The notes under the pieces: model-generated
Database searches by the model: none
The model's input: the letters and a program-made list of their open reading frames with translations, nothing else
What the model was told of the DNA's origin: nothing
Made by a program: the position numbers and the translations under genes
Origin: Pseudothermotoga hypogea DSM 11164 = NBRC 106472
GTDB lineage: Bacteria > Thermotogota > Thermotogae > Thermotogales > DSM-5069
Direction: 5' to 3'
Assembly (NCBI RefSeq): GCF_000816145.1
Contig: NZ_CP007141.1
Coordinates: 1,054,001-1,118,000, forward strand
Length of the DNA: 64,000 nucleotides
Shown: in pieces, positions 1 to 64,000 of the stretch
How the letters are laid out: every line of letters starts with the position of its first letter
How positions within the stretch are numbered: position 1 is the stretch's first letter

Positions 1-1
1 G

Positions 2-712
2 TTGTTCATCGTCTGGCAGTGTCTGCAAAGTACGAACAGAATAAACATAATAGTGGTGGACAAACAAAAACATCCACAGTATCTGAACATCGAAGAGGCG
101 AAGGAACACGCGATGAAAGGACTGGGGGTTTGGAAGTTCGCCAGCAACTTTCCGGACGAAGAGCCTGACGTGGTGATCGCCAGTTGTGGAGACATACCCA
201 CGAAAGAGGCAGTCAAGGCAGTGAAGATCCTCATCGAACACTGCCCGGATCTGAGAATAAGGTTCGTGAACGTCGTGAACCTATTCTGTTTGACGCCGAA
301 CCAAGAGCATCCAGATGGTTTGACCGACAAAGACTTCGATTCCTACTTCACCGTCGACAAACCCGTGATCTTCAACTTCCATGGCTATCCTTGGCTCATA
401 CACAGGCTCACCTACAGAAGAAAGAACCACAACAATTTACACGTCAGAGGATACAGAGAGAACCGAAAGATCGGAATAGATTTGACCCATCTCACCAACT
501 TCCTGAAAGGTAGAGGAGGGATAACCACTCCGATGCAACTGGCTATCCTCAACCAGATAGACAGATTCAGCATCGCCATAGACGTTGTGCAAAGGGTACC
601 GAAACTGAGCAACAAGGCCGGAAGCTTCGTTGACGAAATGAAGAACATGCAGATAAAGGCCTTGGAATACGCCTACAACCACGGTGTGGACATGCCGGAG
701 CTGGACGAATGA
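2..712 (+). CDS. xfp: Phosphoketolase, C-terminal part (cut by the window edge)
   Basis: This is the last 236 codons of a xylulose-5-phosphate/fructose-6-phosphate phosphoketolase, a thiamine-diphosphate enzyme that cleaves ketose phosphates with inorganic phosphate to acetyl phosphate. The full protein is about 800 residues, so roughly the last 30% is visible. Features typical of the C-terminal domain are the NIEEAKEHAMKGLGVWKFAS block, DVVIASCGDIPTKEA, VNVVNLF, and the phosphate-site-like region FNFHGYPWLIHRLTY followed by HVRGYRE. The reading frame is open to position 2, so the TTG there is not a real start. It converges on the symporter gene 46 bases downstream. It would supply acetyl phosphate from pentoses entering through neighbouring sugar uptake. 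Family assignment is firm; substrate preference is unknown. Confidence 0.9.
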   Translation: MFIVWQCLQSTNRINIIVVDKQKHPQYLNIEEAKEHAMKGLGVWKFASNFPDEEPDVVIASCGDIPTKEAVKAVKILIEHCPDLRIRFVNVVNLFCLTPNQEHPDGLTDKDFDSYFTVDKPVIFNFHGYPWLIHRLTYRRKNHNNLHVRGYRENRKIGIDLTHLTNFLKGRGGITTPMQLAILNQIDRFSIAIDVVQRVPKLSNKAGSFVDEMKNMQIKALEYAYNHGVDMPELDE

Positions 713-758
713 ACGAACGCCGTCAAGTTCTCAGCCCTTGAGTCTCGACAACCAGATC

Positions 759-2162
759 TCAGCCGATCAGCTTGGCCTTCAAGTTTTCCTCTTGTGCTCT
801 GAGCTCTTCGCTCAGCTCTAAGTTCTGTCTCTTCAATTGCAGTATCTTCTTCAACGTTTCGTGCAACTGTTTGGTCAGAGGATACTTGAGCGCGAAGATG
901 AGCGCAAACGTTAGAAGCACAACGGGTAAGAATGCGAACATGAGCCTGAGCACGAACAGGAAAGTTTCAGTTTGTTCTTGAGCTGGTCTGTAACCTGCCA
1001 CGGAAATGAGGCTCGAAACCAAAAACAATCCCACCGCGGAACTGAGCTTTCTCATGAACGTGAAAAGACCAGAATAGATTCCTTCACGCCTTCTGCCACT
1101 CTTCAGCTCGTCCACGTCGGGAACGTCGGCGAAGATGGAATAAATCGTGATCACCACTCCACCTGTGCCAATGCCGGTGAAAACTGCGAAGAAGTATATC
1201 AAAGCTGTGGGACTGGCGGGTGTGATGGTCAAGCTGTAGAACATCGCCACGATCCAAACCATGACGCTGGAAAGAAACGCCACGCGCTTTCCATATTTCT
1301 TCGCAACGAAGCTCCAGAAGGGTATGAAGACGATCTCGGAGATCAAAAGCACCCCGAGCGCCAGATTCGTTATGTTCCCCTTCTTGATGTAGTAAGTCAT
1401 GTAGTAGATCAGTATGCTCATGATCACGTCCATCGTCAGAAAACTGAACAAATACATCAAAAGCACATAGACGAATGTTTTGTTCTTGAACGGTTCGACA
1501 AATTCTTTGAAGTTGAACTTGAAGACTGGTTGCTGAAACTCTTTCCTCTCTTTCGTCGCGAGGAAGGTGAACAAAAAAGGTATTGCGAAGAAGGCGCCGA
1601 AGAACGTGGCCATAGCGGTGTAGCCAGTCTTTGGAGAATCGAACCTTTTGACTATCTCCAACGGCAGGATCGCACATATGACAGAAGAGAGCATGGAGAA
1701 GAACATGCGAAACGCGGTCAAAGAGGTTCTTTCGTTGTAGTCGAGCGTTAGTTCTGGTGCCAAGGCGTTGTAAGGGATCATGACCATAGTTATGACAGTG
1801 ACGAAGAACAGATAAGAAAAGAGCATGTAAGCGAACCTCTGCCATTCCTGAGCAAAACCCACAGGATACCACAACAGCCAGAAGGAGATGAAGATCAGAG
1901 GTATGCCAAGAAGAAAGTAAGGTCTTCTTCTACCGAATCTGGTGCGCGTTCGATCCGAGATCATACCCATCAGAGGGTCGGTGACGGCGTCCCAGATCTT
2001 GCTTATCATGATGATCAAGCCCGCCAAAACGGGTGCGATCTTGACCACATCGGTGAGAAAGTGCAGATAGTACGTACCAAGAATGATGAACGCTCCACCA
2101 CCGTAGAGATCTCCAAGACCATAACCGATCTTGGTTTTCAAACTGAGCTTTTCAGTCTGCAC
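759..2162 (-). CDS. GPH-family sugar:cation symporter (MelB-like)
   Basis: A 467-residue membrane protein of the glycoside-pentoside-hexuronide:cation symporter family, expected to bring a sugar or glycoside into the cell with Na+ or H+. About twelve hydrophobic segments can be counted. The N-terminal KIGYGLGDLYGGGAF and the WDAVTDPLMGMISDRTRTRFGRRRPY loop (aspartate in the cation site, then the MFS-like R-rich loop) are the family signature. The GTG at 2162 has a GAGGGGG site 8 bases upstream and is preferred; an in-frame GTG at 2195 would overlap the stop of the upstream hydrolase gene as GTGA but has no visible ribosome site. The gene is in an operon with the lipoprotein hydrolase. The substrate cannot be read from the sequence. 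Confidence 0.85.
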   Translation of the reverse strand: MQTEKLSLKTKIGYGLGDLYGGGAFIILGTYYLHFLTDVVKIAPVLAGLIIMISKIWDAVTDPLMGMISDRTRTRFGRRRPYFLLGIPLIFISFWLLWYPVGFAQEWQRFAYMLFSYLFFVTVITMVMIPYNALAPELTLDYNERTSLTAFRMFFSMLSSVICAILPLEIVKRFDSPKTGYTAMATFFGAFFAIPFLFTFLATKERKEFQQPVFKFNFKEFVEPFKNKTFVYVLLMYLFSFLTMDVIMSILIYYMTYYIKKGNITNLALGVLLISEIVFIPFWSFVAKKYGKRVAFLSSVMVWIVAMFYSLTITPASPTALIYFFAVFTGIGTGGVVITIYSIFADVPDVDELKSGRRREGIYSGLFTFMRKLSSAVGLFLVSSLISVAGYRPAQEQTETFLFVLRLMFAFLPVVLLTFALIFALKYPLTKQLHETLKKILQLKRQNLELSEELRAQEENLKAKLIG

Positions 2163-2191
2163 AGCATCTACCCCCTCACGGCGATCTTCAC

Positions 2192-3106
2192 TCACAGACC
2201 GAGCAAAAACTGCTCTATGGCTCGCACCATCTTCTCAGGCTGATCGATCATTGGAAGATGCCCAGCTTGGTCCAAGAGCACGACTCGACTGTTCGCTATC
2301 TTCTGTGCCAAACAGCTCGCACCCTCCACAGGCGTAGCGTTGTCCTGTAAGCCCCAAATTATGAGCGTTGGAAGGTTCAAAGATGGCAAAAGCTCACGCA
2401 ATTCTTCTGTATCCACAGCTTGGGCCAGTTGGAAGACGACCTTCACCGGGGTTTGGTAGACCAAATAGTAGTTGCTCAAAAACTGTTTTTCATCGAAATT
2501 CTCTTTCACCACGAGCAAGTTTTTGAAGGTGTTCTTCGTGTTCGTGTAATTCAAGAAGGCCAGTCTGAGAAAGATTCTAACGAACACGTTGTCTGAAAAG
2601 TTCCTCGTCTGGTTCGAACTGTCCACACAAATCGAACTGCTCACCAAGATCAAAGAAGCGACGTTCTCTGGACGATCCAGAGCGAGCCACGCGGCGACCT
2701 CAGAACCCATGGAGTGTCCAAGCACATGATACCTTACGATGCCCTTCTTCTTGAGAAGCTCGCCAACGACCCACGCCATGTACCTTCGGGACAACGGCTT
2801 ATTGATCTGTTTGTCGCTCAGACCAAAACCGGGAAGATCGACAACCAGCAGATGAAAGTTTTCAGCAAGGTGTGGAAACAACTTTTCGAAATTCGTCGTG
2901 TTGCCCATAAAGCCATGTATCAACACCAATGTGGGTTTCGATGGATCCGAAAACTCTCGGTAGGCGATCTTCAGACCGTCCAGTTGCTCGAAACGGTACG
3001 ATGTCACATCGAGATGTTTCTTTCCCTCCTCCGCGATCTTCGGATCGCAGGAAAAAAGCATCAGCAACAGCAACAGCGCAACAAACGAAAAGAAGATCTT
3101 CTTCAT
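2192..3106 (-). CDS. Alpha/beta-hydrolase lipoprotein
   Basis: A 304-residue alpha/beta-hydrolase. Residues 1-19 are a lipoprotein signal with the lipobox LFSC, so the enzyme should be anchored on the outside of the inner membrane. The fold shows LVLIHGFMGN (oxyanion loop), VVDLPGFGLSDK, the nucleophile elbow GHSMGS, a late acid in IIWGLQDNATPV and the histidine in QAGHLPMIDQPE, giving a complete Ser-Asp-His triad. ATG is preceded by GGGAG. The 3' end abuts or overlaps the sugar symporter gene, so a role in releasing a sugar ester or acyl group before uptake is possible, but that is inference. Substrate unknown. Confidence 0.8.
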   Translation of the reverse strand: MKKIFFSFVALLLLLMLFSCDPKIAEEGKKHLDVTSYRFEQLDGLKIAYREFSDPSKPTLVLIHGFMGNTTNFEKLFPHLAENFHLLVVDLPGFGLSDKQINKPLSRRYMAWVVGELLKKKGIVRYHVLGHSMGSEVAAWLALDRPENVASLILVSSSICVDSSNQTRNFSDNVFVRIFLRLAFLNYTNTKNTFKNLLVVKENFDEKQFLSNYYLVYQTPVKVVFQLAQAVDTEELRELLPSLNLPTLIIWGLQDNATPVEGASCLAQKIANSRVVLLDQAGHLPMIDQPEKMVRAIEQFLLGL

Positions 3107-3310
3107 TCCTTAGCTCCCAATTTTATTCTAAAACAACCAGACCATATGGCATACATTATCATCGATCATTCAAAGCGTTCCATGGTGCGCACATCGTTGG
3201 GGCTTGGATAGAGAATTGATCTTTTCTTAATACCCTAAAAGAGATCGAGCATTTTGCTTCACCGTGGCTTGACTTACCAGAACGTGTGGATTAGTTCCGA
3301 CACGGACGTC

Positions 3311-3340
3311 CATTTCCAGCCATTATAAGGCCTTCCAAAC
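3311..3340 (-). repeat. Degenerate terminal CRISPR repeat of array 1
   Basis: The stretch reads ATTTCCAGCCATTATAAGG followed by CCTTCCAAAC on the plus strand, recognisably the array 1 repeat with several substitutions and one deleted base. It lies one spacer length (45 bases) before the first perfect repeat, at the end farthest from the leader, where decayed repeats usually sit. It supports the leader being at the high-coordinate end. Confidence 0.7.
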
Positions 3341-3385
3341 CCGGCCCGATTCAAAGAAACAGAAGCCATTACAATCTTGACGGCA

Positions 3386-4399
3386 GTTTCCATCCCTCAT
3401 AGGAGCCTTCTAAACTTTGGTTCCTGCAATAGCAAAGAGAAGAAGCACTGGAAGTTTCCATCCCTCATAGGAGCCTTCTAAACTCTTAAATTGTTTCGTG
3501 AGCTCAAAGTGTCTTGATCCCGAGTTTCCATCCCTCATAGGAGCCTTCTAAACGGGAATTTGACAGAGTGTGTTGGTGAAAGGAGGCGAATAGCATGTTG
3601 TTTCCATCCCTCATAGGAGCCTTCTAAACATCTTGAAGATCTAAAGGCGTGAGCGGAAACGCTCAGTTTCCATCCCTCATAGGAGCCTTCTAAACACGAG
3701 AAGGCGCAGTTACTTAAGGAGATTGAAAGACTGGTTTCCATCCCTCATAGGAGCCTTCTAAACTCCTTTTTCCTTATGGCGTGTACTATGGGATAGTGAA
3801 GAAGGGTTTCCATCCCTCATAGGAGCCTTCTAAACACGAGAAGGCGCAGTTACTTAAGGAGATTGAAAGACTGGTTTCCATCCCTCATAGGAGCCTTCTA
3901 AACATTTTCACAGCGAACGCGGTTCTTTGGGTATTTCTTCAGTTTCCATCCCTCATAGGAGCCTTCTAAACTCCCGAGTCCTATTATGACGTTGTTTTGT
4001 GCCATGAGTTTCCATCCCTCATAGGAGCCTTCTAAACGCGTTTGAAATCGCCATGTTGTTCGCCAAACTCGGCATGAACTTGTTTCCATCCCTCATAGGA
4101 GCCTTCTAAACTTTTAAATGCACGGTTGAAAACATAGTTCATACTGATGTTTCCATCCCTCATAGGAGCCTTCTAAACGCGGAGGTATGATGAGAGTACG
4201 AGAGATTCAGGATTGGATGTTTCCATCCCTCATAGGAGCCTTCTAAACGGGAATTTGACAGAGTGTGTTGGTGAAAGGAGGCGAATAGCATGTTGTTTCC
4301 ATCCCTCATAGGAGCCTTCTAAACAAGAACTTGCAAGAAAAAAGAACTACGATCTAAATTGCATGTTGCGTTTCCATCCCTCATAGGAGCCTTCTAAAC
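3386..4399 (-). CRISPR. CRISPR array 1: 15 perfect repeats, 14 spacers
   Basis: Repeats of 30 bases begin at 3386, 3454, 3524, 3600, 3666, 3734, 3806, 3874, 3942, 4008, 4082, 4149, 4219, 4295 and 4370. On the plus strand each reads GTTTCCATCCCTCATAGGA then GCCTTCTAAAC. Read on the minus strand they end in GATGGAAAC, the usual 5' handle of type III crRNAs, so transcription should run right to left from a leader at 4400-4674. Spacers are 36-46 bases. Two spacers occur twice: 3554-3599 equals 4249-4294, and 3696-3733 equals 3836-3873. Short open frames across the array encode a repeated LEGSYEGWK peptide and are not genes. Confidence 0.99.
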
Positions 4400-4674
4400 C
4401 CGTGGAAGTGGCTTTATTATTAAGACGGCACTTTTTGAGTCGAGACGATGTTACATTCGACCTTTTTGGAAGTGCCCTTCTGTTGAAGCTTTTCGAAAAT
4501 GGCACTTCTACTGAGTCTCTCATTTTTTGAGGCACAAGTGGGTGGTTCATATGAACGTTACAATACCTGTTTTTAGAATAGGCTTCAGATGAAGCTTTTG
4601 GAAATGGGTAAACATCAGATTTAATTGTCAAAGACCACTGAAAAGTTTTAGTAACAGTGATCAAGAAATAGCAA
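4400..4674 (-). promoter_or_regulatory. Leader of CRISPR array 1
   Basis: These 275 bases between array 1 and the CARF gene hold no gene. They align with the leader of array 2 (19605-19880). Shared blocks are AGTGGCT beside the first repeat, GACGATGTTACATT near 4444, GTTACAAT near 4556, and a 28-base block at 4608-4635 matching 19813-19840. On the minus strand that last block starts with TTGACA, a good -35 element, followed by an A/T-rich TAAATCTG stretch, so it is the best candidate for the array promoter. The repeat-adjacent conserved sequence is where Cas1-Cas2 would be expected to anchor new spacers. Confidence 0.75.
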
Positions 4675-6102
4675 TCACCATTTAAAAAGGTCGAGCCCTG
4701 CTTTCTCGAAGCACATGTCGATGCTTGGATCCAAGCGAAGTTCTGCCCTGATCTCGAGATCTTTAAGGAGTTTTCTGGCGCATTCTTTGATGTATTCCAC
4801 CTGTTTTTCGTTCGGAAAATCGAATCCGTGTATCAACAGAGAAGAATTTCTCGATTGGAGTGCCAATGACAGTGCTTTCAACCTTTTCTGATCGAAAATC
4901 CCTTGAACACAACTGTCTTTTTTCACGATCAAAAGGATTGCCATCCCGAACAAACCGAGTTTGTCGTGCATCTCCACCTGGTCTTCCGGCTTCTGAAGTA
5001 TCTTCGACATCTCTCTTCTAATCGCAATCTTATCTTCGTCAGTTAAGGGCATGTCGGGTGTCAAATTGTACAGGCTGAGCCTTTCTTGCAGGAGTAGCTC
5101 CAGAGCACGGTAAGCGCACAGAGCTGTCAGTATGGTTTCTCCATGCATTTCATGTTTCTCGCTCTTTTTCAACAGCGTCTTCGCCAGTGCAAAAACACCG
5201 AATTTATTCCGGGTGTAGTCTTTCTCTTCAAGAAATCTCTTGATGGCTTCGAGGATTTTGCTTTGAGTTTCAAAGAATCCACGAGATTTTCCAAGCGGGT
5301 GGTTCAACCACGTGTCTGTTTGAAGTTCTTCCACGAGCTTTCTGGATTTCTCGAAAGCTGTTTCTATGTCCAGTGAATACCAGGCGTGATACATCACGCA
5401 AATGTCAGCTAAGACGTTGTATCTGTTATCTTTGGTTTTCTTTGCTGTCTCTCGGAAGTACCTCTGCGCTTCGTAAAATTCTCCCTTCGAGTAATGTTCC
5501 AGGGCGAAGAACGCATCCACATCCCCGAGCACTTCGTGGGGGGAAGGCAAGATGACAAGCTTCTCACTCCCTGCCACTGGACGTCTGAGCTCTTCGTCGT
5601 ATTCTTCGTTGTCCACGTACACCACTCTTATGTTCGGAAAGAATCTTCTGAAAAAGAATCCTCCGCTCGCCATTCCGGCGCTCATGGCCTTGGTACCGCC
5701 GGTCACGTCCAGAGCCACGGCTTTTCCAATGTTTCTTTCCACCACTTCTTTGATCCTTTTGTATATGGTCACAACATCGTTTTTTTCAATCTCAATGGGG
5801 TAAAGTTCTACTCCAACGTCTCTTCTGATCTGCTCCAGGTACTTTCTCGTCTCGGGTGTGTGGATTACGTAGACCTCACTGGATCTGGTTCCCAAGATCG
5901 CAAGTGTTGTCGCCTCTGGGCTGGTGCCAAGAGTGTGAATGGAAACATCAAACTGGAACTTTTGTGGTTCAACAACAGGCGATTTTTTCCAGGAATCCAG
6001 CAGTATAGGCCAGACCATTTGTTGGTAGAGTGTCCGCGGATCCTGTCCAGCCTTAACTTTTTCCTTGTATTCCTGCCAAAGTTTCCCAAGCCGCTCGTTC
6101 AT
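4675..6102 (-). CDS. CARF-HEPN ribonuclease (Csm6/Csx1-like, TIGR02710-type)
   Basis: A 475-residue predicted cyclic-oligoadenylate-activated RNase. The CARF domain (about residues 50-190) carries LDVTGGTKAM at 131-140, the ligand-binding signature of this family, plus IHTLGTSPEA at 55-64. The C-terminal half is helical and holds an R-X6-H HEPN motif, RNSSLLIHG, with Arg418 and His425 as the likely catalytic pair. The start codon overlaps the stop of the upstream MazF-like/extension gene as ATGA, so the two are translationally coupled; it is the last gene of the minus-strand operon containing the sigma factor and ends at the leader of array 1. A frameshifted relic of the same gene's 3' end lies near array 2. 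CARF and HEPN calls rest on motifs; ligand ring size is unknown. Confidence 0.85.
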   Translation of the reverse strand: MNERLGKLWQEYKEKVKAGQDPRTLYQQMVWPILLDSWKKSPVVEPQKFQFDVSIHTLGTSPEATTLAILGTRSSEVYVIHTPETRKYLEQIRRDVGVELYPIEIEKNDVVTIYKRIKEVVERNIGKAVALDVTGGTKAMSAGMASGGFFFRRFFPNIRVVYVDNEEYDEELRRPVAGSEKLVILPSPHEVLGDVDAFFALEHYSKGEFYEAQRYFRETAKKTKDNRYNVLADICVMYHAWYSLDIETAFEKSRKLVEELQTDTWLNHPLGKSRGFFETQSKILEAIKRFLEEKDYTRNKFGVFALAKTLLKKSEKHEMHGETILTALCAYRALELLLQERLSLYNLTPDMPLTDEDKIAIRREMSKILQKPEDQVEMHDKLGLFGMAILLIVKKDSCVQGIFDQKRLKALSLALQSRNSSLLIHGFDFPNEKQVEYIKECARKLLKDLEIRAELRLDPSIDMCFEKAGLDLFKW

Positions 6103-6896
6103 TCTCTCTCCGCCCCCACGTCAACATTCAGAATGTTCTTAAGAGCTTCCACAGCGGGAGGATTCTCGAAAGTTATGAACAGTTCCGGCGGAATTCGCCC
6201 GCTGTAAATGGTTTTTCCGACGAGCGTTAGTTTCCCGGTTTTGGAAATCAGCTCGTCCGAGAAAATGATCCTTATCCCGGATTCGGTCCTGACAATGAGA
6301 AACTTTCCGAGATCGACGGCAGAACTTTGTGCCACCGGGACGTCGGGAAAGATCAATTCCAAATCTTTTTCCTCGAACAGACGTTTCAACTCGTCCCATC
6401 TCAGTGTGACGGTTTGTGATTCACTCTGTTCGATCTGGTTTAGGAACTCCAGAAACATGTCGTAGAGAATCTCTATCCGCTTGGTTTCGTACTCGAAGAA
6501 CTCTTTTCGAACGCCGGTCCAGTTCTCTTCACGAAGCTTTTGGTGATTCCCCACGACCTTCGTTAGGTCTTCTTGTTTCAGCTTACCAATCACTTCACAC
6601 GCTCTTTGTGTGCTGGGGGTCAAATAGAAATTGATGGGCGTGACCCTGAGCAGGTTCACGAGGTGTTCCACTCTCAGCAACAATCCATCCCCCGCGAGAA
6701 ACAGTTCTGGGCTGAGGAGGATACAGTTCTTGACGACGCCCTCCTCAGTCACAACACCGTAGATCGGACCGGTGTCACCCCAGACACAAATGACATCTCC
6801 CAAACGAATGGAAGTGGTCTCAGGACCTTCTTTCAAACTCTTTATCCTCTTCTGCGCTCTCTTGTAAAACTCGAGACGTCTTTTGAGATAACCCAC
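6099..6896 (-). CDS. MazF-fold protein with C-terminal extension; candidate CalpT-like anti-sigma factor
   Basis: A 265-residue protein. After a basic N-terminus, residues about 28-125 resemble the MazF/PemK SH3-like barrel: IRLGDVICVWGDTGPIYGVV, a VVKNCILLSPELF strand region, and the helix IGKLKQEDLTKVVGNHQKL, which matches the typical MazF C-terminal helix. The remaining 140 residues are an extension ending in a beta-rich LGKFLIVRTESGIRIIF region. It starts with GTG (GGAGG 8 bases upstream), 27 bases after the sigma-factor gene, and is coupled to the CARF-HEPN gene. In the known CalpL/CalpT/CalpS type III system a MazF-like protein of similar size holds a sigma factor inactive until a SAVED-Lon protease cleaves it; such a protease is encoded at 16941-18419. 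The function is therefore a reasoned proposal, not a proven homology. Confidence 0.55.
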   Translation of the reverse strand: MGYLKRRLEFYKRAQKRIKSLKEGPETTSIRLGDVICVWGDTGPIYGVVTEEGVVKNCILLSPELFLAGDGLLLRVEHLVNLLRVTPINFYLTPSTQRACEVIGKLKQEDLTKVVGNHQKLREENWTGVRKEFFEYETKRIEILYDMFLEFLNQIEQSESQTVTLRWDELKRLFEEKDLELIFPDVPVAQSSAVDLGKFLIVRTESGIRIIFSDELISKTGKLTLVGKTIYSGRIPPELFITFENPPAVEALKNILNVDVGAERE

Positions 6897-6923
6897 GCAT
6901 CACGCCTCCATTCCAACTACTTT

Positions 6924-7610
6924 TCACCTATTTTGACGGATCTTTTCGCAGATTTCTGACATGTAAATTTCCACGATCCTGCTGAATTCCGCTTCTGTGA
7001 TACCGTTTTCCATCACGAAATCTCTAATCCTCTTGGCGAGCCTTTCGTGTGATTTGTACCTCGCTTGGACAGTCTTCCCAGATGCGAAGATATTCGTTTT
7101 TTCATCCGAAAAGAGTTTTTTGTAGAAAAAATCGCACAGATCTTTCTCTTTACCGCTAAAAAGGTTTCTCAGCGCCTCGAAGTTTTTCTCGGCAAGAATC
7201 TGTTCTAAGGGATCTCTTCGTGCTTCTTCTTCCAATTGGATAAAGTCGAGAAAAGTCGATTCTTCCGATTCTGAATCACTGATCGAATCCAAGGAAAGGA
7301 CTTTCTTCCGCTTTTTCGACCTCGCATAATCGTAGATTTTGTTCTCCACGGACTTCACCAAATAACCAGTCAGATTATCAATGTTCCTCGTCAAGATCTC
7401 AGATCTCTTCTCCCAGAATGCACCCAAAACATCTTGGAAAATCTCATCGACGGCGGATTTCTCGTTACCGAAGATCTTGAGAACGTTCTCTCGTCCGAGG
7501 ATGTCGACGAGATTGAAGGAAACGATCTCCCTCAACATCTTTTCCAAGGTTGGCGTCACCTTTCGGTCTTCGAGAAACTTGAGTATTTCACGATCCAATT
7601 CTTTTGACAC
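6924..7610 (-). CDS. Sigma-70-family (ECF-like) factor, candidate CalpS-like
   Basis: A 228-residue protein with an ECF-type sigma layout. Region 2 is seen in NLTGYLVKSVENKIYDYARS followed by a KKRKK cluster (about residues 90-115 from this start), the pattern of the core-binding and -10-recognition helices. Region 4 follows at about 150-215, with a helix-turn-helix around SGKTVQARYKSHERLAKRI. GTG at 7610 is chosen because GGAGTGA lies just upstream; a TTG at 7637 has no site. Either way the gene overlaps the 3' end of the preceding MazF-like gene (7588 onward). It is followed after 27 bases by the MazF-fold/extension gene. It should direct RNA polymerase to unknown promoters when released from its partner. 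Confidence 0.7.
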   Translation of the reverse strand: MSKELDREILKFLEDRKVTPTLEKMLREIVSFNLVDILGRENVLKIFGNEKSAVDEIFQDVLGAFWEKRSEILTRNIDNLTGYLVKSVENKIYDYARSKKRKKVLSLDSISDSESEESTFLDFIQLEEEARRDPLEQILAEKNFEALRNLFSGKEKDLCDFFYKKLFSDEKTNIFASGKTVQARYKSHERLAKRIRDFVMENGITEAEFSRIVEIYMSEICEKIRQNR

Positions 7611-8007
7611 ACTCTTCACTCCAGTTCTGTAGATCAAAAAAGCAACTCACCACGAACTTGATCCTTCCACACCTTCTCCACTCTTCCACCAAGAAGCTCG
7701 GAAATTCGAAAACGGATTTCGAATCAATGCACATTATGTAGTTCTCGTGCTTGAGGATCCTTTTCAAGTTGCCCAGCGGACAACACTCGACAACATTGAG
7801 CTGTAAGTTCGAATGAGGTTTTGTACTTAAAAAAGCGCACAAGTAGGTAGTCTCGTTCTTCTTTTGGACCAAGCCGGGCCGGCTGTTACGAACTCCCCAC
7901 TTGGACTCACTCAAGTATCTCGTTCCCAAGAACCTTCCCGCAGTTTTCGCCGGCTGGAAAAAGATCACCAGGTTCGATACAAACCGTCTTTCATGGAGCT
8001 TTTCCAT
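7588..8007 (-). CDS. Small MazF/PemK-like protein
   Basis: A 139-residue protein, first gene of the sigma-factor operon, with ATG preceded by GGGGAGA at 7 bases. It shows the order of elements expected in a MazF/PemK barrel: a first strand NLVIFFQPA, then SRPGLVQKK (compare RPALV in MazF), YLCAFLSTKP (compare the plTs strand), a CIDSKSVFEFPSFL strand and a final CGRIKF turn. No conserved catalytic Arg/Ser-Thr pair can be assigned with confidence, so it may be a toxin, or a protein-binding barrel. Its 3' end overlaps the sigma-factor gene by about 23 bases. Together with the larger MazF-fold protein downstream it gives two such folds flanking one sigma factor. Fold assignment is by pattern only. 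Confidence 0.5.
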   Translation of the reverse strand: MEKLHERRFVSNLVIFFQPAKTAGRFLGTRYLSESKWGVRNSRPGLVQKKNETTYLCAFLSTKPHSNLQLNVVECCPLGNLKRILKHENYIMCIDSKSVFEFPSFLVEEWRRCGRIKFVVSCFFDLQNWSEECVKRIGS

Positions 8008-8118
8008 GGCAAATTCTCCCCGTGATCTTCTGTCAACAGAATTTTAAAACAAAATCGGGCAAAAGAAAAGTCAATTTTTTCGACTCGAATCCGTCTCTTT
8101 ACTCGGGAGAGGATCAAT
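8008..8118. promoter_or_regulatory. Divergent intergenic region between the sigma operon and cas2
   Basis: This A/T-rich gap must hold the promoter for the minus-strand MazF-sigma-CARF operon and the one for the plus-strand cas2 gene. On the minus strand TTGACT near 8070 and TAAAAT near 8045 are visible but their spacing (about 22) is too long for a standard promoter, so I do not assign boxes. No hairpin is evident. Confidence 0.4.
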
Positions 8119-8382
8119 TTGTACGTTATAATGGTTTACGATGTGAACGTCAAGAGGGTAAATAAGGTTTTGAAGATTTCTCGAAAGTATCTGAATTGGA
8201 CCATTCGTTCGGTCCTCGAGGGTTTTTTGACGAAAGAATCCTACGAGAGCCTGAAAAGGGAGTTGCTGAAAGTTATAGATGAGAAAGAGGATAGCGTGTA
8301 TTTTTATTTGATCGACACCGACAGACAACCACACAAGATCGTCTTGGGAGAGGTCCGAACGGATTTCAAGTTCATAGGTTAG
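8119..8382 (+). CDS. cas2: Cas2 (plus-strand copy)
   Basis: An 87-residue Cas2, the structural partner of Cas1 in spacer integration. The first beta strand MYVIMVYDVN with the conserved aspartate at position 8 and the following helix and LEGFL strand are characteristic; length is normal (85-95). The start is TTG with GGGAGAGGA upstream, chosen because it begins the conserved first strand. It is the only gene of the 26-kb CRISPR island on the plus strand and its last four bases overlap the last four of the second, minus-strand cas2. Confidence 0.9.
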   Translation: MYVIMVYDVNVKRVNKVLKISRKYLNWTIRSVLEGFLTKESYESLKRELLKVIDEKEDSVYFYLIDTDRQPHKIVLGEVRTDFKFIG

Positions 8383-8651
8383 ACCACGATTTTTCCGACA
8401 GTTCTTGATTTGTCTATCCCGAGAACCTCTTTTCTGAGTCTTTCTTTAGAAGTCAGAAAATAAACCACTAAGGCATCTTCGCCTGTTAGGAGGCGTCTAA
8501 CTTTTCTCAGCAGTTCCTTTACACTACTCTTCGGAAGATACCCCTCGAATGTGGAGTTCTGTTGCCAGAACAGGTACCTCGACAAGATTTTGTGAACCTT
8601 TCCAACCTGTTTTTCGTTCACATCATAGACGACCAGATGGTACTTGGACAA
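8379..8651 (-). CDS. cas2: Cas2 (minus-strand copy, end of the III-A operon)
   Basis: A 90-residue Cas2 with YHLVVYDVNEKQVGKVHKIL (aspartate in the first strand) and NSTFEGYL. It begins 13 bases after the cas6 stop and is the last gene of the operon that starts with the SAVED-Lon protease and includes cas1, so it is the likely operon partner of that Cas1. It differs widely from the convergent copy at 8119-8382, including the helix after the first strand, so the pair is not a recent duplication. Confidence 0.92.
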   Translation of the reverse strand: MSKYHLVVYDVNEKQVGKVHKILSRYLFWQQNSTFEGYLPKSSVKELLRKVRRLLTGEDALVVYFLTSKERLRKEVLGIDKSRTVGKIVV

Positions 8652-8664
8652 AACATCTTCCTCC

Positions 8665-9417
8665 TCAAATCTTCCCTAAGGGACTGTCGATCAATTCTAT
8701 GCAACCGAATCCGACAGAGTTCTTAGACCCGATACCGGTGTCATAGGCAAGCTTGAGTATTTTGTATGGACCTTTCATATCGAAGGATGTCAGCCAGCCA
8801 TCTATTTTTCTGTTTTTGTAGACCATCACAACCTTCTTCGGCTGCTTTCCAACGTGTTGTATTTCGAGGTCGAACTCATGTTCAAACTCTTCTCCAAAGA
8901 TCGCTAAGTATTTTCTCTTCAGATTTTCCTTCAAGATCCTGATGAAGTCCTCGCTCTCGGGATCGTGATATATCGTGATCCTTTTTCCGCGCTCTTCAAT
9001 TGTGGAATAGACCGTCACCGGTGATTTCGTTGAAACCTGTATGAAATTCGTTCGTGGAAGATCGAAGAGAGAGATCTTGGACGGTCTAACCTTGTTCTCC
9101 CCAAGATGCAGGGTTTCAAATCTGGAGAGTTTGTCTACCAAGAGCTCGATCAGGTTATCGTCGAAGGAGGAAACTATCAAGGTGACGTTTTTATCGAATT
9201 CAATGGTCTTACGATCATGGTTCAGTTGAAAGTTACCGAGCAATCTCGAGAAGCAGTACATTTTGTACTTCCTTTTTTGGTATCTGTAACCCTCTTCATG
9301 GATGAAATACCTTAACTCATCATCCTCGATAAGGTTGAGCACAAATGCATGTAAGATATGGTTGTAATCAACTGGGAGTTCGAGCTTGTCAAATTCGAAA
9401 TCGATATAAAGCCTCAC
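8665..9417 (-). CDS. cas6: Cas6 pre-crRNA endoribonuclease
   Basis: A 250-residue Cas6, which cuts CRISPR transcripts within each repeat to leave the 8-9 base handle. It has a duplicated ferredoxin-like fold; the N-terminal VRLYIDFEFDKLELPVDYN and the C-terminal glycine-rich loop GIGSKNSVGFGC are typical. The start is GTG at 9417: GAGGAGG lies about 7 bases upstream and the codon overlaps the preceding stop as GTGA. A longer frame to 9525 exists but adds a sequence unlike Cas6. It is the only Cas6 in the window, so it presumably processes both arrays, whose repeats share the 3' handle. Confidence 0.92.
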   Translation of the reverse strand: MRLYIDFEFDKLELPVDYNHILHAFVLNLIEDDELRYFIHEEGYRYQKRKYKMYCFSRLLGNFQLNHDRKTIEFDKNVTLIVSSFDDNLIELLVDKLSRFETLHLGENKVRPSKISLFDLPRTNFIQVSTKSPVTVYSTIEERGKRITIYHDPESEDFIRILKENLKRKYLAIFGEEFEHEFDLEIQHVGKQPKKVVMVYKNRKIDGWLTSFDMKGPYKILKLAYDTGIGSKNSVGFGCIELIDSPLGKI

Positions 9418-10034
9418 TCCACTCTCCTCCTCAACTTCTTGCAGATTTCTTTCAAAATGGGCAAATCCGTTTGATGGTAGAAAAAGGAACGATAATCGTG
9501 GAATCGAAAGCCGATCAAATTCCAAAGCTCGATCATTCGATCCGAACCGAACAAGTCAACTCTGTACAGGTTCTCGGTGATTTTCGTGAACACCGGAACG
9601 AGATTGAGTGTTTCTGGTTTGCTGTTGAAAACCTCACGACAAATCCCCGAATAGCTTTGGTAACAGTCACGAACGAGCCTCTCGACATCCAAATTTCCGA
9701 AACTACTTTCCAGAACCAGATAACCGGTATTCGATGGCTTGATGTCGTCAATGTCAGCAAACACGGGTGTGGAGCCATCGACCGAAAGTTTGAGGATGCC
9801 TCTCAAAACCGATCCAATGTTTCCCGCCAGGAGCCGAAGCTTCAAGAGAGCTTCTCCAACAACGGTATAGCCGAAGGCGCTTGAGTAAACCTTTTTGGCT
9901 ATGAAGTCAGAGAAGGAAAAAATTTTCAAATTATTTCTGCAAAAGAAGTCCTCAATTGCACACACAGTATCTTCATCGATTAAAGCTGGTTCGGTGAATT
10001 TCCAGTGCACGGAAATTTCAATCAAATGCATCAC
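9414..10034 (-). CDS. Unknown CRISPR-operon protein between csm5 and cas6
   Basis: A 206-residue protein I do not recognise. It begins 5 bases after the csm5 stop and its stop overlaps the cas6 start, so it is a coupled member of the III-A operon. It is a mixed alpha/beta protein with no membrane segment. The stretch GYTVVGEALLKLRLLAGNIGSV and the preceding FSFSDFIAKKVYSSA have a vaguely RAMP-like flavour (hydrophobic strand, then glycine-containing loop), but no G-rich loop or catalytic motif can be assigned. It contains only three cysteines and no zinc motif. It could be an extra effector, a ring nuclease or an accessory subunit; nothing in the sequence decides. Confidence 0.7.
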   Translation of the reverse strand: MMHLIEISVHWKFTEPALIDEDTVCAIEDFFCRNNLKIFSFSDFIAKKVYSSAFGYTVVGEALLKLRLLAGNIGSVLRGILKLSVDGSTPVFADIDDIKPSNTGYLVLESSFGNLDVERLVRDCYQSYSGICREVFNSKPETLNLVPVFTKITENLYRVDLFGSDRMIELWNLIGFRFHDYRSFFYHQTDLPILKEICKKLRRRVE

Positions 10035-10039
10035 CCCAG

Positions 10040-11200
10040 TTAAGAAACGAACCTCACTCTAACCCATCCAAGCGGCTTTGGCACCGGTGATTCATAAGAC
10101 GGTTCTGCAATGCTGATCGACACTGGGAACAAATTATAGACCTTGTGGGTCGATTTCAAGAATTCCAGCTCATTCCTGTTAAGAAATCTGGTAAAGAAGG
10201 TTTTGCTGAAAAAACCAGTTTGAGCACCGAGCCTGAGAATAAATCCATCTCTCATCTTTTTGTTCTCTTCACGCAGTTTTTCGTAAAAGCCCAAGATCAA
10301 CTTGAACTCGTTTGAATTCAAAGCTTTCTTGATCCTCTCTATTTCCAATTGGATGATCTTTTCGGTCGCACTTTTGACGGCCTCGATGAACTTGCCTTTA
10401 TCCCCAAGCGTCTCGAGCAATTTACCTGGATCTGTGATCCAATTCTTCATCTGGGATAACCTATCCACTCTGGATTGCAAAAGCACACGAACTTTGTTGG
10501 ATTCATCTTGCTTGTCAAGCCAGAGCTCCAACATCATGGAAATCTTTGTTTTCACATTCAACAGGTTCCTCACTGTGATGAGTTTGAATTTGACGAACTT
10601 TTTGTCTATAAAGTCACTATCTGAGATTTCGAGTAGTCTGAACGGAGATTGGTTGGGCGAACCGAAGATTCCCCCTTTAATGTTGATGTTTCGCTCTTTC
10701 TCTCTTTTCATTCCCTGTTTGGATTCTTTCATGGAATCTTCCACAATCGTCTTTAATAGGTCTTCAAAACGTCGAACAAGACTCTGATCGCTTCTTATCA
10801 AAGCTGTCCTAATGGCACCCTTTATGGAACTTCCAGGGACGTAATACCTTCCTGCCGATCTAACGAACCTCTTCATTTGGAGGTTGTCCGGCTTGTTGTT
10901 TCTCCACTGGGCTGGGAAACTGTCCAGAGAGACTTCGGATAGCTTCAAATTCAGCTTCTGAAAGATTTCTTTCATCGCCCTGTCCTTCACTGAGGGGTCC
11001 AGAATATCCTGCATCTTCGCGACGAACAGTTCAACGAAATCATCTCTTCCCAGAAGTTTTTGAAAGTCCAAAATGTACACCATGTTTCCCTCGACGATCG
11101 TCTCGAACCTTTCTATTTTTTCATCAGAACCTATGAAAACGGGTGATACCGGTTCTATCTCGATCCAACTCGAGAATCCCGGGTTCACATCAATCACCAC
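10040..11200 (-). CDS. csm5: Csm5, RAMP subunit of the III-A complex
   Basis: A 386-residue Csm5, the RAMP protein that caps the 3' end of the crRNA in the Csm filament and helps crRNA trimming. The N-terminal WIEIEPVSPVFIGSDEKIE, the IKGAIRTALI glycine-loop helix after YYVPGSS, and a C-terminal LGWVRVRF are the family features. The frame extends upstream, but GTG at 11200 or 11188 is the likely start; both lie at the csm4 stop (11190-11192) with GGTGGTGA nearby. Position between csm4 and the unknown gene fits a standard csm order. Confidence 0.88.
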   Translation of the reverse strand: MVIDVNPGFSSWIEIEPVSPVFIGSDEKIERFETIVEGNMVYILDFQKLLGRDDFVELFVAKMQDILDPSVKDRAMKEIFQKLNLKLSEVSLDSFPAQWRNNKPDNLQMKRFVRSAGRYYVPGSSIKGAIRTALIRSDQSLVRRFEDLLKTIVEDSMKESKQGMKREKERNINIKGGIFGSPNQSPFRLLEISDSDFIDKKFVKFKLITVRNLLNVKTKISMMLELWLDKQDESNKVRVLLQSRVDRLSQMKNWITDPGKLLETLGDKGKFIEAVKSATEKIIQLEIERIKKALNSNEFKLILGFYEKLREENKKMRDGFILRLGAQTGFFSKTFFTRFLNRNELEFLKSTHKVYNLFPVSISIAEPSYESPVPKPLGWVRVRFVS

Positions 11201-12149
11201 CTTCGTACGCCACCAGGAAGGCTCTGGCGTATCTAAAGACCCTGTGCCCGTATTGTTGCTCGAAGCCTTCTGGCGAAACGTCCAGGATAGTCCCTTCAAT
11301 TGGCTCTTTGAACACACTGCCTTCGGCGAAAGCCAGGACTTTCTTCGCCCTCCTGTCGCTCATGTGCACGTAGCCAGTCCTGTGAACCAGATCGTAGTTC
11401 AAGACCTTTTCAGGCACCGCTTTGACCTCTGAGGTGTTCGGAACACACACAGAGATCAGCAGATATCTGTTCCCTGAGTTCGGAACGGTGGTTTGCTCCA
11501 ACTCGAAATCGAACGTGCCAAATCCGTAGGTTCTATCACCACCAAAGCCTTCCTCCGACAAGAGCTTCAATGCCGAAAGAATCTCTTTCTCGATGTTTGC
11601 ATCCGCAGACAGGTAAAACCACAGCCCCGCGTTTTCGTTGAAGTGAACCTCCGCAAAGTAGAAGAGGTTCGAACTCGAATCGTATCTGTTCACCGAAACC
11701 CTTGGACGCTCGATTATCAGGAACGGTTCTTCTTTCAAAGCCTCCCTGTCCTTGGTGAGGAATTGTCCACGAACGTTCTCCAGACTCACCTGAGCTCTCT
11801 TGAAAAGAACATCCTCGTCGACGAATCTGACCTTCTTAAGCTTCTTAAACTGAGAGCTGGAAGACAAAGAATTTTTGCTCAGTCCGAAGTCCTCACCCTT
11901 TGGTTTGGGAAAGAAGTGAACATTTCCAACGCTTGGAAAGGCGGAGGAGATCAACAACCGCGTTTTACCTTCCACCAAGGCACGAAGCAGTTCATCGGTA
12001 CAGTCCTCACCGTAGAGAAGGGCATGGGAGCAGATGAGTGCGCTGAAGATGGTGTCTGAATGAATCAGCGTATCTGACAGCTCGTAAGCCGTATCCATAA
12101 ATCCAACGTGGAGCGGTGCTCTGAATCTCAGCTTAACTCGGTACGTCAT
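11190..12149 (-). CDS. csm4: Csm4, 5'-handle-binding RAMP of the III-A complex
   Basis: A 319-residue Csm4, the Cas5-like subunit that binds the 5' handle of the crRNA and Cas10. Motifs: the N-terminal strand MTYRVKLRFRAPLHVGFMD, the SDTIFSALICSHALLYG helix, and the glycine loop EGFGGDRTYGFGTFDFE at about 210-226. ATG is preceded by GGGAGG. It follows csm3 by 15 bases and overlaps the csm5 start by about 11. Confidence 0.92.
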   Translation of the reverse strand: MTYRVKLRFRAPLHVGFMDTAYELSDTLIHSDTIFSALICSHALLYGEDCTDELLRALVEGKTRLLISSAFPSVGNVHFFPKPKGEDFGLSKNSLSSSSQFKKLKKVRFVDEDVLFKRAQVSLENVRGQFLTKDREALKEEPFLIIERPRVSVNRYDSSSNLFYFAEVHFNENAGLWFYLSADANIEKEILSALKLLSEEGFGGDRTYGFGTFDFELEQTTVPNSGNRYLLISVCVPNTSEVKAVPEKVLNYDLVHRTGYVHMSDRRAKKVLAFAEGSVFKEPIEGTILDVSPEGFEQQYGHRVFRYARAFLVAYEGGD

Positions 12150-12164
12150 CCTCCCACATCCCTT

Positions 12165-12956
12165 TTATGATTGCTTGAGCTTGTTTCTCACTTCTTTCGG
12201 ACTATCACCGTAAACCCGAACCTCTTCAACTTTCTCATCTCCAGAATAGTAGGAAGCATCGCGACGCTTTATAGTTATGTTTTTGAACTTGATCTTTCCA
12301 TAGCCCCTCGTGCCACTTCCACCAAGGTAATCGTCCTCGAGCAGTTCCATCGCCGTGAGTAAGCAATCAAGATAAGGGTTTTTCTTGTCTCCATCTTCAT
12401 TCTTGTCTCCACCTTCATCTCCTTCGAATATGTTCACGACAAACTCTGCCTTGAACCTTGCACCTGCCGGAACACGTTCCTGAGGTCTTGGCAGAGCTGC
12501 CGATGTGATTCTGTTTATGGAATTTTCATACTTGATCTCAGTCCACCTCGTTTCGAGGAGGTTTTCCAAATCCTTTAAACTGTCTTTGTCCAGCTTTGCG
12601 TCTCTCACTATCAGCCTGGTTCTGTTGAAAATGGGAGGACTCTGAGTGTTTTCCTCTTTTTTCTCAATTGCTCTTCCAAACAGGCCACAAATCTTGCAAT
12701 CTTTCTTCTGGCAACTGTGAACTTTGCCACTACTATCGACCAATCCTTCGTGGAACTCCATGAGCATGCGCATTTTTCCTTTCAAACTGCTGCCGGGAAT
12801 GTAAGGATTGCCAAATGGATCTTTCACCACTGGATTGTCCAGACCTCCGACTTCGACTTCCTCTTTGCTCGTACCGATGTGCAGACCCGTTACGAGTTCG
12901 ATGTCCGCCGTCAGGATGTACTTCCCAACCAGCTTGATTTTGTTCTCATTACTCAT
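12165..12956 (-). CDS. csm3: Csm3, backbone RAMP and target-RNA nuclease
   Basis: A 263-residue Csm3, several copies of which form the filament and cut target RNA every six bases. The catalytic aspartate should be Asp40 in GGLDNPVVKDPFGNPYIPG, followed by the SSLKGKMR helix. A cysteine cluster (CQKKDCKICGLFG) is the zinc-like loop common in Csm3, and the glycine loop is GGSGTRGYGKIKF. Its start overlaps the csm2 stop as ATGA. With an intact aspartate the complex should be able to cut RNA. Confidence 0.95.
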   Translation of the reverse strand: MSNENKIKLVGKYILTADIELVTGLHIGTSKEEVEVGGLDNPVVKDPFGNPYIPGSSLKGKMRMLMEFHEGLVDSSGKVHSCQKKDCKICGLFGRAIEKKEENTQSPPIFNRTRLIVRDAKLDKDSLKDLENLLETRWTEIKYENSINRITSAALPRPQERVPAGARFKAEFVVNIFEGDEGGDKNEDGDKKNPYLDCLLTAMELLEDDYLGGSGTRGYGKIKFKNITIKRRDASYYSGDEKVEEVRVYGDSPKEVRNKLKQS

Positions 12957-13438
12957 CGTTCACTTCCCTCCCGTTCGTTTTCTTTCTTTACAGCTTGATA
13001 GTACCTGTGATAAGCGACGAGCGCTTCGAAGAAATCGACAAAGATGTCATAGGCGTATTCGAGCTTGGAATGGATCTTGACCTTTTCTGCTATCTGCCTC
13101 ATACCTTCAGCGAACTCCTTCATGATCAGCTTCTTTTTTTTATCTTCTTCCCTTCCGGCATCGTACAGTAGAATTGCGATGAACCTGTTCAAATCTCTCT
13201 TCAGATCAACTTCTTGCCCAAGCTGCTTCATGGTCTTGATCTTTTTGGCAAAGTTGTAGAATTTTCTTATTTTGGTCGAGTTCAGCTTCAGATCTTTTGC
13301 TATCTTTTCGGCCAGTTCATGCAATTGGTCGTAGTTCACTTCATTTTGTTCGATGAGTCTGACGACCGCTTTGAAGTTTTCTTGTAAATTGTTGTTTCCT
13401 CTGGTTTGCTGTTGTCTGGCATCCTTATTGTCACCCAT
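12953..13438 (-). CDS. csm2: Csm2, small subunit of the III-A complex
   Basis: A 161-residue helical Csm2, the inner-filament small subunit that stacks along the target RNA. Diagnostic segments are LNSTKIRKFYNFAKKI (the conserved K-IR-FY helix) and the C-terminal FVDFFEALVAYHRYY helix. The N-terminal 25 residues are rich in Q and N and probably disordered. Two in-frame ATGs exist; 13438 is chosen since GGAGGTG lies just upstream, while 13453 overlaps the cas10 stop as TAATG. Confidence 0.9.
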   Translation of the reverse strand: MGDNKDARQQQTRGNNNLQENFKAVVRLIEQNEVNYDQLHELAEKIAKDLKLNSTKIRKFYNFAKKIKTMKQLGQEVDLKRDLNRFIAILLYDAGREEDKKKKLIMKEFAEGMRQIAEKVKIHSKLEYAYDIFVDFFEALVAYHRYYQAVKKENEREGSER

Positions 13439-13452
13439 CAGAACACCTCCCA

Positions 13453-15897
13453 TTAATTCGAAATGCCCTTAATTTCCACTTTTCTCGTCTCGTTGTGCAC
13501 CCATTCCAACAACAGATCGAGTTTTTCGTAGAGTCTGTTCCTACCGACCAGGATGTCATTGAAAAAACTTTGGATGTCTTTCTTTGCTTCGTTGTTCGTC
13601 TGTCTTTCAATGAGCCTTGCGACATAGTAGTAAAGTTGCCAGATCTTCGTTGGTTCTTTCTTCTTCTGTCTTTCGACGAAAACTTTCAGCGTGTGAATGA
13701 GATTTTTCGTCACATCGTGATCCTCGACGATCTTTTCCAGTAGCTTTTTCTTTTCGAGAAAATCCGCAAATTCTTCCCATCCGACGCATCCACTGAACAA
13801 GGCGAGTGCAGACTTTTCCAAACCGTTTCTCATGTAAGACTTTGCGAGTTTCTCGAGCATTTCACCCGCTTCGACACCAAGCTTGTAGACTGGATATTTT
13901 CTGCTCGGTGCGATCGCCACGGCCATGGATATGGATAGTTCTTCATTCCTTGAATAATCCGCAAAATGTTTTGCAATGCCTTGTGAAAGCATAGGAAGTT
14001 CGTTCCATGGTCCAAGTATCATGAAGTCGTCTCCACCCGAGTACACCACATTGCAGTTTTTGAATTCTTTGGCGACGAACTTTTCCAGCTCAACGCCGAA
14101 GAACAGCTCTATCTCAGAAGAGAGAGTTGAGACCATGGAAATCGAACTCTTCTGGTTCTCTTCAACGTTCGTGATCGATGCGAACACCTTGCCGAGGTTG
14201 TCCAGATCTCCCCTGAGTATTCCCCATCTCTTGACTCCCTTCGCCCTTTCCGCCATCGTCTCCAGGTCAGTCGTCTTCTCCATACCCTCGACGAGCTCTT
14301 TGGAGATGTAGTTGGCGGTTTTGACAAAGTACATCGATTTTTTCGGATCGAATTCGTCCTTGTTCAATGCGTACGAAAACTCGTTTGGGTTGTCTGTGAA
14401 TTCGATCATGTAGCCAAACATTTTGAAAACTTCGTTGGCACTCTTCGGATTCTCGATCTCCGATGTCTTCAAAAGCTTCATGTACCTTTTCTTAACAAGC
14501 TCGGCTCCGATGTGTGCGAAAGACTCGCAAAATTCGCACTCGAGTTCCTGATCCGGGCCCTTTTGTTTCATCCTCCTATTGCAGTACGGACAGACTGGAC
14601 CTGAGAGATCGATCGGTCTGGAAAACAGCGAATCCAATATTCTCGAAAACTTTCTGTTCTTTTCTGCCTCGAGCTTACGCGAAAGCTCTTCATGAACCTT
14701 AAAGTTCAAGATGTCGTACAGTGTGAGTTCTTTCCCGACCAGCAACACGCTCAGGTCTATGCTGAACGCCTTGAAAAGCTTTTCGTCCAGGATCTTTTGA
14801 TATTTGCTCAGTCTGTCGAATGCTCTGGCGGGAACAAGGATGTAGAAATGCCCGCCTCCACAGAACAGTATGTTCGCGATGTACAGGCCCTCTTTTTCAA
14901 CAATGTACCTCGCTATGACTTCTGCAAGGTAAGCTATGAAAAAGGATCTACCACGCAGTTTCTTCAATCCATGGGCATTTGGAACGTTGTAGATGAAGTT
15001 TTGAATGCCGGACACATCGCCCTTTATGATCCCCAGAACGGGTTCGTCGTTCGGTAAAGGCTGATCGCTCCTCAGGCTACTGTAGCTTCTTATGAGACTT
15101 TCGATCGAGCTGAATATCCTCTCGGCGAAAACGAAGCGATCGTTAGATTTCTCAAACAGCTTTTCTTCAAATTGTTTGAACAGCGAAATGGCTATGGCTG
15201 CGGTCGAAATCGCATGTGAAAACAATGAGACGTTCGGTTCGCTGTAGTAGTAGGCCGATGGAATGTTCGAGGTGTACTCTTTCAAAAGGTGGTAGATCCT
15301 CTCGAAGAACAGATACCTTTTCTCCTTGTCTTCGTAAGAGCGCAGAAGATCGTCTTGTGAGATCAATTCTTCGAACTCTTTCCAGAGTCTCTCGTAATCT
15401 TCTTCGTGGTCGTATTCTTCAGCTTGATCCTTATCCATCAAACCTTCGAATCTGGAAAAACGAGAGATGGGCTTGTAATATGGTGGTTTCCTCTCTCCTT
15501 TCAACGACACGGAAGATATTATGGAACGCATGAGCTTGATTTTCCGTTCGGAAGAAGTCTGCTGTTCCTCTCGCTCGGAAGCCGATATGCGATCTGAGAT
15601 CGTCAAAAGCTTGGTGAGCACGTCGTACTCAGTTTTCAGATTCGAAAGCTGTTCATGGTGATGCGATATCAAGATTGGAGCTTCTTCTTTGAAAGGAAGT
15701 TTTGAGTTCTTATAGACATACGCGCCCACGTACTCGTGAGCAATGCCTCTTTGTGGATCACTTTTGATCTCGTAACTGAATTCTTTTCTGATTCGCTTTT
15801 TGAGGTCTTCATCGAGTTTTCCTCTCTGTCGGAACTTTCCTATGTCATGAAAGAGTGAAGCCAAATACAACACATCTTTCAAAGTTTCCAATTCCAC
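13453..15897 (-). CDS. cas10: Cas10/Csm1, type III-A large subunit with HD and GGDD cyclase
   Basis: An 814-residue Cas10. An N-terminal HD nuclease motif (SLFHDIGKFRQRG) should degrade ssDNA, a zinc ribbon (CPYCNRR then CEFCESF) follows, and the second Palm domain carries VYSGGDDFM at about residues 620-624, the active site making cyclic oligoadenylates from ATP. Both active sites look intact, so the complex should signal to the CARF and SAVED effectors in this window. GTG at 15897 is preferred because GGAGGTGG is 5 bases upstream; an earlier in-frame start at 15942 would overlap cas1. Gap to cas1 is 13 bases. Confidence 0.96.
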   Translation of the reverse strand: MELETLKDVLYLASLFHDIGKFRQRGKLDEDLKKRIRKEFSYEIKSDPQRGIAHEYVGAYVYKNSKLPFKEEAPILISHHHEQLSNLKTEYDVLTKLLTISDRISASEREEQQTSSERKIKLMRSIISSVSLKGERKPPYYKPISRFSRFEGLMDKDQAEEYDHEEDYERLWKEFEELISQDDLLRSYEDKEKRYLFFERIYHLLKEYTSNIPSAYYYSEPNVSLFSHAISTAAIAISLFKQFEEKLFEKSNDRFVFAERIFSSIESLIRSYSSLRSDQPLPNDEPVLGIIKGDVSGIQNFIYNVPNAHGLKKLRGRSFFIAYLAEVIARYIVEKEGLYIANILFCGGGHFYILVPARAFDRLSKYQKILDEKLFKAFSIDLSVLLVGKELTLYDILNFKVHEELSRKLEAEKNRKFSRILDSLFSRPIDLSGPVCPYCNRRMKQKGPDQELECEFCESFAHIGAELVKKRYMKLLKTSEIENPKSANEVFKMFGYMIEFTDNPNEFSYALNKDEFDPKKSMYFVKTANYISKELVEGMEKTTDLETMAERAKGVKRWGILRGDLDNLGKVFASITNVEENQKSSISMVSTLSSEIELFFGVELEKFVAKEFKNCNVVYSGGDDFMILGPWNELPMLSQGIAKHFADYSRNEELSISMAVAIAPSRKYPVYKLGVEAGEMLEKLAKSYMRNGLEKSALALFSGCVGWEEFADFLEKKKLLEKIVEDHDVTKNLIHTLKVFVERQKKKEPTKIWQLYYYVARLIERQTNNEAKKDIQSFFNDILVGRNRLYEKLDLLLEWVHNETRKVEIKGISN

Positions 15898-15910
15898 AGT
15901 TCCACCTCCG

Positions 15911-16900
15911 TCACAAGCGAAACGCCGAGTAAGTTCCTTCACCTTTGAGATGCCGGATGAGTTTGTAGCACTCGTAACGTATCAAAGTGCGATACGACAA
16001 ATTCTGCCCGTGTTCATTTTTTCTGGTTCTTTCGAGCCTTTCCTCGATCTCTTCGAGTAAAATCTTCTTACCATCGTTGTTCAGATAAACTCCGCCTTCC
16101 ACCTCTCTGAAGTGTTCTTTTTTGATCATTCCTTTGTTCACCAAAGTCAGGATCGCTTTGTCAACGATGATCGGCTTGAAAATCTCTGCTATGTCAAATT
16201 GCAAAGAGTGCTTCCTCTTGTTCGGCTCGTGTAGAAAACTTATCGAAGGCTCGAGGGATGTTTTGAAAATCTCAGCGAGCACGACGTTGTACAGCACAGA
16301 ATATCCAAAGCTTAGCATCGCGTTGATCTCGTCCTTTGGTGGTCTCACAACTCTCTCTTCGAACTTGAAGTCCTTTCGCGAGAGTATCTCTCCAAGCGCT
16401 TTGTAGTAGCATTTTTTGATGTTACCCTCGATCGCCATTAGGCTCGCAATAGTGTTTTGCCTGTGATAGCTGTCTTTGAGTTTTTGGATGTAGTTGATGC
16501 TTTCATCGAGGGAGCTGAAATTCTCCAGATAGTCTTCGAGGACTCTGACCAAATTCTCAGCCGTGGCAAGAAGAATTTCTTTGGCAATGAATATGCGCCT
16601 CTCCAGGTCCTCAAAATGCTTAAACTGTAAGAGCAAAACCTCTCCGGTTTTGTTTTCTTCGACGGGATAGAAACAACCTATGTAGTCTCCGTAGTAGCTG
16701 TAAAAGAACACCGGTGTCTGAGCTTTCGAGAATAGCTCTAAGGTTTTCTTGTTGAGTTCGACTTCGGAGAAAACCATCAGAGATGAGACGTTCTTTAGAG
16801 GAATGTAGACCGGTTTCTCATCCTTGTCTTTCGGTTCAATGAACAATGTGGCATTCTTTTTCCTGAGATAGCCGTTCTTGAAAACGTAAACTGTTTCCAT
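15911..16900 (-). CDS. cas1: Cas1 integrase
   Basis: A 329-residue Cas1. The beta-rich N-domain (METVYVFKNGYLRKK) precedes a helical catalytic domain with MAIEGNIKKCYY (metal-binding Glu), SFLHEPNKRKHSLQFDIAEI (His and Asp). No reverse transcriptase or other fusion is present. ATG at 16900 is used because GGGGG lies 9 bases upstream; an in-frame TTG at 16909 is too close to that site. It lies 40 bases after the SAVED-Lon gene and 13 bases before cas10, and is the only cas1 for two arrays, two cas2 genes and two effector complexes. No cas4 is seen. Confidence 0.95.
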   Translation of the reverse strand: METVYVFKNGYLRKKNATLFIEPKDKDEKPVYIPLKNVSSLMVFSEVELNKKTLELFSKAQTPVFFYSYYGDYIGCFYPVEENKTGEVLLLQFKHFEDLERRIFIAKEILLATAENLVRVLEDYLENFSSLDESINYIQKLKDSYHRQNTIASLMAIEGNIKKCYYKALGEILSRKDFKFEERVVRPPKDEINAMLSFGYSVLYNVVLAEIFKTSLEPSISFLHEPNKRKHSLQFDIAEIFKPIIVDKAILTLVNKGMIKKEHFREVEGGVYLNNDGKKILLEEIEERLERTRKNEHGQNLSYRTLIRYECYKLIRHLKGEGTYSAFRL

Positions 16901-16940
16901 GTATCTCAACCCCCACGACTTTGTCCGGCTTTCAACTATT

Positions 16941-18419
16941 TCAACGAACGAGACCCCCTTGATTCGACAAAACCGTTTGAGATAACTGTTCTATTCGAAA
17001 AATCGGAACATATCTCGATGAGGCCTGATCGTATTGGTAAACAAAACCGGACGCGTAGTCACCGAATGCGACCCCAAAACCGAAGGCGATCGGTACAGGG
17101 CAGCTCAAAAAGAAAGACGCGCCACGATAGGCGCGTCTTCTTTTGACGATCTGCGTGACCGAGAAGAGTTCGCAAACATACTCGGTCCAATCACCGATCT
17201 TCAACATGCCAGGTTGTTTCGAACGTACGTACGCAATGAACACGTCTCTGTTCTTCAAAAACTCCCTCACCTGTGGCAGTGGATCGTGCGAGGCTAAATG
17301 TATCACGAACGCAGCTTCTTCACCATCACCAAGCAATTCGTACTCCAAAAGCTCAAGTTCCTCTTCTCTTTTCAAAGCCTTGATCTTCCTCAGCTTCTCT
17401 GGGCCGGTGAGATCCAACACCAAGTGATACCCACCTTGGTAATGGTACACAGCGATCCTTCTCTTCGCACCCACCGCAATGCCGAGCGCCATCGCAAAAG
17501 ATGCTGGCCCGTTGATCGCCAAGTGTGGAACTCCACCCGACTGAAACACCACTTGCAGTGTCTCGAAAGCTCTTCTCAACTCCGAAGCGTACTCATTTTC
17601 CTGTAACATGTGCCTTCGATGGAACATCTCGACTCTGTAGATCTTTCTGTAAAGCTCCAAACTCTTGCTGGGGAAAGACCTTTCCACGGTCTCTCTCAAC
17701 TCTTCCCAACCACGATCCTCTACACGTTCGCTGTGCTTGTAACACAGATACACTGGAACATGGTGTTCTCGAGTGTCGAAAAAATCAACCAAATCTCTGA
17801 AGTTTCGCACATCCAAGCCTGTCAACAGTTCTAACCCTTGCTCAGAACACACCCTCAGCTTTCTTTCCAAGCTTTCCGCTAAAGCGACGTTCCCATGCTC
17901 GTCCAAGCAACCCGAAAAAGCCACATGATTCGGTAAATTCTTCGACAACGCCCCTACTGCGACAGCGAGCATGAAGGAATCTCCACAGAAATCTCCATCG
18001 AACAGCACGGACAGTTCGAAACCGACGAGCCTTTCAATGATTCTGAGCTTCGGTGTGTGCTCCGTTAAGTTGCAGAACTCTAAGTTCGAGTTGAAGACCA
18101 AAGCTCGTCGCACATCGCTCGATTCTCCACCCACCACTGGAAACTTCACTTCTTTATGGTCAGACAAAACCACGCGCATGGACTGCTCGAAGCTCAGCGA
18201 ATACTCCTTGGAGAGTAGGAGGGCCGCATTGGCGTGATCTCTATTTTCCAAGAAAAGTTTGAACACCTCGTAGAAGATCAACTTCCTGTTGGGCTGGTCC
18301 TTGGGAAGGAGCTCGAAGTCCTTCAAAAGCTTTTCTCTTGACAAAACCCTCCTTCTTACGAATCGAAGGTACTCGTACGGATCAGTCGCGAGAAAAAAAG
18401 AATGATGGTAGTTATCCAT
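16941..18419 (-). CDS. calpL: SAVED-Lon protease (CalpL-like cyclic-nucleotide-activated effector)
   Basis: A 492-residue protein heading the III-A operon. Residues about 85-240 match the Lon proteolytic domain: CGDSFMLAVAVGALS holds the nucleophile (Ser148), VAFSGCLDEHGNVALAESL precedes Lys187 in ERKLRV, giving the Ser-Lys dyad with 39 residues between them, close to Lon. The C-terminal part (about 290-490) fits a SAVED sensor: HLAINGPASFAMALGIAVGA, RRIAVYHYQGGYHLVLDL. This is the layout of CalpL, which on binding cyclic tetra-adenylate cleaves a MazF-like anti-sigma factor. ATG at 18419 follows GGGGGGA; an ATG at 18434 is less well placed. A 10-bp terminator-like hairpin lies inside the gene at 17114-17139. 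Substrate here is inferred to be one of the MazF-like proteins at 6099-8007. Confidence 0.85.
   Translation of the reverse strand: MDNYHHSFFLATDPYEYLRFVRRRVLSREKLLKDFELLPKDQPNRKLIFYEVFKLFLENRDHANAALLLSKEYSLSFEQSMRVVLSDHKEVKFPVVGGESSDVRRALVFNSNLEFCNLTEHTPKLRIIERLVGFELSVLFDGDFCGDSFMLAVAVGALSKNLPNHVAFSGCLDEHGNVALAESLERKLRVCSEQGLELLTGLDVRNFRDLVDFFDTREHHVPVYLCYKHSERVEDRGWEELRETVERSFPSKSLELYRKIYRVEMFHRRHMLQENEYASELRRAFETLQVVFQSGGVPHLAINGPASFAMALGIAVGAKRRIAVYHYQGGYHLVLDLTGPEKLRKIKALKREEELELLEYELLGDGEEAAFVIHLASHDPLPQVREFLKNRDVFIAYVRSKQPGMLKIGDWTEYVCELFSVTQIVKRRRAYRGASFFLSCPVPIAFGFGVAFGDYASGFVYQYDQASSRYVPIFRIEQLSQTVLSNQGGLVR
17114..17139 (-). terminator. Terminator-like hairpin inside the SAVED-Lon gene
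   Basis: On the coding strand AAGACGCGCC, loop TATCGT, GGCGCGTCTT forms a perfect 10-bp stem followed by TCTTTTTG, the shape of an intrinsic terminator. On the other strand the stem is followed by CTTTTG. It lies about 1.3 kb into the gene, before its last 66 codons. It could reduce transcription into cas1-cas10 or be coincidental codon choice around a KRRRAYRG peptide. Confidence 0.45.
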
Positions 18420-18722
18420 CACGTCCCCCCACATCCCAGTACTTCAATAGAATTATAACACTTCTTTGCAAATTCTCGCATCGAAGTCTCATCACAGAAA
18501 ACAGAACGTTCAAAGCCTCTGTCCGCGAGACGACGATCTTCGATCCGACCGGCGGGTCTCGATCCCTCAGGGAAGGATCCGATTTGGACAACTTCCGCCC
18601 CTATCATCAGTTTTCATTCTCTCGAGAAAAACTTCATTCAGGTCGAAGAGATTCGCGGTTTGAACTCGGAGGCACCTTCCACGTCCCATCCATTTCAGGA
18701 AAGATCTCCATTCGGACCGATG
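18420..18722 (-). promoter_or_regulatory. Upstream region of the III-A operon with extended -10 promoter
   Basis: No intact gene is seen here. On the minus strand TGTTATAAT at 18452-18460 is an extended -10 element (TG, one base, then TATAAT at 18452-18457), 33 bases before the SAVED-Lon start; no convincing -35 is present, as allowed for extended -10 promoters. The rest (18470-18720) has short open frames in several phases and may be decayed sequence, but I cannot assign it to a family. Confidence 0.6.
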
Positions 18723-18752
18723 CAGTTGGGTCCCCATAGGACTTCTCTGAAC
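18723..18752 (-). repeat. Degenerate terminal repeat of array 2
   Basis: The last 18 bases (CATAGGACTTCTCTGAAC) match the array 2 repeat with two changes, while the first 12 are eroded. It lies 38 bases before the first perfect repeat, one spacer length away, at the end farthest from the leader, the same arrangement as in array 1. Confidence 0.6.
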
Positions 18753-18790
18753 TTTTTCCGAATCTTCGGAAGGAAACTTTCTGTGTGCTC

Positions 18791-19604
18791 GTTTCCATCC
18801 CTCATAGGACCTCTCTAAACCGGCAACGGCAATGGCTCATACAACAGACCCGCAGAAAATAAGTTTCCATCCCTCATAGGACCTCTCTAAACCGTAACAT
18901 TGTATGCGTATTAGACAAAGGAGGCACAGAAGGTGTTTCCATCCCTCATAGGACCTCTCTAAACGCCGCTTTTTCGGCTGGCACTTGCTCGACGTTGAAA
19001 CTGAACGTTTCCATCCCTCATAGGACCTCTCTAAACCGTAACATTGTATGCGTATTAGACAAAGGAGGCACAGAAGGTGTTTCCATCCCTCATAGGACCT
19101 CTCTAAACGCCGCTTTTTCGGCTGGCACTTGCTCGACGTTGAAACTGAACGTTTCCATCCCTCATAGGACCTCTCTAAACTGTGGCTGGAAGAGAATCGA
19201 AGTGGGATAAGATAGACGAGCTTTGTTTCCATCCCTCATAGGACCTCTCTAAACATGGAGTATGGACGGGTGAGCGAAACGCTCACCCGTTTGTTTCCAT
19301 CCCTCATAGGACCTCTCTAAACTGGTACCATTGGCGTATTTCATTGACCCGATAGAGTTTCCATCCCTCATAGGACCTCTCTAAACAGGAATATTTCAGC
19401 TGGCTGATAGCTATGTTTTTCAACACCGAGATGTTTCCATCCCTCATAGGACCTCTCTAAACCTTCGATTATTTCAAAAGACTATGTGTTCGACTCTGCA
19501 AATCTGGTTTCCATCCCTCATAGGACCTCTCTAAACTGCCAGTTGTGCGTGTCGAAAACGCCGTTCAAACACTCGTTTCCATCCCTCATAGGACCTCTCT
19601 AAAC
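18791..19604 (-). CRISPR. CRISPR array 2: 12 perfect repeats, 11 spacers
   Basis: Repeats of 30 bases start at 18791, 18863, 18935, 19007, 19079, 19151, 19225, 19293, 19357, 19433, 19507 and 19575. The plus strand reads GTTTCCATCCCTCATAGGA then CCTCTCTAAAC; it differs from array 1 at three positions in the part away from the crRNA handle. Spacers are 34-46 bases. Two adjacent spacers are duplicated as a block: 18893-18934 plus 18965-19006 recur at 19037-19078 plus 19109-19150. The spacer at 19255-19292 contains a perfect 11-bp hairpin. The leader is on the right (19605-19880), so transcription runs leftward. Confidence 0.99.
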
Positions 19605-19880
19605 CCCGTAGAAGTGGCTCTATTACTGACAAAGCAGTTTGTTGCAAAGGACGATGTTACATTGGACGTTTCGAGAAGGACCCTTGTAATGAGAACTTTC
19701 GAAAAGGCATGTTTTGGGGATCCCCCCTCTGTGAGACAGGAAAAGGATGAGTTCACACGAAAGTTACAATCACATATTCTAAAGCAGGCTCTAAAAGAAC
19801 TGTTCAGAATTTGGTAAATCACAGATTTAGTTGTCAAAGATCAAGTTAAAATAAAGGTAATAACGATCATTAAGACGTCA
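19605..19880 (-). promoter_or_regulatory. Leader of CRISPR array 2
   Basis: It is homologous along its length to the leader of array 1 but diverged. Conserved pieces are AGTGGCTCTATTA beside the repeat, GACGATGTTACATT near 19660, GTTACAATCA near 19764, and the 28-base block at 19813-19840 that on the minus strand starts TTTGACAACTAAATCTG and probably holds the promoter. Open frames across it are not genes. Confidence 0.75.
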
Positions 19881-19889
19881 CAACATTTT

Positions 19890-20130
19890 GACATCCCTGC
19901 TATTTCTCTGCACTCTTCTCAAATGTATTTTATCCCTCTTTTCGGGGACTGAATCCATGTATCAAGACAGAAGAGCTTTTTGACTGGCACGGGTGCTAAG
20001 TTCCCCAGCCTTGTCCTATCGAAAATCTTTTGAGTGATCTTGTCCGCTTTGGTGATTGACAAGACTATCATCTCGAATAGAACGATTTTCTCGTGTATCT
20101 CCTCTTCGCCGTCCGAGTTTCAGGAAACGG
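19890..20130 (-). pseudogene. Decayed 3' end of a CARF-HEPN gene
   Basis: Translated on the minus strand, 19919-20110 gives EEIHEKIVLFEMIVLSITKA then QKIFDRTRLGN, matching VEMHDKLGLFGMAILLIVKK and QGIFDQKRLKA of the intact CARF-HEPN protein encoded at 4675-6102. A frameshift then occurs: the next frame reads SKSSSVLIHGF, matching the HEPN motif SRNSSLLIHGF with Arg replaced by Lys, and ends at an early stop. Another stop lies just upstream. The rest of the gene is missing. As with the intact gene, it sits directly beside an array leader, so the whole CARF-leader-array unit was once duplicated. Confidence 0.8.
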
Positions 20131-20139
20131 ACGTCGTTA

Positions 20140-20440
20140 GAAACTCGCCAAAAAACGTTTTGAGGGGGCGATTCGTTCCCTCCAGTTTCAGCCCTGTTCG
20201 CAAAGAGAAAGATCCTATTCTTCCCGTCGTCAAACACCACGAACGATTTTCCCACCAAAACTGGGACCTCAAAGGATTCTCTGTGCGTTTTCACCACTCC
20301 CTGCTTCGTTTCGAGAGCATCACACCAGCTTCTTCTCGAACCCTCGCGTTCCCTGTACATCCAGACTTTCGCTTGGCCCTAGGGTCATCCGTGCCCCAAT
20401 TTGCCTCTTTGCCTCGGTAAATGAGCCGTCCCGTCGCCTC
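20140..20440 (-). pseudogene. Gene remnant, possibly from the MazF-fold/extension gene
   Basis: On the minus strand 20160-20330 encodes VPVLVGKSFVVFDDGKNRIF, weakly resembling VDLGKFLIVRTESGIRIIF from the C-terminal extension of the protein at 6099-6896. The order (this remnant, then the CARF remnant, then the leader) is the same as in the intact operon, which supports the match, but identity is low and no complete frame remains. It could instead be an unrelated small gene of 114 codons with an ATG at 20360. Confidence 0.35.
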
Positions 20441-20874
20441 ACCATGAGAAGTTGCATATCTTTTCTAAAGCATTTCGAGCAACTGTTTTTCGGAGATGGT
20501 TTCTTTGATTTGAACCAAATCCTGTCTGAGTTCTTCGGTCAAAGTCAACACCTCCTCGAAAGAAGGGTGGACGGTGGTCCACCCGAAGGTTGAAAGTACT
20601 TGAAGGAACGAACTCTTTTCTCTTTGTTCGTCGAGTCGATCGTCTCACTTTTCAAAGACCACTGTGACGTTCCACGTATCTACAACGATCTTCACCCATC
20701 GCTTTGGACACAGTTGAAAGCAAATGTCACATCCACCTATATGGTTTTGTCGAAGTGAGTCACCGCTTCGTCGAGCCGACCCAGTGTTGGGGCAAAGCTC
20801 GACGCGTTTCGGTTCATAACCATTCTGAAACCTTTTCGTTGCAACATCAACTTCAATATATCACAAAAAATAAA
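20441..20874. other. Non-coding stretch after cmr6 with a short broken frame
   Basis: No intact gene is seen. On the minus strand a TTG at about 20547 follows GAGGAGGTG and opens a 25-codon frame (starting MTEELRQDLVQIKETI) that ends in TAG near 20470; it looks like the 5' end of a lost gene. A hairpin resembling the cmr6 terminator lies at 20565-20584. The remainder is short frames without recognisable similarity. Confidence 0.4.
20565..20584 (-). terminator. Hairpin related to the cmr6 terminator
   Basis: GGGTGGAC, loop GGTG, GTCCACCC; on the minus strand it is followed by TTCTTTCG, a weak U tract. The stem is the same as the hairpins at 20875-20893 and 29351-29370, including a CAACCT-type flank on the 5' side shared with the latter. 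Confidence 0.45.
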
Positions 20875-20893
20875 GGTGGACAGTCAGTCCACC
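20875..20893 (-). terminator. Intrinsic terminator of the III-B operon, overlapping the cmr6 stop
   Basis: On the minus strand GGTGGAC, loop TGACT, GTCCACC is followed by TTTATTTTTTG. The stem includes the last codons and stop of cmr6, so the operon ends compactly and little read-through into the relic region and array 2 leader is expected. Confidence 0.75.
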
Positions 20894-21645
20894 CGAAGAT
20901 CGAAACGATTCGAAGGATCTTCACGCACCAATTTCGGCACATCTAACGGTTCGAACCTACCGTAACCGTAGTTCGTCTTCGCACCCAAGCCGTGCCATTT
21001 CAACATTTCGATGAAATGTTTTTGCAACTCTGTTTTCTCTTCAACACTCAATCCTCCTTCTTCTATCACCGTGAACCTGAACCTTCCCCCTTCGACAACG
21101 ATGTACACAACTGGCACGGGGTTGTACCAATCGTTCGGAGGAGGTGATTCCCTCGAGTAGTACGGGACAAAGTGGTTGTTGACAATGTCGAGGGAGAAAG
21201 TGACATTTTCAACAGGTATGGCGTCCAAAAAGACCAATCGACCTTGGATGTGGTCGTCTCCAGACACATCTTCTCCAAAGAGATCCTTGATCTTCTTTTT
21301 GTCATAACCTGCTATTTCCCTCAGATACATCGAAAAACAGCCTTTCAAGCTGCTGCTCGGAATGATTGGAAAACCGTAGTTCCTCGAAAAAGTCATCCCC
21401 ACTTCAATGATCGAAGCGTTCCCCACCCCCACCAGTAGTCGACCCTTCAATCTCATCACCACGTCGAAAACCACGTTGGTCCTGCGCAGGAGTTCGTCTC
21501 TCCTTTGGTTCGCTTCCATTATGAAATCTTTCGTTTTGATCTCTTGCACTTTCTTGAGCATTTCAAACGGCAGGTTTGGACTGTTCACGTTGAGCGATCT
21601 GAAAGCCAGTTTGTTCCAGAACAAACTCAGGTTCTCTGGGCTCAC
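20884..21645 (-). CDS. cmr6: Cmr6, RAMP subunit of the III-B complex
   Basis: A 253-residue Cmr6, the subunit that caps the Cmr filament at the crRNA 3' side. Diagnostic stretches are LLVGVGNASIIEVGMTFSRN, PSSSLKGCFSMYLRE, the NPVPVVYIVVEGG strand and the C-terminal glycine loop WHGLGAKTNYGYGRF. It starts with GTG after AAAGGAGTGA and lies 6 bases after cmr5. A terminator overlaps its stop. Confidence 0.93.
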   Translation of the reverse strand: MSPENLSLFWNKLAFRSLNVNSPNLPFEMLKKVQEIKTKDFIMEANQRRDELLRRTNVVFDVVMRLKGRLLVGVGNASIIEVGMTFSRNYGFPIIPSSSLKGCFSMYLREIAGYDKKKIKDLFGEDVSGDDHIQGRLVFLDAIPVENVTFSLDIVNNHFVPYYSRESPPPNDWYNPVPVVYIVVEGGRFRFTVIEEGGLSVEEKTELQKHFIEMLKWHGLGAKTNYGYGRFEPLDVPKLVREDPSNRFDLRVD

Positions 21646-21651
21646 GATCCC

Positions 21652-21990
21652 TCACTCCTTTAGGAGGATCTCGGCGTAGCGCTTCAACCACTTGGAAGCT
21701 TCCAAGGCCACGGCTTGAACTTTGAAGTAATCCCTCTCGGGCACACTTTCGGGTTTCGATATGTCCACGGGGATCTGTTGAGAGACCAGCTCGTACAAAT
21801 GACCGAGGATCACGAAACCTTGGGATTTATTTTTTAGATAGGTGATGGTTCCGATCAGACCGTTTTGAATGATCATGCTACCGAGCTTTCTCGCCAAGGT
21901 GAGGTACTCTTGTTTCGATTGAGCTTCGTTCGCGACTTCTTTGACCTTCTCCATGGCACGTCTCGCCATTTCAAGTTCCAGATTTCTCAT
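21652..21990 (-). CDS. cmr5: Cmr5, small subunit of the III-B complex
   Basis: A 112-residue all-helical protein. EMARRAMEKVKEV and YLTLARKLGSMIIQNGLIGT (helix with the conserved P/Q-NG-G turn) and the closing ASKWLKRYAEILLKE are typical of Cmr5, which lines the inner filament. The ATG at 21990 follows GGAGGTGACGAGG and lies within the last codons of cmr4 (which ends at 21971), so the genes overlap by 20 bases. Confidence 0.9.
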   Translation of the reverse strand: MRNLELEMARRAMEKVKEVANEAQSKQEYLTLARKLGSMIIQNGLIGTITYLKNKSQGFVILGHLYELVSQQIPVDISKPESVPERDYFKVQAVALEASKWLKRYAEILLKE

Positions 21991-22840
21991 CCTCGTCACC
22001 TCCAAAGCAGTTGACCCACATCATTCCTTTTCCTATGGTCTCCTTTCCACCTATGTTGACAATCTTCCCATCGATTTTTTCGCGCAATTTACTGAGTAGA
22101 TTTTCATTACCGTACGCCATCACTCTCGCCACGAAATACATGACTGTGTCCTGTGGCAAGTACTCTTCGTACCAAAGCGCACCTTCTTCGACCGTCTTGG
22201 TGGCCTCGTTTATTCTTATCCTCGGTATGACCTCGGTCATCGTCTTGACGATGTCGCAAAACATCGTGTCGGATACTATGGCAACATCCTTACTCATCTT
22301 CGTTTGGAGTGACTGGATCGGGGCACAAGTTGAAATCCTTGAGAGTACTTCTCGAAATTTCTCCAAGCAGACATCGTTTCTCGCGTTCAAAGATATCTCC
22401 TCGATGTAAATCCTACTCGAACCGTCCAACGCGATCGCCCTGTCCTCCTCAAGCTCGAGTTTCACGATCTCTTCCAACGCTTCTTTTTCACCTGCGACGT
22501 TCAAAAATCTGGAAAGAACCAATGGGCAAGTCACCCAGATGAACAGCTTGTCTTGGCTTCTAACTGGGAAAAGCAGTATCTTCGCCTCGGAAAACGCGAC
22601 CTTGCCCGGTTTCGTTTCTTTCGTGTTGTTCTGTACGATCTCATCGCCGAAAATCTTCGATTTCGAATTGTCCTGTTGAGTGTTCCTGAAGAAAGCCCTC
22701 AGCGCACCCTTGACACCCTGGATAATCGGAAAACCAGTTGTTCGCTCCCTCTGTATTGGGAGATCAACAACGCCGATTTCAAAACCGCTCCCCGCATGGA
22801 CCTGCGTTTCAGCGTACAGCAAATAAACTTGTTTGTCCAT
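21971..22840 (-). CDS. cmr4: Cmr4, backbone RAMP and target-RNA nuclease
   Basis: A 289-residue Cmr4, present in several copies in the filament and responsible for target RNA cleavage. The N-terminal TQVHAGSGFEIGVVDLPIQR contains the catalytic Asp26, followed by GFPIIQGVKGALR. Late glycine loop IGGKETIGKGMMWV. All expected residues are present. It begins 6 bases after cmr3 with GGAGTGA upstream. Confidence 0.95.
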   Translation of the reverse strand: MDKQVYLLYAETQVHAGSGFEIGVVDLPIQRERTTGFPIIQGVKGALRAFFRNTQQDNSKSKIFGDEIVQNNTKETKPGKVAFSEAKILLFPVRSQDKLFIWVTCPLVLSRFLNVAGEKEALEEIVKLELEEDRAIALDGSSRIYIEEISLNARNDVCLEKFREVLSRISTCAPIQSLQTKMSKDVAIVSDTMFCDIVKTMTEVIPRIRINEATKTVEEGALWYEEYLPQDTVMYFVARVMAYGNENLLSKLREKIDGKIVNIGGKETIGKGMMWVNCFGGDEDEKSGT

Positions 22841-22846
22841 ATTCTC

Positions 22847-23881
22847 TCACTCCTCCCCTTCGAAGTAATCCCATTTCATGAAGGCCACCGTTCCGAAACC
22901 GAACTCGTTGAACTTGCTCTCTCTGAGAACAAAACTATCGATTGGACGATCCAGATAGTAAACCGTCCCCACACCGGCAGCGTGATGAATCGGTTTGGAC
23001 CTGTTGTTAGCAACGTCCCAACCTGAGATAACGGTCTTCTTAGCCCCCACAATCCCCAGTATCTTGGCATCTTGGAGTTGCTTCGATTTCGGGATCATAC
23101 CGTCGTCGAATATCGCTGGTGTCAAGAGCCAAACCGCTACGTTTCCGTTGAGTGGTTGGAAGATGTCTGTTTCTTTGAATTCCTCGATCCAAACCTTAGC
23201 CCAGCGTTGCTTTGCACCGAGGAACACACCATCCAGCTGGGAAACGAGCCCACACGTTTCTTCGTCGCACAGCATGAAGAAACCTCCGTTTCTGAACCTG
23301 TAAACGCTCATCGTGTATATCATTCTCTCCTCCGCCAACTTCGAGTCTTTGCTCAGACCGATTCCGAGCCTAAGTTCGACTTCATAGCAATCTGGATCCG
23401 ACGGCTGAAATTCCTGACCGCTTTTGAGTTTTTTGATCTCGGAAGCTTCGATGTACTGTGCCTCGACCTTGACTGCTCCACTGAATTCACCTATCCAAGG
23501 GAGTTTGAATTCACCGTCGCTTTCCATCAATATGGGCATGGTTTTGTACTTTCCGTCGAATCTGTAAATGTTCCTCGGGGCAGGAAAATAATGCTCGATA
23601 CCTTTTTGTGTTCTTTTGAATATGAAGGGTCCGAACATTTTTATCTTGCCAGGGTTGTCTGGACCACCTATGATCTCTATCTTTTTCTCGTCTATGTCTG
23701 GGAACCTTCCCAATTCCAGTTTTATCCCCCACTTCTTGAGCAAGGCCGTTCTGACCGCACCGTAGAATGGGAAAGGACTTGGAAGAGAGACGCTTTCAAC
23801 CCTGTCGGATGGTCCAAACCTTCTGACTTCTCTGAAGGCGACCCAATCTTCCGGCTCGAAATAGATCGCATACAATTTCAT
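22847..23881 (-). CDS. cmr3: Cmr3, 5'-handle-binding subunit of the III-B complex
   Basis: A 344-residue Cas5-like Cmr3 that binds the crRNA 5' handle together with Cas10. Conserved parts are the N-terminal EPEDWVAFREVRRFGPSD, LPSPFPFYGAVRTALL, the PAPRNIYR loop and the C-terminal FNEFGFGTVAFMKW glycine loop. The ATG overlaps the cas10/cmr2 stop (ATGA), so the two are translationally coupled. Confidence 0.93.
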   Translation of the reverse strand: MKLYAIYFEPEDWVAFREVRRFGPSDRVESVSLPSPFPFYGAVRTALLKKWGIKLELGRFPDIDEKKIEIIGGPDNPGKIKMFGPFIFKRTQKGIEHYFPAPRNIYRFDGKYKTMPILMESDGEFKLPWIGEFSGAVKVEAQYIEASEIKKLKSGQEFQPSDPDCYEVELRLGIGLSKDSKLAEERMIYTMSVYRFRNGGFFMLCDEETCGLVSQLDGVFLGAKQRWAKVWIEEFKETDIFQPLNGNVAVWLLTPAIFDDGMIPKSKQLQDAKILGIVGAKKTVISGWDVANNRSKPIHHAAGVGTVYYLDRPIDSFVLRESKFNEFGFGTVAFMKWDYFEGEE

Positions 23882-26274
23882 CTCTCATCACCCCGCTTCA
23901 TGGTGCGGAAAGCCAGAATGAGTTCTAAGGCCTTTTCGACGTTCGAATCTTTGCAACAGAGCTTGTAGTTGTTGAGGAAGGTGAAGATCCTGTTTGCAAA
24001 CATCTTGACCTTCTCTTTCTTTTCTTCAGTCTCTCCGTGGATCGATCTTCTGATCACGTAGTGAACGAACTTCTGCAGAACAGATTCGTCTTGCGATAAA
24101 ATTTGAATGTCATCGCTCAAGAGTTTGTAAAGACTCCTTCTGGAAACATTCAGCTCGATCATGAGGTTGAAAAGGCATTCCAACTCTTCTACGACGTCAA
24201 GACCACCCACCTTCCACTTCGAACCGACTTCGGTGATCTGCCCGGACCTTCGAACGAAATGAACCACGAAAGAGTCTCTTCCGTAGTCCTCCTTGGCCTT
24301 CTCTTCAGCTTCTCTGGCAAGTTTGACAGCGACCTGAAGCGGAAATTTATGGTGCACCACAGAGATACCTGCGCTAATTGTTGCTCTTTCTCCCATCAAC
24401 GGTGCGAAGCGTTTGCCGTCCACATGAAGAATGCCGTTCTCAGCCTCGTACTTGTGACCATCAACTTCCAGACCGATTCCTTCACCTCTGAACAACTTTC
24501 TCAGTTCGTTGGCACACTTGAGCGCCTTGTCCGCTGGAAGCAGTGCCAAAACGTCGTCTCCTCCACAGTAGACCAGCATGCCCTCGTTTCTCTCCACAAC
24601 ACTCTCAACGAGCGAAGAGAATATCCCAAGAGTTCTTGACAGCTGCCTGTGGTAGGAAGGCTGAATCAGCTTCCTGGCTCTGAGCTTTTCCCAAAGCTCT
24701 GGCAGTTCATCCTCGAGTCTGTCTTTCACCTTACTGTGAAAGGTTTGATCAACGTTCGGAGCTTTCTCTCCACTGACCCATTTCCCCATTTCGTCTCCGT
24801 CCATCATCAGGACGGCGAAATAGGGGTTTTTCATTTTATCTTCACCTGAAGCCTTCAAATCTTCATTGGCCACATTTCTTTGCGCTATGTCGCGTGTGGA
24901 TTCATATCTCACATCTTTTTGGAGTATTTCTGGAAGCTTTCTCTTGACTGCGTTGACCGCTCCGAGCAGATCTCTCTTTTCCTCATTTTCAAAAATTTCC
25001 ACGAACTCTACACAGGCCTTCACGCCGGCACCGAAGTCGTCCGCTTCCAGGATCCTTCCGTTTCTGATCTCCTCGTACGGTTTGAAAAGCCTTTGGTTCT
25101 TGAGTGCGGTGAGTTTCGAAACCAAGATCCTATAGCTGTAGTTGTAATAACTACCTTCGTTTGGAGCGTAACCGTCACGTTGCTGGATTTCCTTCAGCAT
25201 CTGCGCGTATGCTTCCACGTCTGAGCCTTTGAAGAACCTCTTGACCTTCTTCAACGCTTCGCTCGGTGAAATCAGATCGAATCGGGCTTTCACGATAGTT
25301 GGGAAAAGATTGATCTGCCTGTCGAAGGAATCCAAGTCGAAGTCCATTGTGGTTTGAAGAATGCTCGACTCGGTCTTCACGGCGAGTTGATTCCAACGAT
25401 CGAGTATGGCTTTTTCGCACTCTTTTATCCATTCATCGGCTTCGCTCGACGGTACCACCGCCACGAAAACGTTCGGTAAACACGCCACCTTGTCGCTCAT
25501 CTTGGGTAGCTTGGCCAATTCGTTTGGAAAGTTTATCCCCAATTTTCGCATCGTTTCTTCCAAAAAGCTCACGTTCCTCAAGTACGGATAAATGATAGAA
25601 TCGAAACCAAGACCAAGGCCGAGCTTTTCCAACGCACCGTATATCAGGTAGGAAATCAGATAACTACCCGCCCACAGGTCACGAGTTTTCCTCGCCTGGA
25701 CTATCGTTTCTTGAACTGGACCGATCTGCATCGCAATCAGTGAGGCTTTGACTCTGTTTCCCTCAACACATGGGACGAGTGCGGATGTGGTGTCGAGGTG
25801 GTCCACTATAGAATGGTTCGGAACACGTGTGTCGGCAGGCAAGAGCTGCGCATAGGGTATCACGTAAGGCAGAACCCACCACACGAGATGGTAGAGTTTT
25901 TCGAAATTGTCTGGAAACTTCTTTTTGAATTCTTCGAAGCGATCGAACAAGGGTTTTTCCTCCAATATCTCACGAAGAGCGCTCGGGTCATCGAACAACT
26001 TCACGACTTCTCCAGAAAAAGGATGCAGGAATTCCAAATTTTGTTCAATCTTTATTTGCTTCTCTCTGCTCTTTTCAAAGGGCAAAGGTATCCTGTCCAT
26101 GGCGCTCGCGGTTGTGTCTTCGGGACCTCTTTGAAACTCCAAGCCAAGCTTTTCCGCAAGATCCTTAGAGATCTTCTCGTGCGCCGATATGTTCAAAGCT
26201 TTCGTGAGAGGATCGTGCAGGATGGCGGAAAGTTTTTTCTTCCAAAAATTCTCATCTCTTTGAATCAAATGCAC
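23878..26274 (-). CDS. cmr2: Cas10/Cmr2, type III-B large subunit
   Basis: A 798-residue Cas10. The N-terminus has KLSAILHDPLTKALN, an HD-type motif whose histidine and aspartate are present although III-B HD domains are often degenerate. The Palm cyclase motif is VYCGGDDVLALLP at about residues 571-574, intact, so a second source of cyclic oligoadenylate exists in this locus. ISAGISVVHHKFPL after it is the usual second Palm motif. The start is GTG, overlapping the last bases of cmr1 with GGGGGGTG upstream. Confidence 0.95.
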   Translation of the reverse strand: MHLIQRDENFWKKKLSAILHDPLTKALNISAHEKISKDLAEKLGLEFQRGPEDTTASAMDRIPLPFEKSREKQIKIEQNLEFLHPFSGEVVKLFDDPSALREILEEKPLFDRFEEFKKKFPDNFEKLYHLVWWVLPYVIPYAQLLPADTRVPNHSIVDHLDTTSALVPCVEGNRVKASLIAMQIGPVQETIVQARKTRDLWAGSYLISYLIYGALEKLGLGLGFDSIIYPYLRNVSFLEETMRKLGINFPNELAKLPKMSDKVACLPNVFVAVVPSSEADEWIKECEKAILDRWNQLAVKTESSILQTTMDFDLDSFDRQINLFPTIVKARFDLISPSEALKKVKRFFKGSDVEAYAQMLKEIQQRDGYAPNEGSYYNYSYRILVSKLTALKNQRLFKPYEEIRNGRILEADDFGAGVKACVEFVEIFENEEKRDLLGAVNAVKRKLPEILQKDVRYESTRDIAQRNVANEDLKASGEDKMKNPYFAVLMMDGDEMGKWVSGEKAPNVDQTFHSKVKDRLEDELPELWEKLRARKLIQPSYHRQLSRTLGIFSSLVESVVERNEGMLVYCGGDDVLALLPADKALKCANELRKLFRGEGIGLEVDGHKYEAENGILHVDGKRFAPLMGERATISAGISVVHHKFPLQVAVKLAREAEEKAKEDYGRDSFVVHFVRRSGQITEVGSKWKVGGLDVVEELECLFNLMIELNVSRRSLYKLLSDDIQILSQDESVLQKFVHYVIRRSIHGETEEKKEKVKMFANRIFTFLNNYKLCCKDSNVEKALELILAFRTMKRGDER

Positions 26275-27650
26275 ACACCCCCCATCTCTTTTTCGATTAT
26301 CTTTTCAAGTTTTTCATAATTCTCAAATCCAATCACTTCAAACACTTTGCTTATCGCCCCCATCGTCTGAACGTCTTTCTCAAGGCCAAGGTTCGCCTTG
26401 CTCGTGATCTTGCTTTCCAAGATCAGAACGATCGGTTTCCAGCCGTCCGAAAATTTGTGGATCGATATGAAGAGTGGAGAAGCCTTGCGACCTTCAATTT
26501 CATCATTCCTCATCTGTTCGACCTCCTCAAGTGAGGAGTAGAGGATCACCTTGATACCCCTGAAGAGATTGGGATTGTTCTTGTCTTGCAGATTCTGATA
26601 CTGAAGTGGCAGACCCAATATGGACGGTGGGATCGTGATCTGATGACTTCCTTTGAGCAGGGCGTTTTTCAGATCTTCAACGCAGTCACCGTTCAAACGT
26701 CTCAACTTATGCTTCAACTCTGGATACCAACCCCTTTCGACGACTTTTCGCTTCTGCTTATCAATCTGAATTTTGTAAAGTCGCTTGAAAACTTCTGTCG
26801 GAGCCGAGTCGGCTAAATTGTCCAGCTTGAAAACTTTGCAATGTGTGAAACTCGGAAACTCCGGTAGACCGTTGAAATTCGTTCTGCCGAGGACAAGCTT
26901 TGGAACGTCGCTCTTTCTGTTGTGTTCTTCGATAAATTCTTTGATCATTTTCGTAACCTTCTCGATGACATCTTTGTATTTCTCCACCGAGCGCTGATAA
27001 CCTTGCGGATTGACGATCTCGAACCCTCCAAATCCCTTGCGCGTCTTGGCTCCAAAACCAGAGAAGATGGAAATCAGTTGAAGGAGTGATAGGATGATCT
27101 CCTTAACCTTTGGATCGTGGAAGAAGAAGGTTAACGTGAGGATGCTGTCTTGTGGGAGATACTTAGAAACGGTCCCTTTCTCAGAAACGGTCATTTTTGG
27201 GGTATCATAAAGTCCGTAGAATATGTAGTCATATGTTGTTATTAGATTCCCGCTTCCCATAGATTTAATGAGTTGATTTTTAAATTTAACTTTGTATTCA
27301 ATTTCAATTTGTCCGAGAGACTTAGTTTGAACGCGGTCAAACGGATTCACCATCAATCCAAAAGGTGCTCTTCTTTCTTGTGAACCAAAGATCAAGCCCT
27401 CGAGGAATTTCAAACCTTTGTACTTCACGTTCCTCCATTTTTTCTTCTCTTTTTCCGGCAGTCCATCGACGTCGAGCTCATAGACGTTTATCACGAGTGG
27501 TGCAACGGCTCTGAACCAGAATCTCAAAACTCCCTTGATGCTTTGAGGTCTCAACTCGAAAGGGTATTGTCCAGACGAACTCTGCTGAGCTCCTCTGGAA
27601 AACATCGGAGTGATCACCCTGCATTCGACCTCAAGCCGTTCGAAGCTCAC
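26265..27650 (-). CDS. cmr1: Cmr1, RAMP subunit of the III-B complex
   Basis: A 461-residue Cmr1, which sits at the distal end of the Cmr complex. The N-terminal VECRVITPMFSRGAQ and ELRPQSIKGVLRFWFRA are diagnostic, and FGAKTRKGFGGFEI is the glycine loop. GTG at 27650 is chosen for its GGGGGGTGAT site; the frame is open to 27701 but the extra 17 residues are not typical. It lies 56 bases after csx1. Confidence 0.92.
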   Translation of the reverse strand: MSFERLEVECRVITPMFSRGAQQSSSGQYPFELRPQSIKGVLRFWFRAVAPLVINVYELDVDGLPEKEKKKWRNVKYKGLKFLEGLIFGSQERRAPFGLMVNPFDRVQTKSLGQIEIEYKVKFKNQLIKSMGSGNLITTYDYIFYGLYDTPKMTVSEKGTVSKYLPQDSILTLTFFFHDPKVKEIILSLLQLISIFSGFGAKTRKGFGGFEIVNPQGYQRSVEKYKDVIEKVTKMIKEFIEEHNRKSDVPKLVLGRTNFNGLPEFPSFTHCKVFKLDNLADSAPTEVFKRLYKIQIDKQKRKVVERGWYPELKHKLRRLNGDCVEDLKNALLKGSHQITIPPSILGLPLQYQNLQDKNNPNLFRGIKVILYSSLEEVEQMRNDEIEGRKASPLFISIHKFSDGWKPIVLILESKITSKANLGLEKDVQTMGAISKVFEVIGFENYEKLEKIIEKEMGGVCI

Positions 27651-27706
27651 TGCATCACCCCCCAAAGTTTGATGACGAACTTTCAAAGAAAAATTCGACA
27701 CGAAGT

Positions 27707-29107
27707 TCAGGCTTCAAGGACGTACTTGAATATCGTTTTGAATGGTGCGTCCTCTCTGTAGCGAAGGTACACTTCTTTTCCCTCAAACCGTACTTCTGTG
27801 ATCGTCCTCTCAAGGCCTATGTGCGCGTAGAAGTTTCGCTGGTCGGGTTTAGAATCCATCTGTTCGTCCGAATCGTACACGACCGACATACTGATCCATC
27901 GATCGAGATGTTCCGAATTCTTGAACCGGTTCTTTAGATTGCTCGTCTCGCTCTCGAAGAGGATACTCTCGATCTTCAGTTTCTTGAGTATTTGCCCAAA
28001 CTTCTCGCATAGAAGTTCAAATGCCAAACTCTTCTCTCTGTCGAAAGATTTGATGTCGTTCTCGAACAGCATGCTAACCAATCCATCGTAGAGAGCGAGC
28101 TCGTTTACAACTGCTATCAGAAATTCCTTGTCCAAACCCAAAGAACGCGAGTAATCCCTCTGGAGTCTTTGGAGGGTATAATCGACGAACGCGAACAAAC
28201 GATTCTTGACCGTGTCTGGATCATCAAGATTTACGTTGATCGTTGGATCGAGTGTACCGACACGATCGAAGTAATACAACGGTAAGGGCAACGATTTCGA
28301 GATCGAGAGGAAGACCAAAACGCTTTTCAAAAGCATGTTTGTGAGTTCCCTCTTGGCCGTCCTCATTTCCACGCTCTCTTCTGCGAAAGCTTTATCCTTC
28401 AACGCTTTTTTAAGGACGTTTAACCTGTCATCGCGTTTGACGCCATTCTTCTCCATGTAAGAAAGCAGAGGCGAGCTGAAATGAAATTGATGCTCGATGG
28501 GCTGGACGTGGATCTTGAAGATGGAAGATCTGTTGTCGATTATCGGATCAGAGAAAGCTTGGAAAACCCTCGGAACTTTCTCTCGATCGATGTGGAGAAA
28601 AGCCAAAAAGTTCAAGAAATGATCGACGGCCTCGACCAACGCGACCACAGAGATGTTGTGGCCTGTGGAAACATCGACGTAGATATCTTCAGGTTTTTCC
28701 TGCAAGTATCTCTTGACGAGCTCGAAAAAGATCTCCAGGACGATGTCATCGTACTTCACATCGAAGGTCACTTCTCGATCGAAGTACATGTAAGTTCCCA
28801 AAGAGTGGATGACGAACAGATCGTCCACGTTCTCTTGCAGAAGCTGTTCCCTCAGGTACTCCTTGGGAAAACGAAGGTATTGTTCGAGATCGTTCGGAGG
28901 CTCCATGTCCTTACTCAAGACTGCGCTTACGGGGTAGATCAGAACCAGTTTCGTCTGTTTGCCTTCGTCCGACAGAGCCCTTTTCAGTGCCATCCCCGAC
29001 AGGGATTCTGTGTAAATTCTTCCATCAACACTGAAATCGACAAGTTTTTCCGTCTCACCTGGTTTTCTCTTTGACACGGGCCTGCCGATTTGATACAACA
29101 ATGTCAA
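27707..29107 (-). CDS. csx1: Csx1, CARF-HEPN ribonuclease of the III-B operon
   Basis: A 466-residue Csx1. The CARF domain contains IYVDVSTGHNIS (144-151 core), the ligand-binding turn, and the C-terminal HEPN domain contains RNFYAHIGLE with Arg424 and His429 as the R-X4-H catalytic pair. It should cut RNA non-specifically when cyclic oligoadenylate is bound. First gene of the Cmr operon, starting with TTG 8 bases after AAGGAG. It is clearly different from the CARF-HEPN protein at 4675-6102, so the island carries two CARF RNases plus the SAVED protease. Confidence 0.9.
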   Translation of the reverse strand: MTLLYQIGRPVSKRKPGETEKLVDFSVDGRIYTESLSGMALKRALSDEGKQTKLVLIYPVSAVLSKDMEPPNDLEQYLRFPKEYLREQLLQENVDDLFVIHSLGTYMYFDREVTFDVKYDDIVLEIFFELVKRYLQEKPEDIYVDVSTGHNISVVALVEAVDHFLNFLAFLHIDREKVPRVFQAFSDPIIDNRSSIFKIHVQPIEHQFHFSSPLLSYMEKNGVKRDDRLNVLKKALKDKAFAEESVEMRTAKRELTNMLLKSVLVFLSISKSLPLPLYYFDRVGTLDPTINVNLDDPDTVKNRLFAFVDYTLQRLQRDYSRSLGLDKEFLIAVVNELALYDGLVSMLFENDIKSFDREKSLAFELLCEKFGQILKKLKIESILFESETSNLKNRFKNSEHLDRWISMSVVYDSDEQMDSKPDQRNFYAHIGLERTITEVRFEGKEVYLRYREDAPFKTIFKYVLEA

Positions 29108-29127
29108 AACTATCGCTCCTTGTTGCT

Positions 29128-29157
29128 ATAATATCACGGTTCAAAACTGTTTTTAAA
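29128..29157 (-). promoter_or_regulatory. Candidate promoter of the III-B operon
   Basis: On the minus strand TTTAAA (29152-29157), an 18-base spacer and TATTAT (29128-29133) precede the csx1 TTG by 20 bases. Placement is good but neither box is a perfect match. Confidence 0.5.
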
Positions 29158-29350
29158 CAAAATCTTTTCAAGAAGAATGAAATAGGTATCGACTTTCGAA
29201 GGATTTCACAAGCAGTTGGGTTTCAAGTTATGCGATTCATCGGCTTCTTCAAACTCAGCGAATGTTTCTGTAAAAGAATATCGGTGGAACCATGTCCAAA
29301 CACACCATGGTTGTCGTATCAAAGACTGAACTTTCAAGTCAATGAAAAAA

Positions 29351-29370
29351 GGGTGGACTGGTGTCCACCC
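29351..29370 (-). terminator. Intrinsic terminator after the unknown gene pair
   Basis: On the minus strand GGGTGGAC, loop ACCA, GTCCACCC is followed by TTTTTTC. It ends the two-gene unit at 29390-30112 and isolates it from the csx1 promoter region. The stem is the same as in the hairpins at 20565 and 20875. Confidence 0.8.
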
Positions 29371-29389
29371 CGAGGTTGGAGAATAGATC

Positions 29390-29701
29390 TCAGTTCTCCG
29401 AAAGTTCCTGTTGGGTTCTCTGCGCGCTGGGCAGCTCCTCCACGAGGCAACTTCCTCGATCGCCGCCCTTGTTCACTTTTAGGAAGATGTCCATGATCTC
29501 CAAAGCGATCGCGTACGCGTCAGCGAAGGTGTTCTGCATCTTCATCGACAGATCGAGCAACGCTTCTTCGTATCGTTCGCGATCCTCAGGCTCTGCCATT
29601 TGGATGAAGTTCTCCAGATCCTTCCGCATCGATTCGAACATCCTCACGACGGAACCCAGAGCGTCGTAGTAACCATTGAGAGCCTTGAAGAACACGAACA
29701 A
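29390..29701 (-). CDS. Unknown 103-residue helical protein
   Basis: Not recognised. The predicted protein is helical (VVRMFESMRKDLENFIQMAE, then RERYEEALLDLSMKMQN), without membrane segments or cysteine motifs except one Cys near the end. A TTG start at 29701 has GGGGAGGT 8 bases upstream. It lies 15 bases after the gene at 29717-30112, and a terminator follows, so the two form an operon outside the Cmr transcription unit. A link to CRISPR is not shown. Confidence 0.6.
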   Translation of the reverse strand: MFVFFKALNGYYDALGSVVRMFESMRKDLENFIQMAEPEDRERYEEALLDLSMKMQNTFADAYAIALEIMDIFLKVNKGGDRGSCLVEELPSAQRTQQELSEN

Positions 29702-29716
29702 GTTATCGACCTCCCC

Positions 29717-30112
29717 TCACACGTAGGTGTACCACTTGAGAAATTGAGGAACGATCGTGATTTCCGTGTACGGTGGAATTTGTTCGAGCAAAGTTTGGAT
29801 CTGCTCACCAGGCATGATGAACCACAGCAGAAGGCTTTGTCCTTTGCTTTCACCCTCCACGATCATTCTCAGCGTTCGATCTTCTTCGGCTTCGAAGACC
29901 ACATAGCCCGTGATGCGGTACCAATCTTCTGTGTAAAAGACCATGTGCGGTTCGATGTAGCATCGCTCGCATCGAACATTGAACTTTTGTGGGTTTTGTT
30001 CCCAGATTTGCGCATCGAAAAGTTTCACCGTGGGTGTGATCGAACTGAGAAGTTCGCGCTCTTGTTCAGTCAAGAGGGTGAACGGTTTGAAGGTGTAACG
30101 ATCCTTGCGCAA
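29717..30112 (-). CDS. Unknown 131-residue protein
   Basis: Not recognised. The protein is mostly beta with a pair of cysteines in NVRCERCYIEPHMVFY that could bind a metal, and an alternating hydrophobic pattern (YRITGYVVFEAEEDRTLRMI, SLLLWFIMPGEQIQ). It starts with TTG at 30112, where AAGGAGGTG lies 5 bases upstream; the frame extends to an ATG at 30160 without a site. First gene of a two-gene operon. Family and function are unknown. Confidence 0.6.
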   Translation of the reverse strand: MRKDRYTFKPFTLLTEQERELLSSITPTVKLFDAQIWEQNPQKFNVRCERCYIEPHMVFYTEDWYRITGYVVFEAEEDRTLRMIVEGESKGQSLLLWFIMPGEQIQTLLEQIPPYTEITIVPQFLKWYTYV

Positions 30113-30189
30113 CGTAACACCTCCTTGGAGATGTTCGGCGCATTCGTGGGATGTTTTCAAAAGTCTCGTGTGGGTGAAGGTCTTGGGGT

Positions 30190-30219
30190 CCGGGGCTATT
30201 GAGTTTTCAAAGACCCCGG
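30190..30219. repeat. Inverted repeat in the gap before the small membrane genes
   Basis: CCGGGG and CCCCGG pair around a centre that contains a second inverted pair, TTGA-GTTT-TCAA. There is no U tract on either strand, so it is not a classical terminator; it could be an RNA structure between the small membrane-protein genes and the gene at 30112. The remaining bases of the gap (30113-30358) show no gene. Confidence 0.4.
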
Positions 30220-30358
30220 CGAAGAGTTCCAGCTTGTATTGAGACGAAGTTGGTGTGGGATTTTGGACAGGAATCGAGGAGGATGAGATTTGGAAGGTGC
30301 GAGCACGCGATGAGAATTTACGCTGAGAAGATTACTCTCAATTTGCAAGAAAGTAAAA

Positions 30359-30511
30359 TCACAACCCCTTCTTCAAGAAGACCGCCAGCCCGATCGAGAG
30401 GATTATCAAAGCGACGCCGAAGATCACCAGGCCCGCAGATCCGGTCGTGGCACCTGTTACTATGAAAACTATCCCCGTGATCACACCTTTCAGCGCTCGC
30501 GAATAGACCAT
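30359..30511 (-). CDS. 50-residue membrane protein
   Basis: Minus-strand ATG preceded by GGAGG at 7 bases, 50 codons, stop TGA. Residues about 8-46 are almost entirely hydrophobic in two blocks (VITGIVFIVTGATTG, then AGLVIFGVALIILSIGLAVF), followed by KKGL, giving one hairpin or two membrane helices with a positive C-terminus. It lies 15 bases after a second protein of the same length and similar ending. No family recognised. Confidence 0.65.
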   Translation of the reverse strand: MVYSRALKGVITGIVFIVTGATTGSAGLVIFGVALIILSIGLAVFLKKGL

Positions 30512-30526
30512 GTTTCAACCTCCGTT

Positions 30527-30679
30527 TCACTTCAGACGTTTTTTCAAATACCAAAGCCCAAGGACGATGAGAAGTATGACGAGCGCAGTCAAGACGAGAA
30601 ACGCATCCGCCAGAAAGATGCTCGCTATAAGAAAAAGAATCACAGCAACGATAACCATTCCTATCCCAACGAAAGCCAT
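30527..30679 (-). CDS. 50-residue membrane protein, partner of the next
   Basis: Minus-strand ATG with AAGGGAT upstream, 50 codons. The chain MAFVGIGMVIVAVILFLIAS, a short polar gap, then a second hydrophobic stretch ending in WYLKKRLK gives two membrane helices with a basic tail. Same length and architecture as the gene 15 bases downstream, so the pair may act together or derive from a duplication. No known toxin motif could be assigned. Confidence 0.65.
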   Translation of the reverse strand: MAFVGIGMVIVAVILFLIASIFLADAFLVLTALVILLIVLGLWYLKKRLK

Positions 30680-30784
30680 GCTCGATCCCTTCTTGCAACG
30701 ATATGACGGGACAGACCCGTCGTTTTGGACAACTTTTTTTAAAGGGGAGTCTCAATTCTCACACGATCGAGGCTTTAGAGGCTT

Positions 30785-30790
30785 TATAAT
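30785..30790 (+). promoter_or_regulatory. -10 element of the P1-peptidase/lepA unit
   Basis: TATAAT lies 18 bases before the GTG start at 30808, which would give a 5' leader of only about 10 bases that still contains GGAGGG. No clear -35 box is visible. Confidence 0.5.
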
Positions 30791-30807
30791 ATCACGGAGG
30801 GAAAGAC

Positions 30808-31800
30808 GTGCGACCGCGTTTCAGAGACGTTGGATTGACTTTCGGAAAACTCGAACCTGGAGAGAGGAACCTTTTGAGCGACGTGGAAGGTGTGCGCGTC
30901 GGTCACGTCACGATAGTTTCGAACGAACCGACCATCGTTCGAACTGGTGTAACAGTCATAGTGCCGAGCGAAGAGATCTTCGAAAAACCTCTGAGTGCGG
31001 CGTGCAGTGTTCTGAACGGGTTTGGAAAATCGATTGGGCTGATGCAGATAGAAGAACTCGGGCAGATCGAAACACCGATCGTGCTCACCAACACTTTGAG
31101 CGTTGGGTACGCGTTTCAAGGTGTCGTTGAACTGGTGAAAACTAAGAAAAAGTTTAGAACGCTCAATCCCGTGGTGGGTGAGTGCAACGACGGTTTTCTG
31201 AACGACATACTCTATCCCGCAGTGAAGCCTGAGCACGTTGTCGAAGCGTACGAGAAGGCGAGCGAAGTTTTTGAACTGGGTTCTGTGGGCGCGGGCACGG
31301 GCACGGGCATGGTCAGTTTTGGGTTCAAAGGTGGTATAGGCAGTGCCTCGAGAAAGCTCAAAGACGGACACGTTCTTTCAGCTCTCGTACTCGCCAACTT
31401 CGGTAGCTTTGACGATCTCACGATACTGGGAAAGAGGGCTTGTGAACATGTGAAAAGTGGTGTGGTGAAAAAGAGTGAAGGTTCGATCGTGATCGTTCTG
31501 GCCACAGATGTACCACTCGATTCAAGACAACTGAAACGTGTCGCGAGACATTCTTTCTTGGCACTCGGTATGCTGGGTTCTGCGGGTCATCATGGCAGTG
31601 GAGATGTTTGTATAGCGTTCTCAACTAAAGAAGGTCATGTACGCGACGAGAAAGAACTTTTCGACGAACTTTTCAGGGCTGCGGTTGAAAGCGTTTACGA
31701 AGCGATCTGTGACGCGCTCTTCTGCGCCGAAACCGTGGATGGTTTTTGTGGTAGAGTGGAGGCGATGCCGATCGACTGGCTTTTGAACGGAGGTAGATAG
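30808..31800 (+). CDS. P1-family peptidase (DmpA/BapA-like)
   Basis: A 330-residue peptidase of family P1, Ntn-hydrolase-like aminopeptidases that are activated by self-cleavage before a nucleophile Ser/Cys/Thr. The typical N-terminal LSDVEGVRVGHVTI, the NPVVGECNDGFLND block and the GAGTGTGMVSFGFKGGIGSA segment are present, and LGMLGSAGHHGSGDVCIAFS matches the GSDY-like C-terminal region near the cleavage site. Substrate (beta-amino or D-amino peptides in relatives) unknown. GTG start with GGAGGG upstream; lepA begins two bases after the stop. Confidence 0.85.
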   Translation: MRPRFRDVGLTFGKLEPGERNLLSDVEGVRVGHVTIVSNEPTIVRTGVTVIVPSEEIFEKPLSAACSVLNGFGKSIGLMQIEELGQIETPIVLTNTLSVGYAFQGVVELVKTKKKFRTLNPVVGECNDGFLNDILYPAVKPEHVVEAYEKASEVFELGSVGAGTGTGMVSFGFKGGIGSASRKLKDGHVLSALVLANFGSFDDLTILGKRACEHVKSGVVKKSEGSIVIVLATDVPLDSRQLKRVARHSFLALGMLGSAGHHGSGDVCIAFSTKEGHVRDEKELFDELFRAAVESVYEAICDALFCAETVDGFCGRVEAMPIDWLLNGGR

Positions 31801-31802
31801 GT

Positions 31803-33614
31803 TTGAAGGACACCAGGTTCATAAGAAACATCTGTACGATCGCTCACATAGATCACGGCAAGACCACGTTCGTCGACAGGATACTCGAGCTCACCAAGAG
31901 TGTCGATCCACGAAAGATGCACGAGCAGTTCTTGGACCAGATGGACCTCGAGAGGGAACGTGGCATCACGATAAAGGCTCAGCCCGTAAAGGTGATCTAC
32001 AACTACGATGGTCAGGATTACGAGATAAACATCATAGACACTCCGGGGCACGTCGATTTCTCGTACGAGGTCAGCAGGAGCATGGCGGCCTGCGAAGGCG
32101 CCGTGCTGATCGTGGACGCTTCGCAGGGAATAGAAGCGCAGACCGTGGCGCACAGTTATCTTGCCATCGAGAACGAGCTCGACATCGTTCCCGTGCTCAA
32201 CAAGATAGATCTTCCCAACGCCAACATTGAAGAGAGTCTGCAACAGGTTGCGGACCTGCTCGGAGTGCCGAAACAAGACGTGCTGAAAATGAGCGCCAAG
32301 ACGGGTGAAGGTGTGGAAAACGTTTTGAGGGCGATCGTAGAACAGGTCAGACCGCCGAAGGGTGATCCCAACAAACCTTTGAGAGCGCTCATCTTCGACG
32401 CAAAGTACGACAAGTACAGGGGCGTCATCGTTTACGTTCGCATCTTCGACGGAGTTCTCAAAAAGAAAGACCAGATACTGATCATGTCGACGAACCAAAA
32501 ATACGAAGTCGAGGAGATCGGAATCTTCACCCCAACCATGGTTCCGACGGACAGTTTGGGACCGGGTGAGGTGGGTTATGTCATCGCTGGAATAAAGGAA
32601 GTTTCCGAAGCGAAAGTCGGCGACACGATTACGAACGCTCTCTCACCCACGGACGAACCCTTGCCAGGCTACAGGGACGTCAAACCCATGGTGTACGCGA
32701 GCGTGTTCCCTGGACTTCCCGAGTACTACGAGGAGTTGAAAAAATCGCTTGAAAAACTCAAACTGAATGACTGGGCACTCACTTTCGAGCCGACCACTTC
32801 ACCCGCCTTGGGCTTCGGTTTCAGGTGCGGTTTTCTCGGTTTACTGCACATGGACGTGGTGAGAGAAAGACTCGAGCGCGAGTTCGAAATTAGCGTGATC
32901 ATGACCGCGCCGAACGTCGAGTACAAGGTGCTTCTCAGAAACGGTGAAACGATCATCGTGAACGATCCAGCGAAGTTCCCGGAAGAGGATCAGATAGAGA
33001 AGGTGTACGAACCTTACGTGAAACTTTCGATCATCACACCGACAGATTACATGGGAAACATTCTGACGCATCTGCAGAACGAAAGAAGGGCCACTCTGCA
33101 ACACACCGAGAACGCGGGAAAGAACAGGATCATCATGTATTTCAAAGCACCACTCGCTGAAATCATCAGCGATTTCTTCGACAAGCTGAAAGCGATGAGT
33201 AGAGGTTACGCTTCCATGGACTACGAGATGATGGGCTTTGAGGAATCCGAGATCGTCAAGCTCACCATCTTGGTAAACAGAGAACCTGTGGATGCTCTTT
33301 CGACGCTGGTCCACAAGAGCAAGGCCTACACGGTCGCGAAAAAACTGGTGGACAAGCTGGCAGAACTCATACCGAGGCACCAGTTCGAAATACCCATTCA
33401 AGCGAAGGCTTCGGGCCGCATCATCGCGAGGGCGGACATCAAGGCTCTAAGAAAAGACGTGCTCGCAAAATGTTACGGTGGCGATGTGACGAGGAAGATG
33501 AAGCTTTTGGAAAAACAGAAAGAGGGAAAGAAGAAACTGAGAGAAATAGGTCAGGTGAGTATTCCACAGGAAGCCTTCCTCGCGATACTGAAGATAGGTC
33601 AGGAAGAAAAGTGA
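31803..33614 (+). CDS. lepA: Elongation factor 4 (LepA), back-translocating GTPase
   Basis: A 603-residue translational GTPase of normal length. The GTPase domain shows AHIDHGKTT, ERGITIKAQ, DTPGHVDFSYEV and the NKID motif; the LepA-specific C-terminal domain has YGGDVTRKMKLLEKQKEGKK. It acts on ribosomes, favouring back-translocation or assembly. The TTG start follows GGAGGTAGATAGG. It closely follows the peptidase gene and is followed by a terminator. Confidence 0.97.
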   Translation: MKDTRFIRNICTIAHIDHGKTTFVDRILELTKSVDPRKMHEQFLDQMDLERERGITIKAQPVKVIYNYDGQDYEINIIDTPGHVDFSYEVSRSMAACEGAVLIVDASQGIEAQTVAHSYLAIENELDIVPVLNKIDLPNANIEESLQQVADLLGVPKQDVLKMSAKTGEGVENVLRAIVEQVRPPKGDPNKPLRALIFDAKYDKYRGVIVYVRIFDGVLKKKDQILIMSTNQKYEVEEIGIFTPTMVPTDSLGPGEVGYVIAGIKEVSEAKVGDTITNALSPTDEPLPGYRDVKPMVYASVFPGLPEYYEELKKSLEKLKLNDWALTFEPTTSPALGFGFRCGFLGLLHMDVVRERLEREFEISVIMTAPNVEYKVLLRNGETIIVNDPAKFPEEDQIEKVYEPYVKLSIITPTDYMGNILTHLQNERRATLQHTENAGKNRIIMYFKAPLAEIISDFFDKLKAMSRGYASMDYEMMGFEESEIVKLTILVNREPVDALSTLVHKSKAYTVAKKLVDKLAELIPRHQFEIPIQAKASGRIIARADIKALRKDVLAKCYGGDVTRKMKLLEKQKEGKKKLREIGQVSIPQEAFLAILKIGQEEK

Positions 33615-33649
33615 GAAACCTGTTGGAATCGTGTCCCAACTTTTAAACT

Positions 33650-33675
33650 GAGGGCAAAACATGCCCTCTTCTTTG
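33650..33675 (+). terminator. Intrinsic terminator after lepA
   Basis: GAGGGCA, loop AAACA, TGCCCTC is followed by TTCTTTG. It lies 36 bases after the lepA stop and before the ruvC start. Confidence 0.75.
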
Positions 33676-33715
33676 TGGATATAATTTTGACTGCCCGCCG
33701 ATTGGGGTGTCGCCT

Positions 33716-34207
33716 TTGAAAATACTTGGGCTCGACCCGGGGTTTGGCACGTTCGGCTACGGAGTCATCGAAGTCTTCGGGAACAAGCTCTGCCACGTGG
33801 CCCACGGTGCCATCATCACAGAGAAAGATGAGCCGATCCAGTCGAGGTTGAAAAGCCTCTATGAGCAGATCAAAAAAATCGTTCAGAGCCATTCGCCCGA
33901 TGAGGTGGCCGTGGAACAGCTGTTCTTTTACAAGAACGTGACCACAGCCATTGCGGTTGGAGAGGCTCGCGGCGTGTCGTTGCTCGCAGTGGTGGAGCTC
34001 GATATTCCCATCTTCGAGTACACGCCGCACGTGGTGAAAAAGGCGGTCACAGGGAGCGGGAAGGCCAGCAAGGGCGATGTTCAGAAGTGGGTCACGCTCT
34101 TGCTGGGGCTGAAAGAAAAGCCGAGGCCGGACGACGCCGCCGACGCGCTCGCAATCGCTATATGTCACGCGCACAGAAGAATGTTCGAGCGGAGGTTCGA
34201 GCAATGA
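33716..34207 (+). CDS. ruvC: RuvC Holliday-junction resolvase
   Basis: A 163-residue RuvC, a dimeric endonuclease resolving Holliday junctions. The catalytic acids are in ILGLDPGFGTFGYGV (Asp), EVAVEQLFF (Glu) and RPDDAADALAIA (two Asp). TTG at 33716 gives the usual MKILGLDPG beginning and has GGGGTG upstream; a GTG at 33707 is also in frame. The stop overlaps the polC ATG. Confidence 0.95.
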   Translation: MKILGLDPGFGTFGYGVIEVFGNKLCHVAHGAIITEKDEPIQSRLKSLYEQIKKIVQSHSPDEVAVEQLFFYKNVTTAIAVGEARGVSLLAVVELDIPIFEYTPHVVKKAVTGSGKASKGDVQKWVTLLLGLKEKPRPDDAADALAIAICHAHRRMFERRFEQ

Positions 34208-37200
34208 GAAGACTGTTCGTCGACGAACTGAAGATTGATCTAAAGCAACTTGCAGAATCGCTCGGAATAAATCTGGAAGAATCCCGCACGGTTCATGGTG
34301 TCGTGTACGATGCGATCACGAACACTTTGATCGTTAGGATAGACGGAGAGTTTTCGTGCCAGGCGGACTTCTGTGAAAGACTGTCTCGAGAACTCGGCGC
34401 ACACGTTTCGTTGCAGTTCACGAAGGTAAACATCGAACTGGAAAAGCTCAGAAAAGAGCTGAACGGAAGTTTTCCATACGTGCACGACGTGCTGGTTTTC
34501 GAAGACAGAGTGGTTCTTAAGGTGACGGGAGACTTCGCAAGAGAAAGACTCAACGGAAAACTGAAGGACGTGAGTAAGAAGATAGAAAGCCTGACGAATA
34601 TCAAAAAACCCATCGAGATAGAGGTCATTCAACCACCTGTGGACAGCATGAAAGAAGAACACATCGTGGTGGTCGAGGAAAAACCCAAAAAGAGAAGAAA
34701 AACATCGAAGTTCTTCAGCCCGTCGAATCTACCGACCGAACCTGGTAAGGTCAGGGTCGAGGGTACCGTCTTCAAGATGGACCTTAGGGAAGGTAGAAAG
34801 CGTACCCTGCTGGTGTACATAACCGATAAGATAGACTCGCTGTTATGCGTTGCGACCAACAGCGTTTTGGACAAAATTCTGAACGAGATCCAGGAACAGG
34901 ACCACGTCGTTTTCTCGGGCACTTTGAAATTCGACGAGAACAACGAGCCGACACTCTACGTCGATGAGTTCGAAAAGCTTGAAAATAACGAAAGAACGGA
35001 CAGATCGGACCAGAAACGTGTCGAACTGCACGCGCACAGCAAGTTCAGCGATCTGGACAGCGTGCTTGACATAGAAGCCTACGTTAAGACGGCCGCGAGG
35101 TGGGGATGGAAAGCGATCGCGCTTACCGACCATGGTGTGGTGCAGGGTATTCCACAGTTCTTCGAGATGTGCAAGACTCATGGGATCAAGCCCATCTTCG
35201 GTATAGAAGCGTACGTTGTGAACGATGCGGAACCCGTCATTCTGAACGGTGAAGATGTGGACGTGGAATCGAGCAGGTACGTCGTTGTGGACCTCGAGAC
35301 GACGGGGCTCCATCCCATGTTCAACGAGATCATAGAGATCGGTGCCGTCGCTGTCGAGAACGGAGAGATCGTTCAAGAGTTCCACAGTCTCGTGAAACCT
35401 AAAGAGAAACTCGATCCCTTCACCGTTCAATTCACCAACATCACCGACGAGATGCTTCAGGACCAACCGAGTATAGAAGAGGTCCTGCCAGAATTCCTGA
35501 AGTTCTGTGAAAACAGCGTTCTTGTCGCCCACAACGCGAACTTCGATTACAGATTCTTAAGGCACTACGCCAAGAAAGTCTGCGACGTCGATTGGAACAT
35601 ACCCGTCATAGACACCTTGGCGTTGGCGAAGAGACTGGTGCGACTCTCGAGCTACAACCTCGAGAAGCTCGTTTCTCACTTCAAGGTTGGCTCTTTCAAA
35701 CACCACAGGGCGCTCGAAGACGCAAAGGTGACGGCCAAGGTGTTTGTGGAGCTCTTGAAGATCCTCAAGGAGAAGGGTGTGACGAGTTTCAGAAAGGTCG
35801 AATCGGTGCACAAGGAATCTCTCGTCACCCAATCCAAACCCTTCCACGCCACGATCCTCGTTCAAAACAGAGAGGGTTTGAAGAACCTGTACAGGCTCGT
35901 TTCAAACGCGCATGTGAAGTACTTCCACAGCGTGCCCCGCATACCCAAAAGTGAACTTCAGACCATGCGTTCAGGCCTGTTGATTGGAAGCGCATGCATT
36001 GCGGGAGAACTGGTGCAAGAGATCTTGGCCGGCGCGAATGAGGAAGAGATAGAAGAGACCGCATCTTTCTACGACTTCATAGAGATCATGCCTCTGGATC
36101 TCGTGCCGATGTACAACGAGCTCGGTATCTCGCGCGAGAAGCTCAAGCAGATCTACAGGAGGCTCTGCGAGATCGGAGAGAAACTGAAGATACCAGTCGT
36201 GATGACGGGGGATGTGCACTTTCTGGACCCGGAGGACGAAAAGATCAGAAAGGTGCTCATGGCGCCACAGAGCGAAACGATTCCAGATCAGCCGAAGGCC
36301 TATCTGAGAACGACGGAAGAAATGATCGAAGCGGCCATGGAGATACTCGAGGACGAACAGAAAGCGCGCGAAGTGGTGATTAACCATACAAACCAGATCG
36401 CTGAAAGCATCGATTTCATCGTGCCGCTCGAGAAAAAGCTCCACACTCCGAAGATCGAGGGGGCTGAGGAACAGATAAGAAACTTGACCATGCAGAGGGC
36501 GGTCGAAGTCTACGGTGATCCGTTGCCGAAAGCGATTCAAGAAAGGATCGATAAGGAGCTCAACGCGATCATAAACCACGGTTACGCGGTGTTGTATCTC
36601 ATAGCGAAGAAGATGGTCGACAAGTCCCTCTCGGATGGTTACGTGGTCGGCTCACGAGGCTCGGTTGGCTCTTCTCTCGTCGCGCACCTGCTGGGTATAA
36701 CGGAAGTGAACCCCCTGCCGCCGCATTATTACTGCAAGGAGTGTCACTACATCGAATTCAATGAGTCTGGACGCTACGGTTCTGGGTTCGATCTGCCGAG
36801 GAAAAACTGTCCGAAGTGTGGAAGGTTGCTGGAACGCAACGGTCAAGACATTCCCTTCGAGACCTTCATGGGATTCGAGGGGGACAAGGTGCCAGACATA
36901 GATTTGAACTTCTCTGGAGAATATCAAGAAGAAGCGCACAAGTTCGTTGAAGAACTCTTCGGCAAAGATTACGTTTACAGAGCAGGAACGATAAACACCA
37001 TAGCCGCACGAACGGCTTACGGCTTCGTGAGAGCGTACGAAGAGAAACTTGGAAGAAAGGTGAGAAAGGCCGAGGTCGAAAGACTCGTTGCAGCCATCAC
37101 AGGTGTGAAGAGGACCACGGGCCAGCACCCAGGTGGACTCATGATCATACCGAAAGAGTTCGAGGTGTACGATTTCACCCCCGTTCAGTATCCGGCGAAC

Positions 37201-38316
37201 ACGAAGGAAGCCAAGGTTTTCACAACGCATTTCGATTACGAATCCATCCACGACGATTTGGTGAAGATAGATGCGCTCGGACACGATGATCCCACGTTCG
37301 TCAAGATCCTCAAAGATCTGACGGGCGTAGACCCGATGAGCGTGCCGATGGACGATGAGGAAACGCTGAAGATCTTCTCGAGCCTCGAGCCACTCGGTGT
37401 GAAACCACAGGATCTCGACAACAGGACCGACGTGGGCACTCTGGGTATTCCAGAGTTCGGAACGCAGTTCGTCAGGGGTATGCTGACCGAGACAAGGCCC
37501 AAGACTTTTGCGGATCTTGTGAGAATCTCGGGACTTTCGCACGGTACGGACGTTTGGCTCAACAACGCGCGAGATTGGATAGAACAGGGCAAAGCCACGC
37601 TCTCTCAGGTCATCGCCTGTAGGGACGACATCATGAACTATCTGATAAAGATGGGCATGAACGCATCGAAAGCCTTCAAGATAATGGAGAACGTCAGAAA
37701 AGGTAAAGGTTTGAGCGAAGAGGACGAAAAGCTCATGCGTGAATTGAATGTACCCGAGTGGTACATCGAATCGTGCAAACGTATAAAGTATCTCTTTCCG
37801 AAGGCTCACGCCGCTGCCTATGTGAGTATGGCCTTCAGGATCGCATACTTCAAGGTCCACCATCCGCTCGCTTTCTACGCGACCTTCTTTACGCTGAAAG
37901 GCGAAGAGTTCGACATCGACGCGGCGTTGTACGGACCTGAAATGGTCAAAAAGAAGCTCGCGGAACTTTCCAATGTTGGGGAAAAAGATGTGCGGGACAA
38001 GGCGGCGGAGACCACGCTCGAGGTCATGCTCGAAATGTTCGCACGTGGCTTTTCCTTCTTACCACCGAACATAAACAAATCCCACGCGAGACTCTTCCTC
38101 ATCGAAGGGAAAAAACTGCGCATACCTTTCAACAAGCTTCCGAACCTTGGAGACAGTGTTGCAGAGTCCATAATTCGAGCGAGGAGCGAAAAACCCTTCA
38201 GTTCCCTCGAAGACGTATTGAAAAGAACGAAGCTCAACAAATCTCACCTGGACATCTTTAAAAAGTACGTCGAGCTCGAGGGCCTGCCCGAGAAAGAGCA
38301 GATCAGCCTGTTCTGA
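34204..38316 (+). CDS. polC: DNA polymerase III alpha subunit, PolC type
   Basis: A 1370-residue Gram-positive-type replicative polymerase. In order: an N-terminal region, an OB fold (about 180-265), the first half of the PHP domain (HAHSKFSDLDS at about 275), an inserted DnaQ-like 3'-5' exonuclease starting with VVVDLETTGLHP (about 360-530, with HNANFDYRFLRHY), the second PHP half (MTGDVHFLDPEDE near 668), a zinc finger (CKECHY ... CPKCGR near 842), the polymerase core with PDIDLNFSGEYQ near 896, and a C-terminal duplex-binding region. The ATG overlaps the ruvC stop as ATGA. Confidence 0.97.
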   Translation: MRRLFVDELKIDLKQLAESLGINLEESRTVHGVVYDAITNTLIVRIDGEFSCQADFCERLSRELGAHVSLQFTKVNIELEKLRKELNGSFPYVHDVLVFEDRVVLKVTGDFARERLNGKLKDVSKKIESLTNIKKPIEIEVIQPPVDSMKEEHIVVVEEKPKKRRKTSKFFSPSNLPTEPGKVRVEGTVFKMDLREGRKRTLLVYITDKIDSLLCVATNSVLDKILNEIQEQDHVVFSGTLKFDENNEPTLYVDEFEKLENNERTDRSDQKRVELHAHSKFSDLDSVLDIEAYVKTAARWGWKAIALTDHGVVQGIPQFFEMCKTHGIKPIFGIEAYVVNDAEPVILNGEDVDVESSRYVVVDLETTGLHPMFNEIIEIGAVAVENGEIVQEFHSLVKPKEKLDPFTVQFTNITDEMLQDQPSIEEVLPEFLKFCENSVLVAHNANFDYRFLRHYAKKVCDVDWNIPVIDTLALAKRLVRLSSYNLEKLVSHFKVGSFKHHRALEDAKVTAKVFVELLKILKEKGVTSFRKVESVHKESLVTQSKPFHATILVQNREGLKNLYRLVSNAHVKYFHSVPRIPKSELQTMRSGLLIGSACIAGELVQEILAGANEEEIEETASFYDFIEIMPLDLVPMYNELGISREKLKQIYRRLCEIGEKLKIPVVMTGDVHFLDPEDEKIRKVLMAPQSETIPDQPKAYLRTTEEMIEAAMEILEDEQKAREVVINHTNQIAESIDFIVPLEKKLHTPKIEGAEEQIRNLTMQRAVEVYGDPLPKAIQERIDKELNAIINHGYAVLYLIAKKMVDKSLSDGYVVGSRGSVGSSLVAHLLGITEVNPLPPHYYCKECHYIEFNESGRYGSGFDLPRKNCPKCGRLLERNGQDIPFETFMGFEGDKVPDIDLNFSGEYQEEAHKFVEELFGKDYVYRAGTINTIAARTAYGFVRAYEEKLGRKVRKAEVERLVAAITGVKRTTGQHPGGLMIIPKEFEVYDFTPVQYPANTKEAKVFTTHFDYESIHDDLVKIDALGHDDPTFVKILKDLTGVDPMSVPMDDEETLKIFSSLEPLGVKPQDLDNRTDVGTLGIPEFGTQFVRGMLTETRPKTFADLVRISGLSHGTDVWLNNARDWIEQGKATLSQVIACRDDIMNYLIKMGMNASKAFKIMENVRKGKGLSEEDEKLMRELNVPEWYIESCKRIKYLFPKAHAAAYVSMAFRIAYFKVHHPLAFYATFFTLKGEEFDIDAALYGPEMVKKKLAELSNVGEKDVRDKAAETTLEVMLEMFARGFSFLPPNINKSHARLFLIEGKKLRIPFNKLPNLGDSVAESIIRARSEKPFSSLEDVLKRTKLNKSHLDIFKKYVELEGLPEKEQISLF

Positions 38317-38391
38317 AAAACCTGTACAATAGTTTTCAAGGAGGACGAAGAGATCCACCCAGTTTGGTGCGGTGAACTCTTCGCTGAACGG

Positions 38392-39090
38392 ATGAACGTT
38401 GAAAACGCTTACTGTGAAAAGCTTCGAGAAATTTTGAAGAGCTATGGTATTGATATGAACGAGCAGAAAATCGAGCTGATCGCTCGCTATCTTTTGTTGC
38501 TCATCGATGCACCCATCAATGTGTCGGGCATCGAAGATTTTGAATCTGCGGTTCACAAACACGTTGTCGACGTTCTCTTGCCTGTCAGTTGGCTCGAGGG
38601 TAGACTGCTGGACGTTGGTACCGGTGGAGGAGTTCCGGGTGTGGTACTCTCGATAGTGTATCCGATCACGAGTGTCTTGGTCGATTCCTCGAAAAAGAAA
38701 ACAGTGTGGCTTTCGAACACGATTGAAAAGCTCGGATTGAAAAACGTCGAGGTGGTCTGTGAGAGGATAGAAAACCTCGCCGATCGCTACAGAGAAAGCT
38801 TCGATTACGTCACGGCGCGCGCCGTGGCACCTTTGAGGATCCTTTTTGAACTCTGCGCGCCGTTCTGCAAGATCAACGGGCTGTTGCTTCTCTACAAAGG
38901 ACCGAACTGGCCTGAAGAGATGACGCAGGCGAAAAGGGCTGCTGAGATTTTGAAAGTTAAACTCGAAGAAAGCGTCGAGTACAGACTCTCGGGTGGTGAA
39001 AGAAGGGTGCTCTTGAAGTTCAGAAAATTCGCACCGACGGAAAAAACCTATCCGAGGGAAACGAAGAAGATCTTGAAGCGTCCACTGTGA
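38392..39090 (+). CDS. rsmG: RsmG 16S rRNA m7G methyltransferase
   Basis: A 232-residue SAM-dependent methyltransferase that modifies a guanine of the 16S 530 loop. LLDVGTGGGVPGVVLS is motif I, SVLVDSSKKK motif II and YVTARAVAPLRIL the family-specific motif. The ATG at 38392 has no visible ribosome site, whereas GGAGG at 38340 sits 8 bases before an in-frame ATC (38353), 13 codons upstream with no stop; a non-standard start is conceivable. Confidence 0.93.
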   Translation: MNVENAYCEKLREILKSYGIDMNEQKIELIARYLLLLIDAPINVSGIEDFESAVHKHVVDVLLPVSWLEGRLLDVGTGGGVPGVVLSIVYPITSVLVDSSKKKTVWLSNTIEKLGLKNVEVVCERIENLADRYRESFDYVTARAVAPLRILFELCAPFCKINGLLLLYKGPNWPEEMTQAKRAAEILKVKLEESVEYRLSGGERRVLLKFRKFAPTEKTYPRETKKILKRPL

Positions 39091-39099
39091 GGGAAAGAC

Positions 39100-39837
39100 A
39101 TGTTTCTTTTGAAGACTTGGAACTTTCCTGCGAAGACGAACATGGCGATCGATGTAGTCTTAGCAGAGATGGCGAGTCAACCTTTGCTCAGGCTGTACAG
39201 CTGGGCAAGACCCACGATTTCGCTCGGAAAGCACCAGAAACGGATCGAGTTGAACAGAGAGTACATGGAAAAGGCGGGCATCGAGTGCGTCGTCAGACCG
39301 ACGGGTGGCAGGGCGGTGCTGCACTGGGACGAGCTCACCTATGCTTTCATGGTGCCGAGTTCACACGAGCTTGCGAAGAAGAACCTGGAAGATTTCCACA
39401 GAACGATCAGCGAAAGAATCTTCTCGGCGTTGCGAAAACTCGATCTGCCAGTCGAAATAGAGCCACGAAAGGGGCAGGTCACGAAGAGCCCTGCGTGTTT
39501 CGAATCGCCGTCCATGTACGAGATCACTCTGAACGGAAAGAAATTGGTGGGAAGCGCCCAGATGAGGACGAAAGATTTCGTACTCGAACATGGTTCAATA
39601 CTTTTTAGAACACACGTTGAAGAGTACGCAAGATGCTTGAACCTGGACCCTGCCAGCTTGAAAGACAAATTCATCGGTCTGGAGGAAGTGAAAGACGTGT
39701 CTTTGGAAAATCTTTCAGAGAAGTTGGTCGAATCTTTCGGCGAACTTTTTGGACCCATCGAGTATTTCACGCTCAACTGTGAGCTTTTGAACAGAGTCTA
39801 CGAAAGGGAGGATCAGTTCGCTTGCCCGGTAAGTTGA
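39100..39837 (+). CDS. Lipoate-protein ligase / octanoyltransferase (LipM-like)
   Basis: A 245-residue member of the biotin/lipoate protein ligase superfamily. RLYSWARPTISLGKHQ, VRPTGGRAVLHWDELTYAF and GKKLVGSAQMR are the lipoyl-AMP or octanoyl transfer core. ACFESPSMYEI places a cysteine where LipM/LipL octanoyltransferases have their acyl-carrying residue, which favours octanoyl transfer over ATP-dependent ligation, but the two activities cannot be separated from sequence alone. It acts on lipoyl domains such as GcvH. ATG start; end overlaps rsmI by 16 bases. Confidence 0.85.
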   Translation: MFLLKTWNFPAKTNMAIDVVLAEMASQPLLRLYSWARPTISLGKHQKRIELNREYMEKAGIECVVRPTGGRAVLHWDELTYAFMVPSSHELAKKNLEDFHRTISERIFSALRKLDLPVEIEPRKGQVTKSPACFESPSMYEITLNGKKLVGSAQMRTKDFVLEHGSILFRTHVEEYARCLNLDPASLKDKFIGLEEVKDVSLENLSEKLVESFGELFGPIEYFTLNCELLNRVYEREDQFACPVS

Positions 39838-40502
39838 CGATCGTCGGTACTCCGATAGGCAACATGTTAGACATGACCATAAGGGGAATCAAAGCGCTCA
39901 GAGAGGCGGACGTCATCTTGGCCGAGGACACGAGAAGAACGTTGAAACTGCTCAAGTTTTACAGGATAGAGAACAAACAGATTCTGTCCTACGGTGTTCA
40001 CAACCAGACCAAAAGTATACCTTCGATCCTCAAGCTCCTCAGCGAGGGAAAAAAGGTGTGCTTAGTGACGGATTCGGGCATGCCGTCGGTGGCCGATCCG
40101 GGAGGGCATTTGGTGGACGCTTGTTGGAGAAAAGGTATCGAACTCGATGTGATGCCCGGTCCGAGTGCGCTCACGTGTGCGATGGCGCTCTGTGGGTTCG
40201 ACACTTCGCGCGTGCTCTTTACAGGTTTTCTTCCTCGCGGCAAGAAGAGGAGAAAGTTTTTGAGAGAGATGAAAGGAAAGAAACTCGTTCTGGTGTTCTT
40301 CGAAGCGGCGATCAGGATGCAGGCAACACTGAAGGATGTGCTGGAGATCTTGGGTGACTGTGAGATCTTCGTTGGAAGAGAGATGACGAAGATGTTCCAA
40401 CAGCTGTACAGGGGCAAGGTGAGCGAGGCGTTGGAACTTTTCAAAGACACCAAGGGTGAGATAACGGTCGCTCTGAACCTCAAGGGGAGGGAAGAATCTT
40501 GA
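39822..40502 (+). CDS. rsmI: RsmI 16S rRNA 2'-O-ribose methyltransferase
   Basis: A 226-residue tetrapyrrole-methylase-fold enzyme that methylates the ribose of C1402 of 16S rRNA. LTIVGTPIGNMLDMTIRGIK, AEDTRRTLKLL, VTDSGMPSVADPG and MPGPSALTCAMALCG are all standard. It is shorter than E. coli RsmI (286), lacking the C-terminal extension, as in other Thermotogales. TTG start inside the end of the ligase gene; stop overlaps the marR start as TTGA. Confidence 0.93.
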   Translation: MPGKLTIVGTPIGNMLDMTIRGIKALREADVILAEDTRRTLKLLKFYRIENKQILSYGVHNQTKSIPSILKLLSEGKKVCLVTDSGMPSVADPGGHLVDACWRKGIELDVMPGPSALTCAMALCGFDTSRVLFTGFLPRGKKRRKFLREMKGKKLVLVFFEAAIRMQATLKDVLEILGDCEIFVGREMTKMFQQLYRGKVSEALELFKDTKGEITVALNLKGREES

Positions 40503-40924
40503 AGAGAGAGGTTGAAAAACTGCTCAGAGAGATCTGCTTCACCGTTAAGGTCGAAGGCAGAATCGTGCTCAAGGATTATGCCATCACGACCGCACAGTTC
40601 GATCTTTTGCAAAGGCTTTACTTCAGAGGTCCAATGAAAATGGTTGATCTGAGTCAATCTTTGGGCATCGCGAAGAGCACGCTGAGCGGGATCGCCAAGA
40701 GGCTGGAAACCGCGGGTTACGTGGAAAGAAAACGAGGAATCGACAAGAGAGTTTACATGCTCTCCATCAGCGAGAAGGGCAAGAAAATCATCGACAGCGT
40801 CATAGAAAGGCGAGTCGAGTTCATCGGAAAAGTCCTTGAGAACATTGGAGAGCACAGATCCAGAGAGCTACTCAAACTGCTCGAAAAACTCAAGGAAGAG
40901 ATGGAAAAGTGCAGAAGCCGTTGA
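40499..40924 (+). CDS. MarR-family transcriptional regulator
   Basis: A 141-residue winged-helix protein. The recognition region MVDLSQSLGIAKSTLSGIAK and the wing YVERKRGIDKRVYMLSIS are MarR-like, with helical dimerisation segments at both ends. Starts with TTG overlapping the rsmI stop and overlaps the following PEGA gene by 16 bases. Ligand unknown; the position suggests it might control the envelope genes downstream. Confidence 0.85.
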   Translation: MKREVEKLLREICFTVKVEGRIVLKDYAITTAQFDLLQRLYFRGPMKMVDLSQSLGIAKSTLSGIAKRLETAGYVERKRGIDKRVYMLSISEKGKKIIDSVIERRVEFIGKVLENIGEHRSRELLKLLEKLKEEMEKCRSR

Positions 40925-42318
40925 TTCTGTTTCTACTCATCACTCAACTCTGTTTTGCGGTCACCTTAGTGACCAACGTTCCGAACGTCGAGGTGAGGCT
41001 CGGTTCAGTCTTGCTGGGCGTGACCGACAGAAGCGGCGTGGCGCAGATCGATGTGAGCCTTCCCGCGACGCTCACGCTCGCCAAACCTGGTTATCTGACC
41101 AGATCGGTCTATCTGGAAGATCCAGAGAAAACTTACTTCGTCGCTTTGATCGCGTCTGCCAATTTGCAAATCAGCACCACACCGAGCGGTGCTTCGGTGT
41201 GGATCAACAAAAAGCTGGTGGGTCAGACCCCGCTCGAAGTGGATCTGGAACCGAAAGAATACGAGATCGAGGTGCACAAAGAAGGATTCTGCAGAATCAG
41301 AAGGTCCGTTTCTTTACAGGCACGCGAGGGAGAGAAACTGCACTTCGAACTTACAAGCGTTCCAACCGTGCGGCTAACATCGAAACCGTCTGCGAAGCTC
41401 TGGGTGGATGGAACGTTCGTGGGTGAAACTCCAATCGATCTGAAACTCACGGTCGGTGAACACGAGGTGAGGTTGGAAAGAACCGACTTTCTGTCACTGT
41501 TTCAAACCATCCACGTTTCAGACCACGATCTTCAGCATTTCGAATTCTTTCTCGAACCCAGTGCAAAACTGCTCGTTCAGGCGAATCCTCCCCATGCGGT
41601 AGTGGAAGTTGAAGGTCTCAGACAGAGACAACCTGCCAGCTTTGTTGATCTTCCTGTCGGCATGAACACGATTCTGGTGAGGGGCATGGGTTACGAAGAG
41701 AAGCGGATCGAATTCGATCTCAAACAGGGTCAGAACTTTCTGTTCGTTTCGCTCGAGCCGAGGGTCTTTCAACTCGACATCGTCGTACCGGAGGAAGCCG
41801 TGATCTTCGTCGATGGAAAGAGCGTCGGAAGGGGCCCGACCGGCGTTCGACTCGCCCAGACGGTCCATCTGGTCGAAGCCCGTTGGGGAGAAAAACGGTG
41901 GATGGGACTGGTGGACCTCACGGAAGACAAAAAGATCGAAGCGAACTTCGATGTCGCTACCGTTTTGCCCTTGGGAGATAGAAACACACTCTACACGGTG
42001 GAAGGAATCATCTATAGGCCTCCGTCGTTGATCTATCTTCCTGAAGGATTTCACACCATCAAGATGAACGAGAAAGAGAGAACGATCGAGTTCGAAGCTG
42101 GAAAACTTTACAGTTTCTCTCCCGAAGAACTGGGCTATCTGTGCATCTTCAGCGACAGCGTTGTGGAATGTTTTGTGAATTCGGAATTCGTAGGTCTTTC
42201 GCCTGTGTTATTCTATCCAGTGAAACCGAGCGTTTTGAGGGTGAGCGTCACGGGCTGGGAAAAGGACGTGCTCGTCGAACCAGCGAAGGTGAGCCATGTG
42301 AGAGTGGGAGGTGATTGA
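40909..42318 (+). CDS. Secreted multi-PEGA-domain protein
   Basis: A 469-residue exported protein with signal peptide (about 1-17, LILFLLITQLCFA). It contains several PEGA repeats, each a strand-turn unit: IPSGASVWINKKLVGQTPLE-like at about 85, PSAKLWVDGTFVGETPID at about 165, a third near 225, and VPEEAVIFVDGKSVGRGPTG at about 290. PEGA domains occur in surface-layer-associated proteins and may bind other envelope proteins. Starts with GTG; coupled to the upstream regulator and followed by the Omp-alpha-like gene, so an envelope role is likely. Confidence 0.8.
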   Translation: MQKPLILFLLITQLCFAVTLVTNVPNVEVRLGSVLLGVTDRSGVAQIDVSLPATLTLAKPGYLTRSVYLEDPEKTYFVALIASANLQISTTPSGASVWINKKLVGQTPLEVDLEPKEYEIEVHKEGFCRIRRSVSLQAREGEKLHFELTSVPTVRLTSKPSAKLWVDGTFVGETPIDLKLTVGEHEVRLERTDFLSLFQTIHVSDHDLQHFEFFLEPSAKLLVQANPPHAVVEVEGLRQRQPASFVDLPVGMNTILVRGMGYEEKRIEFDLKQGQNFLFVSLEPRVFQLDIVVPEEAVIFVDGKSVGRGPTGVRLAQTVHLVEARWGEKRWMGLVDLTEDKKIEANFDVATVLPLGDRNTLYTVEGIIYRPPSLIYLPEGFHTIKMNEKERTIEFEAGKLYSFSPEELGYLCIFSDSVVECFVNSEFVGLSPVLFYPVKPSVLRVSVTGWEKDVLVEPAKVSHVRVGGD

Positions 42319-42319
42319 A

Positions 42320-43471
42320 GTGAAGAGGATGACCATACTGGTAGTTTTTCTGATCGCATGTTCGTCGATCGCTCAGGTGAACATCAGGGACGTCTCTCCT
42401 GTTTTGGACATCTACACGCCCGTTTCGTTCGTCGTCGAAAACAAGATCATGGAACTGGATGAGAACGGTAACTTCAGAGGAGGATTGTTGACCACCCGGT
42501 TCGATATTGCGCAGTACATATACAGAACGATCAAGAACTTTCAACTGGATGAGCTTTCGAAAAAATTCTCAGCCCTTGAGGAGACTCAAAAGGAAGTTTC
42601 CGCGAAAATGTCTGGTATCGAAGCGGCCTACAGGACTTACGATCAAAGGTTGAGGGAACTCGAGACCGCCACGGTGAATCTGCAGAGTCAGCTGGACAAG
42701 CTCTCACAGGAACTCTTCGCTCAAGTTCAGAAACAACTCTTGGATTACATCAAGTCTCAAGAGAATCAGCTCGCCAAGATCGATGCATTGACTGCAAGGC
42801 TCGACGCCGTTGAGAAGTTGAACTCGGAACTGTTCAAACAGATGCAAGCACAACAGAGCGACCTCAACAATGTTTTGAACGAACAGGTAAGCATCAAGAA
42901 CCAGATTCTGAGCCTGTCACAACAACTTTCCGCACTGAAGAGCTCTGTGGAGTCCCTCGCCAAGAAGTTGGACCAGACGTCCGCAGAACTGGCAAGCCTC
43001 AAAGATTCGACGAAGAACGAGTTTGCCGCGTTCACCAGTTTGATCGATCAGAAGATATCGTCCTCAGAAAATAGATTGAACGTCACGCTCAAGAGCCTTC
43101 AGAACGAGCTCGCTTTGCAAAAGAAGGAACTGACGGACAGGATTGAAGAGTCCAACAGACTGAAACTTCAGATTCAGGATCTTCAAAAGAGACTGACCAC
43201 GCTCGAGAGCTTCGCATCGAAACAACAGATTCAGGAACTGAAGGATCAGATCGACGGCTTGGCCGAGAAAACGTCGAAGATAGAGCAAGAGTTGAGGAAT
43301 CTTGAAAGCAACTTGGCCTCGCTGGACTTGTCGAGATTGCAGAGGAGGATAGAGGAGCTCGAGGCGAAAAACAAGAGCTTGGAGTCCAACCTGAACATGG
43401 CTTACATAGTGGGCGCTGCGGGGATCGCGATCGGATTGCTCGCGATCATCCTCGGTTTGGGAGGAAAGTGA
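42320..43471 (+). CDS. Omp-alpha-like toga anchor: SLH domain, coiled coil, C-terminal membrane anchor
   Basis: A 383-residue protein with signal peptide (residues 1-18), an SLH-like domain (VSPVLDIYTPVSFVVEN, ending in NFRGGLLTTRFDIAQYIYR), a long coiled-coil rod (about 85-355, rich in Q, L, K, E, S heptads) and a C-terminal hydrophobic segment AYIVGAAGIAIGLLAIILGL. This is the plan of Omp-alpha of Thermotoga, a rod spanning the periplasm between outer sheath and cell body. GTG at 42320 follows GGAGGTGA by 5 bases. Together with its neighbours it forms an envelope cluster. Confidence 0.85.
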   Translation: MKRMTILVVFLIACSSIAQVNIRDVSPVLDIYTPVSFVVENKIMELDENGNFRGGLLTTRFDIAQYIYRTIKNFQLDELSKKFSALEETQKEVSAKMSGIEAAYRTYDQRLRELETATVNLQSQLDKLSQELFAQVQKQLLDYIKSQENQLAKIDALTARLDAVEKLNSELFKQMQAQQSDLNNVLNEQVSIKNQILSLSQQLSALKSSVESLAKKLDQTSAELASLKDSTKNEFAAFTSLIDQKISSSENRLNVTLKSLQNELALQKKELTDRIEESNRLKLQIQDLQKRLTTLESFASKQQIQELKDQIDGLAEKTSKIEQELRNLESNLASLDLSRLQRRIEELEAKNKSLESNLNMAYIVGAAGIAIGLLAIILGLGGK

Positions 43472-43474
43472 GAG

Positions 43475-44098
43475 ATGATGAAGAAAAATCTTTTGATCGT
43501 CCTGCTTCTGTGTCTGTTCATCACGAGCTTTGCCAAGACCGTGCACATCGTGTCGAACTACGTCAAACCGGAGAAAGACAGGGCCTACTACGAGGGGAAC
43601 GTGAAGGTTCGCGTCGAGGAAGACAAGTTGACGCTTCTGTGTCAATCCATGCTCGTGACCAAGTTGCAAAACGAATGGAGATTGATCGACGCAACGTCAA
43701 CCTTCATAGAGTTCGAAAGCGGTCAAGCGACGGCAACGAACCTGAAGTATGATTTGAAGACCAAAACGGGCACGTTGATGGGCAACGTTCAGGCAAAGAT
43801 AACAGACGAGGAAAGTTCCGATGAAGTTCAGCTGTTCGCCGAGAAACTGTCCATCGATCTGGACGGAAACGTGTTTCAAACGGACAAGCCTGTCCGTGTG
43901 ATCAAAGGCAACATCGAGGCTTCTGCGAACGGTTTGTTCTACAATAGAAAGCTCGGCCTGATCAAACTAACCGGTTCGGTCGTTCTCGTGGACCATGAAA
44001 AGAACCTGAAGATGTGGGCGGATGCGGTGGAGATCAAAACGGCGAACGATGAGATGACTGCGACGAACGCGAAGGTGGAGCTCGTTGTGGAGGAGTGA
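43475..44098 (+). CDS. OstA/LptA-like periplasmic protein
   Basis: A 207-residue exported protein with a signal peptide (LLIVLLLCLFITSFA). The repeated strand pattern YYEGNVKVRVEE, LMGNVQAKI, KLTGSVVLVDHEKNLKMWAD matches the OstA-like beta-jellyroll used by LptA/LptC/LptD to carry lipopolysaccharide. In Thermotogales the outer sheath is not a standard LPS membrane, so the cargo is unclear. It directly follows the Omp-alpha-like gene and precedes serS. Confidence 0.8.
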   Translation: MMKKNLLIVLLLCLFITSFAKTVHIVSNYVKPEKDRAYYEGNVKVRVEEDKLTLLCQSMLVTKLQNEWRLIDATSTFIEFESGQATATNLKYDLKTKTGTLMGNVQAKITDEESSDEVQLFAEKLSIDLDGNVFQTDKPVRVIKGNIEASANGLFYNRKLGLIKLTGSVVLVDHEKNLKMWADAVEIKTANDEMTATNAKVELVVEE

Positions 44099-45379
<1,281 letters not shown>

Positions 45380-46063
45380 TTGCCCCACCTTTTTTACGGA
45401 AAGTTGAAAGATGGAGAGATCGTCCTCGACGAGCACGAGACACAGCACTTGAAGGTTGTGAGAATCAAGGAAAATGAAGAGATACTCGTCACGGACGGAG
45501 AGGGAAAACTCTATCGCTGTCGTGTTCTGAAGATAGGCAAGGATGAATCGATCGTTAGAGTCGTCGAGTCTAAAGAGAAGAGGGAAAAGATACTTCCGCT
45601 GACGTTGTGTATAGCTTCACAGCGCTGGGAAAGACTCAGATGGCTTTTGGAAAAGGCTGTTGAACTTGGTATGGCGAGACTGCTGATCTACAAACCAAAC
45701 AGGGGCAGATCTTACGCCGACAAGCTGGACAAGCTGAACCTCGTGATCCGAAATGCGGCCAAACAGTGTGCCAGATGCCATTTTCCAGAGCTTGTGGTCT
45801 TGGACAATTTTGATCTTCCTGTTGAACCATCGAGAACGTTCGTGCTCCATCGATCTGGTGAACCACTGACGATCTCTCGTGCGAAGTATTTCAACAACAT
45901 CGTCGTCGGTCCGGAAGGAGATTTCACAGATGTGGAGTTGAACGTTCTGCGTTCGAAGTACACGCTGTTCAGTCTGGGAGAAACGATCTTCAGGTTCGAG
46001 ACAGCTGCCTTGCTCGTCATGGGGCTGATGTACTTTCTGAACGATCCTCTTGAGGAGGGATGA
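45380..46063 (+). CDS. rsmE: RsmE 16S rRNA m3U1498 methyltransferase
   Basis: A 227-residue SPOUT methyltransferase with an N-terminal PUA-like domain (HETQHLKVVRIKENEEILVTDG) and the knot motifs VVGPEGDFTDVEL and LGETIFRFETAALLVMGL. It starts with TTG immediately after the serS stop. Confidence 0.93.
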   Translation: MPHLFYGKLKDGEIVLDEHETQHLKVVRIKENEEILVTDGEGKLYRCRVLKIGKDESIVRVVESKEKREKILPLTLCIASQRWERLRWLLEKAVELGMARLLIYKPNRGRSYADKLDKLNLVIRNAAKQCARCHFPELVVLDNFDLPVEPSRTFVLHRSGEPLTISRAKYFNNIVVGPEGDFTDVELNVLRSKYTLFSLGETIFRFETAALLVMGLMYFLNDPLEEG

Positions 46064-46066
46064 GCC

Positions 46067-46453
46067 GTGAAGAGAGGTGAAAAGGTTCTCTCTTTCGTGA
46101 AGTTCGAAAAGGAACTCGAGAGCGCCTACCGTGAAAGGCTCGCCGCCGTGAAGAGACCGGAAGAGACGGGAGACGTTTTTATCGAATTCGCTATCAAATT
46201 CCTGAGCAGAGTGAATCCAGCGATCACAAAGGACCATTCGGACCAGATCGTCTTTGAACCTGAGAGCGAGGACGGATACAGACTCTCTCCGCAGTTGGAA
46301 CAGATCCTTGGTAATGAAGTGCTCACCAAAAGCGATCTGCCCGCGATCCTCAAGAGGATGGCTTTGAACGCTGCGCACAGAAGAAAATCGTTGCTGTCCA
46401 ACACCGAAAGGACGGATTTGTTCAGACTGCAGGAAAGACCCGATCAGCGCTGA
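46067..46453 (+). CDS. Unknown 128-residue soluble protein
   Basis: Not recognised. It is a charged helical protein (FEKELESAYRERLAAVKR, then FIEFAIKFLSRVNPA), no signal or membrane segment. It starts with GTG three bases after rsmE, after GAGGAGGGATGA, so it is translated with rsmE. Its last 10 bases overlap the convergent MFS gene. Confidence 0.7.
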   Translation: MKRGEKVLSFVKFEKELESAYRERLAAVKRPEETGDVFIEFAIKFLSRVNPAITKDHSDQIVFEPESEDGYRLSPQLEQILGNEVLTKSDLPAILKRMALNAAHRRKSLLSNTERTDLFRLQERPDQR

Positions 46454-47532
46454 CAGTAAACGAACGTCAGGATAGAACCAAGGATCATGATCGAGCCCAT
46501 CGCAATGAAGACCAACGAGAAGGAAAAGGTTGCGAGCCAGCCCGCAAGCAGTGGACCAAAGAGGCTTCCGAAGGATCTGACGGAAGTCAACAGTCCGAGG
46601 AACTCGGCCCGTCTGTTCGTCGGCACGTTCTCTATGACAAAGTTCGTCGCTCCGTTGATGAAAGCTCCAAATCCAAGACCCGAAACCGCGTAGGCCAGAA
46701 GGACCGTCAGCGTTGAATCTGCTGGTATGAACAGCAGTGCTCCAACGCCGGATGCGAGCATCCCGAAGGCCGCGATGTACTTGCTCGGGACTTTTTGCAT
46801 CATCCAAGCTGCCAAGAAGTGTGAAGGCACCTGCATGAAAGGATTGGCAGAGGCCAGCAGGATGGCCGCGGACTTCTTCATGCCAACCTCTTCAACGAGG
46901 TAGACCGCTATCAGCGCGAAGGTGCCGCCTATACCCAGCTGTCTCAAAAACGAGCCGAGGTACATGGCCCACAGGTTCTTCTTCTTCAGAACACTCTTCG
47001 AAGTTATCGCGGAGAAAACTCTCTGAAGGTTCGTCCTTTGGATTTCGTACCTGTGGTGTGGTACAACCGCGGTTTTCTGAACGAAGTACAGCATCGTCAG
47101 TGCGACGAAGAACAAGATTAGCATCACGTGGACCACAGAAAGAAAATTCAACAACGGCGATATGACGATCCTTCCCATACCCATACCAAAAGAGTTCACC
47201 GCGTTGACAACGCTCACAACGACGTTGCTGTTGATCTTCGAAGACTCGACGAAGATGGCCATCGAAATGGGGTCGAACGCGCTCGAAAAGAAAGTGAAGA
47301 TCGCAGCCACGAAAAAGAAGTGTGCTGCCCGCTTCGCGACGGTGTAACCTGGTAAGAAACTGAGAGCGATCGAGATGGCTATCAACAAGATTTTCTTTCT
47401 GCTCTTTGATTCGTCGCTAAGTGCTCCCCAAAAGGGAGTTGCGAGGCTTCCAACCGCGCTCGTGATCGTCGAGAGGAAACTTATGGAGAAGAGGTCTATC
47501 GACAACTCCCTCATCCTGAGCTGAAGCAACAT
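46444..47532 (-). CDS. MFS transporter, 5' end uncertain
   Basis: A major facilitator protein of at least 362 residues with about 11 membrane segments and the MFS loop FWGALSDESKSRKK after segment 2. From the ATG at 47532 the first membrane helix would be missing. The frame continues upstream without stop through LSLYFASFIKSFSFLNFD, which looks like that helix, to a stop inside guaA near 47640, but contains no ATG, GTG or TTG. Either a non-standard start (for example CTG at 47583) is used, or the protein is shortened. Substrate unknown. Confidence 0.75.
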   Translation of the reverse strand: MLLQLRMRELSIDLFSISFLSTITSAVGSLATPFWGALSDESKSRKKILLIAISIALSFLPGYTVAKRAAHFFFVAAIFTFFSSAFDPISMAIFVESSKINSNVVVSVVNAVNSFGMGMGRIVISPLLNFLSVVHVMLILFFVALTMLYFVQKTAVVPHHRYEIQRTNLQRVFSAITSKSVLKKKNLWAMYLGSFLRQLGIGGTFALIAVYLVEEVGMKKSAAILLASANPFMQVPSHFLAAWMMQKVPSKYIAAFGMLASGVGALLFIPADSTLTVLLAYAVSGLGFGAFINGATNFVIENVPTNRRAEFLGLLTSVRSFGSLFGPLLAGWLATFSFSLVFIAMGSIMILGSILTFVYCQR

Positions 47533-47587
47533 GTCGAAATTCAGAAAGCTGAAACTCTTTATGAAGGAAGCAAAATAGAGACTCAGC

Positions 47588-49102
47588 CTATTCCCACTCG
47601 ATGGTCGCCGGTGGCTTTGAGCTGATGTCGTACACTACCCTCCCGACTCCTTTGACGCCGTTCAGAATCCTGCGCGATATCAAGTCTAACACGTCGTGTG
47701 GAATCTTCGACCAATCGGCCGTCATGCCCTCGACGCTGTCGACACACCTTATCGCCAACACGTAATCGTAGGCCCTTCTATCTCCCCTCACTCCCACGGA
47801 CCTCACCGGCAAAAGTACGGCGAAGGCTTGCCAGATCTTTTCGTACCATCCTGTTTCTCTGAGCGTTTCGATCAGTATGTAGTCTGCCTCTCTGAGGATG
47901 TCGAGTTTCTCTTCGTCCACCGGCCCGATCACGCGCACAGCCAGACCTGGGCCTGGGAAGGGTTGTCTGTGGATCACGCTCCTGGGTATACCGAGCATTT
48001 CTCCGACGATCCTGACTTCGTCTTTGAACAAGTTCCTCAATGGCTCGACTATCTTCAGATCCATCTTCTCTGGAAGTCCTCCAACGTTGTGATGGCTCTT
48101 TATCGCCGCCGTTTTCTTGCCAGACTTTGCACTCTCTATCACATCCGAATAGATCGTGCCCTGAACCAGGTGCGTCGCACCGTAACTCTTCGCTTCTTGC
48201 TCGAAGACTCTTATGAACTCCTCTCCGATGATCTTCCTCTTCTTCTCTGGATCGTCCACACCCTTCAGTTTGCTCAAAAATCTCTCGCGCGCGTCTATCT
48301 TCACAACGTTCAACTGCAGCATGTTCTTGAAAACATCCATCACTTCTTCTGGTTCGTTCTTTCTCAACAGGCCATGATCGACGAACACGCAACGCAGATT
48401 TGTACCGATCGCCCTGTGCACCAAGACGCACGCGACTGAAGAATCCACACCACCCGAGAGCGCGGCGATCACCTTCTTACCGCTCAATTCTTTTCTGAGT
48501 TCTTCGATCTTTTGTGTGATGAAATCTTCCAAGTTCCAGTTCGGTTTCAAACCGCATATCCTGCTCAGAAAGTTCTGCAGCATCTGTCTTCCAAACTGTG
48601 TGTGGCGAACCTCTGGATGGAACTGCAAAAGCCAAAATCTTTCACGATCGCTCGCAGACACTATCATTCCGTTCTTCGAATGGGCCGTGACCTTAAAGCC
48701 CTTCGGTAGAACTTTCACGACGTCTGAATGGCTCATCCAAACGGTACTTTCCCTGGGAACGTTCTCGAAGATGGGATCATCTTCAACGATCACGATCTCC
48801 GTTCTACCGTACTCTGCGAGCTCTCCAGGTTCGACCTTTCCACCCATCTCGTGCGCGAGAAGCTGCATGCCGTAGCATATTCCGAGCACTTTTCCCTTGT
48901 AGGCTTCGAACCAACTTGGAAGTCTCGGCGCGTTTGGCTCGTACACGCTCGCAGGTCCACCCGAAAGGATCAAGGCACCGATGTCCGAGACGTCCACATC
49001 TTCGTCGGGCTGGACCACTTGGCTGTAATAACCAAGTTCCCTCACGACACGCGCGATGAGCTGTGTGTACTGTGAGCCGTAGTCGAGTATGAGAACCTTC
49101 AT
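47588..49102 (-). CDS. guaA: GMP synthase (glutamine-hydrolysing)
   Basis: A 504-residue enzyme that makes GMP from XMP. The N-terminal class I glutamine amidotransferase has GICYGMQLLAHEMGG (nucleophile Cys) and FHPEVRHT (His, Glu); the ATP-pyrophosphatase domain has ALSGGVDSSVACVL, and the C-terminal dimerisation domain ends RVVYDISSKPPATIEWE. Its start overlaps the end of kce by four bases. Confidence 0.97.
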   Translation of the reverse strand: MKVLILDYGSQYTQLIARVVRELGYYSQVVQPDEDVDVSDIGALILSGGPASVYEPNAPRLPSWFEAYKGKVLGICYGMQLLAHEMGGKVEPGELAEYGRTEIVIVEDDPIFENVPRESTVWMSHSDVVKVLPKGFKVTAHSKNGMIVSASDRERFWLLQFHPEVRHTQFGRQMLQNFLSRICGLKPNWNLEDFITQKIEELRKELSGKKVIAALSGGVDSSVACVLVHRAIGTNLRCVFVDHGLLRKNEPEEVMDVFKNMLQLNVVKIDARERFLSKLKGVDDPEKKRKIIGEEFIRVFEQEAKSYGATHLVQGTIYSDVIESAKSGKKTAAIKSHHNVGGLPEKMDLKIVEPLRNLFKDEVRIVGEMLGIPRSVIHRQPFPGPGLAVRVIGPVDEEKLDILREADYILIETLRETGWYEKIWQAFAVLLPVRSVGVRGDRRAYDYVLAIRCVDSVEGMTADWSKIPHDVLDLISRRILNGVKGVGRVVYDISSKPPATIEWE

Positions 49103-49926
49103 TTTCTTCTCTCCCCGAGCTGTAGAATTTCTCTGGCCTCTTTCGGCGTGGCGATCGGCCTGCCGAGTTCTCTGGCCAACCTCACGACCTTTTGGACCAG
49201 CTCGGCGTTCGACTTCGCAAGCACACCCTTCTCTATGTAGATGTTGTCCTCCATGCCAACTCTCACGTGTCCTCCCATGACGATTGCCAGAGCAGCCATG
49301 GCGAACTCGTGTCTACCTATCCCAGCCACAGACCACGTCGCACCGGGAGGAAGGCTGTCCACCATCGTGACCAGATTTCTCGCGTTCGCCGCTATACCGC
49401 CCGGAACTCCCATGACGAAATCGAAGTGAAGATGCCCTTGAACCAGATTCTTCTTCACCAAAGTCAGGGCGTTGTTTATGTGTCCCAGATCGAAGCACTC
49501 GAACTCCGGCATGATACCCTTCTCTTTCATGGCCAAGGCGAACTTTTCTATCATAGGCATGCTGTTGAAGAACACGTCGTTTCCGAAGTTCACCGTGCCC
49601 GTGGTGAGCGTGGCCATGTCCGGATCGGCCTCGAGCGATTGGAGCCTCTCTTCCGGAGTCATCCACACAGCCCCACCGGTGGAAACCTGCACGATGATGT
49701 CGGGACACTTTTGTCTTATCAATTGAACCGTTCTTTTGAAAATCTGCGGGTCCTGTGTTGGATTGCCGTTTTCGTCTCTCACATGCAGATGAACTATGGA
49801 TGCACCCGCGAGGTAAGCTTCGTAGGTTTGCTGAGCGATTTCTTCTGGGCTGATCGGGATGTAAGGGGTGTCTTTCCTCGTGACCTCAGCGCCACAAACG
49901 GCGACGGTTATGATCAACTTTTCCAT
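49099..49926 (-). CDS. kce: 3-keto-5-aminohexanoate cleavage enzyme (BKACE family)
   Basis: A 275-residue TIM-barrel zinc enzyme. In lysine fermentation Kce converts 3-keto-5-aminohexanoate and acetyl-CoA to acetoacetate and 3-aminobutyryl-CoA. [33 protein letters not shown] (the HLH zinc motif) and [15 protein letters not shown] are diagnostic. The ATG at 49926 follows GAGGTCACAAGG. The kal gene lies directly upstream with a 13-base overlap, which favours the lysine pathway over other BKACE activities. Confidence 0.88.
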
Positions 49927-50315
49927 CCTTGTGACCTCCTCTGTTTGTCCTTGGGGACCACGCAGACTGCGACGGCCTTCGCGACGAGCACGGGTGGATC
50001 GAGCACGTCGCAAGCGGAAGGTTGTTCTGGAATCTGCGCGTTGCTGATCACTTTGTACACCTCGAACTTCATCTTTCTGGAGGTGTTGCCAACCTCGACG
50101 ATTTCACCATAAACTTCGAGAAAATCTCCTGCGAAGACGGGTTTCAAGAACTCGACGGTCTCGTACGCCCTCAACAAACCTTCGTCACCGTCGTGTCTGA
50201 TCAAAAGTTCTGTAGCCACATCGCCCATGAGTTGCAGTATCTTGGCACCGTCGACCAATCCACCGGCGTAGTGCGCATCGTGCTCACTCACTCTCAACCT
50301 CAACATCGCTTTCAT
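49914..50315 (-). CDS. kal: 3-aminobutyryl-CoA ammonia-lyase
   Basis: A 133-residue hot-dog-fold protein. Kal removes ammonia from 3-aminobutyryl-CoA to give crotonyl-CoA, the step after Kce. [40 protein letters not shown] and [17 protein letters not shown] match the family. It overlaps kce by 13 bases and the upstream HD-GYP gene by four. The remaining lysine genes (kamA, kamDE, kdd) are not in this window. Confidence 0.88.
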
Positions 50316-52348
50316 TGAGAACCACCTCTCTTGACGAAAATTTCAGTACCTTCCTTAAGGAATTCCACGAACCTCTTCGCCAAGTACGGATCGAACTGAG
50401 TGCCACTGTGGCGTTCGATCTCAACGATGGCATTTGTCAGGTCCATACCCCTCTTGTAAGGTCTGTCGGTGGTCATCGCATCGAAGGCGTCCGCGATACT
50501 CAAGATCCTCGATTCGAACGGAATGTTTTCGCCAGACAATCCATCAGGATAGCCTTTGCCGTCGTAACGCTCATGATGATGCCTCGCGATCCGTGCTATG
50601 TCTTCCAATCCAGCTTCGTTGAGCAACTCGAAACTCTTCAGAGGATGTATCTTGACCAGCTCGTACTCTTCACTCGTGAGAAATCCGTTCTTGTTCAGGA
50701 TGTGCTGTGGCACGAAGATCTTGCCCACATCGTGCACCATGCCAACCCAAAACAATCGCCTGATCGTGTTACGATCGAGTCCGAGCTTTTCTGCAAAGAG
50801 TGTGGCGTAGCGTGCGACGTTTTCAGAATGTCCCCTGGTGTAGTAGTCGTAGTACTCGAGCGCCTTGACGACGACACTCAAAAGCCTCCTTTGGAACAAT
50901 CCTTGTTCTCTCACATAGCTTCTTAGAGAAAGCAACGTGGCCAAGAAGTTTGAGAATTTGTCAATGTACTGTCTCTCGACCGCGCTCAAAGCTTCGGTTT
51001 TATAGAAAAGTACACCATGAGTGACCTCTTGAGAACGTATCGGAACGAATTCTAAGCCAGTTAGATCTTTTTCATCACAAACTTGGCCAATGATCCTCAA
51101 AAGCTCATCTTGGCTTCGTGCCGAACCAAAGTCGTGAAGCACTTCAATTCTTCGAACCACAGGCTCTCTATTGCTCGTTATAAAAGTGATCCTACCAGGT
51201 TGACTCGATCTTAGAATGACACCAGCGAAATCTTGCTTCGGCAAGTAGCTCTTGAAAACTGTCAAGATCTGCAAAAGGAACTCCTTTTCTTGCAGAGTTT
51301 CGTAAGTCAGTTTGTTCGTCAAATCCAGAACGTCCTGAAAAGCCATCTGAAAACGCTCAGCTTGTTCCGTCTTTTCCTCGAGCATCTTGTTGAGATTTTC
51401 CAACTCTTGGTTCATCGCTTCGAGTTCTTCGTTGTTCGCCCTGAGTTCCTGGTTCATCGCATCGAGTTCTTCATAAGAAGTTTGAAGTTCTTCGTGCTTC
51501 TTTTTCAACTCCTCGGTGCGCTGTTCCACCAAACGCGCGAGACGTTTGTTGATGAGAAGTAAGACAACGAAGAACAGAAAAGTCGCCAAAGATCCAGAGA
51601 GTATCAACCAACGCAACCAGATGGGAAAGAAAAATTTCGGTTTCACAAAGAGGTTGATGACCCTATCGATTTCTCCTCTCGGCAAGCGATCCAAAGCCGC
51701 GTTGAACTGTTCCGCGAGCTGTGGCTTCAACTTTGTAAACGCGAAGTACGCCCACTCGACGGAGATTGGAGGAAGACTTTCAAAAAGATGGTACAGATCG
51801 TGTTTTATCAGATAATAACTTGCCGTCAAATCTTCCATGAGAAAGACATCGATCTCTCCTCTTTCGACGGCTTGAACGAGCTGATCGAGATCAGCGAATC
51901 TTCTGAACACGATCGAGGGATTCTTCGCTCTGAGCAACGCTTCGTTCGCATCGCCTTCGACAACCCCCACCACGAACGCCGTGAGGTCTTTGAAATCTTT
52001 CACCTTCAGATCCTTTCTCACCCACACCAAGCTTTGGATTCTCAGAATCGGCTTTGAGAACAAGAACACTCTTTCTCTCTCAGGGGTTTTAAAGATCAAA
52101 TTGATCATATCGGCTTGGCCACTCTCAACAAAGCGCAAGGCTTCTGAAAACGGAAGAAGTTCAACGTCGAACCTCAGTTCGGAAACCTTCTCGATCGCTC
52201 TCAGTATGTCTACGGAGATGCCCACCACTTCTCCGCGCTCGTTTCTGTAGATGAAAGGTGGATAGAAATCACCGCTGACGAACTTGACTTGCTGAGAAAG
52301 ACAGATCGTTACCAACAACAGACAAAACAAAGTTATTAGCTTCCTCAC
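50312..52348 (-). CDS. Membrane sensor: periplasmic binding domain, coiled coil, GAF-like domain, HD-GYP phosphodiesterase
   Basis: A 678-residue signalling protein. After a signal peptide, a bacterial SBP-3-like periplasmic domain (about 20-235, [20 protein letters not shown]), a membrane helix (about 245-268), a coiled coil ([20 protein letters not shown]), a GAF-like region (about 340-480) and a C-terminal HD-GYP domain with [26 protein letters not shown] and [22 protein letters not shown] enzymes degrade cyclic di-GMP; all metal ligands seem to be present. The extracellular ligand, perhaps an amino acid given the domain type and the kal-kce neighbours, is inferred. Four-base overlap with kal. 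Confidence 0.88.
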
Positions 52349-52408
52349 GAGCCTTCCCCCTGACTTTGACGAGTTCGTGTTCGTCTCACAAGAATTTTAC
52401 AACACATC

Positions 52409-52438
52409 GTTGTAGTGCGCGCATGATCTGTGATAAAA
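52409..52438 (+). promoter_or_regulatory. Promoter of the ccdA-like gene
   Basis: TTGTAG (52409-52414), an 18-base spacer and TAAAAT (52433-52438) precede the ATG at 52480 by 41 bases. Confidence 0.55.
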
Positions 52439-52479
52439 TATTTCCGACAAAACCGGTCTACTTTTGGAGGGAAAAACGC

Positions 52480-53130
52480 ATGGCTATAACTGTCACACAG
52501 GTCGACATCTGGACGGCGCTCGTGCATGGTTTGATCTCTTTCTTGAGCCCGTGCGCCCTGCCATTGTTACCTTCTTTCTTGGCGCTACTCTTGTACGATA
52601 AAGGTAAAGTTGCTTTCCTCAGGATAGCTGGCTTCTTTTTGGGACTGTCTGGGACCTTCTCGGCTCTGGGTGCCCTGTCGGGTAGCCTTGGCAGTTTTCT
52701 GGACAAGAATCTGCTTCGGTACGTGTCCGGCACTTTGATCATCGTCATGGGTGTGTTGTTCCTTCTGCAGGTGCAACTGTTCAAGCCCAGGGCTGTGAAA
52801 CTCAACAAGTTCACGGCGGGTGGAGTTCTGTCCGGTGTTGGATTGGGACTCGGTGTGGGTCTGGTTTGGATTCCATGCGCCAGTCCGGTGCTGGCATCCA
52901 TCTTGGCGATCGCCGCCACGAAGGGAACCGCGTTGAAAGGAGCCATGCTACTCTTCATCTATTCGCTGGGTATATCCATACCGTTCTTGACGATCGGTGG
53001 AGTCGTGTCGAAGTTGCTCACCAAGGTGAGCTTTGGAACGCCACTTTGGGAAAGGATCTTGAAGTACGGAACGAGTGCTTTACTTTTTCTCATAGGATTT
53101 TTGATCATCAGCGGAAAAGCCTTCGTTTGA
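52480..53130 (+). CDS. CcdA/DsbD-like thiol-disulfide membrane transporter
   Basis: A 216-residue protein with six membrane segments. The two conserved cysteines are in FLSPCALPLLPS (segment 1) and VWIPCASPVLASI (segment 4), the redox pair that passes electrons from cytoplasmic thioredoxin to the outside. The ATG at 52480 follows GGAGGGA. It is followed 14 bases later by an exported thioredoxin-like protein that is its probable electron acceptor. Confidence 0.9.
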   Translation: MAITVTQVDIWTALVHGLISFLSPCALPLLPSFLALLLYDKGKVAFLRIAGFFLGLSGTFSALGALSGSLGSFLDKNLLRYVSGTLIIVMGVLFLLQVQLFKPRAVKLNKFTAGGVLSGVGLGLGVGLVWIPCASPVLASILAIAATKGTALKGAMLLFIYSLGISIPFLTIGGVVSKLLTKVSFGTPLWERILKYGTSALLFLIGFLIISGKAFV

Positions 53131-53144
53131 GAGGAGTGGTTTGA

Positions 53145-53810
53145 ATGAAAAAGTTCTTGTCTATCGCGCTCACAGTCTTTGCATTGGTTGGATTCACCCA
53201 GAGCATTCTTTTGAACGACGTGGACATCGCGGTAAAACTTGCCAGGATCGAGCAGAAAAAACTCGCCATCGTCTTCACAACGCAAACTTGTCCATACTGC
53301 GTCAAGCTCAAGAACGAAACGCTCACGGACCGAACGGTGAAAGAACTCATCATGGCGAACTTCATTTTCGTCGAAGCGATGTACGACACAAGCAGGTCAA
53401 CAGAAGCCTTTGGACAGAGGATGAGCTACGCTCAACTGTTCAACTATTTCAACGTCAGTGGTGTGCCGACCACATGGTTCTTCAGCAGTGAGGCAACTCC
53501 TTTAGTATACCTGCCAGGCTACGCTCCGGCAAGCACGTTCGCTCAGATTCTGAGGTACGTCTATCAGGAGATCAAGGAAGATTTTTCTCAGTACGCGAAG
53601 AAAAAGGACAACTTCGTGGGTGAGAGAAAGCTTCTGCGTGTGACACAAGAGGAAGCGAACTTTGTGCTTCAGAACGATCCGAACGCGTTGTTCGTCGCTT
53701 CAGCTGTGGAAAAGCCCGATATTTTCAAGGTGTACGTTACCAAAGATGAACAGATCGCGAACAAACTGAACGAACTTGGAGTCTTTCGTGTGCTCTTGGT
53801 CACTGATTGA
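53145..53810 (+). CDS. Exported thioredoxin-fold protein
   Basis: A 221-residue protein with signal peptide (LSIALTVFALVGFTQS) and a thioredoxin domain with the active site TTQTCPYCVKL at about residues 44-54 and the cis-proline loop VSGVPTTWFF. About 80 residues follow the domain and are not recognised. It probably receives reductant from the CcdA-like protein just upstream and reduces disulfides outside the cytoplasm. Confidence 0.87.
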   Translation: MKKFLSIALTVFALVGFTQSILLNDVDIAVKLARIEQKKLAIVFTTQTCPYCVKLKNETLTDRTVKELIMANFIFVEAMYDTSRSTEAFGQRMSYAQLFNYFNVSGVPTTWFFSSEATPLVYLPGYAPASTFAQILRYVYQEIKEDFSQYAKKKDNFVGERKLLRVTQEEANFVLQNDPNALFVASAVEKPDIFKVYVTKDEQIANKLNELGVFRVLLVTD

Positions 53811-54522
53811 CCTTGTTGCTTTTGCTTTCTCGAGGGGCCACTCTGGCCCTCTTTTTGAAGTTCAAAAGCACGCTGAGTGCGAACAGAACGAGCCAAACGA
53901 CCACGAACGCGAAGGTGATCGGTTGGCTTTCGAACATCTTCGAAATTTCCTCTGTGGGACTTCTCGTCATCAGCACGTACGACCATCCCACCAGAGAGAA
54001 GGACAGAAGGCCACTCGCAACGAGAAGGGATATCACGGCGAGCACCTGACTGCTCTTTCTAACGGCGATCAGACCGCAGACCACACCGAGTGACAACCCA
54101 ACACCAATGGATACGAGCACGTTTAGATCTAATTGTCCGATCGCACCCAGCTCCTTAGACTGAAGGATCAGACGCGTCAGATAATAACCCAGCGCACCTG
54201 CCGCGAGAAAACCTGCAAGGAAAACGAAAATCTTGTACAGACCGTACAGAACCGCACCACACAACACGCCCAAGACGAGAACGAAGATCAAATGCGCAGT
54301 CGAGTTCTCCAAAAGTTTCTGTTGTAATCCACTCAGGAACTCGACTCTCCCCATCCATTCGATGATCAAGGGACTGACGAAGAAACTACCGAGCAGAAAA
54401 CCGAGCAACGACATTAGGATGTTCTCGAGGTACCTCGCCGCAAAGACGACGAAGACACACATCGGCAGAACGATGTACCAGAGTTCTAAGATCATGTTCA
54501 ATTTGAAGATTTCAAAATCCAC
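53800..54522 (-). CDS. Multi-pass membrane protein of unknown function
   Basis: A 240-residue protein with seven predicted hydrophobic segments, including a glycine-rich VLGVLCGAVLYGLYKIFVFL stretch and SIGVGLSLGVVCGLIAVRKS. The layout recalls DUF4203/TMEM198-type proteins but the similarity is by hydropathy only. Convergent with the thioredoxin-like gene, overlapping its end by 11 bases. Confidence 0.7.
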   Translation of the reverse strand: MDFEIFKLNMILELWYIVLPMCVFVVFAARYLENILMSLLGFLLGSFFVSPLIIEWMGRVEFLSGLQQKLLENSTAHLIFVLVLGVLCGAVLYGLYKIFVFLAGFLAAGALGYYLTRLILQSKELGAIGQLDLNVLVSIGVGLSLGVVCGLIAVRKSSQVLAVISLLVASGLLSFSLVGWSYVLMTRSPTEEISKMFESQPITFAFVVVWLVLFALSVLLNFKKRARVAPRESKSNKVNQ

Positions 54523-54589
54523 GCTTTCACCTCCTTCTGTGCTTTTTTATTCTATCACTCACTATAGTAAAATTGAGTCGGTGTCGTCG

Positions 54590-55033
54590 ATGCTTCAAAC
54601 GGTGAAAATGCACTTCGTGGAACATTTCAACGTTTCGGTGGAAAAGTTGTGGCACCTCTTTGTGAATCCCAACGGCTGGGATCCGTGGTTCACCGACGGT
54701 ATGAGCATGGAAACCTTCGAAGGTGGTCACATTCGGTTCCGTTGGAAGCGAATCACGGCGGACGAAGTTGTGGAAGATCGTGGTGTAGTGATCTTCGTGG
54801 AAACCTTCAAGGTCTTCGAGTTTTGGTGGTACGAATACGAAGATGGTTTCAGATCGAGGGTAAAGATGACATTTGTACCGCACGGAAAGAACGAATCTTG
54901 GTTGAAGATAGAAGATTCCGTGCTCGTCGACGGTGAAAAGGAATTATCGATCGCGCTTGGTTGTGCGTACGGCTGGGGTCAGATGCTGTGTCTCGCGAAA
55001 GCCTACGTAGAGCGTGGCTTAATTCTCATTTAA
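54590..55033 (+). CDS. SRPBCC-fold (AHSA1/polyketide-cyclase-like) protein
   Basis: A 147-residue START-like protein with the N-terminal pattern HFNVSVEKLWHLFVNPNGWD, a common SRPBCC opening, a central EFWWYEYEDGFRSRVKMTF sheet and a long C-terminal helix. These small proteins bind hydrophobic ligands or act as Hsp90 activators; the ligand here is unknown. TATAGT and TAAAAT lie in the 30 bases upstream. Confidence 0.75.
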   Translation: MLQTVKMHFVEHFNVSVEKLWHLFVNPNGWDPWFTDGMSMETFEGGHIRFRWKRITADEVVEDRGVVIFVETFKVFEFWWYEYEDGFRSRVKMTFVPHGKNESWLKIEDSVLVDGEKELSIALGCAYGWGQMLCLAKAYVERGLILI

Positions 55034-55116
55034 GAAGTATTAACCGTTTGGCAAATCAGTTCAGGTAGCATAATATATGAAGGATCGACGAACGAACAGA
55101 CCAGGAGGTGGTCCAG

Positions 55117-55332
55117 ATGCCCTTCTACAGGTATGTTTGTGAAACATGCGGTTCTGAAAAGCGCGTCCTCCATGGAATGAACGAAAATCCGACGATCCTC
55201 TGTGAGTGTGGTTCACAAATGAAACGCTCCATTGGCAGAGTGGCCGTGGTGTTCAAAGGTAGCGGTTTCTACGTGACGGACAACAAGAAGAACGAAAACA
55301 AAAAACAGGAGAAGAGCGAAGAAGCTGCGTGA
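55117..55332 (+). CDS. FmdB-family zinc-ribbon protein
   Basis: A 71-residue protein, MPFYRYVCETCG ... LCECGS, with two cysteine pairs forming the FmdB-type zinc ribbon and a lysine-rich tail (NKKNENKKQEKSEEAA). Usually annotated as a putative regulator; function unproven. ATG follows AGGAGGTGG. Confidence 0.85.
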   Translation: MPFYRYVCETCGSEKRVLHGMNENPTILCECGSQMKRSIGRVAVVFKGSGFYVTDNKKNENKKQEKSEEAA

Positions 55333-55373
55333 TGGGGCAAGCGCCCCATCAAACTTTTGGAGGGGGTGAAGCT

Positions 55374-55781
55374 GTGCAGGTTCATAGGATAGATCACGTC
55401 GGCATAGTGGTGAGAAACGCTTCGGAAAGACTGAGGTTTTACTCAGACTTTCTCGGTTTGAAATCAGTGCACACCGAAGAACTCCCAGAGCGTGGTATTC
55501 GCATCTACATGATAGAAGTTGGTGAAAGCAAGATCGAGCTGCTCGAACCGATGAACGAGCAATCTGAGATCAACAAGTTCTTGGAGAGCAAGGGTGAGGG
55601 CATCCATCACATCGCCTTCAACGTGACGGGAATAGATGAAGCCGTTGAAATGGCGAAGAAAAACGGTTTTCAACCACTTTCGGATGCCCCAAGACCCGGT
55701 GCGGGAGGAACGCGCGTGCTGTTCTTACATCCGAAATCCGTCGGTGGGGTTCTGGTCGAACTGGTGGAAGGTCATCACTGA
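55374..55781 (+). CDS. mce: Methylmalonyl-CoA epimerase
   Basis: A 135-residue glyoxalase-fold enzyme that interconverts (2R)- and (2S)-methylmalonyl-CoA. IDHVGIVVRNASERLRFY (metal His), IHHIAFNVTGIDEAV and VLFLHPKSVGGVLVELVE give the metal ligands. The GTG at 55374 follows GGAGGGGGTGA. It is directly followed by the carboxyltransferase subunit of a methylmalonyl-CoA decarboxylase, its logical partner. Confidence 0.92.
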   Translation: MQVHRIDHVGIVVRNASERLRFYSDFLGLKSVHTEELPERGIRIYMIEVGESKIELLEPMNEQSEINKFLESKGEGIHHIAFNVTGIDEAVEMAKKNGFQPLSDAPRPGAGGTRVLFLHPKSVGGVLVELVEGHH

Positions 55782-55793
55782 GGAGGAGTGTGC

Positions 55794-57335
55794 ATGGAAG
55801 AGCTGATCAGAAAGCTCAAAGAGTTGGAACAAAAGGTCGAACTCGGAGGGGGACAGGACAAGATAGAAAAACAGCATTCACAGGGCAAGTTGACGGCCCG
55901 CGAGAGACTCGCGCTCCTTTTGGACGAAGGTTCCTTCATGGAGATAGACAAGTTCGTCAAGCACAGAGCCACAACGTTCGGCCTGGACAAAGAAGAGCTT
56001 CCCTGCGATGGTGTCGTGACGGGTATTGGAAAGATCAACGGCAGGCTGGTCGCGGTTTTCTCGCAGGATTTCACCGTGATGGGTGGTTCTCTCGGTGAGA
56101 TGCACGCCAAGAAGATCATGAAGCTCATGGATTTGGCCATGGAACTCGGTATTCCTTTGATCGGTATAAACGATTCTGGGGGAGCGAGGATTCAGGAGGG
56201 TGTGGACTCGCTCTTTGGATACGGAGGAATCTTCTACAGGAACACGCTCGCATCTGGTGTTATACCGCAGATCACACTCATAGCTGGCCCGTGCGCGGGT
56301 GGTGCGGTGTATTCGCCCGCCATAACGGATTTCGTGGTGATGATCGACAAGACGGCCAAGATGTTCATCACAGGCCCAAACGTGATCAAAGCCGTGACCG
56401 GCGAGGATATAAGTCAGGAAGATCTCGGTGGAGCTTACGTCCACAACTCCAAGAGCGGAAACGCCCACTTTCTGGCCTCGAACGAGGAAGAAGCGATACA
56501 GATCATCAAAAAACTTCTCTCCTACATTCCCCAGAACAACCTTGAAGAACCCGATTTCGTTCCCGGAAACTACTCACTCTCAATGAGCGAAGAGATAAAC
56601 AACATCGTGCCTGTGGAACCCACGAAGAGTTACGATGTCAGGAAAGTCATAGAAATGGTAGTCGATGAAGATAGCTTCTTCGAGGTACACAAGAACTATG
56701 CGAGAAACATCGTCGTGGGTTTCGCAAGGATCGCAGGCACGAGCGTTGGAATAGTCGCCAATCAACCTTCGGTGCTCGCAGGTTCTTTGGACATAGACTC
56801 TTCTGACAAAGCCGCGAGGTTCATAAGATTTCTCGACTGTTTCAACATACCCATTGTCACCTTCGTGGACACACCGGGTTACCTGCCGGGCGTACAACAG
56901 GAACACGGAGGCATCATCAGACATGGTGCAAAGCTTTTGTTCGCTTACAGTGAAGCAACAGTTCCGAAGATCACCGTGATACTGAGGAAAGCCTATGGGG
57001 GAGCCTACATCGCGATGGGTAGCAAACACCTTGGCGCCGATCTGGTCGCAGCCTGGCCCACCGCGGAGATCGCGGTCATGGGACCGGACGGTGCGGCGAA
57101 CATCATTTTCAGAAAAGAGATAGAGACTGCACCGAATCCGGAGGAGAAGAGGAAAGAACTGGTACAACAGTACCGCGAAATGTTTGCCAACCCTTACGTG
57201 GCAGCGTCGCGAGGTTACATTGATGCTGTCATAGAGCCTGTCAAGACCAGAGAATGGATCGCTCAGGCTTTAGAGATCTGTCGCACCAAGGTTCAGTCGT
57301 TGCCGAAGAAGAAACACGACAACATACCGTTGTGA
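55794..57335 (+). CDS. mmdA: Methylmalonyl-CoA decarboxylase carboxyltransferase subunit (PccB/MmdA family)
   Basis: A 513-residue carboxyltransferase. GGGQDKIEKQHSQGKLTARE is the standard opening, with the acyl-CoA-site GINDSGGARIQEGVDSLFGY and the biotin-site VTFVDTPGYLPGVQQEHGGI. With the OadG-like and biotinyl proteins next door it fits the alpha subunit of a sodium-pumping decarboxylase rather than an ATP-dependent propionyl-CoA carboxylase, since no biotin carboxylase is nearby. ATG at 55794 follows GGAGGAG. Confidence 0.9.
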   Translation: MEELIRKLKELEQKVELGGGQDKIEKQHSQGKLTARERLALLLDEGSFMEIDKFVKHRATTFGLDKEELPCDGVVTGIGKINGRLVAVFSQDFTVMGGSLGEMHAKKIMKLMDLAMELGIPLIGINDSGGARIQEGVDSLFGYGGIFYRNTLASGVIPQITLIAGPCAGGAVYSPAITDFVVMIDKTAKMFITGPNVIKAVTGEDISQEDLGGAYVHNSKSGNAHFLASNEEEAIQIIKKLLSYIPQNNLEEPDFVPGNYSLSMSEEINNIVPVEPTKSYDVRKVIEMVVDEDSFFEVHKNYARNIVVGFARIAGTSVGIVANQPSVLAGSLDIDSSDKAARFIRFLDCFNIPIVTFVDTPGYLPGVQQEHGGIIRHGAKLLFAYSEATVPKITVILRKAYGGAYIAMGSKHLGADLVAAWPTAEIAVMGPDGAANIIFRKEIETAPNPEEKRKELVQQYREMFANPYVAASRGYIDAVIEPVKTREWIAQALEICRTKVQSLPKKKHDNIPL

Positions 57336-57344
57336 GGTGATGGT

Positions 57345-57710
57345 ATGTCCAACGATATCAGCAACCTCACAGTGCTCGTGGTTGGAATTGGATCGGTTTT
57401 CCTGGTGTTCGTGATACTGTACATCATTTTTGTGATAATGGAAAAGATCTTCACCTCGCAACAACGCAGAACCTCACGTGGTGAGGTGAAAACCACACAA
57501 AATTTCGTCAAAACCGAGGAGAACGTTGAACAGGACGAAACCATGGAGGCGGCCGTCATTGGAGCGGTGATGGCTTATATGAGCTTAGAGAGTGAAAAAC
57601 CTGTCATGCAACCCAAAGGTAGGGTCCTTTCTTTCGAGGAGAGAACCACAAGCTGGAGAAAGAGCGGTTGGAAAGGAGCGAGAGGATGGCGCGCAAGTTC
57701 AGGGTGGTGA
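57345..57710 (+). CDS. OadG-like small membrane subunit (MmdD)
   Basis: A 121-residue protein with one N-terminal membrane helix (LTVLVVGIGSVFLVFVILYI) and a polar tail, the layout of the gamma/delta subunit of sodium-pumping decarboxylases. The tail includes METAAVIGAVMAY-like sequence (MEAAVIGAVMAYMS), usual in this family. Its 3' end overlaps the start of the biotin protein gene by 25 bases. Confidence 0.82.
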   Translation: MSNDISNLTVLVVGIGSVFLVFVILYIIFVIMEKIFTSQQRRTSRGEVKTTQNFVKTEENVEQDETMEAAVIGAVMAYMSLESEKPVMQPKGRVLSFEERTTSWRKSGWKGARGWRASSGW

Positions 57711-58108
57711 TAAACAACAAAGAATACATCGTTGAGGTCGAGGAGATCGGAGGCTCATCGATCGTTCAATCGGTTCAACCCGTCGTCGAAAAGCCACAGT
57801 TGGTTGAAAAACCCCAGCAGGTGCAAACACAAAACGTGAAAGCTGAGCCAAAGAAGGTGGAACAACCGAAAGAGAAACCAACACCAAAGGCTGGTGGTGT
57901 AGAAGTAAAAGCACCGATGTCGGGTCTCGTCGTGAAGGTGCACGTCAGCGAGGGACAACAGGTCAAGCGAGGACAGAAACTGTTGGTTCTCGAGGCCATG
58001 AAGATGGAAAACGACATCGTCAGCGAGCACGAAGGTACGGTTGTTAAGGTCCTCGTGAAGGAAGGAGACAACGTGGAGACTGGGCAGACCTTGATCACGA
58101 TAAGCTGA
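57686..58108 (+). CDS. mmdC: Biotin carboxyl carrier protein of the decarboxylase
   Basis: A 140-residue protein with a short N-domain, a flexible linker rich in P, Q, V and K (about 30-70) and a C-terminal biotinyl domain with the biotin site VLEAMKMENDI. The ATG at 57686 has AAGGAGCGAGAGG upstream. It carries CO2 between the carboxyltransferase and the membrane decarboxylase subunit, which is not encoded here. Confidence 0.92.
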   Translation: MARKFRVVINNKEYIVEVEEIGGSSIVQSVQPVVEKPQLVEKPQQVQTQNVKAEPKKVEQPKEKPTPKAGGVEVKAPMSGLVVKVHVSEGQQVKRGQKLLVLEAMKMENDIVSEHEGTVVKVLVKEGDNVETGQTLITIS

Positions 58109-58129
58109 TCGAAAAAGGAGGCTACACGA

Positions 58130-58582
58130 ATGGAACTGAAGGTCGTGAGTTTCGCTCTGGGGGAAGAAAAGTTTGCATTGGACATCATGAACATCGACAG
58201 CATAGTGGAAGTGGGAAAGATCGTGAAACTGCCAGAATCTGCTGACTACGTCGAGGGGATCATGAATTTGCGCGGCAACGTGATACCGATCATCAACCTG
58301 AAAAGGAAATTCTCCATGCCGGACACGGGCCGTTCGGCGTCAGCGAAGATCATCGTCGTGAACATGAAGGGCAAGAGGGTTGGCCTGCTCGTCGATCAGG
58401 TGCACGAGGTGCTCACGCTGACCGACCAGCAGATTGAGCCACCTCCGGCGGGCGTTGGAGGAACGAGGGCGAACTTCATCTTAGGCATAGCCAAGATAGG
58501 TGAAGAACTGTTGATCATCTTGAACGCCGAAGAGATCTTGTCTAAGGAAGAGAAGATTGCTCTTGAGAATCTGAAGGTTTGA
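58130..58582 (+). CDS. cheW: CheW chemotaxis coupling protein
   Basis: A 150-residue CheW that links receptors to the CheA kinase. VVSFALGEEKFALDIMNID, GIMNLRGNVIPIINLKRKF and FILGIAKIGEELLIILN are the conserved blocks. The ATG follows AAAAAGGAGG. Its last 41 bases overlap the convergent propeller gene. Confidence 0.95.
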   Translation: MELKVVSFALGEEKFALDIMNIDSIVEVGKIVKLPESADYVEGIMNLRGNVIPIINLKRKFSMPDTGRSASAKIIVVNMKGKRVGLLVDQVHEVLTLTDQQIEPPPAGVGGTRANFILGIAKIGEELLIILNAEEILSKEEKIALENLKV

Positions 58583-59792
58583 AGAACCTGACGAACCATA
58601 TGTCCGGTTCAAAGAAACCTTCGCTCGCGCTGAAACCAACGAGTTGTCCATCGGGCGAAAACGATGGGTAAAATGCATCTTGCCTCAGTTCTTCTGTGAG
58701 ACACCACTTTTCGTTGGTTTGTAGGTCCTTGATCCATATGGCGTAGTATCCCAGACAGTTGCAGGAATACGCGAGGTAACGTCCATCCGGCGAAATCGCC
58801 GGATCGTGTTCGTTGTAGAAGCCATCCTCGACGCAGACAACGCTTCCTTCGGGCGTGAGCGCGTAGATACCGAAGTTGGCTTCTTTGAGGCCAACGAAGT
58901 AAATCGTCCCATCGTGTGCGGCCGGTGAGAACACCATGTCGAAGCCTTCTATGTTCAGTTTGGTTCGGCGCCTGGCGAGCGTGGCTCGGTACATGGCGTT
59001 GCCAGCTTCTGTGTCTTGAACGTACAAGAGCGTGTTGTTATCCAGCCACGTTGGTGAGTAGGCGGGTGCGTTGCCAGCAGAGATGAGCACGATGTTCCTC
59101 GCGTGGTCTTCGATCGGCATCACGTAGATGTTCCAAAAACCGTGCAGAGATCCTTGAAATGCGAGCCTCGAACCGTCGGGTGAAAATCTGGGAAAGTATT
59201 CGCTGCTGCCGTGAACGGGCAGAACTTTCAGAGTGCCTTCCGTCAAGTTCAACAGGGCGATGTTCCTGTTACCACCAAGCCTATCGGTGATGAAGGCGAA
59301 AAGCTCACCGTTGGGGCTGAAACTGCTGTATTCGTCCACCGAGGGATGGTAGGTCACGCGCAGATACTTTTCGAATTTGCCAGTCACCAAAAGTCTCAGA
59401 GCGGCTTTCTCGAGCGGATAGTGCGCGCACTCTCTGACGAACTCCCTGTAAGGTTTTTCCGCTCTCGGCGAATAGCTGCAACTGTAAACGACACTGTCAA
59501 ATTCCAGCCAGCTTGCGTAGTAAGCGTTTCTCGTGGCATCATAACTGATAGAAAAGCTCAAAGCGAACTCCTCTTCGATCGAAGCGAGATCGTTACTCGT
59601 GAGCGTTGCTCCATCCATTTCGATGGAGACGAACACATTCTGAGGAACGAGTGAGAGAATAGAACTGGCAACGTCACTCGCGAGCTCTTTGCTCTGCTCG
59701 TCAGAGACAATCGTGATCCTCAGACCGACGGTCGCAAAACAGCTTATGAACGTGAGTAACGCGAAAAGTAACGAAAACCTTCCTGCGCTCAT
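58542..59792 (-). CDS. TolB-like beta-propeller protein
   Basis: A 416-residue exported protein with a signal peptide (about 1-20), an N-terminal TolB-like alpha/beta domain (about 25-135) and then WD40-like PD40 repeats: VDEYSSFSPNGELFAFITDR, SSEYFPRFSPDGSRLAFQGS, HDPAISPDGRYLAYSCN and FYPSFSPDGQLVGFSASEG. In proteobacteria TolB is part of the Tol-Pal envelope system; here no Pal or TolA is nearby, so the role is open. The stop lies inside the cheW gene on the other strand (41-base overlap). Confidence 0.85.
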   Translation of the reverse strand: MSAGRFSLLFALLTFISCFATVGLRITIVSDEQSKELASDVASSILSLVPQNVFVSIEMDGATLTSNDLASIEEEFALSFSISYDATRNAYYASWLEFDSVVYSCSYSPRAEKPYREFVRECAHYPLEKAALRLLVTGKFEKYLRVTYHPSVDEYSSFSPNGELFAFITDRLGGNRNIALLNLTEGTLKVLPVHGSSEYFPRFSPDGSRLAFQGSLHGFWNIYVMPIEDHARNIVLISAGNAPAYSPTWLDNNTLLYVQDTEAGNAMYRATLARRRTKLNIEGFDMVFSPAAHDGTIYFVGLKEANFGIYALTPEGSVVCVEDGFYNEHDPAISPDGRYLAYSCNCLGYYAIWIKDLQTNEKWCLTEELRQDAFYPSFSPDGQLVGFSASEGFFEPDIWFVRFFKPSDSQEQSSLP

Positions 59793-59866
59793 CGATAAAA
59801 TTGTACCATCGGATTAAAGGATTCTGTGTGTCCGTCGATCAATAATATAGAGGAAGGGGTGCACCC

Positions 59867-60241
59867 ATGAATGTGGATTCTGTGAGAATGGATCCTCATC
59901 ACAACACGAATACTATGAATGTGAACAAGGTTCAAACTGAGAGCGTGAAACAACTTCAGTTGAACGTGGAGAAAGCCTCCGAAGAACCTCAGAAACAACA
60001 GAACAACGATGTGGATCTGTCCAAGGCGATGGACTCGCTCAAGAAAACCTTTGAAAGGCTCAGCAGGTTCTTCAAGACGGAGGCCCAGTTCACGATAGAG
60101 CGTGAACTCAACATGATAATCATCAAGATAAAGGACAGAGACACAGGTGAGATCGTCAGGCAGATCCCACCAGAGGTGGCGGTAAAGATCGCGAAGAACC
60201 TTCAAGAGTTGATGGGTATCTTGTTCGATGAGAAGGTGTGA
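59867..60241 (+). CDS. flaG: FlaG flagellar protein
   Basis: A 124-residue FlaG. The disordered N- and Q-rich first half precedes the conserved domain ETQFTIERELNMIIIKIKDR-like (EAQFTIERELNMIIIKIKD) and GEIVRQIPPEVAVKIAKNLQ. It affects filament length in other bacteria. A perfect palindrome GGGTGCACCC touches the ATG and overlaps the GGAAGGGG ribosome site. fliD follows after three bases. Confidence 0.92.
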   Translation: MNVDSVRMDPHHNTNTMNVNKVQTESVKQLQLNVEKASEEPQKQQNNDVDLSKAMDSLKKTFERLSRFFKTEAQFTIERELNMIIIKIKDRDTGEIVRQIPPEVAVKIAKNLQELMGILFDEKV

Positions 60242-60244
60242 ATC

Positions 60245-62038
60245 ATGGATGCCATATCCAAGATCGCGTCGAGTATAAACTACAGATACAGATCGTCAAA
60301 CATTCAGTTCGGTGGTCTGGCCTCCGGGTTGAACACGGCCGACATCGTGGACGCGTTGATGCAGATCGAGGCAAGACCAGCTGAAAGATTGTATCAGAAG
60401 TACGAGAGTTTGGGGCTGAAACAAAAGGCGTACCAGCAGCTGGAAGAAAAACTCGAAAGCTTCGAAACCTTTCTGGCCAGCTTCAAATTACAGGCCACAC
60501 TCATGGCGAAGAAAGTCTCAATTGATTCTGACAAAGTCTCAATCGAAGCATCTGCCGCTGCCTTGGTTGGCAGCTACCAAATCAAAGTGCTGTCGATCGC
60601 GAGCAGAAGTTCCACGACGAGTGGAAGAACGATAGGGCCCGAGGTCGATCCTTCCACGAAGTTTGGCGATCTGGTTTACAGATACAACCCGACCGACTCC
60701 GTCTTGAAGATCCAAGTCGGTGCGACGGTGCACACGGTCAACATCTCGACGGAAGACACGATCTCTGACATCGTCAACAAGCTCGACGATATCTTCGGTT
60801 ATGGCAACGTCAGATTCGAGAACGGAAAACTGATCATCGAGAGCAGTCAGGCTTTCGCCATCCAAACGATACAAGGTACCTTCAGTCACGTTTTCAATCT
60901 GAAGGATGCTCCCATCGTTCAAGAGGCTGGAGAATACGTTCTTCGTAGCACTGCACACGTGGGAGCCGTCTCACCGTACAGGACACTGTCTCAGATCTCT
61001 ACCTACCGTGGAATATCGATCACAAGCGGTGTTTTGAAGATCAACAACGTCGAGATCAACGTCGATACAAACATGACGTTGAATCAATTGATAGACGCGA
61101 TCAACTCGAGCAACGCTGGAGTAACTGCAGCTTACGATCAGAACTCAGACAAACTGATCGTGACATCGAACCAAACGGGTGCGAACGCTATAACCTTCGA
61201 AGACAACGGTACGAACCTGCTCGCACTGCTCGGCATGGACGTCGGTCAGTTCAACGTCGGCGGTGTGACACACGTTCAGTTGAGCAGTGATGGTGTGAAC
61301 TGGATCGATCTCTACTCTTCCACAACCGAATTCAGTTACATGGGACTCTCGATAAAGGTTAAAGGGCTGGTCGAAACGCCTCTGAGCTTCAACGTTGAGA
61401 ACGACGTTGATTCGATCGTCTCGAAAGTAAAGGAATTCGTCGACAAGTGGAACGAGCTCATGGAGTACATTTACAACAAGTACCACGAAAAGCCGGTGAC
61501 GGGCAAAAACGCCGAAGAGCTCAGCGAGGAAGAGAAGCTGCAAGGGATTCTTCAAAGAGATCCACTTCTGAACGAGATCTTTTTCAGATTGAGAGGCTTC
61601 ATAACAACACGTATCGAGGGTGAGATCTCCTATCTGTGGCAAATAGGTATAAGGACGAGCAGCTACGGTTATCAGAACATGAAGATGGGAAAGCTCGAGC
61701 TCGACGAAGACCAGCTGAAGGCGGTTCTAAGGGAAAATCCTGAGAAAGTGTGGGCCTTCTTTGGAGATACGAACGGTTTCGCACAACAGATTCACTCTTA
61801 CGTCAGAGAACTCACCAGATTCGGTGGAAGGATCGACAGCATCGCGGGCATAAGCGGGACCATAACGAATCAGATGAGAAGCTTGGCAAAGCAACTGCAG
61901 AGCTGGCTGGAACGGTTACAGAAGAGAGAAGCGTATCTCTGGAGCAAGTTCTCCGCCATGGAAGAGGTTGTGTCAAGGATGCAGGCTCAGGGTAGCTGGC
62001 TCACACAGTTCGCCAGCCTGAGCAGGAACAACCGTTAA
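60245..62038 (+). CDS. fliD: FliD flagellar filament cap
   Basis: A 597-residue FliD. FGGLASGLNTADIVDALMQI is the D0/D1 N-terminal signature, with flagellin-hook-like repeats in the middle (ITSGVLKINNVEINVDTNMT, a FlaIN motif) and a C-terminal coiled-coil (LQSWLERLQKREAYLWSKFS, MEEVVSRMQAQGSWL). The cap folds flagellin at the filament tip. The stop overlaps the convergent RNase G stop by four bases. Confidence 0.95.
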   Translation: MDAISKIASSINYRYRSSNIQFGGLASGLNTADIVDALMQIEARPAERLYQKYESLGLKQKAYQQLEEKLESFETFLASFKLQATLMAKKVSIDSDKVSIEASAAALVGSYQIKVLSIASRSSTTSGRTIGPEVDPSTKFGDLVYRYNPTDSVLKIQVGATVHTVNISTEDTISDIVNKLDDIFGYGNVRFENGKLIIESSQAFAIQTIQGTFSHVFNLKDAPIVQEAGEYVLRSTAHVGAVSPYRTLSQISTYRGISITSGVLKINNVEINVDTNMTLNQLIDAINSSNAGVTAAYDQNSDKLIVTSNQTGANAITFEDNGTNLLALLGMDVGQFNVGGVTHVQLSSDGVNWIDLYSSTTEFSYMGLSIKVKGLVETPLSFNVENDVDSIVSKVKEFVDKWNELMEYIYNKYHEKPVTGKNAEELSEEEKLQGILQRDPLLNEIFFRLRGFITTRIEGEISYLWQIGIRTSSYGYQNMKMGKLELDEDQLKAVLRENPEKVWAFFGDTNGFAQQIHSYVRELTRFGGRIDSIAGISGTITNQMRSLAKQLQSWLERLQKREAYLWSKFSAMEEVVSRMQAQGSWLTQFASLSRNNR

Positions 62039-63447
62039 GTCTTCTTAGATAGTGTGATCTCGAACTCGTTTGGATCGGGATGGGTGAAGCTCACCTTGAC
62101 TTTTTCCCTGTGGGCCGGAACGAGGGCCTTGATTTTCTCCATGTAACCGGAAAAACGCTGGTGGAGGTTTATCTTCACCGAACCATATTGAGACAGATCT
62201 ATCTCCTTCAGCGCGTTGGAGAGTCTCTTCAGCACAATCGTGGCGGATAACACTCTGCCTGAACCTTTGCAGATCGGGCACGGTGAGAACAGCAGTTGCT
62301 CGCTCGATGGGGTTCTTCTTTTTCTCGTCATCTCGAACAGCCCAAGGCGTGTGAACCCAAGAAGCTCCACGTGCGCTGGGTCTTTCTCAAACGATTCCCG
62401 GATCTTTTTGAACAGTCTGTCGTAGTATTCTTTGTTTGGCATTCCGATGAAGTCCACCACCACGATACCACCTATGTTGCGCAATCTCAGCTGTCTGGCA
62501 ATCTCTTTCGCGGCCTCCATGTTGATCCTGAAAGCCAGTTCAGCGTGGTTTTTTCCACCGGTGAAACTTGCGGAATTGACGTCGAACACGGTCATGGCTT
62601 CCGTCGTGTCGAGCGCCAGATAGCCCCCACTGGGCAGGTCTATCGTACGTCTCTGTAAAAGGTTCAGTTGCTGGTAGATGCTAAAGCGTTCGAAGAGGTC
62701 TCCCTCAACGAAGTGCACGACGATGGATTTGCTGATCTTTTTGACCTCCTGCTTGACCAACTCGTAGGCCTTCTCTTCGTTGACGTAAACTTCATCGACA
62801 TTCTTGTTCAAGCGTTCTCTCAGAACGTAATCTATCGCCGTGGGTTCTCTTCTCAGCAATTTCACTCTTCTCGACCTTTTGAAACTGGACAGGATCTGCT
62901 GCCATTCTTGCCTGAGCGATTGAAGCTCCTCCTCTATGATTTCCATGGGCATACCTTCAGAAGCAGTTCTGATGACGAGACCTTCGTTTTTCTCAAGCTT
63001 TGAAAAGAGTGATCTCAACCTCTCCCTCTCGCGCTGTTCGACGATCTTCTTTGACACACCCCTGACCCGAGACATCGGAAAGTAAACCACGTAACGACCT
63101 GGCAGAGAAAGCTTGCACGTAAGCTGAGGCCCCTTCTGTCCGACAGCGTCGTGTTTGACCTGAACCAAGAGCTTCGAGCCTTCTGCGGGTTGCTTGCCAC
63201 TGAGCACCTGTTGTACGTAAGACTTACCAACATCACTGATCCTGAGAAAGCCATTCTTCCCCTCGCCTATGTCGACGAAGGCTGCGTTCAAGGCGGGTAT
63301 GATCTTCTGTATCACGCCCACGTAGAGGTTCCCGGCTATGGTCTCGTTCTCTTCATCGAAGACCTCTTGAAGCTCACCATCTTCAAGAATAGCGCCACTG
63401 ACGAAATTCTCATGAACGTTTATGATCAGAGCGGTGGGCACATTCAA
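62035..63447 (-). CDS. rng: RNase E/G-family ribonuclease
   Basis: A 470-residue RNase G-type endoribonuclease for mRNA and rRNA 5'-end processing. An S1 domain (about 38-125, YVGVIQKIIPALNAAFVDIG) precedes the DNase-I-like catalytic region with MTVFDVNSASFTGG and IGGIVVVDFIGM (metal-binding aspartates) and the zinc-link CPICKGSGRV. No long RNase E scaffold tail. It lies four bases after the hpf gene. Confidence 0.95.
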   Translation of the reverse strand: MNVPTALIINVHENFVSGAILEDGELQEVFDEENETIAGNLYVGVIQKIIPALNAAFVDIGEGKNGFLRISDVGKSYVQQVLSGKQPAEGSKLLVQVKHDAVGQKGPQLTCKLSLPGRYVVYFPMSRVRGVSKKIVEQRERERLRSLFSKLEKNEGLVIRTASEGMPMEIIEEELQSLRQEWQQILSSFKRSRRVKLLRREPTAIDYVLRERLNKNVDEVYVNEEKAYELVKQEVKKISKSIVVHFVEGDLFERFSIYQQLNLLQRRTIDLPSGGYLALDTTEAMTVFDVNSASFTGGKNHAELAFRINMEAAKEIARQLRLRNIGGIVVVDFIGMPNKEYYDRLFKKIRESFEKDPAHVELLGFTRLGLFEMTRKRRTPSSEQLLFSPCPICKGSGRVLSATIVLKRLSNALKEIDLSQYGSVKINLHQRFSGYMEKIKALVPAHREKVKVSFTHPDPNEFEITLSKKT

Positions 63448-63451
63448 TACC

Positions 63452-63973
63452 TCACTCGAAGAATTCGTAAAGGCTCAGTTTTCCATCCTTTCTGAGGAGC
63501 AAGAGATTGATCTCACCCGTCTCGCTGTTTCTGAACAAGAAAAACTGTCTATCCATAGCCTTGAACTGGAGAATGGCTTCCTCCATCGGCATCACGTTCA
63601 AAGGCAGTCTCCTGGTTTCGGCCACTTCTTCCTCGCTTTCCTCCGTTACGCTCGGAATCTCCAGCTGTTTGGGTTCCCTGTGTTTATCTCTGATCGTTGA
63701 TTTGAGTTTCTTGACCTTCTTTTCGAGTGCGTCGCACAGGTTGTCTATCGCCGCGTACAGATCGGGATCTTTCTCCTGAACGACGATCACGTTGCCTCTG
63801 AGATTGATGTTCGCCTTCACCACGTAATTCACTGCGTCCTTTTCGGCTTTGATTTCCGCCGAGACGAGCTCCTCATCCTTGATGACTCTGTCGACCTTCT
63901 CGAGCCTTTTCTCCAGATATTGATGCATGGCAGCTGTGGCTTCAAAGCCTCGCGTCGTGAACCTGTAGTTCAT
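63452..63973 (-). CDS. hpf: Ribosome hibernation promoting factor, long form
   Basis: A 173-residue long HPF. The N-terminal S30AE domain (MNYRFTTRGFEATAAMHQYL, KANINLRGNVIVVQEKDPDL) binds the decoding site, and the C-terminal dimerisation domain (LNVMPMEEAILQFKAMDRQF, LLLLRKDGKLSLYEF) joins two ribosomes into a 100S particle. ATG at 63973 follows GGGAGGTGA. Confidence 0.93.
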   Translation of the reverse strand: MNYRFTTRGFEATAAMHQYLEKRLEKVDRVIKDEELVSAEIKAEKDAVNYVVKANINLRGNVIVVQEKDPDLYAAIDNLCDALEKKVKKLKSTIRDKHREPKQLEIPSVTEESEEEVAETRRLPLNVMPMEEAILQFKAMDRQFFLFRNSETGEINLLLLRKDGKLSLYEFFE

Positions 63974-64000
63974 CCATTCACCTCCCAAGAATGTCCTGTC

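Follow-up and report, generated by a model that had tools for sequence, protein, structure and literature searches.

Guides of two type III CRISPR arrays of Pseudothermotoga hypogea and of related Thermotogales are probably mostly antisense to messenger RNA, without evident preference for translation starts

The window analysed here, a stretch of 64,000 nucleotides of Pseudothermotoga hypogea DSM 11164 = NBRC 106472 (contig NZ_CP007141.1, positions 1,054,001 to 1,118,000), contains two CRISPR arrays and the gene sets of two type III systems. Unless contig positions are named, coordinates refer to the window.

3311-3340, minus strand: decayed repeat on the trailer side of array 1 (66% copy of the array's repeat family; listed as 3309-3346)
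3386-4399, minus strand: CRISPR array 1, with 14 spacers (12 unique) between 15 repeats of 30 nt; minus-strand crRNA predicted
4400-4645, minus strand: putative leader of array 1, resembling that of array 2 (the local alignment scores 153, and none of 100 shuffles exceeds 32)
8665-15942, minus strand: type III-A genes (Cas6, a further protein with a match to a Cas6 model, Csm5, Csm4, Csm3, Csm2 and Cas10/Csm1; PADLOC)
15911-16909, minus strand: Cas1, 332 aa, with Cas1-model matches over almost the full length
18791-19604, minus strand: CRISPR array 2, 12 repeats and 11 spacers, 9 of them unique
19605-19851, minus strand: putative leader of array 2, from the flank alignment with array 1
20884-27701, minus strand: type III-B genes (Cmr6, Cmr5, Cmr4, Cmr3, Cas10/Cmr2 and Cmr1)

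Arrays 1 and 2 are repeat-spacer arrays adjoining csm or cmr genes with Cas10, and the III-A and III-B gene sets, Cas1 and ancillary proteins are located between or beside them. The repeat family shared by the two arrays amounts to 27 copies in the whole genome (at most 3 mismatches; 2,165,416 bases in a single contig). In array 1, the spacers 3696-3733 and 3836-3873 are identical, which contributes to the 12 unique spacers among 14; two spacers of this array (3524-4325) recur at a distance, and the duplicated spacers of array 2 (18863-19150) form a 144-nt tandem duplication. No reverse transcriptase fused to or adjoining Cas1 is named among the families listed for 19 proteins of the locus, and the Cas1, with its 332 aa covered by Cas1 models, is not an RT-Cas1 such as marks RNA-acquiring type III systems. 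Around cas1, no separate cas2-sized frame on the minus strand stood out among the open reading frames of 60 aa or more listed for 15700-19000. The locus also encodes a SAVED-Lon protein (CalpL-like; 16941-18434, minus), a CRISPR-T match (CalpT-like; 6099-6896, minus) and a sigma-factor-like protein (6924-7637, minus) whose Sigma70_r2 match is weak and below the cut-off; the three presumably resemble the known CalpL/CalpT/CalpS signalling trio. Two CARF-HEPN proteins of the Csx1 type are found at 4675-6102 and 27707-29107. Elsewhere, the genome carries its own type I-B locus, where an array of 77 exact repeats and one repeat with two mismatches adjoins the genes of Cas3, Cas5b, Cas7b, Cas8b, Cas1b, Cas4 and Cas6. 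This array was used as control with the 76 spacers comprised between exact repeats, of which 75 are unique (77 and 76, respectively, when the decayed repeat is included).

Concerning the orientation of the two type III arrays, the repeat read as its reverse complement terminates in GGATGGAAAC, which we take to be the usual 5'-tag end of the crRNA. The right flanks of the two arrays (250 bp) align almost end to end with the score of 153 given above, and the left flanks display no likeness (score 17). Together with the decayed repeat at the left, these flanks point to a leader on the right, and the crRNA of both arrays very probably derives from the minus strand. Transcription from the leader side with a 5' tag supplied by the repeat end, as in type III arrays, is predicted from the flank likeness and the left decayed repeat. 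The minus-strand crRNA assumed in a first-pass annotation of this DNA is thus borne out by the repeat end, the decayed repeat and the similar right flanks.

The same annotation had proposed that several spacers of array 1 look like gene starts or coding sequence on the plus strand, with guides antisense to phage messengers and some of them aimed at translation starts. The spacers concerned, and some others with particular features, are the following.

3554-3599, plus strand: spacer carrying a ribosome site and an ATG, both in mRNA sense, first copy; AAAGGAGGCGAATAGCATG at 3579-3597 (AGGAGG, 8 nt, ATG)
4249-4294, plus strand: second, identical copy of 3554-3599; motif at 4274-4292
4179-4218, plus strand: spacer with GGAGG close to ATGATG; GGAGGTATGATGAGAGT at 4181-4197; plus frame open to the spacer end (MMRVREIQDW)
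3696-3733, plus strand: spacer with the plus frame EKAQLLKEIERL; plus favoured by the codon model (LLR 6.8); second copy at 3836-3873
3630-3665, no strand assigned: spacer with the hairpin TGAGCGGAAACGCTCA; scored as minus by the codon model (LLR -7.3)
18893-18934, plus strand: array 2 spacer ending in the ribosome-site-like AAAGGAGGCACAGAAGGT, no start codon inside; second copy at 19037-19078
18965-19006, minus strand (coding strand): array 2 spacer resembling part of nrdD; second copy at 19109-19150
19255-19292, plus strand: array 2 spacer whose terminator-like hairpin precedes a TTT on plus

In the spacers 3554-3599 and 4179-4218, a ribosome site and a start codon (SD+start) are indeed present at the places announced. 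The first resembles a tight gene junction, where a plus frame ends with TGA and is followed by AAGGAGG and then by ATG; as 4249-4294 is identical to it, the two copies represent one event and not two. In the second, SD and start are unusually close: 1 nt separates the SD from the first ATG and 4 nt from the next one. SD+start occurs on the plus strand in 2 of the 21 unique spacers against a mean of 0.52 in dinucleotide shuffles, and since 153 of 2000 shuffles reach two, the window by itself does not establish the signal. The other argument of the annotation, that further spacers have one or more open frames on the plus strand, proved uninformative: such frames exist for 20 of the 21 unique spacers on plus, for 20 of 21 on minus and for 85% of shuffled sequences. 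The hairpins of the spacers 3630-3665 and 19255-19292 (TGAGCGAAACGCTCA) are almost identical, and the latter matches hairpins in three relatives (L060-L062).

The search for protospacers of arrays 1 and 2 with the algorithm blastn in phage and plasmid records yielded either nothing or matches whose E was 3 or higher, and none was detected in phages for the 110 spacers of array L081 from a relative. Six of the 21 unique spacers, used as exact or back-translated patterns, gave no match in viral contigs, nor did one of those six in genome contigs. When both arrays were compared by BLAST with their own genome and with 60 relatives, the matches listed included the repeats as well as the nrdD and hairpin matches. 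The spacer 18965-19006 matches three relatives with 80-84% identity over 37-41 nt (E from 9e-5 to 2e-3). Its match in L053 is situated inside an anaerobic ribonucleotide reductase (Pfam NRDD, E=2e-112), where the protein reads FNIEQVPAEKA against FNVEQVPAEKA for the minus strand of the spacer. If the true target reads alike, this guide would be in message sense and could not bind the message, and the spacer would constitute a counter-example to antisense guides. Self-targeting by this spacer was rejected, the best fit to the nrdD region of the host being 22 of 42 bases. The spacer, unlike the host gene, came perhaps from an nrdD-bearing mobile element or from foreign chromosomal DNA.

The strand preference of the spacers was evaluated with a codon model of period three, for which 158 genes of the host served as training set, at orders 2, 3 and 4. 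On held-out sense fragments of the host, 78-85% were called sense (73-76% by the composition-free version), and as the models were trained on host genes, virus genes with another codon usage score less well. At order 2, plus is favoured as the coding strand in 16 of the 21 spacers of the window (one-sided p=0.013); the count is 15 at order 3 (p=0.039) and 13 at order 4 (p=0.19). The corresponding values for the I-B control are 26, 30 and 29 of 75, and at order 2 the two sets differ with p=0.001 (Fisher). After removal of strand composition, 13 of the 21 spacers remain plus-sense (p=0.38). The strand bias deduced from these 21 spacers alone is suggestive. The I-B array (L078, contig positions 1134700-1140100) itself leans to crRNA in mRNA sense in the cross-array count (26 of 76 spacers target-sense, two-sided p=0.008, for one of many arrays), and its three spacers with GGAGG are all target-sense.

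Arrays from related genomes were sorted and oriented by the form of their repeats, giving 17 type III arrays (including the two of the window), 12 type I arrays (including the own I-B) and two ambiguous ones. By tblastn, csm, cmr or Cas10 sequences were recovered in 9 of the 14 type III stretches of the relatives, corresponding to 10 of 15 arrays (L081, L082, L084, L085, L089, L090, L094, L097 and L098), and Cas3 in two of the four type I stretches examined (L091 and L095); seven further type I arrays were typed by repeat form alone. The same search recovered neither csm, cmr or Cas10 nor Cas3 in L083, L086, L087, L088, L099, L096 and L100. The ambiguous L092 and L093 were set apart, at first as three arrays with 75 unique spacers and later, in the strand and motif counts, as two arrays with 46 spacers; two overlapping detections of one array in L093 were left out, as were the type III spacers on two further contigs of relative G026, and L106 has no array row in the motif count. 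Near-identical spacers were merged for the SD+start counts and kept unmerged for the codon-model and per-array counts.

Over these arrays, 484 of 591 type III spacers favour the strand complementary to the crRNA as coding, with p=3e-58 if all were independent, which they are not fully because 8 of them repeat a spacer of another array (583 distinct). More than half of the spacers are target-sense in all 17 type III arrays (8 of 12 in array 1 and 8 of 9 in array 2). For type I, the value is 283 of 539 (p=0.26), single arrays ranging from 34% to 75%, and for the ambiguous arrays 31 of 46 by the codon model. When strand composition is removed, the type III arrays outside the window still give 385 of 570 (p=3.7e-17), against 260 of 539 for type I and 24 of 46 for the ambiguous arrays. 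Motifs show the same asymmetry: SD+start is target-sense in 20 type III spacers and crRNA-sense in one (p=2e-5), and the type I values are 8 and 2 (p=0.11); for GGAGG alone, the counts are 56 against 10 in type III and 26 against 20 in type I. A strand bias of terminators was also considered for type III spacers and rejected, the terminator-like hairpins being target-sense in 4 cases and crRNA-sense in 6. These data support the view that type III guides of this order are mostly antisense to messenger RNA. The antisense part of the first-pass proposal therefore holds as a tendency, strong over the order and weak in the window alone, and not as a universal rule, as the spacer 18965-19006 indicates.

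The other part, that guides are aimed at translation starts, did not find confirmation. It would suppose guides enriched at starts beyond their share in sampling, either by acquisition near starts or by selection for a block of translation, and we consider this quite improbable. The rate of SD+start on either strand is nominally higher in type III (21 of 572 spacers, 3.67%) than in type I (10 of 531, 1.88%), but the difference is not significant (Fisher p=0.10); corrected for length, the ratio is 1.65 (p=0.21), with a rough 95% interval of 0.8-3.5 computed by hand from the counts, so that an excess up to about threefold is compatible with them. A wider motif on either strand gives 39 and 22 spacers (p=0.064, and 0.25 after length correction). 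On the target strand only, the excess of type III is more marked (20 of 572 against 8 of 531 for SD+start, p=0.054; 37 against 15 for the wider motif, p=0.004), but such a difference is expected from the strand bias by itself, and it fits a start preference too. Among random 40-mers of the host, SD+start is present in 1.28% in sense and 0.55% in antisense (one listed gene per 1132 bases), below the type III rate. Since the genes of phages and other viruses generally have a smaller length than those of the host, this baseline is low. Moreover, the own I-B array includes two spacers with a good SD+ATG, GGAGGGATAGGCATG and GGAGGGGGAACATG. The distribution among type III arrays is uneven: in L084, from relative G042, 8 of 74 spacers carry SD+start, two of them being near-identical, whereas the remaining type III arrays have 13 of 517 (p=0.002, for one of 7 large arrays tested); L081, with the same repeat as L084, has none in 109. 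That some Thermotogales type III arrays such as L084 are enriched in guides over start regions, by start-proximal acquisition or by selection where ribosomes load, appears very unlikely. For the type III-A system of Streptococcus thermophilus, review PMC9048733 reports, after Zhang et al. 2021, an enrichment of spacers at roughly 10-50 bp downstream from start codons; the idea of a start preference is accordingly not new. Among the titles listed by a literature search, none dealt with start-directed type III spacers, and the statement of this review was the one on starts that was encountered. The spacers with start signals reported here are compatible with the share expected from about even sampling of transcripts.

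The bias itself could have been produced by composition or acquisition rather than by selection, for example if displaced single strands, or RNA, were captured. The target strands are richer in purines for type III spacers (0.577) than for those of type I (0.516), and type III-A acquisition from single-stranded structures is described in PMC9048733. However, the bias is weaker yet present without strand composition (the 385 of 570 spacers above), it appears in the SD+start motifs (20:1), the Cas1 is covered by Cas1 models with no reverse transcriptase among the families listed, and Thermus spacers acquired without selection came from both strands, according to PMC7515739. We regard such an origin as unlikely for the bias as a whole, although acquisition could account for part of it. 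If instead the signals of array 1 were chance occurrences among 21 short random fragments without real strand preference, the frequency of two SD+start spacers in shuffles, the composition-free 13 of 21 and the clear counter-example 18965-19006 would be easily understood; but the arrays of the window score like the other type III arrays and unlike the own I-B (26 of 76), which makes this explanation improbable too.

The reading that we favour, with a probability of about 0.85 for the whole, is that arrays 1 and 2 are ordinary type III arrays with mostly antisense guides and no evident start preference. Transcribed from the right-hand leader leftwards, they would supply crRNA to the III-A and III-B effector complexes encoded alongside. 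Antisense is the only orientation in which Csm and Cmr complexes can bind their target RNA, as established for type III. Applied by analogy to arrays 1 and 2, this would mean that most spacers were retained for having a crRNA antisense to some transcript of the invader, presumably of a phage or a plasmid, and that the bias was made by selection for function and not by acquisition.

This locus resembles the known type III-A (Csm) and III-B (Cmr) systems with neighbouring arrays in its effector sets, Cas6, Cas1 and CARF-HEPN ancillaries, in its variable spacer length (34-46 nt) and in a crRNA that is probably mostly antisense to coding sequence, and we found no feature distinguishing it from them. 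The type III strand bias is already known and our data agree with it: Vink et al. 2021 (PMC8482600) report that type III spacers target the coding strand or mRNA, and Artamonova et al. (PMC7515739) attribute the type III strand bias to selection. The former bias was obtained from mapped protospacers, whereas ours comes from spacers alone, in one order. PMC8482600 also gives a preference of I-B for the coding strand, and the own I-B array leans to the opposite (26 of 76, p=0.008). With the S. thermophilus type III-A system, as presented in PMC9048733, the likeness is in spacers near starts on one strand; the enrichment there lies downstream of the starts, whereas no significant excess over the ribosome site and start is observed here.

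For the window itself, these results mean ordinary immunity. For the order, they confirm that type III guides are directed against messenger RNA in hosts whose viruses hardly appear in the searched collections. The strand was obtained without protospacers, the codon periodicity and the ribosome-site motifs within the spacers being sufficient, and this approach based on spacers only could serve to orient arrays, or to separate type III from type I, in sets that lack known targets.

Follow-up and report, generated by a model that had tools for sequence, protein, structure and literature searches.

The window analyzed here, a stretch of 64,000 nucleotides, corresponds to positions 1,054,001 to 1,118,000 of the complete 2.17-Mb genome of Pseudothermotoga hypogea and harbors a CRISPR island with two arrays, both of which are read on the minus strand. 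On this strand, the island starts with csx1 and the III-B genes cmr1-6, followed by a relic of an effector gene, leader 2, array 2, a gene for a CalpL-like SAVED-Lon protease, and cas1. Beyond cas1 lie a csm operon with cas10, cas6, two cas2 genes, a gene for a CalpS-like sigma factor, a CalpT-like gene, a CARF-HEPN effector gene, leader 1, and array 1. The gene names cmr, csm, and cas2 represent our reading of the open reading frames (ORFs) and of their matches in relatives. The literature found does not describe this locus in its titles and abstracts.

Array 1 (3386-4398, minus strand) consists of 15 repeats of GTTTAGAAGGCTCCTATGAGGGATGGAAAC, with a degenerate distal repeat near 3309, and array 2 (18791-19604, minus strand) of 12 repeats of GTTTAGAGAGGTCCTATGAGGGATGGAAAC, both given as read on the minus strand. 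Between the two repeat sequences, 3 of 30 positions differ. Some repeat-spacer units are duplicated exactly, both within array 1 (3524-3630 and 4219-4325; 3666-3763 and 3806-3903) and within array 2 (18863-19150, 144 bp in tandem).

The intact effector gene beside leader 1 (4675-6102, minus strand) encodes a Csx1/Csm6-type protein of 475 aa with a CARF sensor domain and a C-terminal HEPN domain, which matches PADLOC CARF1--CARF_HEPN PDLC01799 (E=6.4e-195) and NCBIfam TIGR02710 (9.2e-24). Its HEPN motif, of the form R-x(4-6)-H (PMC11229360), reads R418-NSSLLI-H425 and is invariant in the homologue of genome G066. On the same strand follow the genes for the CalpT-like anti-sigma homologue (6099-6896, 265 aa; PADLOC CRISPR-T 1.4e-21, Unk_02 2e-41) and for the CalpS-like sigma factor (6924-7637, 237 aa), which shows weak ECF sigma matches below curated cut-offs and adjoins CalpT as in relatives. 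The CalpL-like SAVED-Lon protease (497 aa; CRISPR-Lon 9.9e-124) is encoded at 16941-18434, also on the minus strand. In four relatives, a stand-alone ORF of about 80-110 aa, which matches the C-terminal domain of CalpT only, is located on the opposite strand between cas2 and cas6 (L092 10031-10270, L093 10868-11197, L095 10057-10386, L094 8911-9213); the L092 copy matches positions 187-249 of PADLOC Unk_02 (2.2e-08), and the window has no room for such an ORF. The CalpL-like gene of genome G008 (L009 11398-12935) is split into two overlapping frames, and the break shows an exact 33-bp direct repeat (68 bp from start to start), likely a recent disrupting duplication.

In a sensitive comparison at the DNA level between 4399-7000 and 19600-20950, leader 1 (4399-4663, minus strand) and leader 2 (19605-19869, minus strand) were matched from end to end in a single alignment with 178 of 268 identical positions (66%, E=1e-27), and the same homology was recovered in a genome-wide search. 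Leader 2 abuts the first repeat of its array and has the same orientation as leader 1. The sequence-only reading, which had described the two leaders as homologous throughout, thus holds over the full length of approximately 265 bp. Across 103 genomes of the phylum, no further leader gave a DNA match to these two. Array 2 probably still functions as an array and would be served by the shared Cas1, Cas2, and Cas6 proteins, because its leader retains two spaced GTTAC motifs common to other leaders of the phylum and its leader-proximal repeats are intact.

The motif GTTACATT is located at +51 in leader 1 and at +52 in leader 2, and GTTACAAT at +158 and +159, respectively. A comparison of the two leaders of the window with those of L066, L067, L077, L081, L092, L096, L102, L103, L125, L126, and L129 revealed motifs at a fixed distance from the last repeat, even in leaders that do not align between families. 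In several families, arrays have GTTAC(A) between +157 and +162, with L077 as an exception at +181, and GTTACATT lies between +50 and +52 in the leaders of the window and of the g5 genomes; none of 2000 shuffles of leader 1 placed GTTACATT at 45-56. The shared elements represent a candidate adaptation motif.

Past a short gap from the leaders, a second homologous block was detected in collinear arrangement, in which 4783-4988 aligns to 19911-20115 with 130 of 206 identical positions (63%, E=1e-14). This block belongs to a relic at 19876-20116 on the minus strand, a decayed copy of codons 373-451 (approximately) of the 475-aa CARF-HEPN gene, with order and orientation matching those of the array 1 unit. 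In a frameshift-aware protein alignment, residues 373-451 match 20113-19884 of the minus strand with a score of 124, compared with 41.2 +/- 6.5 for dinucleotide shuffles, none of which (0 of 60) reached 124. A protein search of the whole 2.17-Mb genome matched the relic with E=0.0018, and a two-sequence effector profile (Csm6-profile match) gives 17.5 bits on the relic versus at most 3.6 in 600 shuffled frames. The relic carries three frameshifts, one stop codon, and a deletion of about 66 bp near its 3' end. As the joint alignment shows, this deletion has removed the greater part of the 24 terminal codons from the effector copy. The HEPN region can be read as SKSSSVLIHGF, which aligns to SRNSSLLIHGF of the intact gene; in SKSSSVLIH, the motif arginine has been replaced by lysine, so that R-x(4-6)-H is lost. 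Since the upstream end of the relic lies at 20113-20116, the informative region is 19605-20116 and does not extend to 20440. In its central points, the sequence-only reading is therefore confirmed: a frameshifted 3' end of a CARF-HEPN gene lies next to leader 2, its HEPN motif is readable as proposed, and its order is that found beside array 1. Likeness by chance, or through shared leader function alone, would fit the short functional-looking motifs that both leaders carry at fixed positions; with the block of E=1e-14 outside the leader and a protein match that none of the shuffles attains, this explanation is already refuted by the alignment statistics and keeps practically no probability.

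Upstream of the relic, 767 bp without a recognizable gene (20117-20883) separate it from cmr6. A weak remnant of a "MazF-fold extension gene" had been suspected here. The gene meant is the CalpT homologue, and its 265-aa product scores 46 against this stretch (null 37.7 +/- 6.0; 5 of 60 shuffles as high), so that of the two proteins proposed to match upstream of leader 2, the 475-aa effector does so with residues 373-451 and the 265-aa protein stays within the shuffles. A profile of 13 CalpT proteins gave -2.0 bits, below the best shuffles, and a CalpT remnant was rejected by both approaches, as were remnants of CARF, CalpS, CalpL, csx1, and cmr6 in searches of the stretch. The CARF half, which is the better conserved half of the effector, has left no trace in 20117-20883 or elsewhere in the genome. 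A weak csx1 match (z 5.5) to 19870-20883 aligns residues 190-318 of csx1 and not its HEPN end, is absent from 20117-20883 alone, and is not believed. The ORFs of the 767 bp have no Pfam match and only one weak match in PADLOC (E=0.016); the stretch matches nothing in a phage database, and its matches elsewhere in the genome are limited to a shared hairpin and some short, weak ones. This terminator-like hairpin, GGTGGAC-N-GTCCACC, is present in three copies (20566-20583, 20875-20893, and 29352-29369; 0 expected by chance) that border the III-B (cmr-csx1) block, two near the 3' end of cmr6 and one just past csx1. It explains an apparent duplicate of the cmr6 3' end at 20539-20607 (72% over 71 bp to 20847-20917) better than cmr6 coding sequence does.

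Lasting function of the effector copy would lead us to expect differences mostly at third codon positions, but relic and intact gene differ at 34, 30, and 31 sites of codon positions 1, 2, and 3, respectively. Neutral decay of the intact sequence was simulated 150 times each at 34, 37, and 40% divergence, and the observed protein similarity was reached in 51, 17, and 5 of these runs, respectively. The remaining likeness at the protein level requires no period of selection, since neutral decay reproduces the score, and the relic looks as if it has decayed without protein-level constraint. The copy may nevertheless have passed through a period of constraint, since the simulations become unlikely at 40% divergence. 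Adding the G066 homologue as a third sequence placed the change in the relic alone at 18 sites and in the intact copy alone at 6, the imbalance that a pseudogene would be expected to show.

Among the 103 genomes of the phylum, only two, that of P. hypogea and G066, have a strong match to the effector family; around the effector of G066, the 20 kb that were read contain no array. Scans of genome contigs and viral contigs yielded no relatives of the effector. The junction of leader and effector has no DNA homologue in the other 102 genomes of the phylum, and the suggested look for an intact copy beside the second array in relatives ended without one in the family. The layout of the island is shared by G067, with array, leader, CARF/HEPN gene, CalpT, and CalpS and, further on, cas1, CalpL, and an array with a homologous leader. 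The leaders of its arrays A and B are homologous to each other (62% over 481 bp), and the effector slot beside CalpT holds a different CARF-HEPN protein (CARF2--CARF_HEPN_CARF). Unlike in the window, no effector fragment adjoins the second leader of G067. G068 has several arrays with homologous leaders, and its cmr operon begins approximately 1 kb past an array leader, with no effector relic between them at the leader tested. Leader duplication is thus ordinary in this group, as the leaders of G067 and G068 are homologous and the copies tested there have no effector fragment next to them; duplication carrying the effector end is particular to the genome studied here. The CARF-HEPN families of the G067, G068, and G069 effectors gave no signal as a source of the relic. 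G068 also shows the opposite situation (L093 7528-8166), in which the effector is intact and the array beside it is a remnant: an orphan CRISPR repeat, a degenerate repeat, and a leader with 89% identity to a second leader of that genome are located between CalpT and a CARF2-HEPN-CARF effector.

There is good support for a common origin of the two units, one that takes in the leader and the 3' end of the effector gene. We favour a partial duplication and consider it probable that array 2 arose when the leader end of a CARF-HEPN-leader-array unit was duplicated together with only the tail of the effector gene, which then decayed neutrally. Besides array and leader, the copied segment would have taken in approximately the final fifth to quarter of the adjacent effector gene. 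An effector fragment without start codon and CARF sensor would have been dead on arrival or very soon after, and substitutions, small indels, and the deletion of about 66 bp would represent its neutral decay. This extent and timing, which we infer, fit the lack of CARF and CalpT remnants, the equal distribution of differences over codon positions, and a conservation within that of neutral decay, for which reasons the partial duplication is preferred, and relatives with homologous leaders but no such fragment (arrays A and B of G067, leaders of G068) speak for it too; the 767 bp upstream of the relic are left without explanation by it.

The sequence-only reading had gone further and proposed that the effector operon, leader, and array were duplicated together and that the effector copy was then deleted internally, possibly when the III-B operon arrived. 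A duplication of leader and array with part of the effector gene stands. Duplication of a whole operon of CalpT and CARF-HEPN genes, the second effector of which once worked, is in our view unlikely: the relic does have the right order and orientation, and the hairpin copies around the cmr-csx1 block make a rearrangement at its border plausible, but upstream of the relic there is no CalpT or CalpS signal, a CARF remnant is missing, the fragment is free of codon-position bias, and the second array of G067, a relative with the same layout, has no effector relic. Nothing positively indicates that a second effector operon was ever functional here.

The relic has 31 of 74 residues in common with the intact copy, exactly as many as the intact effector and its G066 homologue, from another family, share over the same segment. 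This counts against the partial duplication, since it also suits a homologous CARF-HEPN-leader-array unit that was acquired separately, already diverged, and whose effector then decayed. The three differences between the repeats point the same way, as does the island itself: three same-genus assemblies were compared at the syntenic place, and the two that span it (G003 and G004) hold other genes there, so that the island was gained or lost within the genus and the arrival order of III-A and III-B is not readable from them. Separate acquisition deserves consideration but seems unlikely to us, as the two leaders are similar while none of the other leaders in 103 genomes of the phylum matches them at the DNA level, two acquisitions of an effector type known from 2 of 103 genomes are less economical, and the fast evolution of the relic inflates its distance. 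A still less probable, speculative reading regards effector, leader, and array as a cassette that duplicates and moves in these type III loci, with the relic as the footprint of a cassette that lost its effector; it would be in line with the finding that the slot next to CalpT is occupied by different CARF-HEPN families, CARF1-HEPN in the window and CARF2-HEPN-CARF in G067.

The relic provides direct physical evidence that two arrays of one type III island share their origin including a flanking effector gene, which goes beyond similar leaders kept by shared adaptation proteins, and it corrects the tempting over-reading of a second effector operon at work. The relic itself is ordinary genomic debris of routine genome decay; it makes no functional product, and there is no reason to assign a function to it.

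In comparison with known systems, the intact gene at 4675-6102 belongs to the Csx1/Csm6-type CARF-HEPN ribonucleases of type III CRISPR systems, and the relic is homologous to its HEPN end. In contrast to these ribonucleases, the relic has no CARF domain, no open frame (approximately codons 373-451 are all that is left, interrupted by three frameshifts and a stop), and a lysine for the HEPN arginine. Several CRISPR arrays whose homologous leaders flank a single cas module are likewise known, here from G067 and G068; the window differs from them by the effector fragment. The Calp system consists of the SAVED-Lon protease CalpL, the anti-sigma factor CalpT, and the sigma factor CalpS (PMC11417357). 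It differs from the present island in that the three genes are split here, CalpS and CalpT by the effector and CalpL after cas1, and array 2 has no Calp remnant beside it. As in the Calp system, there are matches to CalpT, in the gene upstream of the intact effector, and to CalpL, in the SAVED-Lon gene preceding array 2, and a sigma-like gene precedes that for CalpT. Membership of these genes is assigned by sequence, and cA4-activated cleavage of CalpT by the Lon protease, with release of CalpS, is predicted for them.
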